Shown here: piece after piece, positions 1 through 53,359 of the stretch | Numbering within the stretch: the first letter of the stretch is position 1 | Layout: each line of letters starts with the position of its first letter | IMG/VR virus record: IMGVR_UViG_3300010151_007728 | Location: 1-53,359 of that record | DNA: 53,359 nt | DNA from: a virus | Reading direction: 5' to 3' (one strand) | Translations under genes and position numbers: made by a program | Notes under the pieces: model-generated | Databases searched by the model: none | Seen by the model: only the letters and a program-made list of their open reading frames with translations | Told to the model about the DNA's origin: nothing

Positions 1-3000
1 CATATGCCGGATCGCATTGGGTGAAACCTCGGAACTCGCCACTTCCGGTTAATGTTGCAGTAGTAAATTGAGAAGGGGGACCGAAGACGCGACCATGAGA
101 AGATGAAATTATAGTATTTGTAGACATTCTGCTCTTCGAGGATCCTTGCGACATTACGGAACCGGATAATTGTTCCAACTCTACTTTCATACGATATGTC
201 TTGCCTGTCTCAAAGCTCATCTCTTTCATTGGTTTAGAAATAAAACTTGTTAATTTCCCATCTTTAAGAAAGAGATTAACTGATTCTGCCAAGAAATTAT
301 TAATCGCTAGACGATATAGATTATTTTCAGAACCACCATCATACACGCAATAATCATTTACCACCCCGTTAGAAACAGCGTGCAATCTTTCATTAATCGG
401 CATCTTGGTAAAATCATGTATTGCGTCAAACTGCAAACGATAATTACTAGGAGATGTCATAAAGGAAAATCTACCTGCAACTGATGAACCAGACCCCTGC
501 ATCGGAGCAGAGCCCGTGTACATTGGCCAATCAACGGCAATTCCTGATTTAATTGTGTTATATAATATACCAGGCGCATACAAGGGCTGTATAAAACTTT
601 GCAAGGCTGCTTCTGCAGAATGTGTCGCGAAAGCATTCGCCCCTGTACTAATTGGAACAGTCGTGGGAGCGGTCGACACACCGGTTAAATGGGTTCCATA
701 AGATTGAGAAAGTAGAGAAGCTATCTGGACAGTCCTTGTTACAGGATAAAATCCGTTATAAGGAAGCAACTTTTTATAACCTTGACATTTCAATGTTATC
801 GAAGTTATATCGGAAGAATCTTTATGATCATTTAAAATAATCCCAAAATCTTTCATGAAATCAGTAGTACTATAGTCCTTAAAAAATTGTGTATTATAGG
901 CGGTTTCATCTTTACGAATACTAGAGGTGATAGCAGCGCCATCTAAATTCAAGAAATCCTTCGGAAGTGGTGCATTAAAATCTTCTTTCTTATCAACAAG
1001 ATAATAGGATAATAAATTAGAAATATTAAATTCTGGTATAATGGTGGAGTTTTTAGCCATATATCTAAGATCTGACGAATATGCTTCGTAAGAATTATAC
1101 CATGGGTTGATGCCTCGATCTGCTGCAGCTGTCCAATTAACTTCATTACTCCCATATGTAGAAGCAATTGCTACGAAATCATCCGTACCGTGAAAACGAG
1201 GAAAAGCCTTATGACAATTGAATACTGCTGCTCCCGAGTCCGTAGGATATGTGGGGGGCTCAATGAACACATTGGTATGTATCGGTCCCTTGTGGAGAAC
1301 TCCACGGGATCCTGTATTCATAGTTATATGCTTGTTGTCGGAATCTGTTGTCGTTAAACCATCCAAGGGCCACACACTAATTGCATCATTTTGCCACTCG
1401 TCTTGTGTGTGTTCCGCATTATTATAGCAGATGTTGTTAAAAATATCTTTTACCGGGACTTGGGTGGCAGATGAAGTAGTGTAAGTAAGATACGTTCGCA
1501 GGCGATCAGTCAGGCTATCCCTCCAAAACGTTCGTATATCGCTGCGCCCTAACCCATTGGTACTCATATTATCTACATCGGATGATTTCAATTCTGCATA
1601 ATTGATTCTTCCTTTTGTTCCGGACAGAAATGTATTTTCAGTTCTTGGGTATACCTTGCGCGCATATTTAACATTTTGGAAGGAGATAGAGGGCTGCTTC
1701 TTGAGTTCAAGAATCGATTTGTAGTCTTTTACAGCATCACTAATATCATCCAGATTATTGTCATAAAATTGTATTGAATAATTAACGTCATTGTTGGCAA
1801 ATGTTTGTATACTATTGCCATATGGCACATTCAGTACTGTAGTGAGATTTTGGCCGCCGCCGTCCACATTGAAAGTAAATTGTAGTTCCTTGTTCGCATC
1901 GATGGCAATGGGGTCTACAATATTTTTAAACGTTAAGTCATTTTTATAAACACCCTTATTTTGTTTAACGGATTCATTGCTCCCCTCTGCAAGCTTTTGA
2001 ACTGATTGTTTAGTTATCGCTGACAGTATATTCTCACTCTTATGCTTTCTTAATATAGCAGAAATGGTCCATGGAGCGTGAAACGCTAACTGCATCCAAG
2101 TAGGACTTCCATATGCTCTTCCTGTTTTGAGAAGATTCAGATTAGTCAACGTTGCTGCATAAGAGGTGATTAAAGGACCAATCTCGGTGCGAGCAAAATT
2201 TGCTGTGTTTGTCTCAAAATCTAGCGGAATAATATAGGTATTATTTAATCCAACAAAGTCCTGTCTTCTTCCGTTTGTTGTTGCTTGTGATTCGGTTATA
2301 AAAATAGCACTTGATGTATTCATAATATAGCCAAAAAGTGTACTGTCCTCTGCAAGAGAAGCGGTAATCCAAGAATATTGCCTATCGCTTTGTGGGATGG
2401 CATGTTGCATGAAACCGTTATCATATGCTGATTGAGTTATAACAGTTGATCCGCTGTAAGCCAATCTTCGACGACGATTGCGTTGAATCTTATGAATAGA
2501 AGGTGCGCCGGTATAGGCATCGATTCCGCCGAAAGAAGCATGGTCCCTCATTAGCGAGTTTAAAGACTGAGTTGTCTGCAAAGTTCTGAATTTGTTGTAA
2601 ATATATGCTTGTACAGACGTAAACTGTTCTCCATTTGTCGCCAAGCGAACTGTCGCATTTCTATCATTCAGGTTATTATATGCAGACAAGGTAAGGGAGG
2701 CTGGGTCTAGATATCCATCAGATAGGACCTCTGGGGAACCAGGAGCAGAGAAACGATCTTTGAAGAGAGAATTCCTCAGAGCCGAGCCAGTTCTCTCATA
2801 GATATTATAATCTACATTTCCAGTTAAAAACAATACCTCGGCTGTCGTTTGAGTAAAATTGGCACCCCCATCGTAGTTGTCGCGTAACCAGCTTTTCTGG
2901 GAGATGGCTGTTGTGGCTTGTACTATTTCATAATCCTGAGTATAATTACCTAAGATAGTGCGTGAAATCTGTGTACTTCCATCGAAAGAGGCTGTTGAAC

Positions 3001-6000
3001 TTTTGATGTTCTTAAACGCAAATGGAGATTTGGCAACACTATCTCTATAATAATCAGAACCTATTTCAAGGAGAGACCTAGCGTTTATATCAATAGAACT
3101 TGTACCTATTGTCAAGTTATAGAGTTCGCTTCTCTGATTTACATCTCCCAGTACCCCATTATTAAACAATGGAGGATTATTGCGATAGGGATTGCCTCCC
3201 ACGTGCACTTGAGAGAAAGGAGATTGCATAGGTGATTGCAATTCACCTCCGTAAGCATCATGAAACTTATTATTTAATTCAGATCCACTATAAAATATGT
3301 TTAGAGCGGTCTTATATCCGGTTGTAACAGAAGAAGTATATACAGATACAGGAACGAAAGTTGCAGGACTCTCTTCGACGCCTGGATTGTAAAGCATGGT
3401 CATGAACAATTCCATTGTGACAGTGGTAGTGGCGTCTTCGAATGCTTCATCCGCATTAAGAATGCTGTTTTTGGCACTTGCCACTTCCGAACGCGAGCGC
3501 CGGTCAGGAGTGTCTGCATCTGCGGTCGCAGGTGCACCTTCTGCCGGCGTCGGTTTGATTTTTATCCCGGCATTGGGACTTGCTATCTCCGGCTTTCCAT
3601 TGCTCGACAACGTTGTTTTCGTAAAACCAGAATTAACAGCCTTCCTCTTGGTAGAGACCGCTGTTATTATCGCAGCAGACGTGGATTTGATCGGGTTTGG
3701 CATTGCAGCTGCAGTTGTACCAGCTTTCGTATGTCTTGCTTTAGCTGCCGTCTCATTTTTAACATTTTTAAACGTATTTCTTTGCTCATCGACGTTCATA
3801 TCGCCGGAAGTCAATGCCGGGAGAGCACGATCTGCTTGATATTGCCACCACCATTTATTATATTCTATCGCGACTTTCAGGAGTTCTGGGTCCGTTGTAA
3901 TTCCTGCTGCAGCTTTCAAAGCCTCTGGTTGGCTAAGAAACGAACCCTGGCTCTTTGCCATATTAAATATCTCTTCCATCTTGTTGAGATTAGACATGTC
4001 AACACCAGCAAGAAATTTCAAAGCCGCCTGTACTTCGGAGTTCATCATATTGTGGAACGTGCCTTGGTTAAGGCTAGATTGTTGGGGGGCTATCGGTTCC
4101 CTTCGCGTCTCTCTTCCTATATTTGGAATTTTACTCTGGTACTTGTTCCTCTCTAGAACATGACTCTCCACTACATCGCGGGCGGCTCCTGCAAAAGGTG
4201 CAGTTGCCGGTACGAGATTAAATAACATATTAGAAATACTACTATCGATCCATTTATAGAATTCCAAAAATTTATCCAAATCCGGAGTATTAGAAGCCCT
4301 CTGAAAGAAAAGCTGCCTTATTTTTTGCATGTCCTTATATTCAGAACGATATCTGTTAACTGGCTCGCCAATAAGATTATGGAAATCTTTCATGGTTGCG
4401 AAGAGATTAATCATATCCTCGGATATTATCCGATACATACTTTTCTCGAAAGTATAGAAATATTCCACAGGACGCGATTCTCTAGTAAATATTTCTCCCT
4501 CAAAATCTACGACTTGTACTTGGTCATTGGAGGAAACAATATCCGGCAAATTCTGCCTATAAGCGTGGATATCCCTACGTTCTACTACGTTTGTACTAGA
4601 TGCTTTAAAGTTCGCAGCCTTTCCAATATGTTGCTTATTCAGGATACCTGATATCAACTCCCCGTATACTTCGCTGCTGTCGCCATAAGAAAAGTCTGGC
4701 ACCTCAAAAGATCCGTTTGCATCACTTCCGGTTACTGTATCGAAGTTCCAATTAAGCGCTAAAGTCGCCATTTGAGGCACTTCTACGAAGGCCGCCAAGT
4801 GATTGTCTAAAAAAGATCCTGGGTGCTTTGCTTTCTCAAAGAGATACGTGTTTTGGTAGGCATGTGAGGTACCATAATTCTGATTGTCAATAGAGTGGGC
4901 ACGGAATTCTTGATCAGTGAGATCTTTTAACCAATATCTTAAAGAAGATACAAATACGTCAGAATAGCCATTAATTGTTGAACCGGTAAAATTCTGTCTA
5001 TTCGCTCCAACATACAATCGTTTGGGGCTAGTCAAAAGAAGAGAAAAGTTAGGTCTCACTGGGTCTGTAAAAGAAGAGGTTACACTAAACTCGTTAACAA
5101 CAACGTCTTCTATCGTATTGATGCCCTGGAACTCAATCAAAGTGGAAACAGGGGATGTGCCCGAAACTGTCCAACTACCTGAAACAAAATCAACAAAAGG
5201 ATGTTTTTGTGGCTTCGCTTTAACTGCGAAGTTCCATTTTGAATTTTGATATACATCTTGGAAATAAGAACTCGTGAGATTACCAAACGCCCCTGTTAAT
5301 TGAAAATAAACACTAGGATTTCCTTCTATCAAGCTATCTCTAACCGCATAAACTTGAAAGCTTCCGCTCCCTTGGGCATCTATCGTCGTATCGCCCCAAT
5401 CATAGCCTCCGGCGAAATTCGTGGCTGTCACGTAACTGAGATCGCTATATACTGGAGTATTGCCGCCAGGTCCGGCGACGATCTGAGCCATACCCACGAC
5501 GCCTGTTGAAGGATTGGTAGCCGTAATTCTTCCCCCGTGACCACCGTTTCCCGTTAGCGAGCCAGGAGCGTTAATACAATTCTTTAAGGAGATTGCAGCT
5601 GCGGCATAGGTCGTATCTACAGATTTGAACCATCGCAACGGGGGGATTTCGTAGGCTGCTGCTGTGTAGTCTTTTGTGTACCCAGCAATATCCGTGATCC
5701 AAATTTTCTGACCTACTTCAGGTAAATTTGTTGTGGATGTGAATGTAATCGTTGCTGTTGCTGCCGTTTCGGCTAGCGATTGTGGAATATAAGCACCAAA
5801 TAAAGAAGAAGAGTAGTGCAGAAATTCTTTCGAATAGGAGGAACCAATTCCTGTTTTGGGAGCATATGTGGGAAAGACCACCTCTGTTTCCACTGTAAAT
5901 GGAGCTGTCTGAAGCACATTAAAATTTGTTCCCCCTACGGGTGATTTCGAGCCAGAAATAATTGAAGAATAAATATTTGCTGTATTATTGTTATAGAAAT

Positions 6001-8080
6001 CAATATATTTCTGTTTTGAGGAAACCACTCTATAGTCAGTTTCTATACCTTGTTGCAGACCTTCAGCATATACGTTTAGGCGTAGAATCTCTTCATCGAT
6101 ACCTAAACACCGTAGAAGGTTTCTAAATGATTTAGCAGTACCCTTTGATTTATTAATATAGGATAAATTGTTGTAGATATTCTTATAGATCTGGTTCTTA
6201 ACATTATAAAGTTCTTTCGTGAATAGTTTTTGTTCATCTCTATTGTTAGCATATGCAAATAAAGAATTATCAGTCAATATTTCTTCTGTATGAAAGCCAT
6301 GGTCACTTAATAATTTTTGATTGAAAAAATATGGCTTCTCGTTCTCTTTTGTATATCTTATGTTCTTTAAAGTCGGGAGTGCCTCCATCTGTAAGAACAG
6401 AGTATCCAGATAGCTAGCTATGATCTGTATCATGTTGGAGAGATTTTCTGCTCCGACGTTTTCATCGTTCTCAACAATCCAAGCTGGTATATTATTCTTC
6501 AGAGCATTCGTATTGATATAATCATATGAATCTCCCTTTAATTTCAACGCAGTTAACTTAGAAAGAACATCCGGATGAGATGGATAAATAATAGGATCTT
6601 TGAATTCTGAAGCTGCAGCAGAAGAAGATATAATAGCAGAACCTGCGTTGCGACTATAGTCAGAAGTATATCCGATAAAATTGCCATTGCTGATTCGACC
6701 AGAATAATCTAATACCGTTGCATCGATAGAAGATTCTCCTGTGGTACCCTCATTGAATTTATAATAGATTCCCAACTTAGTATTAGCGGTATCAGTATTC
6801 GTGCCTCCTGCTACCTGATCGTTATAGAATCTACCAATTTCTTTTGCATTTCTCTCCGTTTTCCAATATCTAAATTCATCAAAAGACGAACTAACTATCG
6901 CAGACCAGCCCTTTGCGCCTTCTTCTGTTGTCGCATCAGCGCAGGGTCCCGCTGTGGCTCCAATGGCGGCGACTAATGATCCAGTAACTTCTTTAATCGT
7001 CCCAACAGAGCTGGTTATACCCATACATTTTCCATCTACATATAGTCTCATATAGTTTTCGGTAGATGAATTGCCGTTTACTACAGCATAGTGGTGCCAT
7101 GTACTGTCCGCTATGTTTGAAATACCAGTCTGGAGGCTATGTGTATGAGCCACAGCGCCGGAATGAATACCTAAATATAGTTTTCCTTCCCCTGCGGCGT
7201 TATTACATGCCCAAATACGTAAGCCTCCACGATCAACGCCAATAGTAGAGCTAGTGTTTATAAGATGGAAAATAGTCTCAGTCGCTGAGTTCCAGTGTGG
7301 TCTCTGGAGCCATGCATCCTTCTTAAGCCAAAATTCAACAGTAACACCTGTGTCCGGATCAAACTTCAGATTAGTTTCTCTATTCTCAGAAGCATTGTAA
7401 AGGTTCGCTTTAGAAATAGCAGTAGTAGATTTACCAGGCTCTATTTCTATCTTGTAGTTTCCATTTGGATCCGCGTTGGGGCCGCCCTTAACATAGACAT
7501 ATTGGGGATTCAAATTCTCCATTATTCTAAAAGGAGAAGTGATGGGAATCGCACCGACTGCGCCTGGATTCTTACCTACTAAAATATAGCCGGTTGTCCT
7601 AGGATACTCATTTTCAAAGATATATGTGTCTATGTAAGAAGACGATAATTCCCATTGGACTTTTTCGCGCTTCGATCCATCATAAGGATAGAAATTATGA
7701 ATCCTAGTAAATGCATCTTCATAATATTTTGTAGCTGAACCAAACTTTGCAAAATTTGAAGCAGTGGCAAAATTGATATGAGGAACAAATCTTTCCTCTT
7801 TCTGGTTGAGAGCGTCTAAATAGCCCATGGATTCGGCATCGCGGGTGACTGTTTGAGCTGTCGAGGCTGAATATATTGATTTCCAAGAACTATTTTTTAT
7901 GGATGCTATTACAGCAGGGTTGTTAATAAACTCAGCTGGATTATTGGTAGCCTGATCTGACTTGATCTGTTGTTCTACTGCTACAGCTGCATGTGAGTCT
8001 TGTTGCTGACCCACATACCCCTCGTTATCGCCGAAGCCTCCGGGTGCACCAGAATTATTATTATCATCCCAACTAGCCAT
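1..8080 (-). CDS. Giant virion/tail protein with LamG-like lectin domains (partial, 3' end outside window)
   Basis: This reading frame starts at ATG 8080 and stays open to the left window edge, so at least 2693 residues are visible and the C-terminus is missing. Reading the frame by hand I met no stop, and the frame still holds at positions 2-40. The N-terminus is Gly/Asp/Gln rich. Residues about 200-420 look like a concanavalin A/LamG jellyroll, with the motifs VTVEFWLKK, TWHHYAVV and LYVDGK followed by FDEFRYWKTERNAKEI. A second, weaker lectin-like stretch lies at about residues 720-1070 and ends in a similar SSLRYW motif. The rest is Ser/Thr/Asn/Tyr rich, as in fibrous virion proteins. The start overlaps the stop of the preceding gene by 8 nt (ATGGCTAG), and its neighbours are baseplate genes. 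I infer a large baseplate-peripheral or adsorption protein. The exact role is unknown. Confidence 0.8.
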   Translation of the reverse strand, partial: MASWDDNNNSGAPGGFGDNEGYVGQQQDSHAAVAVEQQIKSDQATNNPAEFINNPAVIASIKNSSWKSIYSASTAQTVTRDAESMGYLDALNQKEERFVPHINFATASNFAKFGSATKYYEDAFTRIHNFYPYDGSKREKVQWELSSSYIDTYIFENEYPRTTGYILVGKNPGAVGAIPITSPFRIMENLNPQYVYVKGGPNADPNGNYKIEIEPGKSTTAISKANLYNASENRETNLKFDPDTGVTVEFWLKKDAWLQRPHWNSATETIFHLINTSSTIGVDRGGLRIWACNNAAGEGKLYLGIHSGAVAHTHSLQTGISNIADSTWHHYAVVNGNSSTENYMRLYVDGKCMGITSSVGTIKEVTGSLVAAIGATAGPCADATTEEGAKGWSAIVSSSFDEFRYWKTERNAKEIGRFYNDQVAGGTNTDTANTKLGIYYKFNEGTTGESSIDATVLDYSGRISNGNFIGYTSDYSRNAGSAIISSSAAASEFKDPIIYPSHPDVLSKLTALKLKGDSYDYINTNALKNNIPAWIVENDENVGAENLSNMIQIIASYLDTLFLQMEALPTLKNIRYTKENEKPYFFNQKLLSDHGFHTEEILTDNSLFAYANNRDEQKLFTKELYNVKNQIYKNIYNNLSYINKSKGTAKSFRNLLRCLGIDEEILRLNVYAEGLQQGIETDYRVVSSKQKYIDFYNNNTANIYSSIISGSKSPVGGTNFNVLQTAPFTVETEVVFPTYAPKTGIGSSYSKEFLHYSSSLFGAYIPQSLAETAATATITFTSTTNLPEVGQKIWITDIAGYTKDYTAAAYEIPPLRWFKSVDTTYAAAAISLKNCINAPGSLTGNGGHGGRITATNPSTGVVGMAQIVAGPGGNTPVYSDLSYVTATNFAGGYDWGDTTIDAQGSGSFQVYAVRDSLIEGNPSVYFQLTGAFGNLTSSYFQDVYQNSKWNFAVKAKPQKHPFVDFVSGSWTVSGTSPVSTLIEFQGINTIEDVVVNEFSVTSSFTDPVRPNFSLLLTSPKRLYVGANRQNFTGSTINGYSDVFVSSLRYWLKDLTDQEFRAHSIDNQNYGTSHAYQNTYLFEKAKHPGSFLDNHLAAFVEVPQMATLALNWNFDTVTGSDANGSFEVPDFSYGDSSEVYGELISGILNKQHIGKAANFKASSTNVVERRDIHAYRQNLPDIVSSNDQVQVVDFEGEIFTRESRPVEYFYTFEKSMYRIISEDMINLFATMKDFHNLIGEPVNRYRSEYKDMQKIRQLFFQRASNTPDLDKFLEFYKWIDSSISNMLFNLVPATAPFAGAARDVVESHVLERNKYQSKIPNIGRETRREPIAPQQSSLNQGTFHNMMNSEVQAALKFLAGVDMSNLNKMEEIFNMAKSQGSFLSQPEALKAAAGITTDPELLKVAIEYNKWWWQYQADRALPALTSGDMNVDEQRNTFKNVKNETAAKARHTKAGTTAAAMPNPIKSTSAAIITAVSTKRKAVNSGFTKTTLSSNGKPEIASPNAGIKIKPTPAEGAPATADADTPDRRSRSEVASAKNSILNADEAFEDATTTVTMELFMTMLYNPGVEESPATFVPVSVYTSSVTTGYKTALNIFYSGSELNNKFHDAYGGELQSPMQSPFSQVHVGGNPYRNNPPLFNNGVLGDVNQRSELYNLTIGTSSIDINARSLLEIGSDYYRDSVAKSPFAFKNIKSSTASFDGSTQISRTILGNYTQDYEIVQATTAISQKSWLRDNYDGGANFTQTTAEVLFLTGNVDYNIYERTGSALRNSLFKDRFSAPGSPEVLSDGYLDPASLTLSAYNNLNDRNATVRLATNGEQFTSVQAYIYNKFRTLQTTQSLNSLMRDHASFGGIDAYTGAPSIHKIQRNRRRRLAYSGSTVITQSAYDNGFMQHAIPQSDRQYSWITASLAEDSTLFGYIMNTSSAIFITESQATTNGRRQDFVGLNNTYIIPLDFETNTANFARTEIGPLITSYAATLTNLNLLKTGRAYGSPTWMQLAFHAPWTISAILRKHKSENILSAITKQSVQKLAEGSNESVKQNKGVYKNDLTFKNIVDPIAIDANKELQFTFNVDGGGQNLTTVLNVPYGNSIQTFANNDVNYSIQFYDNNLDDISDAVKDYKSILELKKQPSISFQNVKYARKVYPRTENTFLSGTKGRINYAELKSSDVDNMSTNGLGRSDIRTFWRDSLTDRLRTYLTYTTSSATQVPVKDIFNNICYNNAEHTQDEWQNDAISVWPLDGLTTTDSDNKHITMNTGSRGVLHKGPIHTNVFIEPPTYPTDSGAAVFNCHKAFPRFHGTDDFVAIASTYGSNEVNWTAAADRGINPWYNSYEAYSSDLRYMAKNSTIIPEFNISNLLSYYLVDKKEDFNAPLPKDFLNLDGAAITSSIRKDETAYNTQFFKDYSTTDFMKDFGIILNDHKDSSDITSITLKCQGYKKLLPYNGFYPVTRTVQIASLLSQSYGTHLTGVSTAPTTVPISTGANAFATHSAEAALQSFIQPLYAPGILYNTIKSGIAVDWPMYTGSAPMQGSGSSVAGRFSFMTSPSNYRLQFDAIHDFTKMPINERLHAVSNGVVNDYCVYDGGSENNLYRLAINNFLAESVNLFLKDGKLTSFISKPMKEMSFETGKTYRMKVELEQLSGSVMSQGSSKSRMSTNTIISSSHGRVFGPPSQFTTATLTGSGEFRGFTQCDPAY

Positions 8081-9743
8081 TTAGATCTTCCTCGACTCTA
8101 AACTTGAACTTGTTCTTTACATTTGTATAACCATTGTTGTTATAGTATGCAAACCCCAATTGATAGGAATATCCTGGTTCAAGTAACGACATGTCTAGAT
8201 CGAAATAAGAACCGGAAGCATCATAAGATAACCTAGTATACGAGCCCGCAGTCCCCAGTGTTTGTGGGGTGATGCTGCCCGTACCGAATGTTATTGCGGT
8301 GAGTCCATCGATTTCTCGTGTGACCCTATAATAAACATTTTCTAAAGTATAACTTTGTGGGGATGCATTCGCGACCGTGTATATGGATGGATTCCAATTC
8401 TTCTCTCTTACAGATAGTCTAAGTCGTGGATTTTCATTATCTAGATATTCGTCCTTAAGGTTGCTAATATTGAAGACATATTCTGGTTGTACGCCTACAT
8501 TGGATACACCATAAACCGTGGGGGCAAAAGAGCCCGTGTAGATGACCGCTCCTGGCACGCCAGACTCATTTAGGTACCAAACATCGAATATGCGCGTAAG
8601 AGGCGTTGAGGACGCTGTAATGGCGAAAGAGGCAGTATATATACCTGCTGTGTTGGGTTGTAGCTGTCCATCACCATTGGGGGCTATATAAAATCCTCCA
8701 CTAATCACAGTAGCGCTGTTAGAAGCTACGTTACTAGTACTAGTAACAACAGTTAAGGCGGATCCCGTGGGAACGGTATTGTCTGTGGAACCAGAAAACA
8801 GCTTCACGAAAACGGGAGGTATTGTGGCACCGGCTGCGAAAGCGTAAGGGGCACCGAAAGATTTAAGCTGCCCGTTAACATAATTATATAACATAAAATT
8901 GTTGAGGTTGTCGGCAGCTGGAACAAAACTACTACTATAGAAAGAAGTACCTCGATCATCTCTCATAGAAGAGTCCCAGCGTACTTCGATAATAGGGCGC
9001 TTAAAGAAAAATTGACTATTGCGTCCGAAAAACTTCTTAGTATAATAAGAGCGTGTTGCGCCATTTGGATTTTGAAGGGATGAGCCAGTGTTGATTCCTG
9101 CTGAACTGGAAAAATAAGCTTCTTGGCTAGCTGTTAAATGGATTCCTAAGCCGTAGTCATCATAACCACCTCCACTTTTGGTATTAATCCAATTTTCAAT
9201 AATGTCGGTTATGTCGACCTCAATATCTTGGTTAGCCTTTGTTAATGTTTGGGTTTTTACATGAGCGTCTAGATAATTTCCTCCGATGGTCGTCCAATTA
9301 CTGCCCTCCCTTCTTTGGATCCAATCTGCTCCCGGTCCTCCTTTAGTCAGATCAGTATAGTTGTCTATGTCCATACCGTAACCCTCTTGCCAGCTAGAAC
9401 TAACGGGAACGATATTATATGTCACCTCGGTAGGTGTAGTCTGTGAATGTTTAGCGTTAAAAAGACGGAGAAAAAACCTGGCGCTTCCGGAAGGAGGAAT
9501 AATACCGGCAACCCTATCATTCTTAAAGGCACTTTCTTCCCACTGGATTAGAACCCTGGACAATTCCTGTGTTTTGGCAAAACCAATTGTTGAGCCGGAA
9601 GAAATCATTTGTCCATATATGGAGAAGACCTCCAATATGTCAGATGCCCCCATGTTGGATCCAGTACCTCTGGTGATGAGGTTTGGTTCGAATGCATTTG
9701 TTATGATAGTATCTTTATTTGCGTAATATCTTTTTATTGCCAT
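8073..9743 (-). CDS. Fibrous baseplate/tail structural protein with DNRLRE-like N-terminal domain
   Basis: The product has 556 residues. The first ~190 residues follow the pattern of the DNRLRE-type beta-sandwich found in phage and surface proteins: an opening KDTIITN, then a Gly/Ser turn, SRVLIQWE, SARFFLRLF, and VSSSWQEG followed by IENWIN. The rest is Ser/Thr/Gly-rich beta-type sequence without an obvious enzyme motif or membrane segment. The start ATG shares one base with the stop of the gp6-like gene (TAATG), which implies translational coupling. Its stop overlaps the giant lectin-like gene by 8 nt. Position directly after gp25 and gp6 homologues suggests a wedge-peripheral or short-fibre component, comparable in position to T4 gp7-gp10, although I see no sequence match to those. 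The structural assignment is firm from context; the specific role is inferred. Confidence 0.6.
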   Translation of the reverse strand: MAIKRYYANKDTIITNAFEPNLITRGTGSNMGASDILEVFSIYGQMISSGSTIGFAKTQELSRVLIQWEESAFKNDRVAGIIPPSGSARFFLRLFNAKHSQTTPTEVTYNIVPVSSSWQEGYGMDIDNYTDLTKGGPGADWIQRREGSNWTTIGGNYLDAHVKTQTLTKANQDIEVDITDIIENWINTKSGGGYDDYGLGIHLTASQEAYFSSSAGINTGSSLQNPNGATRSYYTKKFFGRNSQFFFKRPIIEVRWDSSMRDDRGTSFYSSSFVPAADNLNNFMLYNYVNGQLKSFGAPYAFAAGATIPPVFVKLFSGSTDNTVPTGSALTVVTSTSNVASNSATVISGGFYIAPNGDGQLQPNTAGIYTASFAITASSTPLTRIFDVWYLNESGVPGAVIYTGSFAPTVYGVSNVGVQPEYVFNISNLKDEYLDNENPRLRLSVREKNWNPSIYTVANASPQSYTLENVYYRVTREIDGLTAITFGTGSITPQTLGTAGSYTRLSYDASGSYFDLDMSLLEPGYSYQLGFAYYNNNGYTNVKNKFKFRVEEDLNG

Positions 9744-11548
9744 TATAAAACAACACCTGTGAAGTCTGCATCTGGAAACTTAAATTCATAAGCCGCGTCC
9801 AGAGGAATATTTAAAAATCTGCGGTCGGGTGAGAAATTTTTCTCTATATCGAAAGATGTACTAGAATAGTTGGTGCCTAATCTGCGTATTATTTTAATAT
9901 TAGTGGTATCTGCTACGCCTGCAACCGCATTAAGTTTTTTATAAATCTGGGTGAGTATTATTGGCTGGGCCATGTCAGGCTTAACAGAGAACATGTCTTT
10001 CAATGCACTATAACACCTCTGTAAAACTGTAAATTTGTTAGTATTATTTTCTCCCAATACCTCAAAATTAATTCCAAAATTGATAACGCGACCATCTAAA
10101 ATCTCGATGGTATCGTTAATCATTCTATACTTGTTTATCCAGAATTTTAAATTCTGTTTTATGGTATTGTTTGATTGTGTGAAGTCACCATTCTGGTCCT
10201 TTGAGAGAATAAAAATGTTTAGATTCCTTTTAAAAGAATCATTATCTGGAGTTATTGCACAACGAGATATGCTACCGTACTGTTTCGGCATCATATAGAT
10301 CATAGACTTATAATCTTGAGCCGTGACAGCGCGGGCTTGACTATAAAACGAACCATATGCTCTTTGTTTAATTTCTTCTATAGATGTATCAACATTATCT
10401 CCAACAATAGGATCTTCGTTATTACATTCTAAGCTGTTTTTAACTGTATTGATGCTAGCTTGGTTCAAATTGAATCGATTATAGAATTCAATTTTAGGCT
10501 CAACAATTTGAGTAAGCGTTCCAACCGGCGCATTTAAAAGATCCGCTGTTACTTGTCTATAAATAACTGTTAAGGTAGTATTAGACGGGGAGACACCTAG
10601 CTTATCACTACTTATAAGATTCGAAGGATCAAAAGTAGTATCAGAGGTATAATCCCTTCCGTGTAGATTCAAGACAGTCTTATTTGGTTCTGCTATGGGG
10701 TCAGTTTTAATTTCAGATTCGCTTCCCTGACCAAATTGTAAAAATAATTGGATAGCGCTCCTATCAACCACAAAACGACGTGGAACGCTCACAGGCTTAA
10801 TTATAGAAGGAGACATTGTTGAATTTGACGTGTTTGGGTTTTTTATTTCTTTGTAGATTACATCTTGGGATAAATAATCAACTTCAAAGTATTGATTACC
10901 ATCAGAGTCATATACTGAAACGATTTCAGATACGGTTAAACCACCGGGCACCTCCACTCTAAGAAAACTCTGATATGTACCGACCGTTGTTTGAAAAATA
11001 TTCAGTTTTCCCGAAATGACGCGTCCAGTTTTCTTTACAGCGTAGGTCAGTGGTATGCCGGTATCATTATCAACTGTGCCCACTACAATATCTGTAGAAT
11101 TTTTGAAATTCACATCTTCCGCTAAAGTAAAAACAGTCCCTCCCGTAGTACTCACAAGGCTTCCGCGCTTTAAAACAGGATAGTATCTGCTATCCGGGCC
11201 GCCACCGGTCGCAGATCCAGGGACTAGCACATAAAAAGACACTTCTCCGTGAGAAGTAGGGACACCGTTATAATTATAGCCCATTTGTTTGGAGATATTT
11301 ACGATATTATCAAATTCAAGAGCTGTTTGGAGAAAAGATTCGTTCGCCTGGTAATCCAAGTAGAAAGAAAGCATATCTCCTACGTAAGACACCATATCAA
11401 CCATCAAAGATCCAAACGAAGCTTCATTAAAATCTTTATAAGAGTCTGCATAGTATCTCTTGACGTAGCTCATCAATTCATTTCTAATTGACGTGAAATC
11501 TCTCGCAGTATAATCGATTGCTAACTGTTCGGTCTTCTTTACTGGCAT
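9743..11548 (-). CDS. Baseplate wedge protein, T4 gp6 / baseplate J-like
   Basis: The product has 601 residues, close to the ~660 of T4 gp6. The N-terminus has the typical wedge-protein opening, an ARDFTSIRNEL-like helix followed by FGSLMVDMVSYVGDMLSFYLD. The middle carries ARAVTAQDYKSMI, a motif of the baseplate J/gp6 superfamily. In known phages gp6 dimers form the inner ring that joins wedges around the tail hub. The start ATG follows a TTGGAG ribosome site, 22 nt after the gp25-like gene, and gp25-gp6 order is the standard arrangement. No transmembrane segment or catalytic motif is visible. The family assignment rests on these motifs, the length and the neighbours, and is confident at the family level. 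Confidence 0.85.
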   Translation of the reverse strand: MPVKKTEQLAIDYTARDFTSIRNELMSYVKRYYADSYKDFNEASFGSLMVDMVSYVGDMLSFYLDYQANESFLQTALEFDNIVNISKQMGYNYNGVPTSHGEVSFYVLVPGSATGGGPDSRYYPVLKRGSLVSTTGGTVFTLAEDVNFKNSTDIVVGTVDNDTGIPLTYAVKKTGRVISGKLNIFQTTVGTYQSFLRVEVPGGLTVSEIVSVYDSDGNQYFEVDYLSQDVIYKEIKNPNTSNSTMSPSIIKPVSVPRRFVVDRSAIQLFLQFGQGSESEIKTDPIAEPNKTVLNLHGRDYTSDTTFDPSNLISSDKLGVSPSNTTLTVIYRQVTADLLNAPVGTLTQIVEPKIEFYNRFNLNQASINTVKNSLECNNEDPIVGDNVDTSIEEIKQRAYGSFYSQARAVTAQDYKSMIYMMPKQYGSISRCAITPDNDSFKRNLNIFILSKDQNGDFTQSNNTIKQNLKFWINKYRMINDTIEILDGRVINFGINFEVLGENNTNKFTVLQRCYSALKDMFSVKPDMAQPIILTQIYKKLNAVAGVADTTNIKIIRRLGTNYSSTSFDIEKNFSPDRRFLNIPLDAAYEFKFPDADFTGVVL

Positions 11549-11570
11549 CCTATTACTCCAACAATATTAA

Positions 11571-11948
11571 TTAGTTATTTTTAGTGAAATCTAAAATTAA
11601 TGTATTCTTATTATTATTAGGTGCTTGATAAATTATTTGAACACCTAATAAATTCGCCTGTGCGCTAGTACTAAATTGTATACTACTTATCTGAACAAAT
11701 GGTAAATATTTCTTCACTTGTTTTCGAATGCGAGATTCTATTCTCCCCTCTGTTTGTGGTAACAAAGGCTCAAATAAATATCTCCTCATTCCCACGCCGA
11801 AGTCAATATCCATTATTCTTTCACCGGGGCTAGTCATGACAAGATTATATAAATTCTGTTGAACTTCGTCTGTGAGATTCTTAACTAAGCCAAAATGCCC
11901 GTCGATATCATCCTTCATCAAGGGCAAACGTGGTCCGATACCATACAT
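11571..11948 (-). CDS. Baseplate wedge protein, T4 gp25-like
   Basis: The product has 125 residues, a usual length for the gp25/lysozyme-like wedge family. The key signature is visible: LTDEVQQNLYNLVMTSPGER, where T-x-P-GER is the family hallmark, followed by the loop FGVGMRRYLFEP. The family forms part of the wedge core with gp6 and gp7 and is also found in contractile injection systems (TssE). The ATG follows AGGAG with normal spacing. The 70-nt gap before it is AT-rich and I see no clear promoter or terminator in it. The gene sits just upstream of the gp6-like gene as expected. No missing key residue is evident. Confidence 0.92.
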   Translation of the reverse strand: MYGIGPRLPLMKDDIDGHFGLVKNLTDEVQQNLYNLVMTSPGERIMDIDFGVGMRRYLFEPLLPQTEGRIESRIRKQVKKYLPFVQISSIQFSTSAQANLLGVQIIYQAPNNNKNTLILDFTKNN

Positions 11949-12018
11949 ATAAAATCTCCTGATTAACTATAATTATTAACTTATAATTAATTCTCTTCCT
12001 TTTAAAATATTAAATCTG

Positions 12019-15000
12019 CTACTCAGCTTCCCACTCTCCGGTATTGACGGGCTGGTTATTGCCGGGGGCATTGGCGGGGTCCGGTGGTGGGCAATCCGGC
12101 AACGGATTTGGGTTGGCAATATTGGCAAAAGCGCTAAGAGGCTCTAAGAAACTGAGCCCCCAGTAAACATATCCGTATGGGGTCATTGGTATGGTTGGGT
12201 CTCCTACGGGAGGTATAAAAGGCGGTGATGGACGCATAGTGAGCATAAGTCCTCCCAATTCTAGATCGGTGATTCCGGTTATATTCTGTATGGAGAAAGC
12301 TCTTTTCCATGCAGGATCAGTTAGTTTTACAAATCCCTTCAAAATCATCTTCGGCGTCAGGTCTTGGAAATACGATAATATTGGATTATCCGAGCGTGAG
12401 GTCGATGATCGATTCATAGCTGCTTGGTGCATCATTTGAGCGTCTTGTGTTCCTTCATAAAAATAATCATCTCTTGAGGCAGCACCAGATTCACCCAAGG
12501 TGTAAAGCAGCTCTTTGGTAGAGGAAAGTAGCTTTTCTGGTCCCAAGCCAGAATCGAGAGGAAAATACATGACATGGAACATCGCTAAATTCCTTATCGC
12601 ATCCTCGGAAAGGATGTATTTACCGAGTAAGCTTCCATTAGTTTTCTTAAAAATTTCTTTCGTTAATTGCTCGTCAATATCATCACCTGAACTATCTTTA
12701 GTTTGGCAGTAATTTGCAATCTTTCCGGTAAATTGTTGATGCAATAAGATCCGCTTCTTTCTTACGCATTCTGCGAGCGGAGAAAACATTACCTCAAGTA
12801 ACTTTTCAAGGGGCTCTTCTTTCTTCTCGGTCATTCCTGGCCAGTCTATATAACTTAAGTCGGATCCTTCCTCTAAGTTTTCAACTATATCGGCAAGATT
12901 AAAATCACTTGTAGAGTCGAGGAATTCCTCATTCCATTTTTCTTGATCCATCCAGTCTGACTTGCTAGGAAAATTGTCCTTTCTCCATTCTAAAAATTGC
13001 GCAGATTTACCATTCAGCACTCCTTTTAGGGGATATGCCGCCATCCAGCCCTCGGAGGGGTATCCTAGCTTATAAAGCAAAAATTGTGCTGTGGAATCAG
13101 TACTAACAAAGAGCGACGATATTTCGTAAGAGTTTAACTCGTATCCCCAGCTATCTATTGCAGATGTAGGGTCTAGACCATTTTCTACGGCAATGGTTAT
13201 AAGCTTATCGACTGCCTTGACGGGTATCGAGGATACCTCCTGTAACATTGCTGTTATCCAAGCTGACAGAGGCGGACATACTGTCGCAATCACCGCGAGG
13301 AGTGCGGTGGCGTGCATGGCAACATTCGATGGAACATTGCCCTCAACAGTATGTTTGAGAACCATGAAAACACCCTTACCTTTTAATTCTGCAGGACCCT
13401 CGTCGATTTGCTTAGAAGCGTAATCGTAGAAGTCACTCAAGGAGTGTGCATACCAAGCCTCAAGAGAGGCCCTCAGATAGTCTTCCTCAACGAGTGGGGA
13501 AAAAGCCGGGGAGGCTCCGTGGACAAGCGCTTGATTACTAAGTGGAGTGGGCACGTTGGTAACGCCAAGTTCCAGGCATGTGGCTTCTAATTTATTTTTG
13601 TCGCCTTTAGAATATGCTTCTACTAATTCATCACGAAATGCATCAACCTGTTTTTCTAATTCTTTTTGCTTGTCTGAATAATAGTAAAGAAATTCGCTAT
13701 ATTGCCATTCCTGTGAATCTAAATCAATAGTGCGCTCAGCAAAACACCCCTTTATAGGAAGAGAGTAAACTCTCTTTAAAGAAATTTCCATACTTTCTGG
13801 ATCTGAAACCATTTCTTGCTGTCGCATATAACGAGAAGCGTATAATTCATCTTTCAAAATTTCTCCGCTTTTACCTTTCAGATCATTTGAGAAAGGTGGC
13901 ACGGTCGTCACTGAATTTTCTCCCTCTTTCAGGTTTTTATAAAGAATCTTCGCAAATGAGCCAGGATTATTTGAGCCGGCTTGCCACTCTTGAGATGTAT
14001 CAAGTATCGTTGAATCGTCTGTTTCATCCGTCTTAAGTTGTCCTTCCATTCCTTCCAAGACCACTTCACCGTCGTCCAACACCGTGAAACCCTGGCTCTT
14101 AATCATTTTCTTGCTAGCTTCGGTAAGGTCTCCGGCTGGATCTGCTATAATATCCATATTATGAGGAAAGACGTAAACAAGTCTTTGTCCTACCTTTATA
14201 TCCTGAATCCAGTGGGAGAGTGAATTTATACCTAAAGTAAGCCATGGTGAGCCACCGATACCGATAGTGTTTTCGAACATTTTATTAGCCGCAAAAGCTA
14301 TTTGTGAGCTGCCGGCAGTGACGGTGCCTTGCATGAAATATTTAGCTGCGCTGCCAGCGAAGAATCCATCTTGAACTCCGCTAAGTGCCGTAAATAAAAT
14401 ACTGTTGATTATTGCACTATCGAGAGCATCGCGACTCATATAACACTCTCCCTGTTCTGATAAGAATTGAAAATAGTTCCTCTTATTGACGCTCGAATCA
14501 AAACTATCTCCAAGATCATTGACCTTTCTGTTAGTCTGGGGGGAATACCATACTTGTTCAGTGGGTCCGGAACCGCCAGGAAGAGTGATTTTGTTAGTCG
14601 CTCCAACAGGTGCGCTTGAATTGTTATATTTTATCCCTCCATCGAAACCAAAATTAAAAGCAATTTGATAATCCTGCAGCGTTGGGTTGGAAGTGGTGCC
14701 TCCAGAATTTCCGCCCTCGACACCACCTTTAACTTCGATTTCAGTGAAAGCCGAATAATCAATCTCTTTAAAACGAACCTTGAGATATCTCTGAATAGCG
14801 AAGCCCCCATTTTTAGTGGCTTCCCCTAGGGGGGTCATCTTTTGAGATAAAATACCTCCTCCGGCGGCTTGGTATAAGTCATCCGCTGTAGTACCTAAAG
14901 TAAATTCAGGATCCTTATAAAATTCAACTGCTGTCTCCTTGAGAGTGTCACTTAGCCAATTATTTTTCATATTCGCAGGAGCTTCATAAAACGAGGAGCG

Positions 15001-18000
15001 GTTTGTGGTACGTATTCCTTTTGAAATAGACCCAACGTTGATATAGAGGGAATCTGTATATACATGACCTTTAGAGCCAATAACAAATCCCGTATTTAGT
15101 GCCATGGCGTGTCCGACTGCCATAGGAAGATCTATGTACTCGTAATTGCTGAATAAGGTATTGCAATTATCTATATTAATGTCTACGCTATCAAATGCAG
15201 AAATCTTCTCTTGCAAATATTCCTTTTCGGCTTTGAACGTCGTTGGGAGTGCGCCATAATATTTTCTAGGAAAATACGTAGAATCTTGGGCGGTTCCGTC
15301 CACCTCGGCGATGAAATCGTCGGCATCTCCTTTATAAAATGCATAATCAATTAAATGTAAAGGCATGTCGTAGTAATAAGGTTTTTCAAGCGGACGTCCG
15401 TCTTTATCTCTTTGGGTAATTAAAAACGCCCTTTCGACCTCTAGACGGTATTTCTGTAATTCTGGTGTCGTTAAAAATTCCGATATAGGGGGTCCCAGTT
15501 CCTCTATTTGGAGTTCCACCATATGTAATAAACAAGATCTTTTGAGATCATCAAGAAATCTTTGTCCTTTTCGATCATGTAGAACCCATTCCAAATTATA
15601 TCTCTTATTGTTTAATGCGTCTTTCCACATTCTTTTCTGTTCTTCGATTGTGGGTTGCCACCTATTATCAATAAATTCCTTTTCATACTTTTCAAACACC
15701 ACCGAGCTTCCATCGCTTATTTGTATAAGTTCTGATTTGATGGCACAGCCTACGTCGGAAACCACAATATCTAAACAAATGCTTAATATCTTATCGTAAT
15801 ACAGGGGACTTTGCATCATGGCACTTCTTTTAATAGCCAAGATAATATATTCGGAGAACATCTTGTTTCCTTTTAATAGGTCGACAGGACTTATAATTGT
15901 AAAAATTAACAACCCCCTTAAAATAGATTCTAGGACTGTGACGCGTATATATGCTATGACAGCTATCCTCTCCAAAGCGCGTTGAAAAGGAGATCGATCT
16001 GTGTTGTCGCCCACTTTGCATTCTTCATCAGCAATTATTGCTCTGGCCAGGTCTTTAAGAGATTCCGTATTCAAAAGATCTCCTAACGAAGGAGGAGGAT
16101 TCATTTGTCCAGGATTATTACAAATATTCGCCAAATAGTCATCGACTGTTGGTATACCGGTTAACTTAAGTTTTTCAAATACTTCTACTTCAAATATAGG
16201 AGACTCGGTTATATGCTCTAGCAGATTGTTAACCGACTCAGAAAAAGATAGATCATATATCTTTAAACACGATTGCATAAATTTCTTTCGTCGCTTGGTA
16301 CTACTGCTTCCTAGGTTATCAAACTTCTCTATCAAATCTCCAAAAGAATCCGTGAAAAGAGCGCTAAATAGCCACTGCTGATAGCATAATGTTTTGGCTA
16401 TGTCTGGGTCTGTAATATCTAATTTTGTCTCGTTTTCTCCCGTGGGGGGTGCCAGAACTTTTTCGCGTAAGGCGTCAGCTGCCTCTTCGACCGGGTTCAT
16501 GATGTTCAGATCCACAGAGTCGCCAGTTGTGCCATTAGTCTCAAACTGCATGGTTGGCAACTGTTCTAGACCACCGGGTAACTCTGAATTATTATTAAAT
16601 TGAGTACTTAGAAGGTTAAACTGACTTGTTCTGTCAAATATCTTCCAGGTTGCAGTATCAAATGGCTTATTTGTCACGCTGCCAGCGAGCAGCTGAGCTG
16701 GAAGATTAAATTCATCGATGAAATCGGCGGATCGGATTTCTAAATACTTAGGATATGAGACCTCGACCAGCTTCGAAGTACCGGGCAAGCCTTTGGTCAT
16801 ATCTCCTATCATTTCCTTAATATTGGTGGATACCACAGGTACTGTAATATCATAATGATACGGAGCCTCAATTATACCTTCCATTTGTGGTAATTCCTGC
16901 TGCAGCATCGTTTCAACAGTAAATTCATCCAAAGTTTCTCCTGCTTCTCCAAGAAATTTAGTCAGTCCCTTTTCGACATTAGTGTTAATTCCAAAAATGC
17001 CGTAGAAATCATCAATGAGCCCCCCAACAAATCCACCTGCCTCTTTCCCTATGATTTCTAAAAGGAAATCCGGATCTTGGGATTCCCACCAATCAGAATC
17101 TTCGAAGGCTTTTATTAAATCCTCTTTCAACTTCCACGACGGAATCGAACGTGTGCCCTTTCCGGTGGCTGTCGAATACCTAATATATTGACTTTCCAAC
17201 ATTTTTTGATAATTTATAGATGTATAGTGTGATTTTGCCGGCAGTGGAAGCGTTTTTACAGGTAAAAGATGAGGATTCTCGCTTCCGACGCCCTGAAATT
17301 GTGTCGGAAATATATTAACTGGACCATTGCTTAAAATATTCGAATTATCCAGCATTAAATTTAATTTGATAGCATTGCCAACTCTTCTTTCGGTGATGTC
17401 GGCTTGAGGCCAATTTTCGGGATCATTGTAGTTCCTATCTTGGTACTCTGAATCAGAAATATAATCTCTCGGCTTTTCCGGAGGTCTCTTATAATCAGCT
17501 CCTCCTTCGACATAAACCTCATCGATAAAGAACCCCGGTATACCTCGCACTTCCATATTAAAACGTGTGCGAATATTATTAATAAAGGAATCTGACGCGC
17601 CATTAATCATTTTTCTGACATATGGGGTGGCTGTGGGGATCATCCCAGGACGCCCTAAGCCGCTAATTATAGGTGGTAAATCGATCAAATCAGTAATATT
17701 CTCAGATAATAAAAGATCTCCCAAGTATTCTAAACGCTGCATATCGCGATCTTGATTCTTGGAAATAATTGCTTCACACTGCTCTTGGCTATAGCCCTTC
17801 TTGGCTAATTGTTCGCAATACCATTCATCTTGCAGATTTCTCTCGCATATGCCTGTGAGTGCATCTAAATTTGAAATAAGATTCGTACAAAATATCACGT
17901 CGATGTACTTGCCCAGAACGACAAAAAAGTCTTTAACGTCTCTATAACTTTCAAAAACAGATGCCAAATTTGAATAAGTCTCTGGCTGTGTGGAGATCAC

Positions 18001-21000
18001 CTTTAAAATTAATTTATATATTACAGTATTGGCTGTTCCCAGCATTACCATGCTGATCTCAGATGGCTTAAGAACCACTGACAATTCATCTAAAAGCTCA
18101 AGCATTTCACTGATTAGAATATTTGTTGATACTCTCCCGGTCTTTTCTAGGACACTCTCAATTATTTCGGAGTCCATCGATGGGTCCTCGAATAAACTAT
18201 AGATATTTAATCCACCGGGGCGGTCATACTGAAGCGCAGATGTTGAAGAAGGAGCCATGCCATACTGACTGAAGCACTTTTGGTCCTTTAACTGTTGAGG
18301 AGACATCTCTGCAGCATTAGAGGGAAGTTTCCCTAATCCCGGTGTTTTTCCTATTGAATTTTTCAGGTTTTCTTTCTCATTCTTGCTGTTCTCCAAAAGC
18401 CCTCCGACATTATCCAATGATGCGGCAATATCTTGAGCGCCGGAACAAGCCCTAATGAATTCATCTATAAGAGATTTAAGCATAGATATAACAGAACCTA
18501 TGATCATATCAATAGCATCGTCTAGAGCGTCATCTATTGAAGTAAGAGGGTCGTCGTGCGCGCCAGGTAACTCAGATATAAGAAAATCCGGTATCTTAAA
18601 TTCGATCCTGAAGATTACTTCCGGATCATCGTAATCAAGCGGATTGCCGGACAAAAGAGAACTGAAAGATTCCGGTGAGAACAATTTTTTAACAAAAGAC
18701 TGCGCTATTCCCGTCGCGACAGAAATAGATCTTATAAAAGGTAAGTTACTTATATTTTCGTCAAGGATCTTGAACAAGCATTCCATTATTCCTGTCGAAT
18801 CGGTCAGATTTACAAGCTGTAAACTTAGATCCTTTTTCAGTTTCTCAGCTTCACTTTTGGTGAAACTATCGTTATTGACGGTCTTGATTTTAGGAATAGC
18901 TATATTTTTATTGTCGGTTTCAGTCGTATTGGAGCCTGGTAATTCATTGGAATACGGACGTATTGTAGATTTTATAGCACCCTGGCTAAAGCAAAGATAA
19001 TCATCCTCCATTTTTTGTGTCAGACCCGCAATTACACTGGAAAGATTAACTCCAGGGCTTTCCAGATCTATGTCAACCTTAGATTGCAAAAGACTAACAC
19101 TTCTAGAATCTTTAAAAAGATCTGGGCAAAGAGCAGGAGCGTCCGCTGAGAGTATCGTTAAAAAAGATTTCAGCGGCTCATAAGGCAAACTTTTTAAAAT
19201 ATTTTTACGGATAATATTCTTTACAGAGCCAATCGAAAGAGTTTTTCCTAAGCACGCGTGGGCAGCTGCAATAATCTCCATCAAATCGATTTTATTGATA
19301 AGACGCTGATAATACTCTTCTGGGTCCCCTAGACGCTCTACAGAATCCTCCATATTCTCCAAAACCGCATCAACATCCGGAGTTCTGGCCTTCGCTCTGT
19401 CCGCATATATGCGAGCATGGGCTTCCAAATCTCCCAGCAAATCTGCCTCTGCCTGTAATTGAGATCTGCCCTTATACGTATTTTTTTGACCTCGGGAAGG
19501 AGATTCGCCTATTTTGTCCTGTTTACCCAGAATATCAGCTTCCCTTTCTTCTGTCTTATTTGTATCATTTAGTCTCAGTTGAAGAGTCGGAAACAAGGTA
19601 TATTTTTGTATTAATTCTAGCCCTGGATACTGATCGCCATCGCTAGTGGGTGACATACTGGGACCATAGCGCAAATAAGCCATAGTACGTGACATGTTGA
19701 ATGGCTCGACTTCTTTACGGAACTCTCTAATTCCCACCCTGAGATATCTCGAAGGGGCATTTGGAATATGTTGAGTGCCGCTTTTGCGTTTAGCTTTAGA
19801 GGCAGTGTTGGTGTCGCCTTCTGTATTTTGCTTCTTTGAAGGATCAAAGTCAACCTGTTGATATAAAACAAATTCAATTCTATAGAGTTTGTCAAACCCA
19901 AAGGCTATGACATCATCTTTGTCAGTTCTCAATTTCGCATCATTGAGATCCATAAAACTCCTCAAAGCAGGAATGAAATCGTCTATCAGTTGTGCTTCAT
20001 GTTTTGGGTCTAATTTTGGATCCAGATTATAATTTTCTGTTGTTGATTCCTTCGCAACACGTATTCTACCAGCAAAATCATTCAAGATGACATTTTTTGT
20101 ATCCTTGACCCATTTTGTTATTTGGCTAGCCTTAAAAATTAGCCAATATTGGATACCAGGGATAGACGTTCCATCTTCCATCTCGCCCTTAGCCAATTCT
20201 TTTAATGTAGGATAATCTCTTCGGAAATCATTTACTTGAAGAGCTGGGTGTTCGAAATAAGTACGAGGAACTGCTACAAGATACTTATGAGTCTTATCTT
20301 GGCGTGGTGATGACCACTCATCAGCTACTCTGGCAAATAGCCCATTGTTCAATACCACAAGTTTTTTGCGGAATTGCATCGATCTCTTCTTATCATAAAA
20401 CCGCAAGAGTTTAGCTATTCCAGTCTTCCTAGCACGGGTCACGGCTCCTGATGTGGGATTGCCACCAGAGTGCTTTGTCGATATTTCTACTACAACGTTA
20501 TATTCATTAGTTTTCTCGTCTAGCCATGGTTGCCAAGTCGGCACAGAAGTCCAATCAGGGGCTAGATACTTCGCGTTTGGCTCTGGTACTTCAATCTTAG
20601 GTAATTCTACTTCATAGGGTTTAAAACGTCTTAAGGGCGGCTTTGCGGCATCTTGAGGCTCATCTGAGTCTGCCGGTGGGTCCTCCTTTATTTCCTTCAT
20701 AGAAGCAATATCAGACTGCCACATTTTAAGATTTCTAGAATCTATATATAAAGGTCCATCATAAGAAATATCAATATCTTGTCCGGACAATATTTCTACT
20801 TGAGAGAAATAAGCCAACCTGCCCAAGCCCTCTTTTATTATTTTTATTTGAATGCCGTTAGGAAGATATCCTAGGATATTAGCCCCTTTAAAGATCTTTT
20901 GATCGAGGGCGTATTTCCAATTCTCTTCACTAGTTGTCCCAATTAGACGGAAACGATAATCCGTACCAGTCACCAAATTACTCTCACCTGGTTGGATCGT

Positions 21001-21858
21001 CGACTTCACATATGCATCTCTTACTAAGGCTTCTCTGTAAAATTCATCTGAGGTATTAGGGTTCTCAAAGAAAATAAAATGAGTTGAGCCATCCTTCCTG
21101 GGTGCTGGCTCCCATGATGGCACAGGTGCATTGGCCGGGTCTTGGGGATCATATTCTGAAGCTACATCACTTAATGTAGTACCATCATCCTTTAATTGCT
21201 GAATCATGTCTTTGCGTTCTTGCCCCAAGGCTAATACTTGTGGATACTTGTTAACAAAGAAAGCAAAGCCAGTGTGTGTAATTGTACGTATGGCAGGGGC
21301 TGCAGCTGTACCAATATCAACTTCAGCCGCCACGAGCAACGAATCCATGTCACTGATGTTTGTTTTTATGAACGCGTCGTATTCTTCACCCAAAACAGTA
21401 TTAAGAATATTTTCTGTATTTGTGATTGGATTTCCGATTGCTTTGCGGACCAAATAATAAAGAGTAAAGAAGCCATTATCTCTAAGCTTATCGGAATGAT
21501 TTGATTGGTCGGTATCAAAGACGCCTGTCTGAAACAATGCTTGTTCTACTGTTTCTGCATTAGTTGTCTTATCGATGTACAGATTCGGGGAATCTCCCGC
21601 TGAATTGATGACAATGCTTTTGCCCTCGCAGGTATTACTGTTGGTTATAGCGCATACCTCTTTCACACCGTTAGCATCGGTGATAATGGTGACAGCTGCG
21701 CTATTTCCTGCGGACGACTTCCCTTGTGCGTTAGGCGCAACTGTCTCAAAGAATCTTTCTGCCTTGGGGATATCTACTAAATTCAAGTCAGAGACTGAAA
21801 GTAGATTTAATTTCTCTGCTGTAACTGCAGGTATTTCATTAGACGAGTCATCTGCCAT
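12019..21858 (-). CDS. Giant 3279-residue baseplate-region structural protein, family not recognised
   Basis: This is an uninterrupted 9.8-kb frame. I do not recognise a catalytic domain in it. The sequence is mixed alpha/beta and rich in Asp, Glu, Ser and Pro. There is a Lys/Arg-rich section around residues 680-800 and a Pro/Asn-rich C-terminal tail in roughly the last 60 residues. One hydrophobic stretch near the C-terminal third (HATALLAVIATVCPPLSAWI) could be a buried or membrane-active segment. The ATG follows AAAGAGATTAGAAA. It lies between the gp5-like spike with its partner and the gp25 wedge gene, the place where baseplate hub or wedge genes sit in T4-like phages. I infer a virion protein of the baseplate or tail. 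Tape-measure function is possible but not supported by coiled-coil periodicity that I can see. Confidence 0.65.
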   Translation of the reverse strand: MADDSSNEIPAVTAEKLNLLSVSDLNLVDIPKAERFFETVAPNAQGKSSAGNSAAVTIITDANGVKEVCAITNSNTCEGKSIVINSAGDSPNLYIDKTTNAETVEQALFQTGVFDTDQSNHSDKLRDNGFFTLYYLVRKAIGNPITNTENILNTVLGEEYDAFIKTNISDMDSLLVAAEVDIGTAAAPAIRTITHTGFAFFVNKYPQVLALGQERKDMIQQLKDDGTTLSDVASEYDPQDPANAPVPSWEPAPRKDGSTHFIFFENPNTSDEFYREALVRDAYVKSTIQPGESNLVTGTDYRFRLIGTTSEENWKYALDQKIFKGANILGYLPNGIQIKIIKEGLGRLAYFSQVEILSGQDIDISYDGPLYIDSRNLKMWQSDIASMKEIKEDPPADSDEPQDAAKPPLRRFKPYEVELPKIEVPEPNAKYLAPDWTSVPTWQPWLDEKTNEYNVVVEISTKHSGGNPTSGAVTRARKTGIAKLLRFYDKKRSMQFRKKLVVLNNGLFARVADEWSSPRQDKTHKYLVAVPRTYFEHPALQVNDFRRDYPTLKELAKGEMEDGTSIPGIQYWLIFKASQITKWVKDTKNVILNDFAGRIRVAKESTTENYNLDPKLDPKHEAQLIDDFIPALRSFMDLNDAKLRTDKDDVIAFGFDKLYRIEFVLYQQVDFDPSKKQNTEGDTNTASKAKRKSGTQHIPNAPSRYLRVGIREFRKEVEPFNMSRTMAYLRYGPSMSPTSDGDQYPGLELIQKYTLFPTLQLRLNDTNKTEEREADILGKQDKIGESPSRGQKNTYKGRSQLQAEADLLGDLEAHARIYADRAKARTPDVDAVLENMEDSVERLGDPEEYYQRLINKIDLMEIIAAAHACLGKTLSIGSVKNIIRKNILKSLPYEPLKSFLTILSADAPALCPDLFKDSRSVSLLQSKVDIDLESPGVNLSSVIAGLTQKMEDDYLCFSQGAIKSTIRPYSNELPGSNTTETDNKNIAIPKIKTVNNDSFTKSEAEKLKKDLSLQLVNLTDSTGIMECLFKILDENISNLPFIRSISVATGIAQSFVKKLFSPESFSSLLSGNPLDYDDPEVIFRIEFKIPDFLISELPGAHDDPLTSIDDALDDAIDMIIGSVISMLKSLIDEFIRACSGAQDIAASLDNVGGLLENSKNEKENLKNSIGKTPGLGKLPSNAAEMSPQQLKDQKCFSQYGMAPSSTSALQYDRPGGLNIYSLFEDPSMDSEIIESVLEKTGRVSTNILISEMLELLDELSVVLKPSEISMVMLGTANTVIYKLILKVISTQPETYSNLASVFESYRDVKDFFVVLGKYIDVIFCTNLISNLDALTGICERNLQDEWYCEQLAKKGYSQEQCEAIISKNQDRDMQRLEYLGDLLLSENITDLIDLPPIISGLGRPGMIPTATPYVRKMINGASDSFINNIRTRFNMEVRGIPGFFIDEVYVEGGADYKRPPEKPRDYISDSEYQDRNYNDPENWPQADITERRVGNAIKLNLMLDNSNILSNGPVNIFPTQFQGVGSENPHLLPVKTLPLPAKSHYTSINYQKMLESQYIRYSTATGKGTRSIPSWKLKEDLIKAFEDSDWWESQDPDFLLEIIGKEAGGFVGGLIDDFYGIFGINTNVEKGLTKFLGEAGETLDEFTVETMLQQELPQMEGIIEAPYHYDITVPVVSTNIKEMIGDMTKGLPGTSKLVEVSYPKYLEIRSADFIDEFNLPAQLLAGSVTNKPFDTATWKIFDRTSQFNLLSTQFNNNSELPGGLEQLPTMQFETNGTTGDSVDLNIMNPVEEAADALREKVLAPPTGENETKLDITDPDIAKTLCYQQWLFSALFTDSFGDLIEKFDNLGSSSTKRRKKFMQSCLKIYDLSFSESVNNLLEHITESPIFEVEVFEKLKLTGIPTVDDYLANICNNPGQMNPPPSLGDLLNTESLKDLARAIIADEECKVGDNTDRSPFQRALERIAVIAYIRVTVLESILRGLLIFTIISPVDLLKGNKMFSEYIILAIKRSAMMQSPLYYDKILSICLDIVVSDVGCAIKSELIQISDGSSVVFEKYEKEFIDNRWQPTIEEQKRMWKDALNNKRYNLEWVLHDRKGQRFLDDLKRSCLLHMVELQIEELGPPISEFLTTPELQKYRLEVERAFLITQRDKDGRPLEKPYYYDMPLHLIDYAFYKGDADDFIAEVDGTAQDSTYFPRKYYGALPTTFKAEKEYLQEKISAFDSVDINIDNCNTLFSNYEYIDLPMAVGHAMALNTGFVIGSKGHVYTDSLYINVGSISKGIRTTNRSSFYEAPANMKNNWLSDTLKETAVEFYKDPEFTLGTTADDLYQAAGGGILSQKMTPLGEATKNGGFAIQRYLKVRFKEIDYSAFTEIEVKGGVEGGNSGGTTSNPTLQDYQIAFNFGFDGGIKYNNSSAPVGATNKITLPGGSGPTEQVWYSPQTNRKVNDLGDSFDSSVNKRNYFQFLSEQGECYMSRDALDSAIINSILFTALSGVQDGFFAGSAAKYFMQGTVTAGSSQIAFAANKMFENTIGIGGSPWLTLGINSLSHWIQDIKVGQRLVYVFPHNMDIIADPAGDLTEASKKMIKSQGFTVLDDGEVVLEGMEGQLKTDETDDSTILDTSQEWQAGSNNPGSFAKILYKNLKEGENSVTTVPPFSNDLKGKSGEILKDELYASRYMRQQEMVSDPESMEISLKRVYSLPIKGCFAERTIDLDSQEWQYSEFLYYYSDKQKELEKQVDAFRDELVEAYSKGDKNKLEATCLELGVTNVPTPLSNQALVHGASPAFSPLVEEDYLRASLEAWYAHSLSDFYDYASKQIDEGPAELKGKGVFMVLKHTVEGNVPSNVAMHATALLAVIATVCPPLSAWITAMLQEVSSIPVKAVDKLITIAVENGLDPTSAIDSWGYELNSYEISSLFVSTDSTAQFLLYKLGYPSEGWMAAYPLKGVLNGKSAQFLEWRKDNFPSKSDWMDQEKWNEEFLDSTSDFNLADIVENLEEGSDLSYIDWPGMTEKKEEPLEKLLEVMFSPLAECVRKKRILLHQQFTGKIANYCQTKDSSGDDIDEQLTKEIFKKTNGSLLGKYILSEDAIRNLAMFHVMYFPLDSGLGPEKLLSSTKELLYTLGESGAASRDDYFYEGTQDAQMMHQAAMNRSSTSRSDNPILSYFQDLTPKMILKGFVKLTDPAWKRAFSIQNITGITDLELGGLMLTMRPSPPFIPPVGDPTIPMTPYGYVYWGLSFLEPLSAFANIANPNPLPDCPPPDPANAPGNNQPVNTGEWEAE

Positions 21859-21872
21859 TTTCTAATCTCTTT

Positions 21873-22796
21873 TTAATTTGTGTTATTATTTCGGGAGTTT
21901 ATATATTTTGCGCCGGAACTTTTTAAATAGTTGGCACCCATGATCTTTAAGTTCATTTTATGCTTAACTAACGCAGGTATCGTGTTAGAAACCATCTTTG
22001 TCACTTGTGGTAGTCCCATGGTAGACAACACATCTAAATCAGGAGTGGTTGCTATGCCAAAAAAAGGACTATAATGATAGTGTTGCAGCGTTGCGTTGTT
22101 AAATTTCATCTGATAATTAACAAAATTTATCAATGTACCATCTAGTTCTGATATCTTAGTAATTATCTGGTTCAAAAATTCTGAAATGTTCTTTCCCTTC
22201 ACTAGGGGCTGCATATCGTCATCGTTGTTCCCAGCTATAAGATCAATGCCTCCGATTGTACGTGTTGTGCCGCCTTGGGAATTTTTTGGATCAGTAGAGG
22301 TAATGAGTTTGATTCCTTCTCTAGATATAAGACGAAGATTATCTGCCTTAATGGCAATTGCAGATTTAGCTATCGCATTCCCAACGACGCCGGGTGCTAA
22401 TTTAAAATATTCATCAATATCGGATTTCTGAGAGATGTATATACGCGCTGCGTCCCTTCTAACATCTGGGTCTGCATAGAGGGGTTCGCCATTTGCGTCC
22501 GTGTCTTTTGCCTCATAGCTCATACGACCAACAACTATATCTATCATCGATGCTTGTGTATCGCCCTTTCCTCCATAGCCACTGAGCCGGTTACCCGGTC
22601 TGTCTCTGCCCAAGACTATGTAAGAACTATTCTTGCCCTGATATACTGTCTCGCATGGAGCTTCTATAAACTTAGGCATAGGTTCCACCAATTCTCCACA
22701 ATATATGCCGCGATACTGAAGATTATCCTGTCCTGTAGATAGAAACTTCTCTTTAGCTTTATTCAGACCTTTCTGCTGTATTGCAGCTTTAGACAT
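21873..22796 (-). CDS. Baseplate-region structural protein of unknown family
   Basis: I place the start at ATG 22796, giving 307 residues. It overlaps the stop of the spike gene as TAATG and has AAAGGA about 8 nt upstream; a GTG 24 nt earlier is possible but lacks a good site. The protein contains beta-rich segments such as NSSYIVLGRDRPG and AARIYISQKSD, and an internal RTIGGIDLIAGNNDD stretch that resembles the repetitive beta regions of spike-associated proteins. No catalytic motif, signal peptide or membrane helix is seen. Because it is translationally coupled to the spike and followed 14 nt later by the giant baseplate protein, a spike-tip, hub or spike-adaptor role is plausible. I do not recognise a named family. 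Confidence 0.6.
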   Translation of the reverse strand: MSKAAIQQKGLNKAKEKFLSTGQDNLQYRGIYCGELVEPMPKFIEAPCETVYQGKNSSYIVLGRDRPGNRLSGYGGKGDTQASMIDIVVGRMSYEAKDTDANGEPLYADPDVRRDAARIYISQKSDIDEYFKLAPGVVGNAIAKSAIAIKADNLRLISREGIKLITSTDPKNSQGGTTRTIGGIDLIAGNNDDDMQPLVKGKNISEFLNQIITKISELDGTLINFVNYQMKFNNATLQHYHYSPFFGIATTPDLDVLSTMGLPQVTKMVSNTIPALVKHKMNLKIMGANYLKSSGAKYINSRNNNTN

Positions 22797-25678
22797 TAGA
22801 CAAATCCTTTTCCTGACCACTCTTTATTGTTAGTATTTAGGGCAGTCTGGGTACTCTTTTCTGCTACGTAGATACTATATTCACCATCAGTTACATAATC
22901 CTCACCGGTATACCAAGCCTCTCTTGTTAGTTGAACTTCCCAATGCCAAGCCTCTGCCTTATAGGGACTTATTCCCCAACGATAGGCGTTCTTTTTTACC
23001 CACTTGTATAACTCGCCCTGCTTTTGCTTGCTATTTGTTTTTGAATATGGACCCATGGAGCCTTCTTTCCATCTATCCGGATGTGGTGACCGATATCGAA
23101 TATCAAAAGCTAACCCAGTTTCATGGGGGCTGTTCCAAGCGCGGAGGGTTCTCCCCTTTCTTACGCTGCCGTATTCATCGATCAAAAATAAATCAAACAA
23201 TTGTTTAAGTGAAGTTACTCCACTGGACTTAGCTTTCTTAACACTGGGATGCTTATCACCTCGCCGTCCAAGAAGCCATTTATACCTAATCTCTGGTGGC
23301 TCTCTTAAACCAGAGGCTAAACGAAATTTTCGGTTTCCCGTCTCCTTGCTCCATGCTTTATTCATCAGAACGACTCTTTTCGCAGCTAATTTGTGCATGG
23401 GCTTTCCATAGCAATCAACTATCAGGTCTTTATTTAAAAACTTTTGTGGAAAATTCCCAGCTCTTACACGATTCGATTTGAAGCGAGTACCGGACGAGAG
23501 GGAAATTTCCGTATTATCATATATGTATTCTTGAAGCCCGTCAACTCCTGCTTTAGAAGAAGGTGGCGTACTATTCTTAGCCGGCCTAGTCTCTTTGGGT
23601 TCTCCCTTAGAGCGACGGCATTTGGCTGCTTTTGGGCGCTGAGTTGCAGAAGAAGAAGATATGCCTGCACCAGATTTTTCAAGATTCAGTTGCTTCTCAA
23701 GACTATTTAGCGATTTGAGCGATTGTGATAACTCCTTGTCCTTTTGAGACAGCGTTCCTCTCAACTCTTGTGCCTTGATATAAGAAATGTCCCCTTTCAA
23801 AGCGGTACTTGAAAGCCCCTCTATCTCGTCTGCTAATTCTTCACGCTCTTTCTTCAAATCAGATACTTTCTTGCGCTTCTCGCTCAAAGTGGCTTCTTGT
23901 TGTGGGGTTAGTTTCGATTTAGCTATAGCGCTAGCTGCCACGTCGGATTCTGCAGACTTCTCTCTTGTCGTCTTAAGTCCAACATCCTTTTCTTCGGACG
24001 CTCGGACAGAATCGTCAATTCCATCCTCTTTGGGGCGCTTTTGCTTGCTAGATGTATCAGTCACTTCCTTAAGGTGTTCGGAAGCCACCATGGCAGTGCT
24101 GTTGGTCTCAGATGCAAGATTATCAATCTCATTTGCCATATTCTTCAGCAAAAACCACGAATTCATTGGCCAACGTTGATTTGTTCCGCCATTAGCCGCC
24201 TCCCAGGACCAATATGCTAACGCGCCCTTATGGTCGATATAATCTTGCGCGCTGTCTCCTAGAAGCCAACTAGTTCTTCTTATAATTTCCTCCGGAGGCT
24301 TCTTCCTAGTGCCATATTGGGGATAAAAAGGATTGTAAGTCTTTGTTCCGTAGAGTGACCCCATTGCCATAATATTGGTGAAGCCGGCTTCTACATATGC
24401 CTTTATGCCCTTGATCATATTTTTGGGTCCATATTCCGGAGCGGCGCGATAAGATTGGGGGATGACAAAATCTGCGGGAGCCAAATCGGCAAGAACATAT
24501 TTCAATTTAGGCTGAAATTGAGGAATTTCGTAAGAAGTGACCCCATAACACAACCCTGAACTATAGGCAGCTGCATTGCATTTATCGGTAAATTCCCTTA
24601 CTTTTTGCTTAAGTTTGGCGTTACTCATATTCCACTTGCCTTTTGGTTGGAATCCAGCTTCTGGATCAGATATAACGCCGGCACAGCCTGAGGCATATGC
24701 CGTAGCAAACATATAATCAACCCACTCATCTATTTTATGGATATTTGGAAACCCAAATAAGTATACTCGGATTCCGGCTGCGGCATATGCATCAACAAAT
24801 TCCTTGACCTTTTCTAGAGATGCGCTTTTGTCCTTCTTTATTTTGCCGTTGACCTTTTCTCCTGGAAACCATTGCCACATCCCAAGCGTAATAACAAAGT
24901 CTAGACCGGCGTCAATTGCTTGCGAGACAGGAAAAGCACCCAAGTTGGCATACATGTTGGTGAAAATCCCCTTGCCTTCAGGAATCCTCCCACGGTCGAG
25001 CGTCACATCAATCGGAGTATAATGGTTCCCTAAATCAGGGAAGTTCGCAACTATATTAGCTGGCGTTGAGTCTAGTTTGCCTCCGGATGCTGGTTTTCCC
25101 AATAATCGTCCACACGGACCAAACTTGCTAGACGGTTTTGCACTGGCACTCGTTTTCTTTAGCGTTCGACGTTTTATATTACTTATAAGTACGCCTCCCT
25201 CCAGATTCTCTATATTCTCAAACGTAACCCAAACAATATCCCCGACTGCTGGCTGTTCGATGTCGTTGCTTCGCGCAGTAAAAATGGGATACATGTCAAT
25301 AAGGTGGTTATCTTGTGCCGAACCGTTTCCTTTCGGAGAGGGCAAGATAGACCCGTGAATTTCCGGTATCATAGCTTTAACACTTACGAATTTCTTTGAA
25401 TCTGTATTGGCTCCTGCGCCCAAGAAGGGTGCTATCGTCTCCAAGAACCCGAAAGGAAGATCATCTTCCCCTACCGGGTTTTCAACCCTCAAAACAACAG
25501 CCTTAAACTGAGTCAACCCCTTAGTACTATCCGATTGGAACATACTCCTTGTAAACATGCGCAACAAATCCGCAGGATCCATACCGGAATCATAGATCAT
25601 CTTATCTTTTTTCGGTCCTACGGGATTTAAGGTACCGTAGGCATATGCATTCTCAGACAGAATATCTTTATCAGCCAT
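22796..25678 (-). CDS. Baseplate spike: gp5-like OB fold, TIM-barrel hydrolase-like domain and M15 peptidase
   Basis: The product has 960 residues and several domains. Residues about 55-170 resemble the OB fold of gp5/VgrG-type spikes (IPEIHGSILPSP, then QPAVGDIVWVTF). Residues about 222-510 look like a TIM barrel of glycoside-hydrolase type, opening with PIDVTLDRG and containing VITLGMWQW and GVISDPEAG; I cannot name the family. A coiled coil of Lys/Glu heptads follows at about 590-665. The C-terminus is a D-Ala-D-Ala carboxypeptidase/VanY-type M15 peptidase with H852-x-x-G-x-A-F-D859 and E-A-W-H912-W. Known gp5 cuts peptidoglycan during tail penetration with a lysozyme domain; here two different enzymatic modules seem to serve that purpose. 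The start overlaps the upstream stop by 8 nt (ATGGCTGA). Confidence 0.85.
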   Translation of the reverse strand: MADKDILSENAYAYGTLNPVGPKKDKMIYDSGMDPADLLRMFTRSMFQSDSTKGLTQFKAVVLRVENPVGEDDLPFGFLETIAPFLGAGANTDSKKFVSVKAMIPEIHGSILPSPKGNGSAQDNHLIDMYPIFTARSNDIEQPAVGDIVWVTFENIENLEGGVLISNIKRRTLKKTSASAKPSSKFGPCGRLLGKPASGGKLDSTPANIVANFPDLGNHYTPIDVTLDRGRIPEGKGIFTNMYANLGAFPVSQAIDAGLDFVITLGMWQWFPGEKVNGKIKKDKSASLEKVKEFVDAYAAAGIRVYLFGFPNIHKIDEWVDYMFATAYASGCAGVISDPEAGFQPKGKWNMSNAKLKQKVREFTDKCNAAAYSSGLCYGVTSYEIPQFQPKLKYVLADLAPADFVIPQSYRAAPEYGPKNMIKGIKAYVEAGFTNIMAMGSLYGTKTYNPFYPQYGTRKKPPEEIIRRTSWLLGDSAQDYIDHKGALAYWSWEAANGGTNQRWPMNSWFLLKNMANEIDNLASETNSTAMVASEHLKEVTDTSSKQKRPKEDGIDDSVRASEEKDVGLKTTREKSAESDVAASAIAKSKLTPQQEATLSEKRKKVSDLKKEREELADEIEGLSSTALKGDISYIKAQELRGTLSQKDKELSQSLKSLNSLEKQLNLEKSGAGISSSSATQRPKAAKCRRSKGEPKETRPAKNSTPPSSKAGVDGLQEYIYDNTEISLSSGTRFKSNRVRAGNFPQKFLNKDLIVDCYGKPMHKLAAKRVVLMNKAWSKETGNRKFRLASGLREPPEIRYKWLLGRRGDKHPSVKKAKSSGVTSLKQLFDLFLIDEYGSVRKGRTLRAWNSPHETGLAFDIRYRSPHPDRWKEGSMGPYSKTNSKQKQGELYKWVKKNAYRWGISPYKAEAWHWEVQLTREAWYTGEDYVTDGEYSIYVAEKSTQTALNTNNKEWSGKGFV

Positions 25679-25979
25679 CTTGTTCTTTTCCTATAAGGTC
25701 GTATAACTCATCCTTATCTAGGTCTGATAATCCTGATGGTACTGAATTCTTTTTATGTACAAGAGAACTAATCTTGACCATCTGCTCATTTGAGCGTTGG
25801 AGAGTCTCTAGGTACTTTGCCGCTACCTGACCGGTATATTGATGTTGGTTCTTATCTTTTTTGATATGTTCCATTAAATCAATCAAGAGAGTCGAGGCCA
25901 TGGCGCGGTCTTCTCTTATATTTTCTAATGACTCTGCTATGAGAGAATCAATATTTTTTACAGTTCGTCCTTTTCCCAT
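25671..25979 (-). CDS. Small helical phage protein of unknown function
   Basis: The product has 102 residues and is predicted from its composition to be almost all helix, with the central stretch QVAAKYLETLQRSNEQMVKI. It has no Cys, no signal peptide and no membrane segment. It overlaps the late sigma gene by 22 nt at its start and the spike gene by 8 nt at its end, so it is translated as part of that operon. The size and helical character would fit a small terminase-like or adaptor protein, but I see no helix-turn-helix motif that would decide this, so no function is assigned. Confidence 0.65.
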   Translation of the reverse strand: MGKGRTVKNIDSLIAESLENIREDRAMASTLLIDLMEHIKKDKNQHQYTGQVAAKYLETLQRSNEQMVKISSLVHKKNSVPSGLSDLDKDELYDLIGKEQDG

Positions 25980-26683
25980 TTATTTTTAAAAGCCCTATAT
26001 TTAAATCGTATTTTATTAAGGTTGTTAACAACCTGCTTGGTGTTCAAGCCCGTAATTTCTCGGATGTATAAATAAATAGCTTTTTTGTTAAAAATGTCAA
26101 TATCGTTTGCGGATTCAAATAAAATCTTTACTGAGTCTAATACCTTTTTTTCATTTTCTTTGAGTTCTAGTTTCTCCCACTTCTCCATTTCCACGAACAA
26201 GAGACTCAAGAACTCGGACTTCTGTCTTCTCTCTAGATAGTCATTTTGTACTATTAAATCTTGTTGTCCTAGATCTAAATTAAAGTCATCAATGCAGGTC
26301 TCTCTCTGAAGTTTTTTTGAGTTTTTCTTTACTTTATGTATAAACCAGTTCTTAGTAATAACGCTAAAATAAGAGAAAGCCTTTGATTTGCGAGTGGGAT
26401 CGTATTTGTCTAATATGGTTGTTAGCCAAATTTTACAATCATCTTTCAAATAATCAATGTTTGGAAGATTAGTAAACTTATATGTATAAACGATCTTATC
26501 AACCATTTCATCAAAAGCTGGTCCTATATATTCTATATAAAGCTCGGTTCGAATCTTTTTAGAATCAGTCAACGCATATTGTATAATTGCTTCTTCATGA
26601 TCCTTTGTAAAATATTGATTACTCTTGCGTTTCTTTGCTCGTGTCTTCTTGATTTTGGTCTCTTTTGTCATCATTAATGTCAT
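25958..26683 (-). CDS. Late-transcription sigma factor, T4 gp55-like
   Basis: The product has 241 residues (T4 gp55 has 185). The core shows a region-2-like sigma pattern: DYLKDDCKIWLTTILDKYDP, then KAFSYFSVITKNWFIHKVKK, which matches the shape of the gp55 helix NAFAFFT that contacts the -10-like late promoter TATAAATA. The C-terminal third has a further helical segment (IREITGLNTKQVVNNLNKIRFKY) that could be a region-4-like helix-turn-helix. The N-terminus is Lys/Arg rich. It overlaps the end of the upstream membrane-protein gene by 65 nt, so its true start may be ATG 26683, 26674 or 26671. In T4, gp55 directs host RNA polymerase to late genes together with gp33 and the clamp gp45; neither partner is visible here. 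Confidence 0.75.
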   Translation of the reverse strand: MTLMMTKETKIKKTRAKKRKSNQYFTKDHEEAIIQYALTDSKKIRTELYIEYIGPAFDEMVDKIVYTYKFTNLPNIDYLKDDCKIWLTTILDKYDPTRKSKAFSYFSVITKNWFIHKVKKNSKKLQRETCIDDFNLDLGQQDLIVQNDYLERRQKSEFLSLLFVEMEKWEKLELKENEKKVLDSVKILFESANDIDIFNKKAIYLYIREITGLNTKQVVNNLNKIRFKYRAFKNKWEKDEL

Positions 26684-27059
26684 CTTTTTCTATTCCTGTT
26701 TTTTCCTGTGCTGCCTCATCGCTATCGATGGAGTAATGCATATCCTCGTATGCATAGAAATGATTAATCATATCTTTTGAATGTTCAATGAGCGCTTCTA
26801 ATGTCTCGTCTCCATAATACATCTCTAATTCATATAGGTCTTTCAGATGGTTGATAAAATTTTCGCAACGAAGTAGCAACGAAGAGAAGTCACTATATGT
26901 TTTATTTCGATCCCCTAGTAAGAAAAATATATAGACCATGGTACCAACATTAATCAATATTGAAAAAAATAATAGAAACGGTATTAATCCAAATAAAAAG
27001 ATTAATAAGAAAGAATTAAGTACCACGGAACTACCTAGGATTATTTGTAAAATCATCAT
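26619..27059 (-). CDS. Small membrane protein with two N-terminal transmembrane helices
   Basis: The product has 146 residues. Residues 1-50 form two hydrophobic segments (about 3-27 and 29-48) separated by a short turn. A soluble segment follows with a helix ending in LYELEMYYGDETLEALIEHSK, then a very acidic Asp/Glu/Lys/Gln tail. I recall a similar MYYGDET region in hypothetical proteins of marine T4-like phages, but cannot verify this. It overlaps the zinc-ribbon gene by 29 nt and the sigma gene by 65 nt. No enzymatic motif is seen. A membrane-anchored phage protein of unknown role is the most that can be said. Confidence 0.65.
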   Translation of the reverse strand: MMILQIILGSSVVLNSFLLIFLFGLIPFLLFFSILINVGTMVYIFFLLGDRNKTYSDFSSLLLRCENFINHLKDLYELEMYYGDETLEALIEHSKDMINHFYAYEDMHYSIDSDEAAQEKTGIEKDDINDDKRDQNQEDTSKETQE

Positions 27060-27318
27060 AGCTTAAATTTCTCTCCTCCGCTTTTGCATCCTCTAAAATC
27101 TCTTTATTATCTTCTATTGCTTGTTTTGTCACATCACCAACTCTGCCGGGGGCGGAATCATAATGCGCATGCGTCTTTTTAACGTATACTTCATTAACCA
27201 TCTTTGTCAAATCCCCAGTACTATTGCATTCTGGACAACCAGAGGGGTCTTCCCGAATGCCATGGTGGGTTGTGAACTGATATTCACAGCATCCACATTT
27301 ATAGCTATACTTAGGCAT
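27031..27318 (-). CDS. FmdB-type zinc-ribbon protein
   Basis: The chosen start is ATG 27318 (95 residues), which gives the typical FmdB opening MPKYSYKC and has GAAG 9 nt upstream; an ATG 9 nt earlier has its GAAG directly adjacent and is less likely. Two pairs of cysteines (C-G-C-C near the start and C-P-E-C at about residues 30-33) form a zinc ribbon, and FTTHHGIREDPSG lies between them. FmdB-family proteins are small and often called regulatory, but their function is poorly defined. The C-terminal half is charged, without known motifs. The start overlaps the upstream stop by 8 nt (ATGCCTAA). Confidence 0.75.
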   Translation of the reverse strand: MPKYSYKCGCCEYQFTTHHGIREDPSGCPECNSTGDLTKMVNEVYVKKTHAHYDSAPGRVGDVTKQAIEDNKEILEDAKAEERNLSYDDFTNNPR

Positions 27319-27520
27319 CTGATACATCTTCTACCGAAGTCAATGTATCGTAATCATCATTATTTATCTTAAAAAGAGGAGGGTTCATTACCATAAGCTC
27401 TTCCTCTTCGTTGGCTTGAAATTTAAACCCTTTAAGTACTGGAACAATATCGCTTTGTTCCAGCAAAGATTTCTGCAATGCCATCATTATTGCACCAAGT
27501 GCTTCATCAGATAATTTCAT
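27311..27520 (-). CDS. Small hypothetical protein
   Basis: The product has 69 residues, with an N-terminal amphipathic helix (LGAIMMALQKSLLEQ) and an acidic C-terminal half. AAGGAG lies 8 nt before the ATG, so translation is well supported. It has no Cys, no signal peptide and no membrane segment. It is the last gene before the sugar island, 13 nt from the 4,6-dehydratase stop, and is coupled to the zinc-ribbon gene by an 8-nt overlap. I do not recognise it. Confidence 0.6.
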   Translation of the reverse strand: MKLSDEALGAIMMALQKSLLEQSDIVPVLKGFKFQANEEEELMVMNPPLFKINNDDYDTLTSVEDVSDA

Positions 27521-27533
27521 TTTATTCTCCTTG

Positions 27534-28484
27534 TTACCATATAAAATTACTCTTGTAATGTTCTACAATATTTTTTATTTCTTTATCAAAATTCTTTCTC
27601 GGCTTCCAACCAAGATTCTTCAACTTTCTATCATTTAGGGCATACCTTATATCTTGTCCTTTGCGAAAAGTGTCAAAGTCCACATATTGTTCCCAATTGT
27701 CATCGGTACCATAATATGCCTCTATGACCTTTCTTACAGTTTCTGCGTTCGATTGCTCAAATCCTCCGGCTACATTATAAATTTGGTTAACATTGCCAGA
27801 ATCAATAATAGAAATCACTGCTTCAGCCGTGTCAGCTGCATGCAGCCAATTACGAGTTGGCACCCCTGCATCGTGAAGCTTGATCTTCTTGCCTCTAGCA
27901 AGATTCTTAACCGCAAGGGGTACTAGCTTTTCAGGATACTGTCCGATGCCATAGTTATTTGTCGGACGCAAAATAAGATATTTAATATCATAGGTTCTTG
28001 CCCAAGCGTGCACCAGCATATCGCCTGCCGCTTTTGCTGCTGAATATGGATTACTTGGCTTGAGTACATCCATCTCGGTGTGCGCGCCACTAACTATATC
28101 TCCATAAACCTCATCAGTGCTAATATGAAACATAATAGGTTTATCATTACAATTAACTGGTTTAAATCTAACCAAGTCTAATAGAGTTTTTACTCCCAAA
28201 ACGTTGCTATCAAGAAATTCATCGCTCTTGATGATACTGTTTCCGACATGCGATTCTGCTGCAAAATTTATAACGTAATCGCAATCATAGAGGTGCTTAA
28301 TATCTTTAATATCGCAACATTCAAAGTGAAAGTTTTCGTATTGATTGAATTCTTCTAAAAGCTGTGGATTGGCAGCATATGTCATTTTATCAATCCCGCG
28401 AACTTGCCAGCCAAGCTGTAATGCTCTTCTGGTCATATAAGAGCCGATAAACCCTAGACATCCGGTTATATATACGATTCTCAT
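27534..28484 (-). CDS. NDP-sugar 4,6-dehydratase, RmlB-like SDR
   Basis: The product has 316 residues and is an extended short-chain dehydrogenase. The NAD-binding motif TGCLGFIGS is at residues 7-15. The catalytic set is HISTDEVYGD, whose Asp-Glu pair is diagnostic of 4,6-dehydratases rather than 4-epimerases, and YSAAK. NNYG followed by QYPEKLVPL and RNWLHAADTA match the RmlB substrate region. The reaction would convert an NDP-hexose to an NDP-4-keto-6-deoxyhexose. The nucleotide cannot be read from sequence: RmlB itself uses dTDP-glucose, but CDP or UDP substrates are known in relatives. It overlaps the PLP enzyme gene by ATGA, which suggests they act in sequence. At 316 residues it is slightly short for RmlB (~350). 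Confidence 0.85.
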   Translation of the reverse strand: MRIVYITGCLGFIGSYMTRRALQLGWQVRGIDKMTYAANPQLLEEFNQYENFHFECCDIKDIKHLYDCDYVINFAAESHVGNSIIKSDEFLDSNVLGVKTLLDLVRFKPVNCNDKPIMFHISTDEVYGDIVSGAHTEMDVLKPSNPYSAAKAAGDMLVHAWARTYDIKYLILRPTNNYGIGQYPEKLVPLAVKNLARGKKIKLHDAGVPTRNWLHAADTAEAVISIIDSGNVNQIYNVAGGFEQSNAETVRKVIEAYYGTDDNWEQYVDFDTFRKGQDIRYALNDRKLKNLGWKPRKNFDKEIKNIVEHYKSNFIW

Positions 28485-29641
28485 TTTGCCCTTCTTTCTT
28501 CGAAGAATTGTTTTATTTTACCGCAAACATAATCAACATCGTCCAACGTCATGCCATGGTGGGCACCCAGCAAAAATCCATTTTTCATTATAATATCAGA
28601 ATTAGAGAATTCTTGTAAATATTCCCTATAGGCAGGATGCCTAGTGACATTACCGGCGAAAGTCACCCTTGTCTGAATGTTGCTTTCCTCAAGAAATGTC
28701 AAAAGCTCTAATCTATTCTGCGTCTGAAAAGGTATAGCCATCCAATTAGGATGTATGCTATCATCAGGCAAAAGGATTTCCTCAACATCTTTTAAATTGT
28801 GTAAATATCGCTCTATATTTTGTCTTCTAATTTTACGAAATGTGTCAAATTTTGCCAATTGAACTAGACCAAAAGCAGAATTCATTTCAGAGGATTTAAA
28901 GTTGTAACCCACTACCCCGTATAGAAATTTGAAATCGTATGGTATCCCATCAACTTGATGGTTGAAGCGCTCATCAATAAACTCAGAATTATTGCCAATA
29001 CGTCCCCAATCTCTAAGCTGAAGTGCAATATCAAGCTGTTCCCTATTGTTGAACATAGCCATTCCGCCCGAGCCTCCAGCAGTGATTATGTGACTGGCAT
29101 AAAAACTAGTTGTCGATATGTCGGTTTCGCCAGTGAAAGTTATGGTATCACAAGAATCTTCAATTAAAACAATATCGGTTCTTCCAATGTTACCTAATTC
29201 CTGCTTAAGTCGGGCCCAATCGGGTTTATTACCCACCAAATTAGGAAGCATAATAACTCTGGTTTTGGAGGTGATCTTTTCCAATACACTTCGTACACTC
29301 GGTACATATTTATCAAGCTCAACATCGCAAAAGACAGGAACACAGCCCAATTGTAGTATAGGGGCAACGGTTGTAGAGAAGGTACACGCAGGAGTTACAA
29401 CCTCACTGCCGCGTGGAAGAGCCAAGCTGCCGAGTGCTATTAAGTTAGCAGAAGATCCAGAATTCACAAAGACTCCATGCTTCTTGCCAAAAAGCTTGGC
29501 AACTTTTTCTTCAAATTCTACGGTTCTCTTACCAAAGCCGGCTAGCCAGCCGTCCCTTAGACATTCTTCGACAGCCTTGATTTCTTCTTCGCCATATGCC
29601 TCGAAACCATTAGGGGCATACCAAACTTTTTCTCTACTCAT
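28481..29641 (-). CDS. PLP-dependent sugar 3-dehydratase, ColD/RfbH-like (Schiff-base Lys replaced by His184)
   Basis: The product has 386 residues and belongs to the DegT/DnrJ/EryC1 fold. FVNSGSSANLIAL is the phosphate-binding loop and IEDSCDT carries Asp162, which would bind the PLP ring nitrogen. The Schiff-base motif reads SFYASH, codon CAC at 29090-29092, where sugar aminotransferases have Lys. ColD and the E1 enzyme RfbH/DdhC also have His here and remove the 3-hydroxyl instead of transferring an amino group. RfbH/DdhC carries iron-sulfur cysteines in the DWGR region; here DWGRIGNNSEF has none, which points to the ColD-type mechanism. RVTFAGNVTRHP also matches that branch. The ATG has AAAAGG 7 nt upstream, and a 13-codon leader ORF overlaps it by 8 nt. 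The substrate is probably the product of the neighbouring 4,6-dehydratase. Confidence 0.85.
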   Translation of the reverse strand: MSREKVWYAPNGFEAYGEEEIKAVEECLRDGWLAGFGKRTVEFEEKVAKLFGKKHGVFVNSGSSANLIALGSLALPRGSEVVTPACTFSTTVAPILQLGCVPVFCDVELDKYVPSVRSVLEKITSKTRVIMLPNLVGNKPDWARLKQELGNIGRTDIVLIEDSCDTITFTGETDISTTSFYASHIITAGGSGGMAMFNNREQLDIALQLRDWGRIGNNSEFIDERFNHQVDGIPYDFKFLYGVVGYNFKSSEMNSAFGLVQLAKFDTFRKIRRQNIERYLHNLKDVEEILLPDDSIHPNWMAIPFQTQNRLELLTFLEESNIQTRVTFAGNVTRHPAYREYLQEFSNSDIIMKNGFLLGAHHGMTLDDVDYVCGKIKQFFEERRAK

Positions 29642-29675
29642 CGTGGAGCCTTTTAAAATTAAAAATCATATTCAC
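29634..29675 (-). CDS. Putative 13-codon leader ORF upstream of the PLP dehydratase
   Basis: A GTG at 29675 follows a strong GGGGAGGGG site with normal spacing. It reads 13 codons (NMIFNFKRLHDE after the start) and ends at a TAG that overlaps the next ATG as ATGAGTAG. The same 8-nt overlap joins several undoubted gene pairs in this window. It may couple translation of the dehydratase, or be a remnant of a deleted gene. Confidence 0.4.
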   Translation of the reverse strand: MNMIFNFKRLHDE

Positions 29676-29753
29676 AAGAAACCCCTCCCCATATTTTGAA
29701 TAAGATGTTCTATCATAACATCATTAAGAAATATATTTAAGAATATTTTTTAA

Positions 29754-29761
29754 TATTTATA
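29754..29761 (-). promoter_or_regulatory. Candidate T4-type late promoter (TATAAATA)
   Basis: The exact late-promoter octamer TATAAATA reads on the minus strand in the 125-nt gap between the SDR and PLP dehydratase genes, about 113 nt before the dehydratase start. A gp55-like sigma factor is encoded in the same window. In AT-rich DNA several copies are expected by chance, for example one inside the gene at 53165-53172, so only the intergenic location adds support. A TATGAT -10-like box also lies in this gap. Confidence 0.35.
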
Positions 29762-29766
29762 ACCAG

Positions 29767-30543
29767 TTATGCGTTTAATTTTATTTTATCAATAGTTTCT
29801 TCAAGCCTGGGAGGAAAATCGCTATCTATAATTTGATTTAAATAATTCGTGTTTGTACCAGAATACTCTTCATAGCCGGCATCAACGATTTTGATATCTG
29901 CTGCGGAATTACATCTTTGTTTTATTATATCAGCGATTTCCAATAAAGTTAAGGAAGTTTTATAACTACAATCTATATTCTTTTCTAATGTGTCACTTAC
30001 AACATAGTATTCAACAAGTTTCAATAAATCTTTCATATGAAAAAAATCCATTTTTTTATTTTTATGAATTATAATGTCTTCTCCAGACAAAGCCCTTTTA
30101 GTGTTTGCTTTAATAAATCTAGTATCCATCTCGTACTCATCAAAAAGACCATATATGTTTAAATTATAACAGCCCAGTGTTGAATCAATGATGTTTGACA
30201 TGGCTCTCTTGCTTATCCCGTATGGCTCGCTAGAATAGTGTTGTGCTCCGGAGCCAAAGTGTATTAATTTTCTGTATCTGTCTTTATTTTTAAAGATGTT
30301 TAAAAACATTTGCATATTTTCGTAGAGAACTTCCGAATGATCATTCTTTAGACGGCTGCCTCCAACTACAGCACAGTGTATAACAATATCGAAATTATTA
30401 TTGTTGAAAATCCCATCAACAGCCTCAGTGTCTAGTAAATCACAAACTTTTCTGGTGTGGGCAAACACTTCATTGTGTTTCTCTAGGTGTTTCGCTAGGC
30501 TTCTTCCAACATATCCGTTAGCGCCCGTTAGCATTATTCTCAT
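29767..30543 (-). CDS. NAD-dependent sugar epimerase/reductase (extended SDR)
   Basis: The product has 258 residues, shorter than the usual ~300 for extended SDRs. TGANGYVGRSL at residues 6-16 is the nucleotide-binding motif; HFGSGA followed by YGISK supplies the catalytic Ser/Tyr/Lys set. The middle has NIYGLF, as in GDP-fucose synthase and ColC-like reductases. Such enzymes epimerise and/or reduce the 4-keto group at the end of deoxysugar pathways, which fits its place beside the 4,6-dehydratase and 3-dehydratase. It overlaps the HAD gene by ATGA. A 125-nt gap follows before the PLP enzyme gene. The substrate is unknown; ketoreductase is the best guess. Confidence 0.75.
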   Translation of the reverse strand: MRIMLTGANGYVGRSLAKHLEKHNEVFAHTRKVCDLLDTEAVDGIFNNNNFDIVIHCAVVGGSRLKNDHSEVLYENMQMFLNIFKNKDRYRKLIHFGSGAQHYSSEPYGISKRAMSNIIDSTLGCYNLNIYGLFDEYEMDTRFIKANTKRALSGEDIIIHKNKKMDFFHMKDLLKLVEYYVVSDTLEKNIDCSYKTSLTLLEIADIIKQRCNSAADIKIVDAGYEEYSGTNTNYLNQIIDSDFPPRLEETIDKIKLNA

Positions 30544-30974
30544 TTTACTTCTTCTAATGCCGCTTCCCAGTTTTTAATATCATAAGCCTTATCCTCTAAG
30601 TATGTCATCGTGTCTTTCCAGTTTTGAAAATGATATCCCTTATCATCAATATAAATCTGCGCTCTAGGTTTCTCAGCTGTAATTTCTTTTACATATTGCA
30701 TAACATTGTGTTCAGTCAGCCATTCTTCTACAAGCTCGGGACCTGTTTTGCCATTTACTAGCGGACGACTTGGTTTTGCTTTAGCAGTAAAAATAATAAT
30801 ATTATAAGATTTAGATAATTCCTTTATAGCTTCTAGGGATCCCTCTAGAGGCTCCCCATAACACGTACCATCATACCAGCCTTTATCAAAATTATGTATT
30901 ACGCCATCAAAATCAATTGCAATATTTTTTAAATCTTCTTCAAATCCCGGAGGGACTTCTTTGTAACTAATCAT
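30540..30974 (-). CDS. HAD-superfamily phosphatase-like protein
   Basis: The product has 144 residues with the HAD motif I DFDGVIH (D-x-D) near residues 18-24, motif II IIFTAK, and the acidic motif IDDK (residues about 109-112). It lacks a clear cap domain and is closer to small phage and capsule-locus HAD proteins than to GmhB. The likely activity is removal of phosphate from a sugar phosphate or nucleotide. GAGGAAAA before ATG supports the start. The gene overlaps its upstream neighbour by 8 nt (ATGATTAG) and its downstream neighbour by ATGA, so it is part of the sugar operon. Confidence 0.7.
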   Translation of the reverse strand: MISYKEVPPGFEEDLKNIAIDFDGVIHNFDKGWYDGTCYGEPLEGSLEAIKELSKSYNIIIFTAKAKPSRPLVNGKTGPELVEEWLTEHNVMQYVKEITAEKPRAQIYIDDKGYHFQNWKDTMTYLEDKAYDIKNWEAALEEVK

Positions 30975-31218
30975 TTTTCCTCATTACCATAATAATAGTG
31001 TTATTCTCAATCTTTTCAAAAACATCCGTCAATACTTTTAAAATGCCCACAGAGACAATATCGCCGGGTCCAGCTACATTGATTCCATAGTCTGTTACGA
31101 GACCTCCACGCAAGAATATAATATTCTCTTCATCTTCATTCCCAGCACCACAAATCATTTTAAAATAATTTTCCCGTTCTAATAACTGTTTTAAGTCTTC
31201 GTATCTTTGATTTGTCAT
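30967..31218 (-). CDS. Small protein of unknown function in the sugar island
   Basis: The product has 83 residues, with AAGGAAAG upstream of ATG and a 4-nt overlap (ATGA) with the aldolase gene. Sequence features are an N-terminal charged helix, then ICGAGNEDEENI and a Gly-rich middle (VAGPGDIVSVG) that looks like beta-strand-loop sequence, and a basic C-terminus. It could be a fragment of a barrel enzyme or an accessory subunit of the aldolase next door, but neither can be shown. I do not recognise a family. Confidence 0.55.
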   Translation of the reverse strand: MTNQRYEDLKQLLERENYFKMICGAGNEDEENIIFLRGGLVTDYGINVAGPGDIVSVGILKVLTDVFEKIENNTIIMVMRKND

Positions 31219-32042
31219 AATCTTTCCTTTAAAATATCTGCCCTATGAAGATAAGAATCGCCAATACTGTTATAATTTATAGCTTTGTACCTTAACCATT
31301 GTATTTCATACCTTAATATAGATTTTATAGTATCATATAGGTTATTCACATTATAGTCATCAAGCTCCACTACTACATTTCTTGTCTCAATCTTATCTAA
31401 TAAATTATTGGAGTGCAAATACTTAATGAACTCAACACTATTAGTAGATATGTTACCTCCCATGGTTGTTTTCAATCCTAAATTTTTACTTTTTCGAAAA
31501 ATATCTTCAACTTTATCAGAAATTATCTGGCTGTCGACTTCACTTTTATCTAGATTATGCGACTTAGTAAAATCTGACCGCCCTACAATGACACCAGATA
31601 GTTTTTTTGCCTCTTCGGATTCTAATATAGAATCAATATTAGAATAGGCAGTCTCGGTCTCACATAAAAAATAGAAACTGGTCTCTTTAATTTTACTCAC
31701 AGCGTTAATAAATTTTTGAAATGAATATTTCGTCTCAATCATGGGTGCGATAAGAGAATCGATACCTAGTGTGACACAATTATTAATATCAGTTATGGCC
31801 TCACAGCCGCCGATTTTAACATACATCAACATACCACATAATTCTGTGACTCTCCTCATTGTTGTTACATCAGATAACAACGCTCCCTCATCCTCAAATG
31901 ATTGTTTAATGCCTGTGATATTGTACTGTTTATTTAGATATTTTAAATTTTTAATAAGTAATTGTACAGTGTTATTTTCGAGGTCTTCATAATCATATCT
32001 TTTACCATGCCATTTGCCAGTTATTTTTTTTCTGTCGGTCAT
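31215..32042 (-). CDS. HpcH/HpaI-type aldolase (citrate lyase beta-like)
   Basis: The product has 275 residues, the family's usual length. VKIGGCEAITDI and IDSLIAPMIET match the barrel strands that lead to the active site. The metal ligands appear as E128 in LCETETA and D157 in VGRSDFT. Family members cleave or form C-C bonds with pyruvate or acetyl-CoA-type donors. It sits 2 nt from the TPP enzyme stop and overlaps the 83-residue gene by ATGA, so it very probably works with the TPP enzyme. Its role in sugar synthesis is not obvious; it could make or use a 2-keto acid donor. GGAG lies 9 nt before the ATG. Confidence 0.75.
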   Translation of the reverse strand: MTDRKKITGKWHGKRYDYEDLENNTVQLLIKNLKYLNKQYNITGIKQSFEDEGALLSDVTTMRRVTELCGMLMYVKIGGCEAITDINNCVTLGIDSLIAPMIETKYSFQKFINAVSKIKETSFYFLCETETAYSNIDSILESEEAKKLSGVIVGRSDFTKSHNLDKSEVDSQIISDKVEDIFRKSKNLGLKTTMGGNISTNSVEFIKYLHSNNLLDKIETRNVVVELDDYNVNNLYDTIKSILRYEIQWLRYKAINYNSIGDSYLHRADILKERL

Positions 32043-32043
32043 T

Positions 32044-33819
32044 TCACTCGCTCCATATCGGTATTATCATTTCTTCATTAAACTCTTCTTCCGTTAAAAA
32101 CGGAGACATATTTTCTAATGGCTGTGATGTTATTTTACCGTCCTTATTTTGTTGAGAAGCGGCAGTAGGATATATCTCTTCGTCAGAAGGGCATATTACT
32201 TCACAAATACAGCATTGTCCATATTGTAATACCTCTACAAGAGTTTTTTCAAGGTCATTTTTGTCTTCTATTTTAAAATATTTTATACCATAAGCCGCAG
32301 CTATTTTTTCACTTTCTGGAAAAGAGATTCCGGATTGGGGGTCAACGCCAGAAAACCTTTTTGAAAAATACTTTGTTTGAGTATTTTTAATAGATAAATA
32401 CCCACCATTGTTCAATATGAATAGTTTAATAGGCAATTCATATTGTACGATAGTCTGCAATTCTTGTATGTTAAACTGGAAAGAGCCTTCTCCTGTTACA
32501 GCTAGAACCTTTAAATCCCTATCTGCCAACGAGACTCCAATCGAAGCTGGCACAGTAAAGCCCATCTCACCTTGCGAAGCCGGCATTATGAGGCGGCTAT
32601 CCTCCACGGATTGCGCCATGACATAATAAGCAGACCCCGCATCAACTACAACAGCTGTCTCTTGCCCCTTTGTTAAGCTTGACAGTGCTTTGGAGAATGA
32701 ATACATATTCAACTGGTCAATGTCTTTTCTTTTAAAAACAGGCCATTTCTCTCTCCAGCGTTGGCAATTGGAAACCCACAAAGAATCAATATCGTATTGG
32801 GCTGTCTTGTTGGAAGACAAAAATTGTTTTGCATCCATCTCTATAATCTTGTCAATTTTTATTGTCTCTTTCATATGCGCAGTCTTATCAATGTCAATAA
32901 CAATCTTTTTAGCTTCTCTAGCAAAAAGTTCGTATCTATATCCCACAACTGGAATACTCAATGAACTTCCAATTGAAATAACAAGATCTGAGTTGGCAAC
33001 CGCAAAATTGCCAGCTCTAGTGCCCTTTATGCCTAGACGACCGATGTAAAGAGGGTGTTCAACTGGAAGTAAATCTGTTCCTAGAAAAGTAAAGGCGCAA
33101 GGAATTCGATAATGTTCTACAAAGCGCTTAAACTCCTCCCTAGCATCAGCCAAGTGAATGCCATTACCAGCAATTATTATTGGTCTTTTTGATTTCTTTA
33201 AAAAATATTCAAAATCTTCACTGTGAAAGCTATATGTAGATTTATCTTGTTTTTTTGGCTCCCAATGTTGTAGGTCTTCTAAAAAAATTTCTTCAGACTG
33301 TACATCTAGTGGTACATCGATCCAAACTGGACCGGGGCGACCAGTCGTAGCAAGATGATATGCTTTCTCTAAAATTAAAGCTATATCCACAGGGTCCTCT
33401 ACCATGGTGGAATATTTAGTAATTGACTTAATTATCTCTATTATATTAACTTCTTGTGCGCCTAGCTTTCTTAGTGGGATTTTCGACATATAGGTGGTGT
33501 CTTTCTTATTTGCCTGTCCTGAAACAATAAACAATGGATGACTATCTTGCCAAGCATCCAAAACGCCAGTTATAGTATTAGTGGAACCACAACCAGAAGT
33601 TGGTATCACCAGAGCCATCTTGTTGTGGACTTTTGCATATCCAACGGCGGCCATGGCGCACGACTGTTCATGGTGACAAAAAATTGACTGCATGTTGCTC
33701 CTCGCAACAGCATCATTTAAAAACATGGCACCACCGCCAGGAACCTGAAAAGCGTGAGACATGCCTTTTTTCTCCAAGAACCCTATTATATAATCAGCAA
33801 CTTTAAGACCCTTTCTCAC
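32044..33819 (-). CDS. Thiamine-diphosphate-dependent enzyme, acetolactate-synthase-like
   Basis: I choose GTG 33819 as the start because AAAGG lies 8 nt upstream, giving 591 residues; a GTG 9 nt earlier is possible but has no well-spaced site, and no ATG lies upstream before a stop. The N-terminal Pyr domain has the catalytic Glu51 in HHEQSCAMAA. The C-terminal PP domain has GEGSFQFN and NNGGY, the Mg-ThDP motif. The central region has VIGSS-type FAD/structural sequence as in acetolactate synthases. In carbohydrate loci such enzymes (YerE for yersiniose) add a two-carbon unit from pyruvate to a 4-keto sugar. The 17-codon leader ORF upstream ends at the TGA that overlaps this GTG. The YerE comparison is an inference from enzyme class and neighbours. 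Confidence 0.8.
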   Translation of the reverse strand: MRKGLKVADYIIGFLEKKGMSHAFQVPGGGAMFLNDAVARSNMQSIFCHHEQSCAMAAVGYAKVHNKMALVIPTSGCGSTNTITGVLDAWQDSHPLFIVSGQANKKDTTYMSKIPLRKLGAQEVNIIEIIKSITKYSTMVEDPVDIALILEKAYHLATTGRPGPVWIDVPLDVQSEEIFLEDLQHWEPKKQDKSTYSFHSEDFEYFLKKSKRPIIIAGNGIHLADAREEFKRFVEHYRIPCAFTFLGTDLLPVEHPLYIGRLGIKGTRAGNFAVANSDLVISIGSSLSIPVVGYRYELFAREAKKIVIDIDKTAHMKETIKIDKIIEMDAKQFLSSNKTAQYDIDSLWVSNCQRWREKWPVFKRKDIDQLNMYSFSKALSSLTKGQETAVVVDAGSAYYVMAQSVEDSRLIMPASQGEMGFTVPASIGVSLADRDLKVLAVTGEGSFQFNIQELQTIVQYELPIKLFILNNGGYLSIKNTQTKYFSKRFSGVDPQSGISFPESEKIAAAYGIKYFKIEDKNDLEKTLVEVLQYGQCCICEVICPSDEEIYPTAASQQNKDGKITSQPLENMSPFLTEEEFNEEMIIPIWSE

Positions 33820-33866
33820 TCCACACACCTTTCCAATATTAATCCTTTCTCAAACATTCTTGTCAT
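33816..33866 (-). CDS. Putative 16-residue leader ORF upstream of the TPP enzyme
   Basis: ATG 33866 has GGAG with a 6-nt spacer and opens a 17-codon frame ending at TGA 33816-33818, which overlaps the GTG start of the TPP enzyme as GTGA. The gap between the glycosyltransferase and the TPP gene is otherwise empty. It has the same layout as the leaders before the PLP enzyme and the methyltransferase, which makes coincidence less likely. Confidence 0.4.
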   Translation of the reverse strand: MTRMFEKGLILERCVE

Positions 33867-33925
33867 TTGTTTCTCCATATTGTTAGAAATTCATAACACA
33901 ACGATACCACAAATAAAACTAAAAA

Positions 33926-34852
33926 TCAACCTTTTTCTTCATATATGTAGTCTTTGTATTTCTCTAAATTATCAATCAAATATTTGGGATGTGATTGTTC
34001 AGTTATTTCAACCTTTTCAAATGGATAATCTTGGAACATTCTTTCTAATGCTTCTTCTTTGGTGGTGTGTGTAAATTTTACTTTTTGTCCAGGAATTATA
34101 TCTTTAGAATGTGCCCAACTACGTTGTTTTTCTAAAACTTTCTCTCCATCGGTATTATCAAAAAAAGTAAAATGCCAGCCAGCGTTTTTTATGGGATCGT
34201 GAGTGTGCGAACCTAGACATCTCAATTTACCGTGTAGTATTTGTTTCAATACAGATACTTCTGTCATCGTCGCGACGGTCAACTGTTGATTAAAGAAATT
34301 AAATTTATAAACATAAGTATCCAACACAAATCCAAAAGTGGGTCTTATTTGAAAAGGATCACCAGACGATGTTCTCACGGGTCCAAATTTGTTGTGTAAA
34401 TCATGCTTCTTGTTTTTAGGTTCAAATCTCTTTAAAGCTTCGGCAAATGCTTCCTTTTTTATAATTTCGTCGAGAGCACCTTGCAACACTATATCATCAT
34501 CTTTGCCCCCATCTTCTAAAATAATTTTAAGACAATAATTACCTTGAAAAAGATCTCTAACCCAGTCATCAGAGGTTTGTCCAAGGAAGGTTCGATCAAG
34601 AACAGTAAAATCATCTATTAAATTCATATTTCTAGGTATTTCTTCTGCAAATGAATCAAATGTTATATAGATTAGTTTTTCAGAATACTTTTTAAACCTC
34701 TCTTTATCAAAGTTAAAAGGCTTTTTAAGTCCTGTGTGGGTTTCTCCAGCTTCCACAACAATAAACTTATCTACAAAATCCCAATGCTGGTTGAGTCTTA
34801 GTTCAAATAAATCATTTTCATTTAAAAACGTACAACAATCATATACAGTCAT
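33926..34852 (-). CDS. Glycosyltransferase family 17-like
   Basis: The product has 308 residues, the usual GT17 length. The family opening is clear: VYDCCTFLNENDLFELRL and later VEAGETHTGLKKPF. GT17 enzymes transfer N-acetylglucosamine-type sugars onto glycans; bacterial and phage members are uncharacterised. HDPIKNAGWHFTFF near residue 225 is also a family feature. AGGAG lies before the ATG. The gene stands between the TPP enzyme and the methyltransferase in the sugar island. Donor and acceptor are unknown. Confidence 0.85.
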   Translation of the reverse strand: MTVYDCCTFLNENDLFELRLNQHWDFVDKFIVVEAGETHTGLKKPFNFDKERFKKYSEKLIYITFDSFAEEIPRNMNLIDDFTVLDRTFLGQTSDDWVRDLFQGNYCLKIILEDGGKDDDIVLQGALDEIIKKEAFAEALKRFEPKNKKHDLHNKFGPVRTSSGDPFQIRPTFGFVLDTYVYKFNFFNQQLTVATMTEVSVLKQILHGKLRCLGSHTHDPIKNAGWHFTFFDNTDGEKVLEKQRSWAHSKDIIPGQKVKFTHTTKEEALERMFQDYPFEKVEITEQSHPKYLIDNLEKYKDYIYEEKG

Positions 34853-34877
34853 AAATTTCTCCTATTATTTCCTCTCG

Positions 34878-35771
34878 TTAAATAGCTAGTTTACACACAA
34901 CTTGAAAAATATATGTCGAAATCTGTCCGGATATTTTTAGTTTTCTTACATCCAAGAGTTCTAGTCCGGAAGAACATACCAATTTCCTTAATGATGTAGG
35001 GTTAAAAAAACTAATATGTTCGTGCCAATGTCTCTTATTTATATGTAAATTAGATAAATTATTTTTCTCTAATGTCTTTCTAACGTAATCTTCATATGGT
35101 AGTTCTATGTATAAAATACTATCTTTTCCCATACAAGCTTTGATTTCATTTAAAGTATTTTTAGGATAAGGAGTGTGTTCCAAAACATTACTACATATTA
35201 TAAGACCATAATCAAAATCATACAATTGCGTTTTATTTACTTTTTTTACTTTGGGTAAAACAAAATTATCCGAAATATCATATATGTGAAGCGAACGGCA
35301 TTGCGAGTAAAAGGGTGTATTGTTTCCAGGACCGCCGCCCCAATCTAAAATATCTAAAATGTTAGATATTTGATCAGTTTTTAGCCATGGCTTTAAAAAT
35401 GTCTCAACATGTTGGAGATAATTATATCCTAAAAGATATTTTGAGTTTCTTTGTGTATATCCTGGCTCATACATCTCTCGAAGTTCTGTATATTCTTTTT
35501 CTCTATATTTTTTATAAAGATTCTGTAATTCGTTATCATCGAAGCGCAAGTCCAGAAACAAATGAAAACATTCAGTACACAATAAGGAGTTACATCTTGT
35601 GTAGGTTGGTCCGTTTCTGATTCCATATTTTTCTAAGCCCCACTCATCCGTTATTTCAAGTGACGCGTAACCCCAAAGTCTGTGTGTGATGAAAGGTAAA
35701 AGTATAGCAGGAGACTTTTTTAAATCGATGCTGTCGCAACAAACACATCTTTGTGCTATTCTATCATTCAT
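34878..35771 (-). CDS. SAM-dependent methyltransferase with N-terminal zinc-binding cysteines
   Basis: I start at ATG 35771 (297 residues). A TTG 21 nt earlier would have no ribosome site, and a leader ORF ends by overlapping ATG 35771 by 8 nt (ATGAATGA). The N-terminus has C-V-C-C and later C-N-S-L-L-C-T-E-C, a zinc site like that of sugar C-methyltransferases. The SAM site is ILDWGGGPG, with IYDISD after it and NVLEHTPYP (motif post-I) downstream. FFNPTSLRKLV is typical of methyltransferase family 11/23 ends. It is shorter than full sugar C-methyltransferases (~410), so the C-terminal domain is missing. It is likely to methylate a sugar in this island. Confidence 0.75.
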   Translation of the reverse strand: MNDRIAQRCVCCDSIDLKKSPAILLPFITHRLWGYASLEITDEWGLEKYGIRNGPTYTRCNSLLCTECFHLFLDLRFDDNELQNLYKKYREKEYTELREMYEPGYTQRNSKYLLGYNYLQHVETFLKPWLKTDQISNILDILDWGGGPGNNTPFYSQCRSLHIYDISDNFVLPKVKKVNKTQLYDFDYGLIICSNVLEHTPYPKNTLNEIKACMGKDSILYIELPYEDYVRKTLEKNNLSNLHINKRHWHEHISFFNPTSLRKLVCSSGLELLDVRKLKISGQISTYIFQVVCKLAI

Positions 35772-35817
35772 CTGGGGGCCTATAATTCTCAAATGTTATT
35801 ATAATTGCTTTTTTCAT
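35764..35817 (-). CDS. Putative 17-residue leader ORF upstream of the methyltransferase
   Basis: ATG 35817 follows GGAGG with a 6-nt spacer, the best ribosome site in the neighbourhood. It reads 17 codons (MKKAIIITFENYRPPDE) and its TGA overlaps the methyltransferase ATG as ATGAATGA. The methyltransferase itself lacks a separate strong site, so re-initiation after this leader is likely. The peptide resembles the start of a longer protein, so a remnant of a deleted gene is an alternative. Confidence 0.5.
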   Translation of the reverse strand: MKKAIIITFENYRPPDE

Positions 35818-35854
35818 TTTGCGCCTCCAGCGTGTTCCCTATTAAAGAATGCTC

Positions 35855-35860
35855 ATTATA
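35855..35860 (-). promoter_or_regulatory. Candidate -10 element (TATAAT) before the leader and methyltransferase
   Basis: The minus strand reads CTTTATAATG at this point, 38 nt before the leader ATG at 35817. The best -35-like element (TTGAAG) lies 21 nt away, too far for a normal sigma-70 promoter. AT-rich sequence gives such boxes by chance, so this is weak support. Confidence 0.2.
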
Positions 35861-35893
35861 AAGAGTCATTTGGATGGCTATCTTCAACTTATC

Positions 35894-36697
35894 TTATTCT
35901 CCTTTAAATTTTTTCGGTATATTACAGATTTTCTTAAGATGTTCTGCGACGGCGGGTACAAAATGCTTAGTTAAGTCGAATTTTGGAAAAACATCGCCAC
36001 CAGCATAGTGCAATAATTTTATTAATTTTTCATCCAGCCATAATTTGTTATCCCTGAGTTCAATTCTCTCCCAGCTCTCCCAATGTTTTAAAGGATGCCC
36101 ATTCCAGCGTTCAACGTCGCCGTAGGTGCTAGCAATATTATAATATAGCGGCTTGTCCGGTGGATCCAGCAACTTAACTTTATATTTACCTGAATCTAAG
36201 ATAATATTCAAATTATCTTGCTCATGCATCGGATATTTATTATAATTCTTTTGGTTTAAATCAACCCAATCATCCCAAAATTCTTTCTTAGTAGAAGCTA
36301 CCAATCCTGCGTTTGCATATTTAAAGACATCAATTTCCCCCCCCAGATTATATGGAGGTCCGCAACCTGCGGATCCTTGATCAGAATTATTTCTAGCAAC
36401 AGCAATATCGTAATCTCCCTCTAATATTTCATCTAGACGATCCGTTACAATCATATCCGTATCAATATGTACTACTAAATCGTAATCGTCTGCTATCGTT
36501 CTTGTCAATAATGGATTAAAATAAGATGCATGCATCGGTACCACCGTCTGTACTTCTTTGTTGATTTCTTTCTCGGTAAGCATATATAAGGGAATATCCG
36601 GATGAAAATGCTTAAAAGAACTCATCATCTTAAACGTTCCGTATTCAACAATAGCGTGATCATTGCCATAAATATATGATATAAATGCTACCTTCAT
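35894..36697 (-). CDS. Glycosyltransferase, GT-A fold
   Basis: The product has 267 residues. The metal-binding DxD motif is in HIDTDMI (D79, D81), preceded by a short GT-A nucleotide-binding half and followed by YANAGLVAS, the common GT8-like active-site strand. Further on, PMHEQDNLN supplies an acidic motif, and LLHYAGGD near residue 235 gives the C-terminal His seen in retaining GT8-like enzymes. GGGAG lies before the ATG. It is 13 nt from the GT9-like gene upstream. A 101-nt gap follows (35793-35893). Donor and acceptor sugars are unknown. Confidence 0.75.
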   Translation of the reverse strand: MKVAFISYIYGNDHAIVEYGTFKMMSSFKHFHPDIPLYMLTEKEINKEVQTVVPMHASYFNPLLTRTIADDYDLVVHIDTDMIVTDRLDEILEGDYDIAVARNNSDQGSAGCGPPYNLGGEIDVFKYANAGLVASTKKEFWDDWVDLNQKNYNKYPMHEQDNLNIILDSGKYKVKLLDPPDKPLYYNIASTYGDVERWNGHPLKHWESWERIELRDNKLWLDEKLIKLLHYAGGDVFPKFDLTKHFVPAVAEHLKKICNIPKKFKGE

Positions 36698-36710
36698 AAT
36701 CTAAACTCCC

Positions 36711-37487
36711 TTAAAATATATTAATATTTTCTCTTTTAAATATATAATGCGCGGCGGTGGGACAAAATTCATATTCCACAGCTAATCCTAACCCTAATGC
36801 CATCGATGCTACCAAAGATCCATTACCAATAAATCTCTGATGTCCGTTTACCACCTCTGCCATCTCTAACGCTGTATCAACTCTGCGCAAAGGAATATTG
36901 GGACACCCGAATCTTTGAATAAAATCAGTATATTCCTCCTCAAGTCCCACGAAGACGCCTCTTTCGTTTAAAGCGCCCCTATTAAAGTAATAATAATTAT
37001 CATTTCCTCGATATCTTAGCGTTCGGCTAATTACCGTGTCGCGGTTGGGATCCATTCTCCTTGCAGCTTTAACTTCGAGCCATGGTTCATTTAAATCTTC
37101 TAAAGATAAATTATACTTTTTAGCATGGAAATAAGTTAAATTTTGTATACCCAAATCATCCTTATGATATTCGCCAATATGAACATCATAATCTTTCCAC
37201 GCGTTCAAAGGATCACCGCTGTAAAAATCCACATCTTTCAAATAAGATTGTTTCTTAATTAACGGCAACAGAAAAAGCGCCTTAGTTAAATTAAATTTTC
37301 CTGGGTTACCGTCCCCAACTCGAATGTATCCATTTCTCTCATAGCTGGTAGGAGATGGATCGATATGATATTTGGTGCCCCCTAGTTTCTTTATGAAGAG
37401 AAGGTGATATATAACATCTCCCATGTCACCAGATGTTACAAAAGACTTTGGGTTCTTGTGTACAAATTCGAACTCTCTCTCACTCAT
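36711..37487 (-). CDS. GT9/heptosyltransferase-like protein
   Basis: The product has 258 residues, shorter than standard heptosyltransferases (~320-350). The N-terminal SGDMGDVIYHLLF resembles the GDxxx loop of GT9 enzymes, and the C-terminal GNGSLVASMALGLG resembles the conserved acceptor-side glycine segment (G-x-x-S-xxxx-A-x-A-x-G). The ATG directly follows the cupin stop (TGAATG), with AAAGGAG inside the cupin's last codons. Context with HldE-like genes makes a heptose or related sugar donor possible. The family assignment is moderate because the N-terminal domain is divergent. Confidence 0.55.
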   Translation of the reverse strand: MSEREFEFVHKNPKSFVTSGDMGDVIYHLLFIKKLGGTKYHIDPSPTSYERNGYIRVGDGNPGKFNLTKALFLLPLIKKQSYLKDVDFYSGDPLNAWKDYDVHIGEYHKDDLGIQNLTYFHAKKYNLSLEDLNEPWLEVKAARRMDPNRDTVISRTLRYRGNDNYYYFNRGALNERGVFVGLEEEYTDFIQRFGCPNIPLRRVDTALEMAEVVNGHQRFIGNGSLVASMALGLGLAVEYEFCPTAAHYIFKRENINIF

Positions 37488-37829
37488 TCAATCTCCTTTT
37501 ACAATTCTATGACTATCTTCATCAAAATGTTGAGTAGAAAACTCAAATAATTCAGTATCTTGTAATGCTATCATTTGGTGTCTCATACCTACAGGCACAT
37601 GAAAATTATCTCCTGCTTCAAGGATAATTTTTCTTGCTGCTTGGAGATCATCATTATATGAATACTTTACCATAATTCTGCCGCTTTGTATATAAAAAAC
37701 TTCATCTTTTATCTTATGGTAATGCCATGAACACTTTTTTCCTTTTACAAAATAAAGTAATTTCCCACAATATTTGTCACAGTTAACAATCCATTTTTCA
37801 AATCCCCATCCTTTAGGGACGAACTTCAT
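37488..37829 (-). CDS. Cupin-domain protein, mannose-6-phosphate-isomerase-like
   Basis: The chosen start is ATG 37829 (113 residues), with GAAG 6 nt upstream; an ATG 24 nt earlier has its site touching the start codon. The metal-binding cupin motif 1 is CSWHYHKIKDEVFYIQSG (His, His, Glu) and motif 2 is GDNFHVPVGMRHQM. This pattern matches the cupin half of type II phosphomannose isomerases. It could isomerise a sugar or sugar phosphate, or be a sugar-binding regulator. It overlaps the HAD gene by 17 nt and precedes a GT9-like gene. Confidence 0.75.
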   Translation of the reverse strand: MKFVPKGWGFEKWIVNCDKYCGKLLYFVKGKKCSWHYHKIKDEVFYIQSGRIMVKYSYNDDLQAARKIILEAGDNFHVPVGMRHQMIALQDTELFEFSTQHFDEDSHRIVKGD

Positions 37830-38154
37830 CGGAATCTTCAAAGAAATCTCCATCCTTCATTGCTTTGTCATCAATATAAATATCTCCAGCCGGTTTGCCC
37901 AAAAATAACTGATGGTATTTAACGCCCCAGCTTTTAAGCTGTCTTGCCGTAAAAAGATAAAAGTCGGCCTCTGCCATGGACCTTCTATTACCATGGCGAC
38001 CCATGCCGCGAGCTGTGTTATATAATATTGTGTGTCCTTCATCGTATAATTTATTAAGCTTCTCAATTCTGTCTTCAAAAGGCTTAGAATCTTCATAAGT
38101 TAGATCCTTGCTTATGGTACATATAGTACCATCTATATCAACTATATAGACCAT
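37813..38154 (-). CDS. HAD-superfamily phosphatase-like protein
   Basis: The product has 113 residues. VDIDGTIC near the N-terminus is HAD motif I (D6, D8), YNTARG is motif II, and IYIDDKA is the late acidic motif. GGGAG lies 8 nt before ATG, and the gene overlaps the kinase by 17 nt and the cupin by 17 nt. Its order after an HldE-like kinase fits removal of the 7-phosphate in heptose synthesis (GmhB-like), but it is much shorter than GmhB (~190), so this is a guess. It resembles small capsule-locus HAD proteins. Confidence 0.7.
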   Translation of the reverse strand: MVYIVDIDGTICTISKDLTYEDSKPFEDRIEKLNKLYDEGHTILYNTARGMGRHGNRRSMAEADFYLFTARQLKSWGVKYHQLFLGKPAGDIYIDDKAMKDGDFFEDSDEVRP

Positions 38155-38935
38155 CTCTAATCTCCCTTATTTCTTCATTTGTCAAAGAGTAAGCGCCTAT
38201 CTTCTTAACTGTAGTTGCCGCGCACTTGTTTGCAAATATTATTGATGTTGCTATATTATTGGTTGAAAGATACTCACTGATAAGTGCAGCAAAAAAGGTG
38301 TCTCCAGCTCCAGATACATCAAAAACCTCCGTAGGATCCGAAGGGAAATGCAAGCCATCCCAAGATGCTCCTTTCTCTCCGAGAGTAACAATCATATCAT
38401 ACTTGTTGGGTAGCTTTTCAATTAATTCTCTTTCTTTCTCGTTAATCTTTATTATTGCGTCCTCGAAACAGCTTAAGTCTGTCTTTTTGCTATCAACAAA
38501 CAATAATTTATTGATTCTCTTACACATGTGAGACAATGTTTCGCAATTATGATAATCTAAAATGCCCTTGTTGTAATCAGATACCACGATACAATCATAT
38601 TGGCTTAAATCTAAACCGCCGACTGTCAGTGGGTCTAATGATTTATCTTCTCCGGTATCTAAACGCAAAAGCTGCTGTCCGGACCTCTCATCGATGAATC
38701 TTTCTTTTGTAATCAAATGATTTTCATTGCTAACAGTTCGAACATCAATATCAAAAGAAATAAGATTCTTCTCTACATTCAGAGCCATTCCGGGCATCAC
38801 CTTTGTTTTTATAAGCTTGAAAACTGGAACGGGTGCTTCTGGAGATAATCTATCGCACCTTCCAAAATGGTATTTATCGGTGCACCCATCACCCAGAAGT
38901 AATATCTTGTATGATTTTTGTTGTTGAGTAGCCAT
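38138..38935 (-). CDS. HldE-like sugar kinase (PfkB family, RfaE domain I)
   Basis: The product has 265 residues, matching the N-terminal kinase domain of HldE (~315) but slightly short. RLSPEAPVPV at residues 29-38 is the hallmark of the HldE kinase domain, and DVSGAGDTFFAAL at 206-218 is the PfkB signature with catalytic Asp212. The kinase phosphorylates D-glycero-D-manno-heptose-7-phosphate at C1 in known HldE. The glycine-rich N-terminal motif is GMALNV instead of the usual GGAANV. The start ATG has GAGAG upstream and overlaps the nucleotidyltransferase gene by 47 nt. In bacteria the two HldE activities are often one fused protein; here they are separate. Confidence 0.85.
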   Translation of the reverse strand: MATQQQKSYKILLLGDGCTDKYHFGRCDRLSPEAPVPVFKLIKTKVMPGMALNVEKNLISFDIDVRTVSNENHLITKERFIDERSGQQLLRLDTGEDKSLDPLTVGGLDLSQYDCIVVSDYNKGILDYHNCETLSHMCKRINKLLFVDSKKTDLSCFEDAIIKINEKERELIEKLPNKYDMIVTLGEKGASWDGLHFPSDPTEVFDVSGAGDTFFAALISEYLSTNNIATSIIFANKCAATTVKKIGAYSLTNEEIREIRDGLYS

Positions 38936-39305
38936 CTATTCTCTCGAAAAACTTCAATTCCTTGGCAAATTGACTTCCTATAACCTTTTTGTCTCTATAG
39001 TCCGATCCTACAAACATTATATCCGGACTTATCTTGTTTAATTTATCTTCTAAAGCTTGATGAGAATCAAAAACAAAAACCTCTTCAATTCCCTTTATGT
39101 TCTCTAAAAAGTATTTCCTCTCATCCTGACTATTGTAGGGGCGTGAGCCGCCTTTGGCGCTTCGTACCATTAAATCAGAGTCGATTCCTACAATTAAGTA
39201 GTCACACTGATTTCTGCAAAACTCGAACAGCCTCAAGTGCCCTGTATGCAAAATATCAAAACATCCATTCACAAACCCTACTTTACTATAACTTAAATCC
39301 ACCAT
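38889..39305 (-). CDS. HldE-like nucleotidyltransferase (RfaE domain II)
   Basis: Using ATG 39305 (GAAG 6 nt upstream) gives 138 residues; a GTG 12 nt earlier is also possible. GCFDILHTGHLRLFEFC is the HxGH nucleotidyltransferase motif, and YSTTKIIQDI near the C-terminus is the S-T-T-x-I motif of this class. It would activate heptose-1-phosphate with ATP (or GTP/CTP) to NDP-heptose. It overlaps the GT9-like gene at its start and the kinase at its end, so the three are one transcript. The nucleotide cannot be predicted. Confidence 0.85.
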   Translation of the reverse strand: MVDLSYSKVGFVNGCFDILHTGHLRLFEFCRNQCDYLIVGIDSDLMVRSAKGGSRPYNSQDERKYFLENIKGIEEVFVFDSHQALEDKLNKISPDIMFVGSDYRDKKVIGSQFAKELKFFERIDGYSTTKIIQDITSG

Positions 39306-40131
39306 AATCAACTTCACTATCAGAGTGATTAATCCAGTTATTTAAAAGTATGTTCCTCATGTATGCGTGGAAATGAGGTTCTTCACTTCCTAAATAATGT
39401 TTTTCAACATCTCTAAAATCAGATACTACTTCTACAAAATTTGCCAAGCATGAATCAACGCATACAATCGATTGTGCATTCATTAGTACTTTGTACCAAT
39501 CATAAATTTCATATCCTTTTATGTATGAGAAATTAATTGGATTCTCAACTTTAACATCCTTTAATTGATTTCCTCCACGATAATTATGAATTATTGAATA
39601 TTTCTCTGATCCATATTTTTTCTTTGCAAAATTTGTAATAAATTCCAGTAACTTATCTTCTTTTTGTTCATTGTGGTTCCATTTATATTCCCATCTTTTC
39701 TGTAATGGGACTTCTGCCAAATGGTATTTCAAATCAATCCAATTTCTATTTTCATTTTGGAATGTCTTTGTTAGTCGGTTATTATAATTGTTGAAGTGAC
39801 CAGGAAATGTAAAACAAAAATCAACTATTTCGTAGTCTCTATTGATGTCAATAAAATTATTCAATTCACCAAAGAAATGCCCTCCTGTTCTAAAGAAAAC
39901 TTCTGGGGCATGCCTGTCTAAACGCTCATTCTTATAGTAAGCGGAGGGACTCATTTTTGCCCCAAAAGAAAAAGAATTAATATGGTCAAACGCTTCGAAG
40001 TAGCCAGAAAAATTATCAAACACTGGCCAGTGGATCTCGTATCCCATATCATGATAATGTTGCGCGATAGGAGTTGTTATGACAAGATCTCCTAGTTTTC
40101 CTGGTTGTATAAAAAGAGCGTTTTTGGTCAC
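39286..40131 (-). CDS. GT9-like glycosyltransferase
   Basis: The product has 281 residues and starts at GTG 40131, overlapping the upstream stop as GTGA. The opening ALFIQPGKLGDLVITTP matches the heptosyltransferase N-terminal motif (G-x-x-GD-x-x-x-TTP). The middle region is divergent, and the C-terminal half carries SIVCVDSCLANFVEV, the place of the usual D-S-x-x-x-H acceptor motif. It would move heptose or a related sugar from an NDP donor. It sits beside the two HldE-like genes, which supports this. Acceptor unknown. Confidence 0.65.
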   Translation of the reverse strand: MTKNALFIQPGKLGDLVITTPIAQHYHDMGYEIHWPVFDNFSGYFEAFDHINSFSFGAKMSPSAYYKNERLDRHAPEVFFRTGGHFFGELNNFIDINRDYEIVDFCFTFPGHFNNYNNRLTKTFQNENRNWIDLKYHLAEVPLQKRWEYKWNHNEQKEDKLLEFITNFAKKKYGSEKYSIIHNYRGGNQLKDVKVENPINFSYIKGYEIYDWYKVLMNAQSIVCVDSCLANFVEVVSDFRDVEKHYLGSEEPHFHAYMRNILLNNWINHSDSEVDYGGFKL

Positions 40132-41411
40132 TGATTTTCTCTCTCAAAAAAAGAAAATTCATCTCCCTCTTCATCGGTTATAAAATAATCAATAAGCTGT
40201 ATGAGTCTCAAATTCTGCTGATGTGGTGATAAATTCTCCTTAAGCCAACCCTGTAGCTCTGTAGCTTGCTTCTTAAATCTACCATAGTCCTTATAGACCT
40301 CTCTTAAGCGCATTTTAAAGGATGCTTCATCAGCTTGTGCCCACATAGAGTCTCTCTGTAGTACACCATCCCAGACTACACTCTCAGGAATAGGCTGTAA
40401 TGTATAATCCATACGAGAAAACTTTGCCTTATTCTTAGTCTTTCCTTTTTTATCCGTCACTGGCATATAAAGAAAATCCAGGTGCCCGCTCCAGTCGGGT
40501 GCGATTACTGGAAGCCCTTCATAAGCCGATTCAAATAAAGGAAGCCCGAATCCTTCACCATGGGTAGTGGTCACGAATGCTTTAATCTTCGGGTGGCGAT
40601 ATAACTGATGTATCTCTTGATCGGTCATATCCCCATGTAAAAGATATATCTTGCATTTCCTGTCCTTAAATTTTTCATGTGATAAAATTTGTCGAATGCT
40701 GTTCCGGCATGCTCTTTTATCCATTAAACAATTTTTAGCTATATTAGTTTTTAACACCATGCCTACTTCTAGATCAATAAATTCTTCGACAAACCAAAGA
40801 ACACAATTCTCCACATCCTTTCGTGGAGCCCATTGCGATATATTAATAAAATTGAATTCAGTACTAAAATCCATCTCAATATCACAATCAGCAAAATCTT
40901 TTACGGGATATGAAAGCACCTCAATAGGCGTTGTACATTTAAAATCAGGAACAACCTCTCCTGTTTGTTCATTCTTGGCAGTGTAGGAAGTTTTTGCATA
41001 AACTTGTTTTGAGTGTTGAGAAGGAACAATAATCAAATCCATATCATTACCTTTATTTATCCATTCCGGTGCAACCCTGGTTGTCTCAATACCCGCAGTG
41101 ATGCCTATGTTGACAGGAGCTATTCTCTCCCATTCGTTGGGAATAGTTACCTGTATACTTATATCAAAAGGTGCCGCTCCGTGTTCCGACTGTTCCCTCA
41201 CATACTCATGAGTCTTCTTGACTATCGCGTCGATCCACTCTCTTTCTTCACTGGATTCCATTATCCAGCCCGTGCGTCCCCAGTTAACTGGTATTAAATA
41301 TAAGTCAAGCTTATCCTCTAGTTGTCTAAGAGAGCGTAAGATAAAACGTACATGTTCACCATAGCCACTCCTCGTCAAGGCTGGTCCGCGAATAATCACT
41401 TTCTGTTTCAT
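40128..41411 (-). CDS. Glycosyltransferase family 4-like (GT-B fold)
   Basis: I place the start at ATG 41411, which overlaps the upstream stop as ATGA and has GGAG 8 nt upstream; the longer frame to 41462 is not needed. The protein has about 427 residues. N-terminal GPALTRSGYGEHVRF is the GT-B acceptor loop. HGEGFGLPLFESAYEGLPVI is the GT4 E-x7-E donor motif. A 50-residue charged insert lies between this and the C-terminus (Lys-rich, about residues 320-350). It is one of a pair of GT4 genes in tandem. Confidence 0.85.
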   Translation of the reverse strand: MKQKVIIRGPALTRSGYGEHVRFILRSLRQLEDKLDLYLIPVNWGRTGWIMESSEEREWIDAIVKKTHEYVREQSEHGAAPFDISIQVTIPNEWERIAPVNIGITAGIETTRVAPEWINKGNDMDLIIVPSQHSKQVYAKTSYTAKNEQTGEVVPDFKCTTPIEVLSYPVKDFADCDIEMDFSTEFNFINISQWAPRKDVENCVLWFVEEFIDLEVGMVLKTNIAKNCLMDKRACRNSIRQILSHEKFKDRKCKIYLLHGDMTDQEIHQLYRHPKIKAFVTTTHGEGFGLPLFESAYEGLPVIAPDWSGHLDFLYMPVTDKKGKTKNKAKFSRMDYTLQPIPESVVWDGVLQRDSMWAQADEASFKMRLREVYKDYGRFKKQATELQGWLKENLSPHQQNLRLIQLIDYFITDEEGDEFSFFERENQ

Positions 41412-42667
41412 GGGGTTATCTCCTCTAGCGTCCATGGCACATATTTCTTTCTTTCTTCCCAAGAACCATGGCTTTCATGAAGATCATCTAGCAGATTAAT
41501 CCACCTTTCTTCAAACTGTTTGAAATTATAATTCTTTGTTACATGCTCAAGTCCATCATGACCTAGTTTCTGTCTCTCTTCTGGAGACATTTCATATATC
41601 TTCACCAAAGCATCTATAAAGTCCTCTTTGCTTATTCTATCTTCATAAATATAAGGTACCTGTTGGGATCCGATAACAGATTTAGAACTGGGCTCAATGC
41701 CTATTCCAAACCAGTTTTCGCCGTCTGTCACTTGTTCTTGAAGTCCTCCGGTCATATTAACAATAATGGGGGTCCCGCATGCGAGAGATTCCAATGTAGC
41801 TAAACCAAAGCCTTCTGCATCCGAAATATTTATTACGCATGCGGACATGTTGTATAGCTGTGCTAATATGTGGCTCGGCACCGGAGTGGTAGAGAACACC
41901 ACTGTTCCATCATTGATCCCCAGCTCATTGATTATTGCCTCTAAATCTTGCCCGTGCTCATCTTTAGGATTAGTATGCATCACGAGTCCAACGTTCTCTC
42001 TCCCGACCTTATCAGCAAATTCTTTAAACCACCATATCAATGCTCCACTTTGTTTTCTTCTTGCATTTCTATTGTTCCAAAAGAAAACAGTCCTGCCCTT
42101 CATCGTGGGCAGAACGTCATAGAGTTCCTGATATTGTTCTTCTTCCAAAGGCTTAAAAATATTTTGATCAACAGCGTGAGGTAAATATTCTACATCTACA
42201 TCTGGTGCAACATTTCTCACCAAATCATCAGTTACTTTAGATATTGTCACAATTTTATCACAAGAACTGTAAAATACCTCATTATACTTGGGATAAGGAT
42301 AGTTGTCCCAAACATGATAGTATACCATCGGAGCTTGGGCGCGGATTTCATTTTCTATCTCCCATAGCCAATGCCAGAAGCGTGGATCAGTCATAAACCA
42401 CACAATATCAGGTTTATGGTTAATCATCATCGAACGAACAATGTCATGATTACCATAACCATCAACAGGAAAGACGATCAGATCATCACCCCATTCTGCC
42501 GTCTTAACCGGATCGTAATTAGTGTGTGACATTGCGCCACCGAGACAAATAAACGAATATCTGCCCGTCTTAAGACATGCGTCGAGCATATATTTTGTCT
42601 GCGTTCCGACCCCTGATGGAGAAAACGGATGATCGCTCAGGACCAGTACCTTAGTTTTTTTATTCAT
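41408..42667 (-). CDS. Glycosyltransferase family 4-like (GT-B fold)
   Basis: I start at ATG 42667 (419 residues). A GTG 21 nt earlier is also open and would overlap the nuclease stop, but neither site is strong. N-terminal SDHPFSPSGVGTQ is the acceptor-side glycine loop; ISDAEGFGLATLESLACGTPI is the GT4 E-x7-E donor motif. An aromatic-rich middle section (FWHWLWEIENE, YYHVWDNYPYP) is like phage and cyanobacterial GT4 proteins. It is the most upstream gene of the sugar island. Donor and acceptor are unknown. Confidence 0.85.
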   Translation of the reverse strand: MNKKTKVLVLSDHPFSPSGVGTQTKYMLDACLKTGRYSFICLGGAMSHTNYDPVKTAEWGDDLIVFPVDGYGNHDIVRSMMINHKPDIVWFMTDPRFWHWLWEIENEIRAQAPMVYYHVWDNYPYPKYNEVFYSSCDKIVTISKVTDDLVRNVAPDVDVEYLPHAVDQNIFKPLEEEQYQELYDVLPTMKGRTVFFWNNRNARRKQSGALIWWFKEFADKVGRENVGLVMHTNPKDEHGQDLEAIINELGINDGTVVFSTTPVPSHILAQLYNMSACVINISDAEGFGLATLESLACGTPIIVNMTGGLQEQVTDGENWFGIGIEPSSKSVIGSQQVPYIYEDRISKEDFIDALVKIYEMSPEERQKLGHDGLEHVTKNYNFKQFEERWINLLDDLHESHGSWEERKKYVPWTLEEITP

Positions 42668-42680
42668 TATTAAGCCGCCA

Positions 42681-43457
42681 TTATGCACAATGTTTGGTAT
42701 TTACGTAAGGACAATATTTACCACAAGATAATCTATTCTTAATATGATTACCTTTATTCACATTATATATGAAAGTATCTAATAATTTAAGTGCATTATT
42801 GGTTTTTTTTGTACCGCACTTTATTTCAAAGATTTCAATGGGTTTCGACTTTGCCGTTCTCTTGAGTAGGGCAAAATGAGTTTGTATGTTTGCGGGGTCA
42901 ATGTTATGTTTGATGGCATAAAAATGCTTGTATAATGTCAATTGATAAGAAAGAATACGATCCGCCTTCTTTCTTGCGTCCCAACCCCATGAACAGCTCT
43001 TCCAGTCCAAGATATGGTACGTCTCGTCGACTTTGATGACCAAATCGATGAAACCCTTGAACTTCATGCCAGGATGCGTTAGAGGCTCATATAACTCCTC
43101 TTCTGCGGATACTACCTCATAAGGACCAAAGTGCTCTTTCAATGCTGGGATCATTTCAGGGGCGATTTTAGCTCCTTGGGGACGCATTTCTTGAATGAGC
43201 TTCTCGTTAAAAACAATATCTTTATCTTCTTGTTTGAGAAGCTTAAGTTCATATAGGAAATTGGTCTCAAACTCCTCTACTTCATCTGCGTCGGCCTCGA
43301 AGACAAACTTTTCTCCCACAGCGTGGATTGCCTTGCCGAATGCTGTGTATTCGTTTCCTTTGAAAACCCTGAGTTTATCAAGGTAATCTAATTTATGCCT
43401 ATGCGGGCATTCGCTCCAAGTCTTTAACTCGGAAAATGATAAATGTGCTTTCTTCAT
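42681..43457 (-). CDS. PD-(D/E)XK exonuclease with Fe-S cysteines (Cas4/RecB-like)
   Basis: The product has 258 residues. The nuclease core shows H45 in GKAIHA, E-E-E-L at 119-122, D138 in GFIDLVI, and D151-x-K153 in ILDWKS, followed by SYQLTLY (Q motif). Cys17 near the start and Cys245, Cys249 and Cys257 at the end fit the 4Fe-4S cluster of Cas4 and AddB-type nucleases. It would resect DNA ends during phage recombination or replication, or degrade host DNA. There is no Cas gene or CRISPR array nearby, so an adaptation role is not supported. The ATG follows GTAGGA. Confidence 0.85.
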   Translation of the reverse strand: MKKAHLSFSELKTWSECPHRHKLDYLDKLRVFKGNEYTAFGKAIHAVGEKFVFEADADEVEEFETNFLYELKLLKQEDKDIVFNEKLIQEMRPQGAKIAPEMIPALKEHFGPYEVVSAEEELYEPLTHPGMKFKGFIDLVIKVDETYHILDWKSCSWGWDARKKADRILSYQLTLYKHFYAIKHNIDPANIQTHFALLKRTAKSKPIEIFEIKCGTKKTNNALKLLDTFIYNVNKGNHIKNRLSCGKYCPYVNTKHCA

Positions 43458-43461
43458 AGTC

Positions 43462-44157
43462 CTACTTTCTGTTTAATAAATCATTCAATTTTTCAATCTT
43501 CTTAAAAAGCATCGGACTTACATCTGATAAGCACCTCTGGTTGCCCATCAAATATTGTTGAAATCCTGTAGCGTAATACTCTCTTAACGAGGTTGCTCCA
43601 TATACAGAACAAAACAAATCTGTTGCCAGCTGCTTAAGAACTCTGTATGTTACATGCTTGTATAAGAAAAAATCAAATTCTTTATTGTATTCTACACCAA
43701 AGAAGTCGTGTTTGTCAACATTAAAACCAATATCTTTTAATATTCCTTTTAATTTTAGCCTTTTAGACTGGAACTCATGTTCGAGTTTTCCGTCATCATA
43801 GATTTCGGAATTATATAGTTTCTCTAGGTTGTGCGCCATTTCATGCAGGATATCATCAATAATATCTTCATCATCATCCTGTTTGTTTGTAAGATATATG
43901 GTTCCGTCATGAAAAGCGGCATTAATGTCCTTAGATTTCAAAAAATCATAATCTCCAATGCGAATCCTTTCAATACCTTGGAAATGGCGCGAGCTAGCAA
44001 GACTTTCCAACTTAGATATAACGCCGCTCATGAGAATTCTCTCGTTTGTCAGACGTTTGTCAAGGATTACGGGAATCTTCTTGAAAAGTACAAATTCATG
44101 CGCCTTTTTCAGGCTTTCTTTCACAAAATTATTCATTTTGCATTTTTTGAGCTTCAT
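43462..44157 (-). CDS. Putative HExxH zinc metalloprotease
   Basis: The product has 231 residues if it starts at ATG 44157, or 224 from ATG 44136; no strong ribosome site separates them. ILHEMAHNLEKLY gives HExxH at residues 105-109, preceded by an acidic stretch (DDDEDIID). The downstream EYYATGFQQYLMG resembles the third-ligand helix of M34/lethal-factor-like proteases (Glu or Tyr region). The rest is basic and helical. The family is not certain, and the function in the phage is unknown. It is 4 nt from the nuclease start and overlaps the small acidic gene upstream. Confidence 0.6.
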   Translation of the reverse strand: MKLKKCKMNNFVKESLKKAHEFVLFKKIPVILDKRLTNERILMSGVISKLESLASSRHFQGIERIRIGDYDFLKSKDINAAFHDGTIYLTNKQDDDEDIIDDILHEMAHNLEKLYNSEIYDDGKLEHEFQSKRLKLKGILKDIGFNVDKHDFFGVEYNKEFDFFLYKHVTYRVLKQLATDLFCSVYGATSLREYYATGFQQYLMGNQRCLSDVSPMLFKKIEKLNDLLNRK

Positions 44158-44401
44158 TCAAGTCGTCTAATGCCTGTTCATATCCTCTGATATAGTTTTC
44201 TTCAGCTACAGCTAGCAAGAATTCAGGGAATTCTGCCGCTACAACCTCTACAATCATTTCAACGGTCACATCCATATTATCTGGAGATAGACGTGAGCCT
44301 ACGTACTCAACAAGCCAATTTTTTAGATCAGTGTCTGGTTCAACTAGTTGATCTAAAACGGGATTTACGTGATATTCTTCTTCCGGTGTTACATTTTTCA
44401 T
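44129..44401 (-). CDS. Small acidic phage protein
   Basis: The product has 90 residues, with AAGGAGGTG ahead of ATG, a very strong site. The sequence is acidic and helical with the recognisable segment EFPEFLLAVAEENYIRGYEQAL, which I recall from hypothetical proteins of marine T4-like phages. It contains no Cys and no membrane segment. The stop overlaps the protease gene start by up to 29 nt. Function unknown. Confidence 0.65.
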   Translation of the reverse strand: MKNVTPEEEYHVNPVLDQLVEPDTDLKNWLVEYVGSRLSPDNMDVTVEMIVEVVAAEFPEFLLAVAEENYIRGYEQALDDLNEAQKMQNE

Positions 44402-44444
44402 TAAGACACCTCCTTAAGGTATTCTAGCATATAACTACGTATTA

Positions 44445-45755
44445 TTAAAGTATTTTTGATGCTAAAGTAGCTACTTTTGACCTTTCACCCTTTTTGAGGG
44501 TTATATGACCAGCAATCTCTTCGGATTTGAATTTTTCGATGGCATATGAGAGTCCGTTAGAGGTGGAATCTAGATAAGTATTGTCTATTTGTTCGATATC
44601 GCCGGTTAAAATAATTTTAGAGTTCTCACCGATTCTTGTTACGATGGTCTTGAGTTCATGAACCGAAAGATTTTGAGCTTCATCGATGATAACGAAGGCA
44701 TTTGAGATCGATCTACCGCGAATGTAGGTCAAAGCCTCGACTTCAATCGAACCTTGGTCCATTAAAAGCTCCATAGTGTCTTTTTTGTCTCCCATTAAGA
44801 ATTCTAGGTTGTCTTCGATGGGTTTTAGCCATGGCTGCATCTTTTCTTCCAAAGTACCGGGTAAGTATCCAATATCCCGCCCTAGGGGCTGTACAGGGCG
44901 AGAAACGACCAGTTTTTTGTATTTATTCTGGTCTAGGACCTGTTCTAATCCTGCAGCTAGCGTAAGAAGCGTCTTTCCGCAGCCTGCTTTTCCAATAATG
45001 GAGATAATGGGCACTTCATCATCCATAAGGAGGTCTAGGGCAAACATTTGCTCTTTATTTCTAGGCTTAAGCCCCCAAACTTTCCTTCCTTTGTAGTCAG
45101 TTATACGAGACATCTCATTATTAAAGGGGGTGTAGCGTGCCAGAGCTGTGTGCTTTGAATTGGAGTTCGAGATCAACATGACAAACTCATTAGCGTTGAA
45201 TTTGCCATCTATCATCGAGGATGTTATCACTTCTCCCTCGTAGAACCTGTCTATCATTTGAGGATCTACCAAATGAGTTCTATATCCCTCATATAGCTCT
45301 TCTACCTTTGATACGACTTGATCCTCTATATAATCTTCTGTGAGGATTTGAACAGCATCACATTTAATACGCATATTAATGTCGCGCGAGACGACCAATA
45401 CCTTACGTTTCGGATTATTGTACTGTTCTGTTATAGCTGTTGTGATAATTTGATTATCAGCATCTGTTTCGTCTAATCCAATTGGCATTAAATTGGCATC
45501 GTACATTTTTATATATAGAATGCCTTTTCCCTTTTCTATGCGGACTCCGGTGTGCAGATTTCCTTTCGCTCTCAACTCGTCTAATATACGGATCGATTTA
45601 CGAGCATTTTGACCTACGCCATCTGGTCTTTTCTTGTGTTTATCGATTTCTTCTAAAACTTTTAGAGGAATTATTATATCGTTATTTTTAAATGAAAATA
45701 TAGAGTTAGCTTCTGTTAGAAGGACGTTGGTGTCTAAGACATAAGTTTTTTTCAT
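44445..45755 (-). CDS. phoH: PIN-PhoH fusion protein
   Basis: The product has 436 residues. The N-terminal PIN nuclease domain carries D8 in VLDTNVL, E36, and the acidic pair near residues 98-100, with D125 in VSRDIN. The C-terminal PhoH ATPase has Walker A GKAGCGKT at 255-262, PVQPLGRDIGYLPG after it, and Walker B FVIIDEAQNL around residues 360-370. PIN-PhoH proteins are ATP-dependent RNA helicase/nucleases; phoH genes are frequent in marine phages. The start ATG has AAGGAAAA. It is divergently placed from the serine protease lipoprotein gene, with 32 nt between the start codons. Confidence 0.9.
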   Translation of the reverse strand: MKKTYVLDTNVLLTEANSIFSFKNNDIIIPLKVLEEIDKHKKRPDGVGQNARKSIRILDELRAKGNLHTGVRIEKGKGILYIKMYDANLMPIGLDETDADNQIITTAITEQYNNPKRKVLVVSRDINMRIKCDAVQILTEDYIEDQVVSKVEELYEGYRTHLVDPQMIDRFYEGEVITSSMIDGKFNANEFVMLISNSNSKHTALARYTPFNNEMSRITDYKGRKVWGLKPRNKEQMFALDLLMDDEVPIISIIGKAGCGKTLLTLAAGLEQVLDQNKYKKLVVSRPVQPLGRDIGYLPGTLEEKMQPWLKPIEDNLEFLMGDKKDTMELLMDQGSIEVEALTYIRGRSISNAFVIIDEAQNLSVHELKTIVTRIGENSKIILTGDIEQIDNTYLDSTSNGLSYAIEKFKSEEIAGHITLKKGERSKVATLASKIL

Positions 45756-45787
45756 TAATTTTCCTTACAAGATAAGTATTTACTAAC

Positions 45788-46531
45788 ATGCGGTCTTACA
45801 CAAAAAAAATTATTTTTTATATTTTAATCCTCTTTATTGCTAGCTGTGGCCACACACATACCCATATTAATCACACACAGAATACTATCAGAAATGCAAA
45901 AAGATCTTTTGTCAAAGTAGAGGTGGATGTTTGGGGGCATATCTGCCAAACTCTCGAAAGTGGTATCAAAGAATGTACAAAGAGTAAAATTGGGGGGGCT
46001 TGGGGCTCTGGTTCTATAATAATCTATAAAGGAAAAAAAGCAATTTTAACTGTTGCTCATGTCTGCCGGCATATGAAATTAGACACTATGGCAACGCTTT
46101 TAGGAGACGATATCTCATATGAATATGCTGTTACCATCGAAGGAAACGAATGGGAAAAGTATGCAGTCGAACCCGTAAAAATAGATGATCAAAACGATAT
46201 TTGTATAATGTATAGTACCCAACAGACTCTAGATGGACCTCCTCTAAGAATGGCGAACAAGAAACCAACTTATGGACAAGAAATCTTCACTATCGCCTCT
46301 CCAGGAGGATTAGCCGAAAACGGTATGGTACCTATTTTTGAAGGAAGATTCATAGGTGAATTAGAAAACCGCGCTTTTTATAGCGTACCAGTTATGGGAG
46401 GCTCAAGTGGTGCACCTCTCCTAAATAGAGATGGGCACTTGGTCGGCGTTACGCACTCTGTATACGCCTTCTTTCATCACGTTTCAGTCTCTTCTACTTT
46501 TGAAGATTTATGGAAGTTTATAACTATCTAA
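45788..46531 (+). CDS. Trypsin-like serine protease lipoprotein (plus strand)
   Basis: The product has 247 residues, the only plus-strand gene found. The N-terminus is a lipoprotein signal peptide: KK, a hydrophobic stretch to residue 16, and a lipobox LFIASC with Cys20. The mature part shows the trypsin-like triad H91 in TVAHVC, D137 in QNDICIM and S207 in GGSSGAPLL (GxSG). It is expected to be anchored in the periplasmic face of the inner or outer membrane and to cut a host or phage envelope protein. It is opposite in direction to both neighbours, shares 32 nt with the PhoH start, and its 3' end overlaps the next gene by 24 nt. Phage-encoded lipoprotein serine proteases are unusual. Confidence 0.8.
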   Translation: MRSYTKKIIFYILILFIASCGHTHTHINHTQNTIRNAKRSFVKVEVDVWGHICQTLESGIKECTKSKIGGAWGSGSIIIYKGKKAILTVAHVCRHMKLDTMATLLGDDISYEYAVTIEGNEWEKYAVEPVKIDDQNDICIMYSTQQTLDGPPLRMANKKPTYGQEIFTIASPGGLAENGMVPIFEGRFIGELENRAFYSVPVMGGSSGAPLLNRDGHLVGVTHSVYAFFHHVSVSSTFEDLWKFITI

Positions 46532-46723
46532 TGGCACTTCATATATGACTGGTTCAGCCTTTCTGTAGGTGATAGTTGTAATATTTACGAACCTACATTT
46601 TGTTTCGGGTTTGTGAGAACCAATAGAAAGATTACCGCACGAACATTCACCCTTATATACCCTAGTAGTTTTCTTGTCAGAACAGATAGGGCACTCAATG
46701 ATGGTTATTAAGCTTTCTTCCAC
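46508..46723 (-). CDS. Zinc-ribbon small protein
   Basis: The product has 71 residues, starting at GTG 46723. CPIC and CSCG, two pairs of cysteines at residues 11-14 and about 27-30, suggest a zinc ribbon. The C-terminal half is beta-rich. The 3' end overlaps the plus-strand protease gene by 24 nt in convergent orientation. The ribosome site is weak. The role is unknown; small zinc proteins of this type may bind nucleic acid. Confidence 0.6.
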   Translation of the reverse strand: MEESLITIIECPICSDKKTTRVYKGECSCGNLSIGSHKPETKCRFVNITTITYRKAEPVIYEVPLDSYKLP

Positions 46724-46735
46724 TCTGTAAATAGG

Positions 46736-47059
46736 CTACATTGGCGAGTTAATCTCCCTATCTAGTCTATCTATTTCTTTTTGTACCATTTCGTCGTTCT
46801 CAGAGACAGGCATTTGTGTTAAATCTTCGAATATAATCCCTATCTTATAGCGACGATTAATTTCGGCTACACGAGTGGCTAGGTTTTCCAACATGTAGTA
46901 TTCTACTGATTCTTGTGATTCTGGAAGCTCTAAAACATAAACAATTTGTACCTTAGGGCAGAAATGATCAAATTTATATTCTGCATTATAATCAATTATA
47001 GCTTCTAGACATTCTTCCTCGACGATCTTTATGATCCGGTCGATTTCTTTAGAATTCAT
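46736..47059 (-). CDS. Hypothetical protein
   Basis: The product has 107 residues with a mix of helix and strand: a helical N-terminus (IDRIIKIVEEECLEAI), a beta core (VQIVYVLELP) and a charged tail. No motif or family recognised. It overlaps the next upstream gene by 11 nt. Context: block of small accessory genes between PhoH and the HTH gene. Confidence 0.6.
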   Translation of the reverse strand: MNSKEIDRIIKIVEEECLEAIIDYNAEYKFDHFCPKVQIVYVLELPESQESVEYYMLENLATRVAEINRRYKIGIIFEDLTQMPVSENDEMVQKEIDRLDREINSPM

Positions 47060-47294
47060 TATAGAATTCTTTGTCCTCTATTGAAACAACGTCCCAATTG
47101 CTTTTAGGATGTTGCTTGTTCAAGTTATGACGATGTATAAAAGCTTTGGGGACCGCTTCTGCGAAGGTTAGCGCTCTTATTTGAAGTGTCTCGACCCTTC
47201 TGGTTAATTTGTCATTAAAAGTAAAATAATAAAGTCTTTGTTTCTGCATTTTATCAATCCAACAATAGCTTCTTACCGGAATCCTTTTCTTCAT
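47049..47294 (-). CDS. Hypothetical basic protein
   Basis: The ATG at 47294 (AAGG about 9 nt upstream) gives 81 residues; a TTG 18 nt earlier is also open. The sequence is basic and aromatic (YCWIDKMQKQRLYYF), with no known motif. The ATG lies within the end of a 57-codon gene in another frame. Function unknown. Confidence 0.5.
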   Translation of the reverse strand: MKKRIPVRSYCWIDKMQKQRLYYFTFNDKLTRRVETLQIRALTFAEAVPKAFIHRHNLNKQHPKSNWDVVSIEDKEFYNEF

Positions 47295-47427
47295 GAAGGT
47301 CGCCTTGCGCAAGAATATCTTCTAGATATGCCTCCGTCAGATGTGGATATTTCTCAATCAGTTTTTTGAGAGTCAGTTTTTCCCTTTTTAAGAGAGCTTT
47401 TATTTTTTCCTTTTCCTCGTTTGACAT
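47254..47427 (-). CDS. Short helical protein (57 residues), overlaps the previous gene
   Basis: This frame runs from ATG 47427 to TGA 47254, preceded by AAAGG at normal spacing. It is Lys/Glu-rich and helical (EKEKIKALLKREKLTL), with the middle IEKYPHLTEAYLEDIL. It shares 74 nt with the C-terminal Lys-rich tail of the gene at 47354-47680 in another frame, and overlaps the start of the next gene by 41 nt. The ribosome site and lack of stops make it likely to be translated. Function unknown. Confidence 0.45.
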   Translation of the reverse strand: MSNEEKEKIKALLKREKLTLKKLIEKYPHLTEAYLEDILAQGDLHEEKDSGKKLLLD

Positions 47428-47680
47428 TTTTCTTACCTTTCTTTTTTTCTTTTACAAAATCTGGGTGAAGACGCGTCTTGACCACAAACTGATCTCTTGA
47501 AGGCATGTATTTTACCTTCACTTGCATTCCTTTATGCGATTCATCAGCTTCCCAAATCGATTTTAAATCATTTCGCTTCTCATCTGCATTCTGATAGGAG
47601 ATGTGAAACGAATTATTTGTCCATGGGCGTCCATTTTTAACTGGAGCTTTTGGCTCTGGTTCTAAAGTTTCTTCTTCCAT
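47354..47680 (-). CDS. Small protein with Lys-rich tail
   Basis: The product has 108 residues. The core is beta-like (MQVKVKYMPSRDQFVVKTRL) and the last ~35 residues are Lys/Gly/Ser rich (KKGKKNVKRGKG). No clear ribosome site precedes the ATG, but the core looks like a small conserved phage fold. The 3' part overlaps a second ORF in another frame. Likely nucleic-acid contact through the basic tail, as an inference only. Confidence 0.55.
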   Translation of the reverse strand: MEEETLEPEPKAPVKNGRPWTNNSFHISYQNADEKRNDLKSIWEADESHKGMQVKVKYMPSRDQFVVKTRLHPDFVKEKKKGKKNVKRGKGKNKSSLKKGKTDSQKTD

Positions 47681-47688
47681 GATAGTAT

Positions 47689-47868
47689 TTAACTAATTCC
47701 AGTTGCCGCCAGAACCTGCTTAATGTCATTAGCAACAAGACCCTTGAATGTTTCCACATTACTATTAAGTACTGCCACGTCATCAGCCAAAGAACTTAAT
47801 CGTTGAGTTACGTGGTCAATCCTTTCTTGTTGTTGTACTACTAATTTTACTAATTCTGCGTTTGTCAT
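47689..47868 (-). CDS. Short coiled-coil protein
   Basis: ATG 47868 follows AGGAGG with 7-nt spacing, giving 59 residues or slightly fewer; a longer frame upstream is not needed. The central stretch QQQERIDHVTQRLSSLADDV is a heptad-like coiled coil. No other motif is visible. It may oligomerise. An AT-rich 48-nt gap upstream contains TATAAAATA, one base from the late-promoter octamer. Confidence 0.6.
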   Translation of the reverse strand: MTNAELVKLVVQQQERIDHVTQRLSSLADDVAVLNSNVETFKGLVANDIKQVLAATGIS

Positions 47869-47916
47869 TTTATGACCTCCTATTAGAAATGATAATAACA
47901 CACTATTTTATAAATG

Positions 47917-48276
47917 TTAATCCTTGGTGAACCAATTTATTATATTAAATTTTTTCAGCAGTTTACGAAATTCTGATTTATTGATTCCCAAGAGGGATGC
48001 AGCTTCATTTTTTGTTCTGGTTGCGCTATAAGCATATTTTAATACGGCATCCTTTGCGATATTCGGTATTTCCTTCCAGATATTAAACCCGTAGAGCTTT
48101 CCATTAACTGCTCGCGCTGCTAACTCTAGTTTTAAAGCTATTATCTCTTCTAGAGTCAAAGAGGCCAGCATAACTTCGAAGTCAGTATTGGTTTTACCCT
48201 CGGACTTTAACTTATTGGAAATAGAGTAATATTCTTGATCAGGTTTCGAATACTTCTTTCGTTTCATTTCCCACAT
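47917..48276 (-). CDS. Fis-type helix-turn-helix DNA-binding protein
   Basis: The product has 119 residues. The C-terminal ~40 residues have the pattern of a Fis/NtrC-type HTH: AVLKYAYSATRTKNEAASLLG followed by INKSEFRKLLKKF, where the second helix would bind DNA. The N-terminal half is helical and basic (KYSKPDQEYYS) with ARAVNGKLYGFNIWKEI in the middle. It probably regulates phage genes. It is separated from the TM protein by only 3 nt. An ATG 9 nt into the gene could be the true start. Confidence 0.7.
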   Translation of the reverse strand: MWEMKRKKYSKPDQEYYSISNKLKSEGKTNTDFEVMLASLTLEEIIALKLELAARAVNGKLYGFNIWKEIPNIAKDAVLKYAYSATRTKNEAASLLGINKSEFRKLLKKFNIINWFTKD

Positions 48277-48279
48277 TAT

Positions 48280-49134
48280 TTATCTAGTGGGGACTCCACC
48301 TATCTTATATACAGCTGCTTTACCTAATTTTGTAAGCTGTGCAAGCCATTTTCCTGACTCTGGATCCCCTTCACGAGCTAGTGATACCAAGCCGTCCAGT
48401 GTATCAAGCTGTTGGCTGGCGAACTTACCATACTCACCTTGAAGCTTAGAAAAATCTACGGTATCACCAGCGGATTGAGCTACATCTATCAATCTCATTG
48501 CCTTGGCGCGGAATTCTATATCTAGTCCTTGATCCATTCCTGCTTGAGATACCAATCCTCTCAATGCCTCGTATGCATTATCAGATATTTGCCCCTGTGC
48601 GCCAGGAGTAAGACCTGTACTGGTACCGGGGGCTTTGATTGCGGCATGGGCCGAGTCTGAGCCAAGTACGGACATCAAGGCAAATATAGCGATACTTACC
48701 GCTACTACCATGCCGATCTTGAATGCCACCGGGTGGTCCACTTTAAAATCTGCTACTTTGTTAACTAACACTTGTGCTCCTTGAATAGTTTTTTCTAACC
48801 CGCGTTGAGCCATTTGAAACAATTGAACCGATTTTTCAAGCGTCCAATTCTTAATCTTATCCCACACAGCGCCCATGGCTTTCCCGGTGCGCTGCATCAC
48901 ATCTTTAAATCCTTCATTCAAAAGATTATGTTCATATAATATAGAATTATACCATACTTCATATAGCTTGTCACCTGAAATTTTGCCTCTATCATAATCT
49001 TCTAGTAAAGTACCGAAATCTCTCAAAGTCGTTTCATTGTTTTCAAGCAAATATATACTTCCAAATTGTTGATTAATCTCAACTTTTTCTGTATATTTTC
49101 TCCAATCTTCCAATATAAGTTTCATATCATTCAT
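48280..49134 (-). CDS. One-TM virion or membrane protein
   Basis: The product has 284 residues. The N-terminus has KLILEDWRKYTEK, a Lys/Trp/Arg opening I associate with virion proteins of marine phages, though this is not proof. One transmembrane helix is predicted at residues 138-158, flanked by an amphipathic helical region. After it the C-terminal part is Gly/Ser/Thr rich then helical. TAGGAGC lies before ATG. It stands between the HTH gene and the large bifunctional gene. It may be an ejected or membrane-inserted protein. Confidence 0.6.
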   Translation of the reverse strand: MNDMKLILEDWRKYTEKVEINQQFGSIYLLENNETTLRDFGTLLEDYDRGKISGDKLYEVWYNSILYEHNLLNEGFKDVMQRTGKAMGAVWDKIKNWTLEKSVQLFQMAQRGLEKTIQGAQVLVNKVADFKVDHPVAFKIGMVVAVSIAIFALMSVLGSDSAHAAIKAPGTSTGLTPGAQGQISDNAYEALRGLVSQAGMDQGLDIEFRAKAMRLIDVAQSAGDTVDFSKLQGEYGKFASQQLDTLDGLVSLAREGDPESGKWLAQLTKLGKAAVYKIGGVPTR

Positions 49135-49136
49135 TT

Positions 49137-52106
49137 TTAAGCTCCTAAACCTAATTCTTGTTCTTGCCCCATTGTTTCCGAAGAAGGGGTTATTTCTTCA
49201 CCGCCTGTATCTAATTGACTGCTTCCATAATCGATACTTTCAGGCTCTGTTACCGAAGGAGATATATCATTCTCAAACTTATCAAAATAAAGCTTAATAT
49301 TTGTCAATAGATATTGATAAAAAAGCTTTTGATCTTCTGGACTTCCGGATAATTCTTCATAAGTACCAATGATTTGATTCGAGATGCTCTTAAAAGTTTC
49401 GAAAGCTGAATTTCTTCCCACTACATCTTCGCCTTCAATTGCAAATTGTTCTACTTCTTCTTCGCTGCTAGTTGGATCTCCGTTCTCTTCTTTTTCATCA
49501 CTCTCTATTTCTTTATCGGAACGAATATCGATGAAATCCGGGTCATCCTCGATGTTAACAGTAATATCCTCTTCCTCTTCGAATTGTTCTTGCAAATCAA
49601 CTTGATCAGTTACTTGCAATGGAACAATCGTATCTTCAATAGCCTTCAGAATATGTTCACGAAATGATCTTCTCTGATCTTCTGATGTGGTAAGTCTTTT
49701 ATAAGATTGTTCCAAAATCGGCACAATCTGCTTAAGTAATTCTTCGAGAAAGTTAATACCTGTTGATTGGTGGGGTGCAGGATCACTATCTCCAGTTGAT
49801 GTACCCTCGGCAAGAATAAGCTTTCTGATCAAAGATCTTAAGCGAGTTTCCTCTAGTAAGTTTTGTTCTTCTTCTTTTGTAATTTTCTGTGAGATCTTTT
49901 TGATTCCTTCTCGAACCAAGTTTCTCAACCTAATTTCTTCATAAACTTCAATACGATCCATTTGTTCATATGTCCTTTTTTTGTTTTTCTTGTGCGGAGG
50001 CTTGGCTCCGAGTGGTAAAGAGTATCCGCTAACAGATCCTCCAGCCATTGATGACATCTCTTCTAGTTCTTCCTCAGTAAATAGTTCCTCTTCTATTTCA
50101 GAAGCACACATTTCTTTTGCTTGCTTCTTGGTAAGCTCGCGGTTTCCTTTGAAATTATCTCCTGCATGCGCGCATGCCCACCTTCTTTGTTTTTCCGAAG
50201 TAACTTCATTAATAGCTTCTTCGATTAGCCCAAGAAATATGCCGAGCGGTACGCTCTCTACCTCCTCATTAAGTGCATTAGAGCTAAACTTTTCTCTAAA
50301 AAGATTAAATATATCTTCATCAAAGAACCCCATGACATCAGCAAATTTTTGTTTATCATCGCCTGCAAGTGCGGAGCGACATGTCGTACCACACATTTCA
50401 CCAAAACCAGGAATATCTAACGAAACATGATCAGCTAGGGCTAGGTGCCATCTATATCCATCTTTAGTTATGCCGCCCGGTTTTTTAATCCTATCCATAT
50501 CTTTAGAACCAACATAATATACAACTTCGATTTCGCTAGGATCCCAGCGTGATATTAATTCTTTAGCATTGTAAGGATTTTTAATTTGTACAATTTGATT
50601 TCCCGGAATTCCATGCTTAAGCATTACTTGCTTTTTCTCCTTAAAATTAAGGGGAGAACCTGAAGGATCTACAACGTTTGAGGTTGCAATAAAAGTATTA
50701 TCAACTCCGTGTTTTTTAATAATGTTCTCATAGGTCGCCAAATGATGTTGACCCATTGGTTGAAAACGACCGGGATATATAGCAATTATTTCTTTATCAT
50801 CATTTTCAGAAAGCTTTTGCATTGCTGGGATTTTACCTCTACCATATTTAAATAAACCTAAAAGCTGGTTCATTGGAGCAAAATTACCAGTAAGTTTGTA
50901 AGTGTGCCCGTCGTAGTCGAAAACAAATCCTTCAGCAGCAGTAGAAATATTTTTTTCTATATCTTTAATTTTCCCCATTTGTTTTTTTAATATTTCTATC
51001 GCGGCATCGTGACCGGATTTTTCTATTGCTAGTTTTGCCGTTCTAAGTTCTTTTCTTAAGCGCGCAACTTCCTTTCCTCTGTCTAAAACAAAAACTGATT
51101 CTAGATTCTTGATCATTTCTACTGAAAAATCGTGTACTATGTCCTCCAGTGGCTGAATGGCATTTTGAACTAAAGCTTTTGAATTGCCTAAAAGCATATT
51201 AATTGCCTCTACTTGTGTTGGATTTAAATCTTTTTTAATCTCTCTTGTGTTGATTCCTTTGACTCCAAGCATCTTTTTAATAATCAAGTCTTCTTTTTCT
51301 GGTGTCAAAGAAACTTGATTACTAATCATTGGCAATAAACGAGCAATTAAATATTCACCTACTGTTTGTTCATCAGATATACCAGCATCGCTAATAACAT
51401 TGTTTAAGCGCTCCAAGTATCTGTCTAATTGATCACCATCAGAAAGTCCTTCAAGCTGCCTAATAGCATTAACCTGAACTTTAAATTTTTGATCACCGGT
51501 CATTTTTTGAACTTGATTTAATACTTTTCCTAATTCTTGTACATTACCTTTGATATCACTATCTTCCAAAGCTTTTCCAGTTTTTATATCAACAACAGCT
51601 GGTTCAACTCTGTGAATATTGAATACTCTCGAATCATAATTAACTACATTAGGGTTCTTGGGATCCTGGATCTCAGCACTATAGAATACAATTGAATTAA
51701 CTCCATCGCCAAATATCTGTGTTTGTTTTTCTTTTGGGAAAGATCGCGCAATTGCTTCGAACGATTCAAATGCTTCCACAAAAGCTTTCTCAACGGATCC
51801 TCGTTTTGCAAACGTTTTCGCTATAGCAGCTGCATCCATTCCTCCTGGTTCGTGTTTTTTAACCAGTTCTGTTTTACCGGTTTCTTCGTTTTTTTCACGA
51901 TAATAGCCGGATATATTAGACTTATTGCGGACTGCCTTTGCTTTGCCTTCTGCGGTATTATAAGCTACATATAAATTTTGACCATCAGTTTTCTCGGTGC
52001 CTTCTAATTCTCCATCGGCAGCTTTTTTAAAGATATCCATCATCTGGGAGAATTTCAGATTTGGATTATCGTACAAGTGTGACATATGTCCATAAAAACC
52101 ACCCAT
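49137..52106 (-). CDS. Fusion of ligase-type nucleotidyltransferase and GRFQP-type nucleotidyltransferase
   Basis: The product has 989 residues. The N-terminal domain has the RNA/DNA-ligase motif I K39-T-D-G42, a motif IV-like EGFVF at 392-396 and a motif V-like YKL at 403-405, with a ~200-residue helical insert between. A second domain begins at about residue 441 with IYPGRFQPMGQHH, an HxGH-class nucleotidyltransferase motif, and has CGTTCRSAL in place of the usual S-G-T-x-x-R. The C-terminal third is acidic and includes two copies of an LRxLxR-type helix (RLRNLVREG and RLRSLIRKL). AAGGAG precedes the ATG. It could ligate or cap nucleic acid and also make a nucleotide cofactor; this is inference. 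Confidence 0.65.
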   Translation of the reverse strand: MGGFYGHMSHLYDNPNLKFSQMMDIFKKAADGELEGTEKTDGQNLYVAYNTAEGKAKAVRNKSNISGYYREKNEETGKTELVKKHEPGGMDAAAIAKTFAKRGSVEKAFVEAFESFEAIARSFPKEKQTQIFGDGVNSIVFYSAEIQDPKNPNVVNYDSRVFNIHRVEPAVVDIKTGKALEDSDIKGNVQELGKVLNQVQKMTGDQKFKVQVNAIRQLEGLSDGDQLDRYLERLNNVISDAGISDEQTVGEYLIARLLPMISNQVSLTPEKEDLIIKKMLGVKGINTREIKKDLNPTQVEAINMLLGNSKALVQNAIQPLEDIVHDFSVEMIKNLESVFVLDRGKEVARLRKELRTAKLAIEKSGHDAAIEILKKQMGKIKDIEKNISTAAEGFVFDYDGHTYKLTGNFAPMNQLLGLFKYGRGKIPAMQKLSENDDKEIIAIYPGRFQPMGQHHLATYENIIKKHGVDNTFIATSNVVDPSGSPLNFKEKKQVMLKHGIPGNQIVQIKNPYNAKELISRWDPSEIEVVYYVGSKDMDRIKKPGGITKDGYRWHLALADHVSLDIPGFGEMCGTTCRSALAGDDKQKFADVMGFFDEDIFNLFREKFSSNALNEEVESVPLGIFLGLIEEAINEVTSEKQRRWACAHAGDNFKGNRELTKKQAKEMCASEIEEELFTEEELEEMSSMAGGSVSGYSLPLGAKPPHKKNKKRTYEQMDRIEVYEEIRLRNLVREGIKKISQKITKEEEQNLLEETRLRSLIRKLILAEGTSTGDSDPAPHQSTGINFLEELLKQIVPILEQSYKRLTTSEDQRRSFREHILKAIEDTIVPLQVTDQVDLQEQFEEEEDITVNIEDDPDFIDIRSDKEIESDEKEENGDPTSSEEEVEQFAIEGEDVVGRNSAFETFKSISNQIIGTYEELSGSPEDQKLFYQYLLTNIKLYFDKFENDISPSVTEPESIDYGSSQLDTGGEEITPSSETMGQEQELGLGA

Positions 52107-52117
52107 AATTTAACTCC

Positions 52118-52348
52118 TTACTTACACCATTTCTTTTTCAATGCTTCATTTATAAGAGCATCTTTACGAACTCTGAATAATTCCTCAACCATATCTTCAG
52201 TAAGAGTAGAAGCTTCTGCTTCTTCAACACAAGCGGACTCTTCATCCTCATCTCTGTTGTAAACAGTTGTTTCTCCTTCTTCTGCAACAATTTCTGAAAC
52301 TACTCTTGTTAAAACAGTTTCTATCTCTTCCGTTGTTAAATCTTTCAT
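52118..52348 (-). CDS. Small acidic helical protein
   Basis: The product has 76 residues; AAAGGAG precedes ATG with good spacing. The N-terminal helix (EIETVLTRVVSEIVA) and the acidic middle lead to a C-terminal LFRVRKDALINEALKKKW. No motif known. It lies 2 nt from the protease-like gene's stop side and 12 nt from the bifunctional gene. Function unknown. Confidence 0.6.
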   Translation of the reverse strand: MKDLTTEEIETVLTRVVSEIVAEEGETTVYNRDEDEESACVEEAEASTLTEDMVEELFRVRKDALINEALKKKWCK

Positions 52349-52349
52349 C

Positions 52350-53359
52350 TTAATTCTCCTTTAATTTCTTTAACATATCTTCGAAGTCTCTAACCAAAAA
52401 ACCACTTCCTAGTAAATATGCTTCTCCTTCCATATTCCTCAAATGAGGATCTTCTTGAGCATATCCTGGCTCAGTTGAATCTAAATCTCCAAACTCACCT
52501 TTACAGTTCTGAGAGTGATGTACCAGCTCATGAGAGACAGACCTTAACATATCTTTCGGGTGTCTATTATCAACAAATATAGTAATTTCCATAGTTTCTG
52601 GATTATAGTAAGCAGTTTTACCAAATGGATCTTTAGAATTTTCTTCGTCTGAGACTAAATTAATATTTACAGGCTCTTCGAATTTAAGCTTCTCTTTAGC
52701 ATATGGATAGAACTGAGTTAATATTCTTTCTAGTTGAGACATGTCTTTATTAGAGTGATTTTTAATACTGCACTCTTCCTTGACTAATTTAATTTGGCCA
52801 TTCTGTCGACTTGATTTAAGTATCAGCTGAATTGCTTCCGGACTTAGTTTTGAGTTGACTCGTAAGTGCTTACTTTCATTGAAGTTTGAAAGTTTCTTTT
52901 TGTCTTTCTTCGAATAGTACTTTACTAATGTATTAATCTGTGATATAATCAAATTATATTTATTATTATTTAATTTATTTTCTTCTAACTTACTAATATT
53001 ATAATCTATATTATTTTTAAATTTAATACTTAAATTTCTAAGTAAGTCATAAGTTATAGGATGTATATATACTAAGTTACTAGATTCTTTAACTAAATTA
53101 CTAAAATCTCCTTTAAGTATTTTAATTATTTCATCTTTAATTTTACTAATAACTGGTAAGTCTTTATTTATAAAATTACTTCTTTGAGGACCAGCATTTT
53201 TACTAATATCATCTACTATATCACTTATTTGTTTAATTATCTGATCTGCAGATACACCTTTGTTTCTGAGTTGATTAAGAGCAACGTTAACTTTTCCAGT
53301 ATTCAAGCCTTTAAGAGAAACAGGATCTTTCGATTCTTTTTCTTTAAGCGTTTCCTTAA
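52350..53359 (-). CDS. Putative HExxH metalloprotease (partial, 5' end outside window)
   Basis: The frame is open from the right window edge through TTG 53306 to the stop at 52350, and the upstream residues (KDPVSLKG) read sensibly, so the real start is probably outside the window. The C-terminal ~100 residues contain a zinc protease motif, SHELVHHSQNC (HExxH; H259, E260, H263 counted from TTG 53306), and EGEAY at about 293-297 as a possible third ligand. The N-terminal ~150 residues are Lys/Asn-rich and helical. A TATAAATA octamer at 53165-53172 lies inside the gene and is probably chance. A role in phage morphogenesis is possible but unproven. Confidence 0.7.
   Translation of the reverse strand, partial: KETLKEKESKDPVSLKGLNTGKVNVALNQLRNKGVSADQIIKQISDIVDDISKNAGPQRSNFINKDLPVISKIKDEIIKILKGDFSNLVKESSNLVYIHPITYDLLRNLSIKFKNNIDYNISKLEENKLNNNKYNLIISQINTLVKYYSKKDKKKLSNFNESKHLRVNSKLSPEAIQLILKSSRQNGQIKLVKEECSIKNHSNKDMSQLERILTQFYPYAKEKLKFEEPVNINLVSDEENSKDPFGKTAYYNPETMEITIFVDNRHPKDMLRSVSHELVHHSQNCKGEFGDLDSTEPGYAQEDPHLRNMEGEAYLLGSGFLVRDFEDMLKKLKEN

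Follow-up and report, generated by a model that had tools for sequence, protein, structure and literature searches.

YerE-like enzymes, which depend on thiamine diphosphate (TPP), are described as enzymes of bacterial LPS, and viruses appear in a 2025 review among the possible sources of unexplored orthologues (PMC12247030). In the yersiniose A pathway, which combines YerE and YerF with CDP-3,6-dideoxyhexose genes, 4,6-dehydration and E1-type 3-deoxygenation are joined to YerE-type branching and SDR reduction. The enzymes differ in their donors: YpYerE prefers pyruvate, whereas ErwE does not use pyruvate but takes 4-hydroxy-2-oxo acids (PMC12247030). The erwiniose and caryophyllose pathways (ErwE, MMAR_2332) feature a YerE-like enzyme, a proposed 4-hydroxy-2-oxo-acid donor and a long branch; erwiniose, for instance, is a 10-carbon branched sugar (PMC8657720).

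The locus described here appears to share the four yersiniose A steps, but it is phage-encoded, has an RmlB-type dehydratase rather than the CDP-glucose genes, lacks the Fe-S cysteines in its E1-type enzyme and carries an aldolase beside the TPP enzyme. The features listed above for erwiniose and caryophyllose would likewise be shared, but those pathways are bacterial and have been described with CDP sugars. The window, i.e. the whole stretch of 53,359 nucleotides that was analysed (IMG/VR record IMGVR_UViG_3300010151_007728), holds the sugar gene set at positions 27534-33828 on the minus strand. An initial annotation had named five enzyme classes within 6.3 kb and an 83-residue ORF; all of these are indeed located there, the enzymes with profile matches, together with a small HAD-like gene that it had omitted. 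In gene order, the set comprises:

32044-33828, minus strand: predicted YerE-like TPP carboligase, 594 aa, GTG start, Glu54, GEG Mg motif; NNGGYLSIKNTQ
31215-32042, minus strand: predicted HpcH/HpaI-type class II 2-oxo-acid aldolase, 275 aa (PF03328, 26.5 bits)
30967-31218, minus strand: chimeric ORF of 83 aa with a two-part sequence likeness
30540-30974, minus strand: HAD-like protein, 144 aa (phrog_1238; weak NT5C match)
29767-30543, minus strand: SDR/epimerase-fold reductase, 258 aa (PF01370)
28481-29641, minus strand: E1/RfbH-like 3-dehydratase of the PLP (DegT) fold, 386 aa (RfbH model, 268 bits)
27534-28484, minus strand: RmlB-type (dTDP-)glucose 4,6-dehydratase, 316 aa, with STDEVYG and YSAAK motifs

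Most of these genes overlap or abut: from the TPP gene onwards, the intergenic gaps are 1, -4, -8 and -4 nt up to the SDR gene, followed by 125 nt to the E1-type gene and -4 nt to the RmlB-type gene. The set is not a chance assembly, since it recurs in other viral contigs: the search of related phages that had been suggested at the outset returned 109 analysed viral loci from uncultured phages, of which 74 remained after dereplication at 95%. These 74 loci, together with 75 bacterial YerE-like loci for comparison, form the basis of the counts given below for YerE loci.

The TPP enzyme is, by its sequence and predicted fold, YerE-like and not a housekeeping acetolactate synthase (ALS). Its closest relative in both respects is JanthE from Janthinobacterium sp. 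HH01 (PDB 8rph-8rpj; 34% identity), which it matches in a PDB sequence search with an E-value of 2e-107, whereas the best-matching acetolactate synthase reaches 7.5e-73. The top six Foldseek matches of its AlphaFold model (pLDDT 87.8) are all JanthE, with TM-scores of 0.89-0.91 compared to 0.84 for AHAS. The initial annotation had named grouping with housekeeping acetolactate synthases as its refuting outcome; in the tree, the protein groups with YerE-like enzymes and the ALS sequences lie separately. With JanthE it shares the catalytic-type Glu (Glu54), the NNxGYLxIKxTQ motif and the P293 and Y297 columns, the former of which is occupied by Arg in five of six ALS sequences; the ALS motif NNxxLGMVxQ is absent from it. 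It departs from JanthE in carrying Thr for Lys567 and Lys for Tyr268, and in its Mg motif, which is GEG rather than GDG, as in 25 other analysed sequences, while that of JanthE reads CDG.

It is thus extremely improbable that the virus encodes an acetolactate synthase which raises the output of branched-chain amino acids and lies next to sugar genes by chance. Generic TPP and ALS models do match the protein, but it is closer to JanthE in sequence, fold and tree, has Pro at the ALS-type Arg column and lacks the ALS motif; tree, fold and motifs together led us to reject a housekeeping identity. Moreover, its linkage to E1-type, RmlB-type and SDR genes is conserved across many phages, with the first two in the same gene run here and in most viral relatives, and bacterial genomes with YerE-like genes have separate ALS paralogues. 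The matches listed for the named phages included no gene recognised as YerE-like; all were below 60% identity, those listed resemble host ALS, and several of the records are unverified or bacterial.

Within the sugar core, the 4,6-dehydratase scores 293 bits against the dTDP-glucose 4,6-dehydratase model TIGR01181, compared with 85 against the CDP-glucose model, and its best PDB matches are dTDP-glucose dehydratases. RmlB-type dehydratases occur in 46 of the 74 viral loci but in none of the 75 bacterial ones. Conversely, CDP-glucose 4,6-dehydratase and glucose-1-phosphate cytidylyltransferase genes are absent from the 74 viral loci, whereas they are found in 28 and 36 of the bacterial loci, respectively. 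The sugar carrier in the phage sets is therefore probably dTDP, although the presence of RmlB is no proof of the substrate of the 3-dehydratase or the TPP enzyme. The initial annotation had noted that the nucleotidyltransferase that would start the pathway is not in the window; in keeping with this, the surroundings of the set showed no RmlA/RfbF-type sugar-1-phosphate nucleotidyltransferase, and a CTP_transf_like protein in the window (38889-39317) sits in a separate HldE-like cassette.

In the 3-dehydratase, His replaces the PLP-binding Lys at the catalytic His/Lys position of E1, the [2Fe-2S] cysteine motif is absent, and the island genes do not include a partner reductase. This Fe-S-free type is also found in two other viral loci (L035, 93%; L123, 72%) and in a bacterial one (L083, 42%). 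ColD, the GDP-4-keto-6-deoxymannose 3-dehydratase, is likewise a His-type enzyme without an Fe-S cluster; however, the phage protein is nearer to E1/RfbH (199 versus 137 bits), and ColD-like phage proteins group apart from it. An LdpA-like Fe-S protein was considered as a general electron donor of E1-type enzymes, but this idea is weakened because the protein travels with the aldolase, even where the TPP enzyme is absent, and most loci with an Fe-S E1 have no LdpA-like protein. Homologs of the SDR, which may reduce the newly formed side-chain ketone in a YerF-like role, are encoded in 59 of the 74 viral loci, in 17 of them directly downstream of the TPP gene.

The aldolase is a distant PF03328 member of the HpcH/HpaI type. 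Its score of 26.5 bits is just above the cutoff of 25 bits, but profile and fold searches also back the assignment, and its metal-type residues Glu128 and Asp157 are invariant in 23 homologs. Among viral sequences, the aldolase as a single query gave no matches, and alignment queries were required. Its AlphaFold model (pLDDT 89) leads Foldseek to SwHKA/HpaI, class II pyruvate aldolases with a common fold (E 2e-8) and metal-type Glu/Asp; identity to these is 11-14% with TM-scores of 0.5-0.6, and the phage protein has KxxFExEG and KIGG motifs of its own. The HAD-like protein is a candidate sugar-acid phosphatase, whose family adjoins the aldolase and a cytidylyltransferase-like gene in four loci (L297, L316, L317, L328). 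The 83-residue ORF, which had been proposed to define a new variant, resembles the N-terminus of the LdpA-like ferredoxin protein in residues 1-29 and the C-terminus of a cupin protein from L123 in residues 28-83, and is probably a truncated remnant or recombination scar rather than a new pathway part.

The aldolase had also been considered extra, which is unlikely, as phage YerE loci swap it for PanB or a class I aminotransferase. Like PanB, PF03328 enzymes are known 2-oxo-acid aldolases (PMC7610986). In nearly all occurrences, the aldolase, PanB or aminotransferase gene lies at most three genes from the TPP gene, and two of these donor-type genes occur together in only one of 157 cases. All 80 viral PanB loci examined have PanB beside a YerE-like gene, and in syntenic phages PanB takes the slot held here by the aldolase. 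We conclude that the aldolase probably performs the donor-making step. Given these replacements by other enzymes that make 2-oxo acids, the donor would be longer than pyruvate and the branch is probably long and hydroxylated, as in erwiniose or caryophyllose, rather than the two-carbon unit of yersiniose. The neighbours of the YerE-like gene further point to side chains that vary from virus to virus.

The initial reading, in which a YerE-type enzyme adds a two-carbon unit to a CDP-4-keto-3,6-dideoxyhexose, therefore holds in part: PDB search, fold, tree, motifs and neighbours support a YerE-type step on a 4-keto-3,6-dideoxy sugar, whereas the RmlB-type dehydratase, the missing Fe-S cysteines and the aldolase swaps speak against a strictly yersiniose-like route. 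A true yersiniose-type pathway, with pyruvate as the source of a two-carbon unit and an aldolase that belongs to an unrelated pathway of this glycan island, for an ulosonic acid or a heptose, seems to us unlikely, though worth weighing. The pyruvate preference of YpYerE is in its favour, as are the relatives L121 and L123, which have the TPP enzyme without an aldolase beside it, and 15-20 viral loci that pair the aldolase with a cytidylyltransferase-like gene and have no YerE-like gene. Indeed, an exclusive tie of the aldolase to YerE was rejected, since 20 of 56 viral aldolase loci have no TPP gene within 6 kb; in 18 contigs of this kind it is missing altogether. Yet aldolase and TPP genes are here separated by a single nucleotide, PanB occupies the aldolase slot in syntenic phages, the dehydratase is not that of the CDP route, and no aldolase locus combines the TPP gene with a CMP-ulosonate-cytidylyltransferase-like gene: among 57 viral aldolase loci, 37 have only the former and 15 only the latter (p=7e-10; p=2.9e-6 after 80% dereplication), counts that also support the donor role of the aldolase, although they are partly inflated by shared phage ancestry.

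Upstream of the set lie three further genes:

33926-34852, minus strand: GT17-like glycosyltransferase (PF04724), candidate transferase for the product sugar
34878-35792, minus strand: SAM methyltransferase
35894-36697, minus strand: protein of the unassigned family k11, found in 30 viral loci, whose homologs adjoin other phage sugar islands

GT17 homologs are also found near YerE in L011, L119 and L174. Alternatively, as phages do glycosylate DNA, the branched sugar might modify bases of the phage DNA rather than a surface glycan. We regard this as very unlikely: none of the genes examined was identified as encoding a base-modification enzyme, and the surrounding glycosyltransferases, methyltransferase and HldE-like genes are typical of surface glycans.

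We thus consider it fairly probable that the phage encodes a route to a C4-branched 3,6-dideoxy nucleotide sugar, in which we assign the steps from sequence, fold and gene context and infer substrates, donor identity and target. Against this route weigh the GEG Mg motif of the TPP enzyme, the relatives L121 and L123 with no aldolase beside theirs, and the distant position of the aldolase within PF03328. Host dTDP-glucose would be converted to the 4-keto-6-deoxy sugar by the RmlB-type enzyme (i), and the Fe-S-free E1-type enzyme would remove O-3 to give the 4-keto-3,6-dideoxy sugar, probably in a ColD-like manner that relies on PLP plus an amino donor rather than on ferredoxin (ii). The aldolase would join pyruvate and an aldehyde to a 4-hydroxy-2-oxo acid of the 3-deoxy-ulosonate type, perhaps with the HAD-like protein as phosphatase (iii). 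The YerE-like enzyme would then decarboxylate this acid and add the acyl anion to C4, which would become a tertiary alcohol bearing a long, hydroxylated side chain (iv). The ketone of this chain would be reduced by the SDR (v), before a neighbouring glycosyltransferase transfers the sugar to a surface glycan of host or virion (vi).

More tentatively, the pathway may be widespread and modular across viruses of bacteria, with a constant core (RmlB, E1-type, YerE-like, SDR) for dTDP-linked C4-branched higher sugars and an exchangeable module for the 2-oxo-acid donor: either the HpcH/HpaI-type aldolase together with one of two pairs (Fe-S/HAD or dehydroquinate-synthase-like/SDR), or PanB, or the aminotransferase. 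Related phages would thereby place differing side chains on a common scaffold, and the same aldolase module would otherwise serve with a cytidylyltransferase for CMP-ulosonic acids. As the predicted side chain differs from one donor module to the next, this idea is directly testable.

The phage loci apparently hold a full core set that has changed carrier, from CDP to dTDP. In virome surveys, ilvB-like and panB genes tend to be assigned to amino-acid and pantothenate metabolism, whereas here they are linked to sugar branching. Finally, phage YerE-like enzymes could yield carboligases for tertiary alcohols.

The sugar genes lie in a 53,359-bp IMG/VR virus record that also carries baseplate-wedge, PhoH and PDDEXK genes; by baseplate protein, its nearest named phages are Microcystis phage Mel-JY01 and Flavobacterium phages (32% identity). 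Adjacent genes of the set, as delimited by a simple ORF caller, abut or overlap, with the sole exception of a 125-nt gap before E1.

Sugar gene set in transcription order
32044-33828, minus strand: thiamine diphosphate (TPP) enzyme
31215-32042, minus strand: HpcH/HpaI-like aldolase
30967-31218, minus strand: 83-aa ORF
30540-30974, minus strand: HAD-like protein
29767-30543, minus strand: SDR
28481-29641, minus strand: E1-like 3-dehydratase
27534-28484, minus strand: RmlB-like 4,6-dehydratase

Glycosyltransferases and a methyltransferase are encoded upstream. Elsewhere, a possible activated-heptose cassette (37488-39317) comprises an HldE-like kinase, a CTP_transf_like nucleotidyltransferase and weakly matching HAD and cupin genes, and recurs in PanB-type marine phages such as L137 (L-numbers denote comparison loci); a 960-aa protein beside tail genes (22796-25678) weakly matches D-Ala-D-Ala carboxypeptidase (M15) towards its C-terminal end.

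The TPP enzyme is YerE-like. Among PDB entries, it matches the YerE-like JanthE (8rph) with 363 bits (2e-107), against 249 bits for the best acetolactate synthase (ALS), and its AlphaFold model (pLDDT 87.8) retrieves JanthE first (TM 0.89-0.91) and AHAS next (0.84). The initial annotation, which proposed a yersiniose-like branched 3,6-dideoxysugar pathway, had suggested placing the enzyme in a tree with YerE and ALS; in a tree of 157 sequences, JanthE and all YerE-like sequences, the window enzyme among them, are split from the ALS outgroup (split support 0.765), and bacterial L036-L040 lie near most phage enzymes. The enzyme carries NNGGYLSIKNTQ in place of the ALS motif NNxxLGMVxQ, and proline in the JanthE P293 column, where five of six ALS sequences have an arginine; in ALS, this residue binds the acceptor carboxylate. 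Its Mg motif, GEG, is common to 25 other sequences; the enzyme is predicted to be active. Bacterial genomes with a YerE-like gene have separate ALS paralogues as well, scoring about half as high.

Variants of the enzyme were also seen. In 30 viral loci (within L003-L034), which form most of one phage clade, it is split into two ORFs of about 340 and 245 aa (e.g. L026:10001-11745), the break falling between the central and PP domains, typically with a 4-nt overlap. In ORFs of roughly 785-940 aa, it is fused to an N-terminal cupin domain (bacterial L054, L058, L062, L073, L075, L090, L096, L105 and L113; viral L166 and L192); in L123, this cupin stands alone beside the TPP gene. Several 'phage' records (e.g. 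OR847010.1, MG065691.1) hold genes resembling bacterial acetolactate synthase, which are probably host DNA.

Comparison loci were picked by conserved peptide patterns in two viral scans (33 loci, then 80 of 242 matches) and one bacterial scan (80 loci), and genes were counted in 74 viral loci (95% dereplicated) and 75 bacterial loci; kinship among phages inflates such counts. The core of the set recurs in related phages, as the initial annotation had suggested examining: among the 74 viral loci, E1 with Fe-S cysteines is found in 65, SDR in 59 and RmlB in 46. RmlB is absent from all 75 bacterial loci; conversely, CDP-glucose dehydratase (28/75) and glucose-1-P cytidylyltransferase (36/75) occur there and in none of the viral loci. 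Since RmlB thus marks the viral loci and the CDP-glucose genes only the bacterial ones, the gene content suggests, but does not prove, that dTDP carries the phage sugar. In a sample of 369 gammaproteobacterial genomes, 7 carried a YerE-like gene. Among the matches listed, none was recognised as a cultured phage with the gene set, and a search of the open-access literature returned nothing about a YerE pathway in phages.

The window's E1-like protein keeps the histidine but lacks the CxC...C...C motif, which is present in all full-length E1 relatives beside phage YerE genes except L035 and L123. Because a bacterial protein (L083, 42%) has the same loss, the Fe-S-free type is an older subtype. 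ColD, an Fe-S-free His-type 3-dehydratase, uses PLP and an amino donor and needs no ferredoxin; by analogy, the window enzyme may do likewise. A second, ColD-like Fe-S-free His-type DegT protein, often near GMD- or fucose-synthase-like genes, occurs in L003, L028, L030, L123, L138, L153, L161, L162, L177, L180, L182, L184, L188 and L194, possibly marking a colitose-like phage pathway.

The initial annotation suggested that the 83-residue protein, together with the aldolase, may define a new variant; the protein looks like a chimera. Its residues 1-29 resemble the start of an LdpA-like protein (59% to L002) of ~385 aa, which carries two 4Fe-4S motifs and occupies the same position in L002, L118, L119 and others, while residues 28-83 resemble the C-terminus of a cupin protein encoded ahead of the HAD gene in L123 (39%). 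The surrounding HAD and E1 genes are L123-like as well (71-72%), while the closest counterparts of the TPP enzyme, the aldolase and RmlB are those of L002/L118. On our reading, the ORF marks a junction left by recombination and probably plays no part in the pathway.

The aldolase has a class II pyruvate-aldolase fold (model pLDDT 89; Foldseek SwHKA/HpaI) with invariant Glu128 and Asp157. Across 157 loci, the TPP neighbourhood contains this aldolase (22), PanB (28) or a class I aminotransferase (22), almost always within three genes of TPP and together only once; on the tree, they change 11, 5 and 9 times, respectively. L131 and L134 share flanking genes with the window and have PanB in the aldolase's place. 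In the reverse search from PanB, a YerE-like gene lay no more than 4 kb away in all 80 viral loci. Of 57 aldolase loci, 37 have TPP alone, 15 only a CMP-ulosonate-cytidylyltransferase-like gene (CT; assigned at 80 bits with the PseF model, under its cutoff of 206), five neither and none both (p=7e-10; 2.9e-6 after 80% dereplication). Fe-S protein and HAD genes are found in the TPP and CT groups alike; in 23 dereplicated aldolase+TPP phages, 11 have this pair and 11 a dehydroquinate-synthase-like gene. Loci with aldolase and CT but no YerE (L116/L297, L305, L306, L309, L313, L315-L317, L324, L325, L327 and L328) possibly represent a phage ulosonic-acid pathway.

We argue that the aldolase feeds the TPP enzyme, because three unrelated 2-oxo-acid-making enzymes alternate beside TPP, because each of the 80 viral PanB loci holds a YerE-like gene, and because TPP and CT exclude each other in aldolase loci. 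In the simplest reading, the aldolase would make a 3-deoxy-ulosonate-type 4-hydroxy-2-oxo acid, which would then be either CMP-activated or used as the YerE donor. Both PF03328 aldolases and PanB are known to produce 4-hydroxy-2-oxo acids (PMC7610986), and the YerE-like ErwE takes such donors and refuses pyruvate (PMC12247030), in a reaction leading to the 10-carbon sugar erwiniose (PMC8657720).

A dehydroquinate-synthase-like gene and an SDR also accompany YerE, mostly with the aldolase (viral L172-L191; bacterial L053, L074 and L103), and without it in bacterial L065, L078, L099 and L102. Speculatively, this pair might convert DAHP to a 3,7-dideoxy-heptulosonate donor of the kind that a chain of the caryophyllose type would require. 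Judging from gene context, the likeliest guess for the target of the phage sugar is a surface glycan of the host or the virion.
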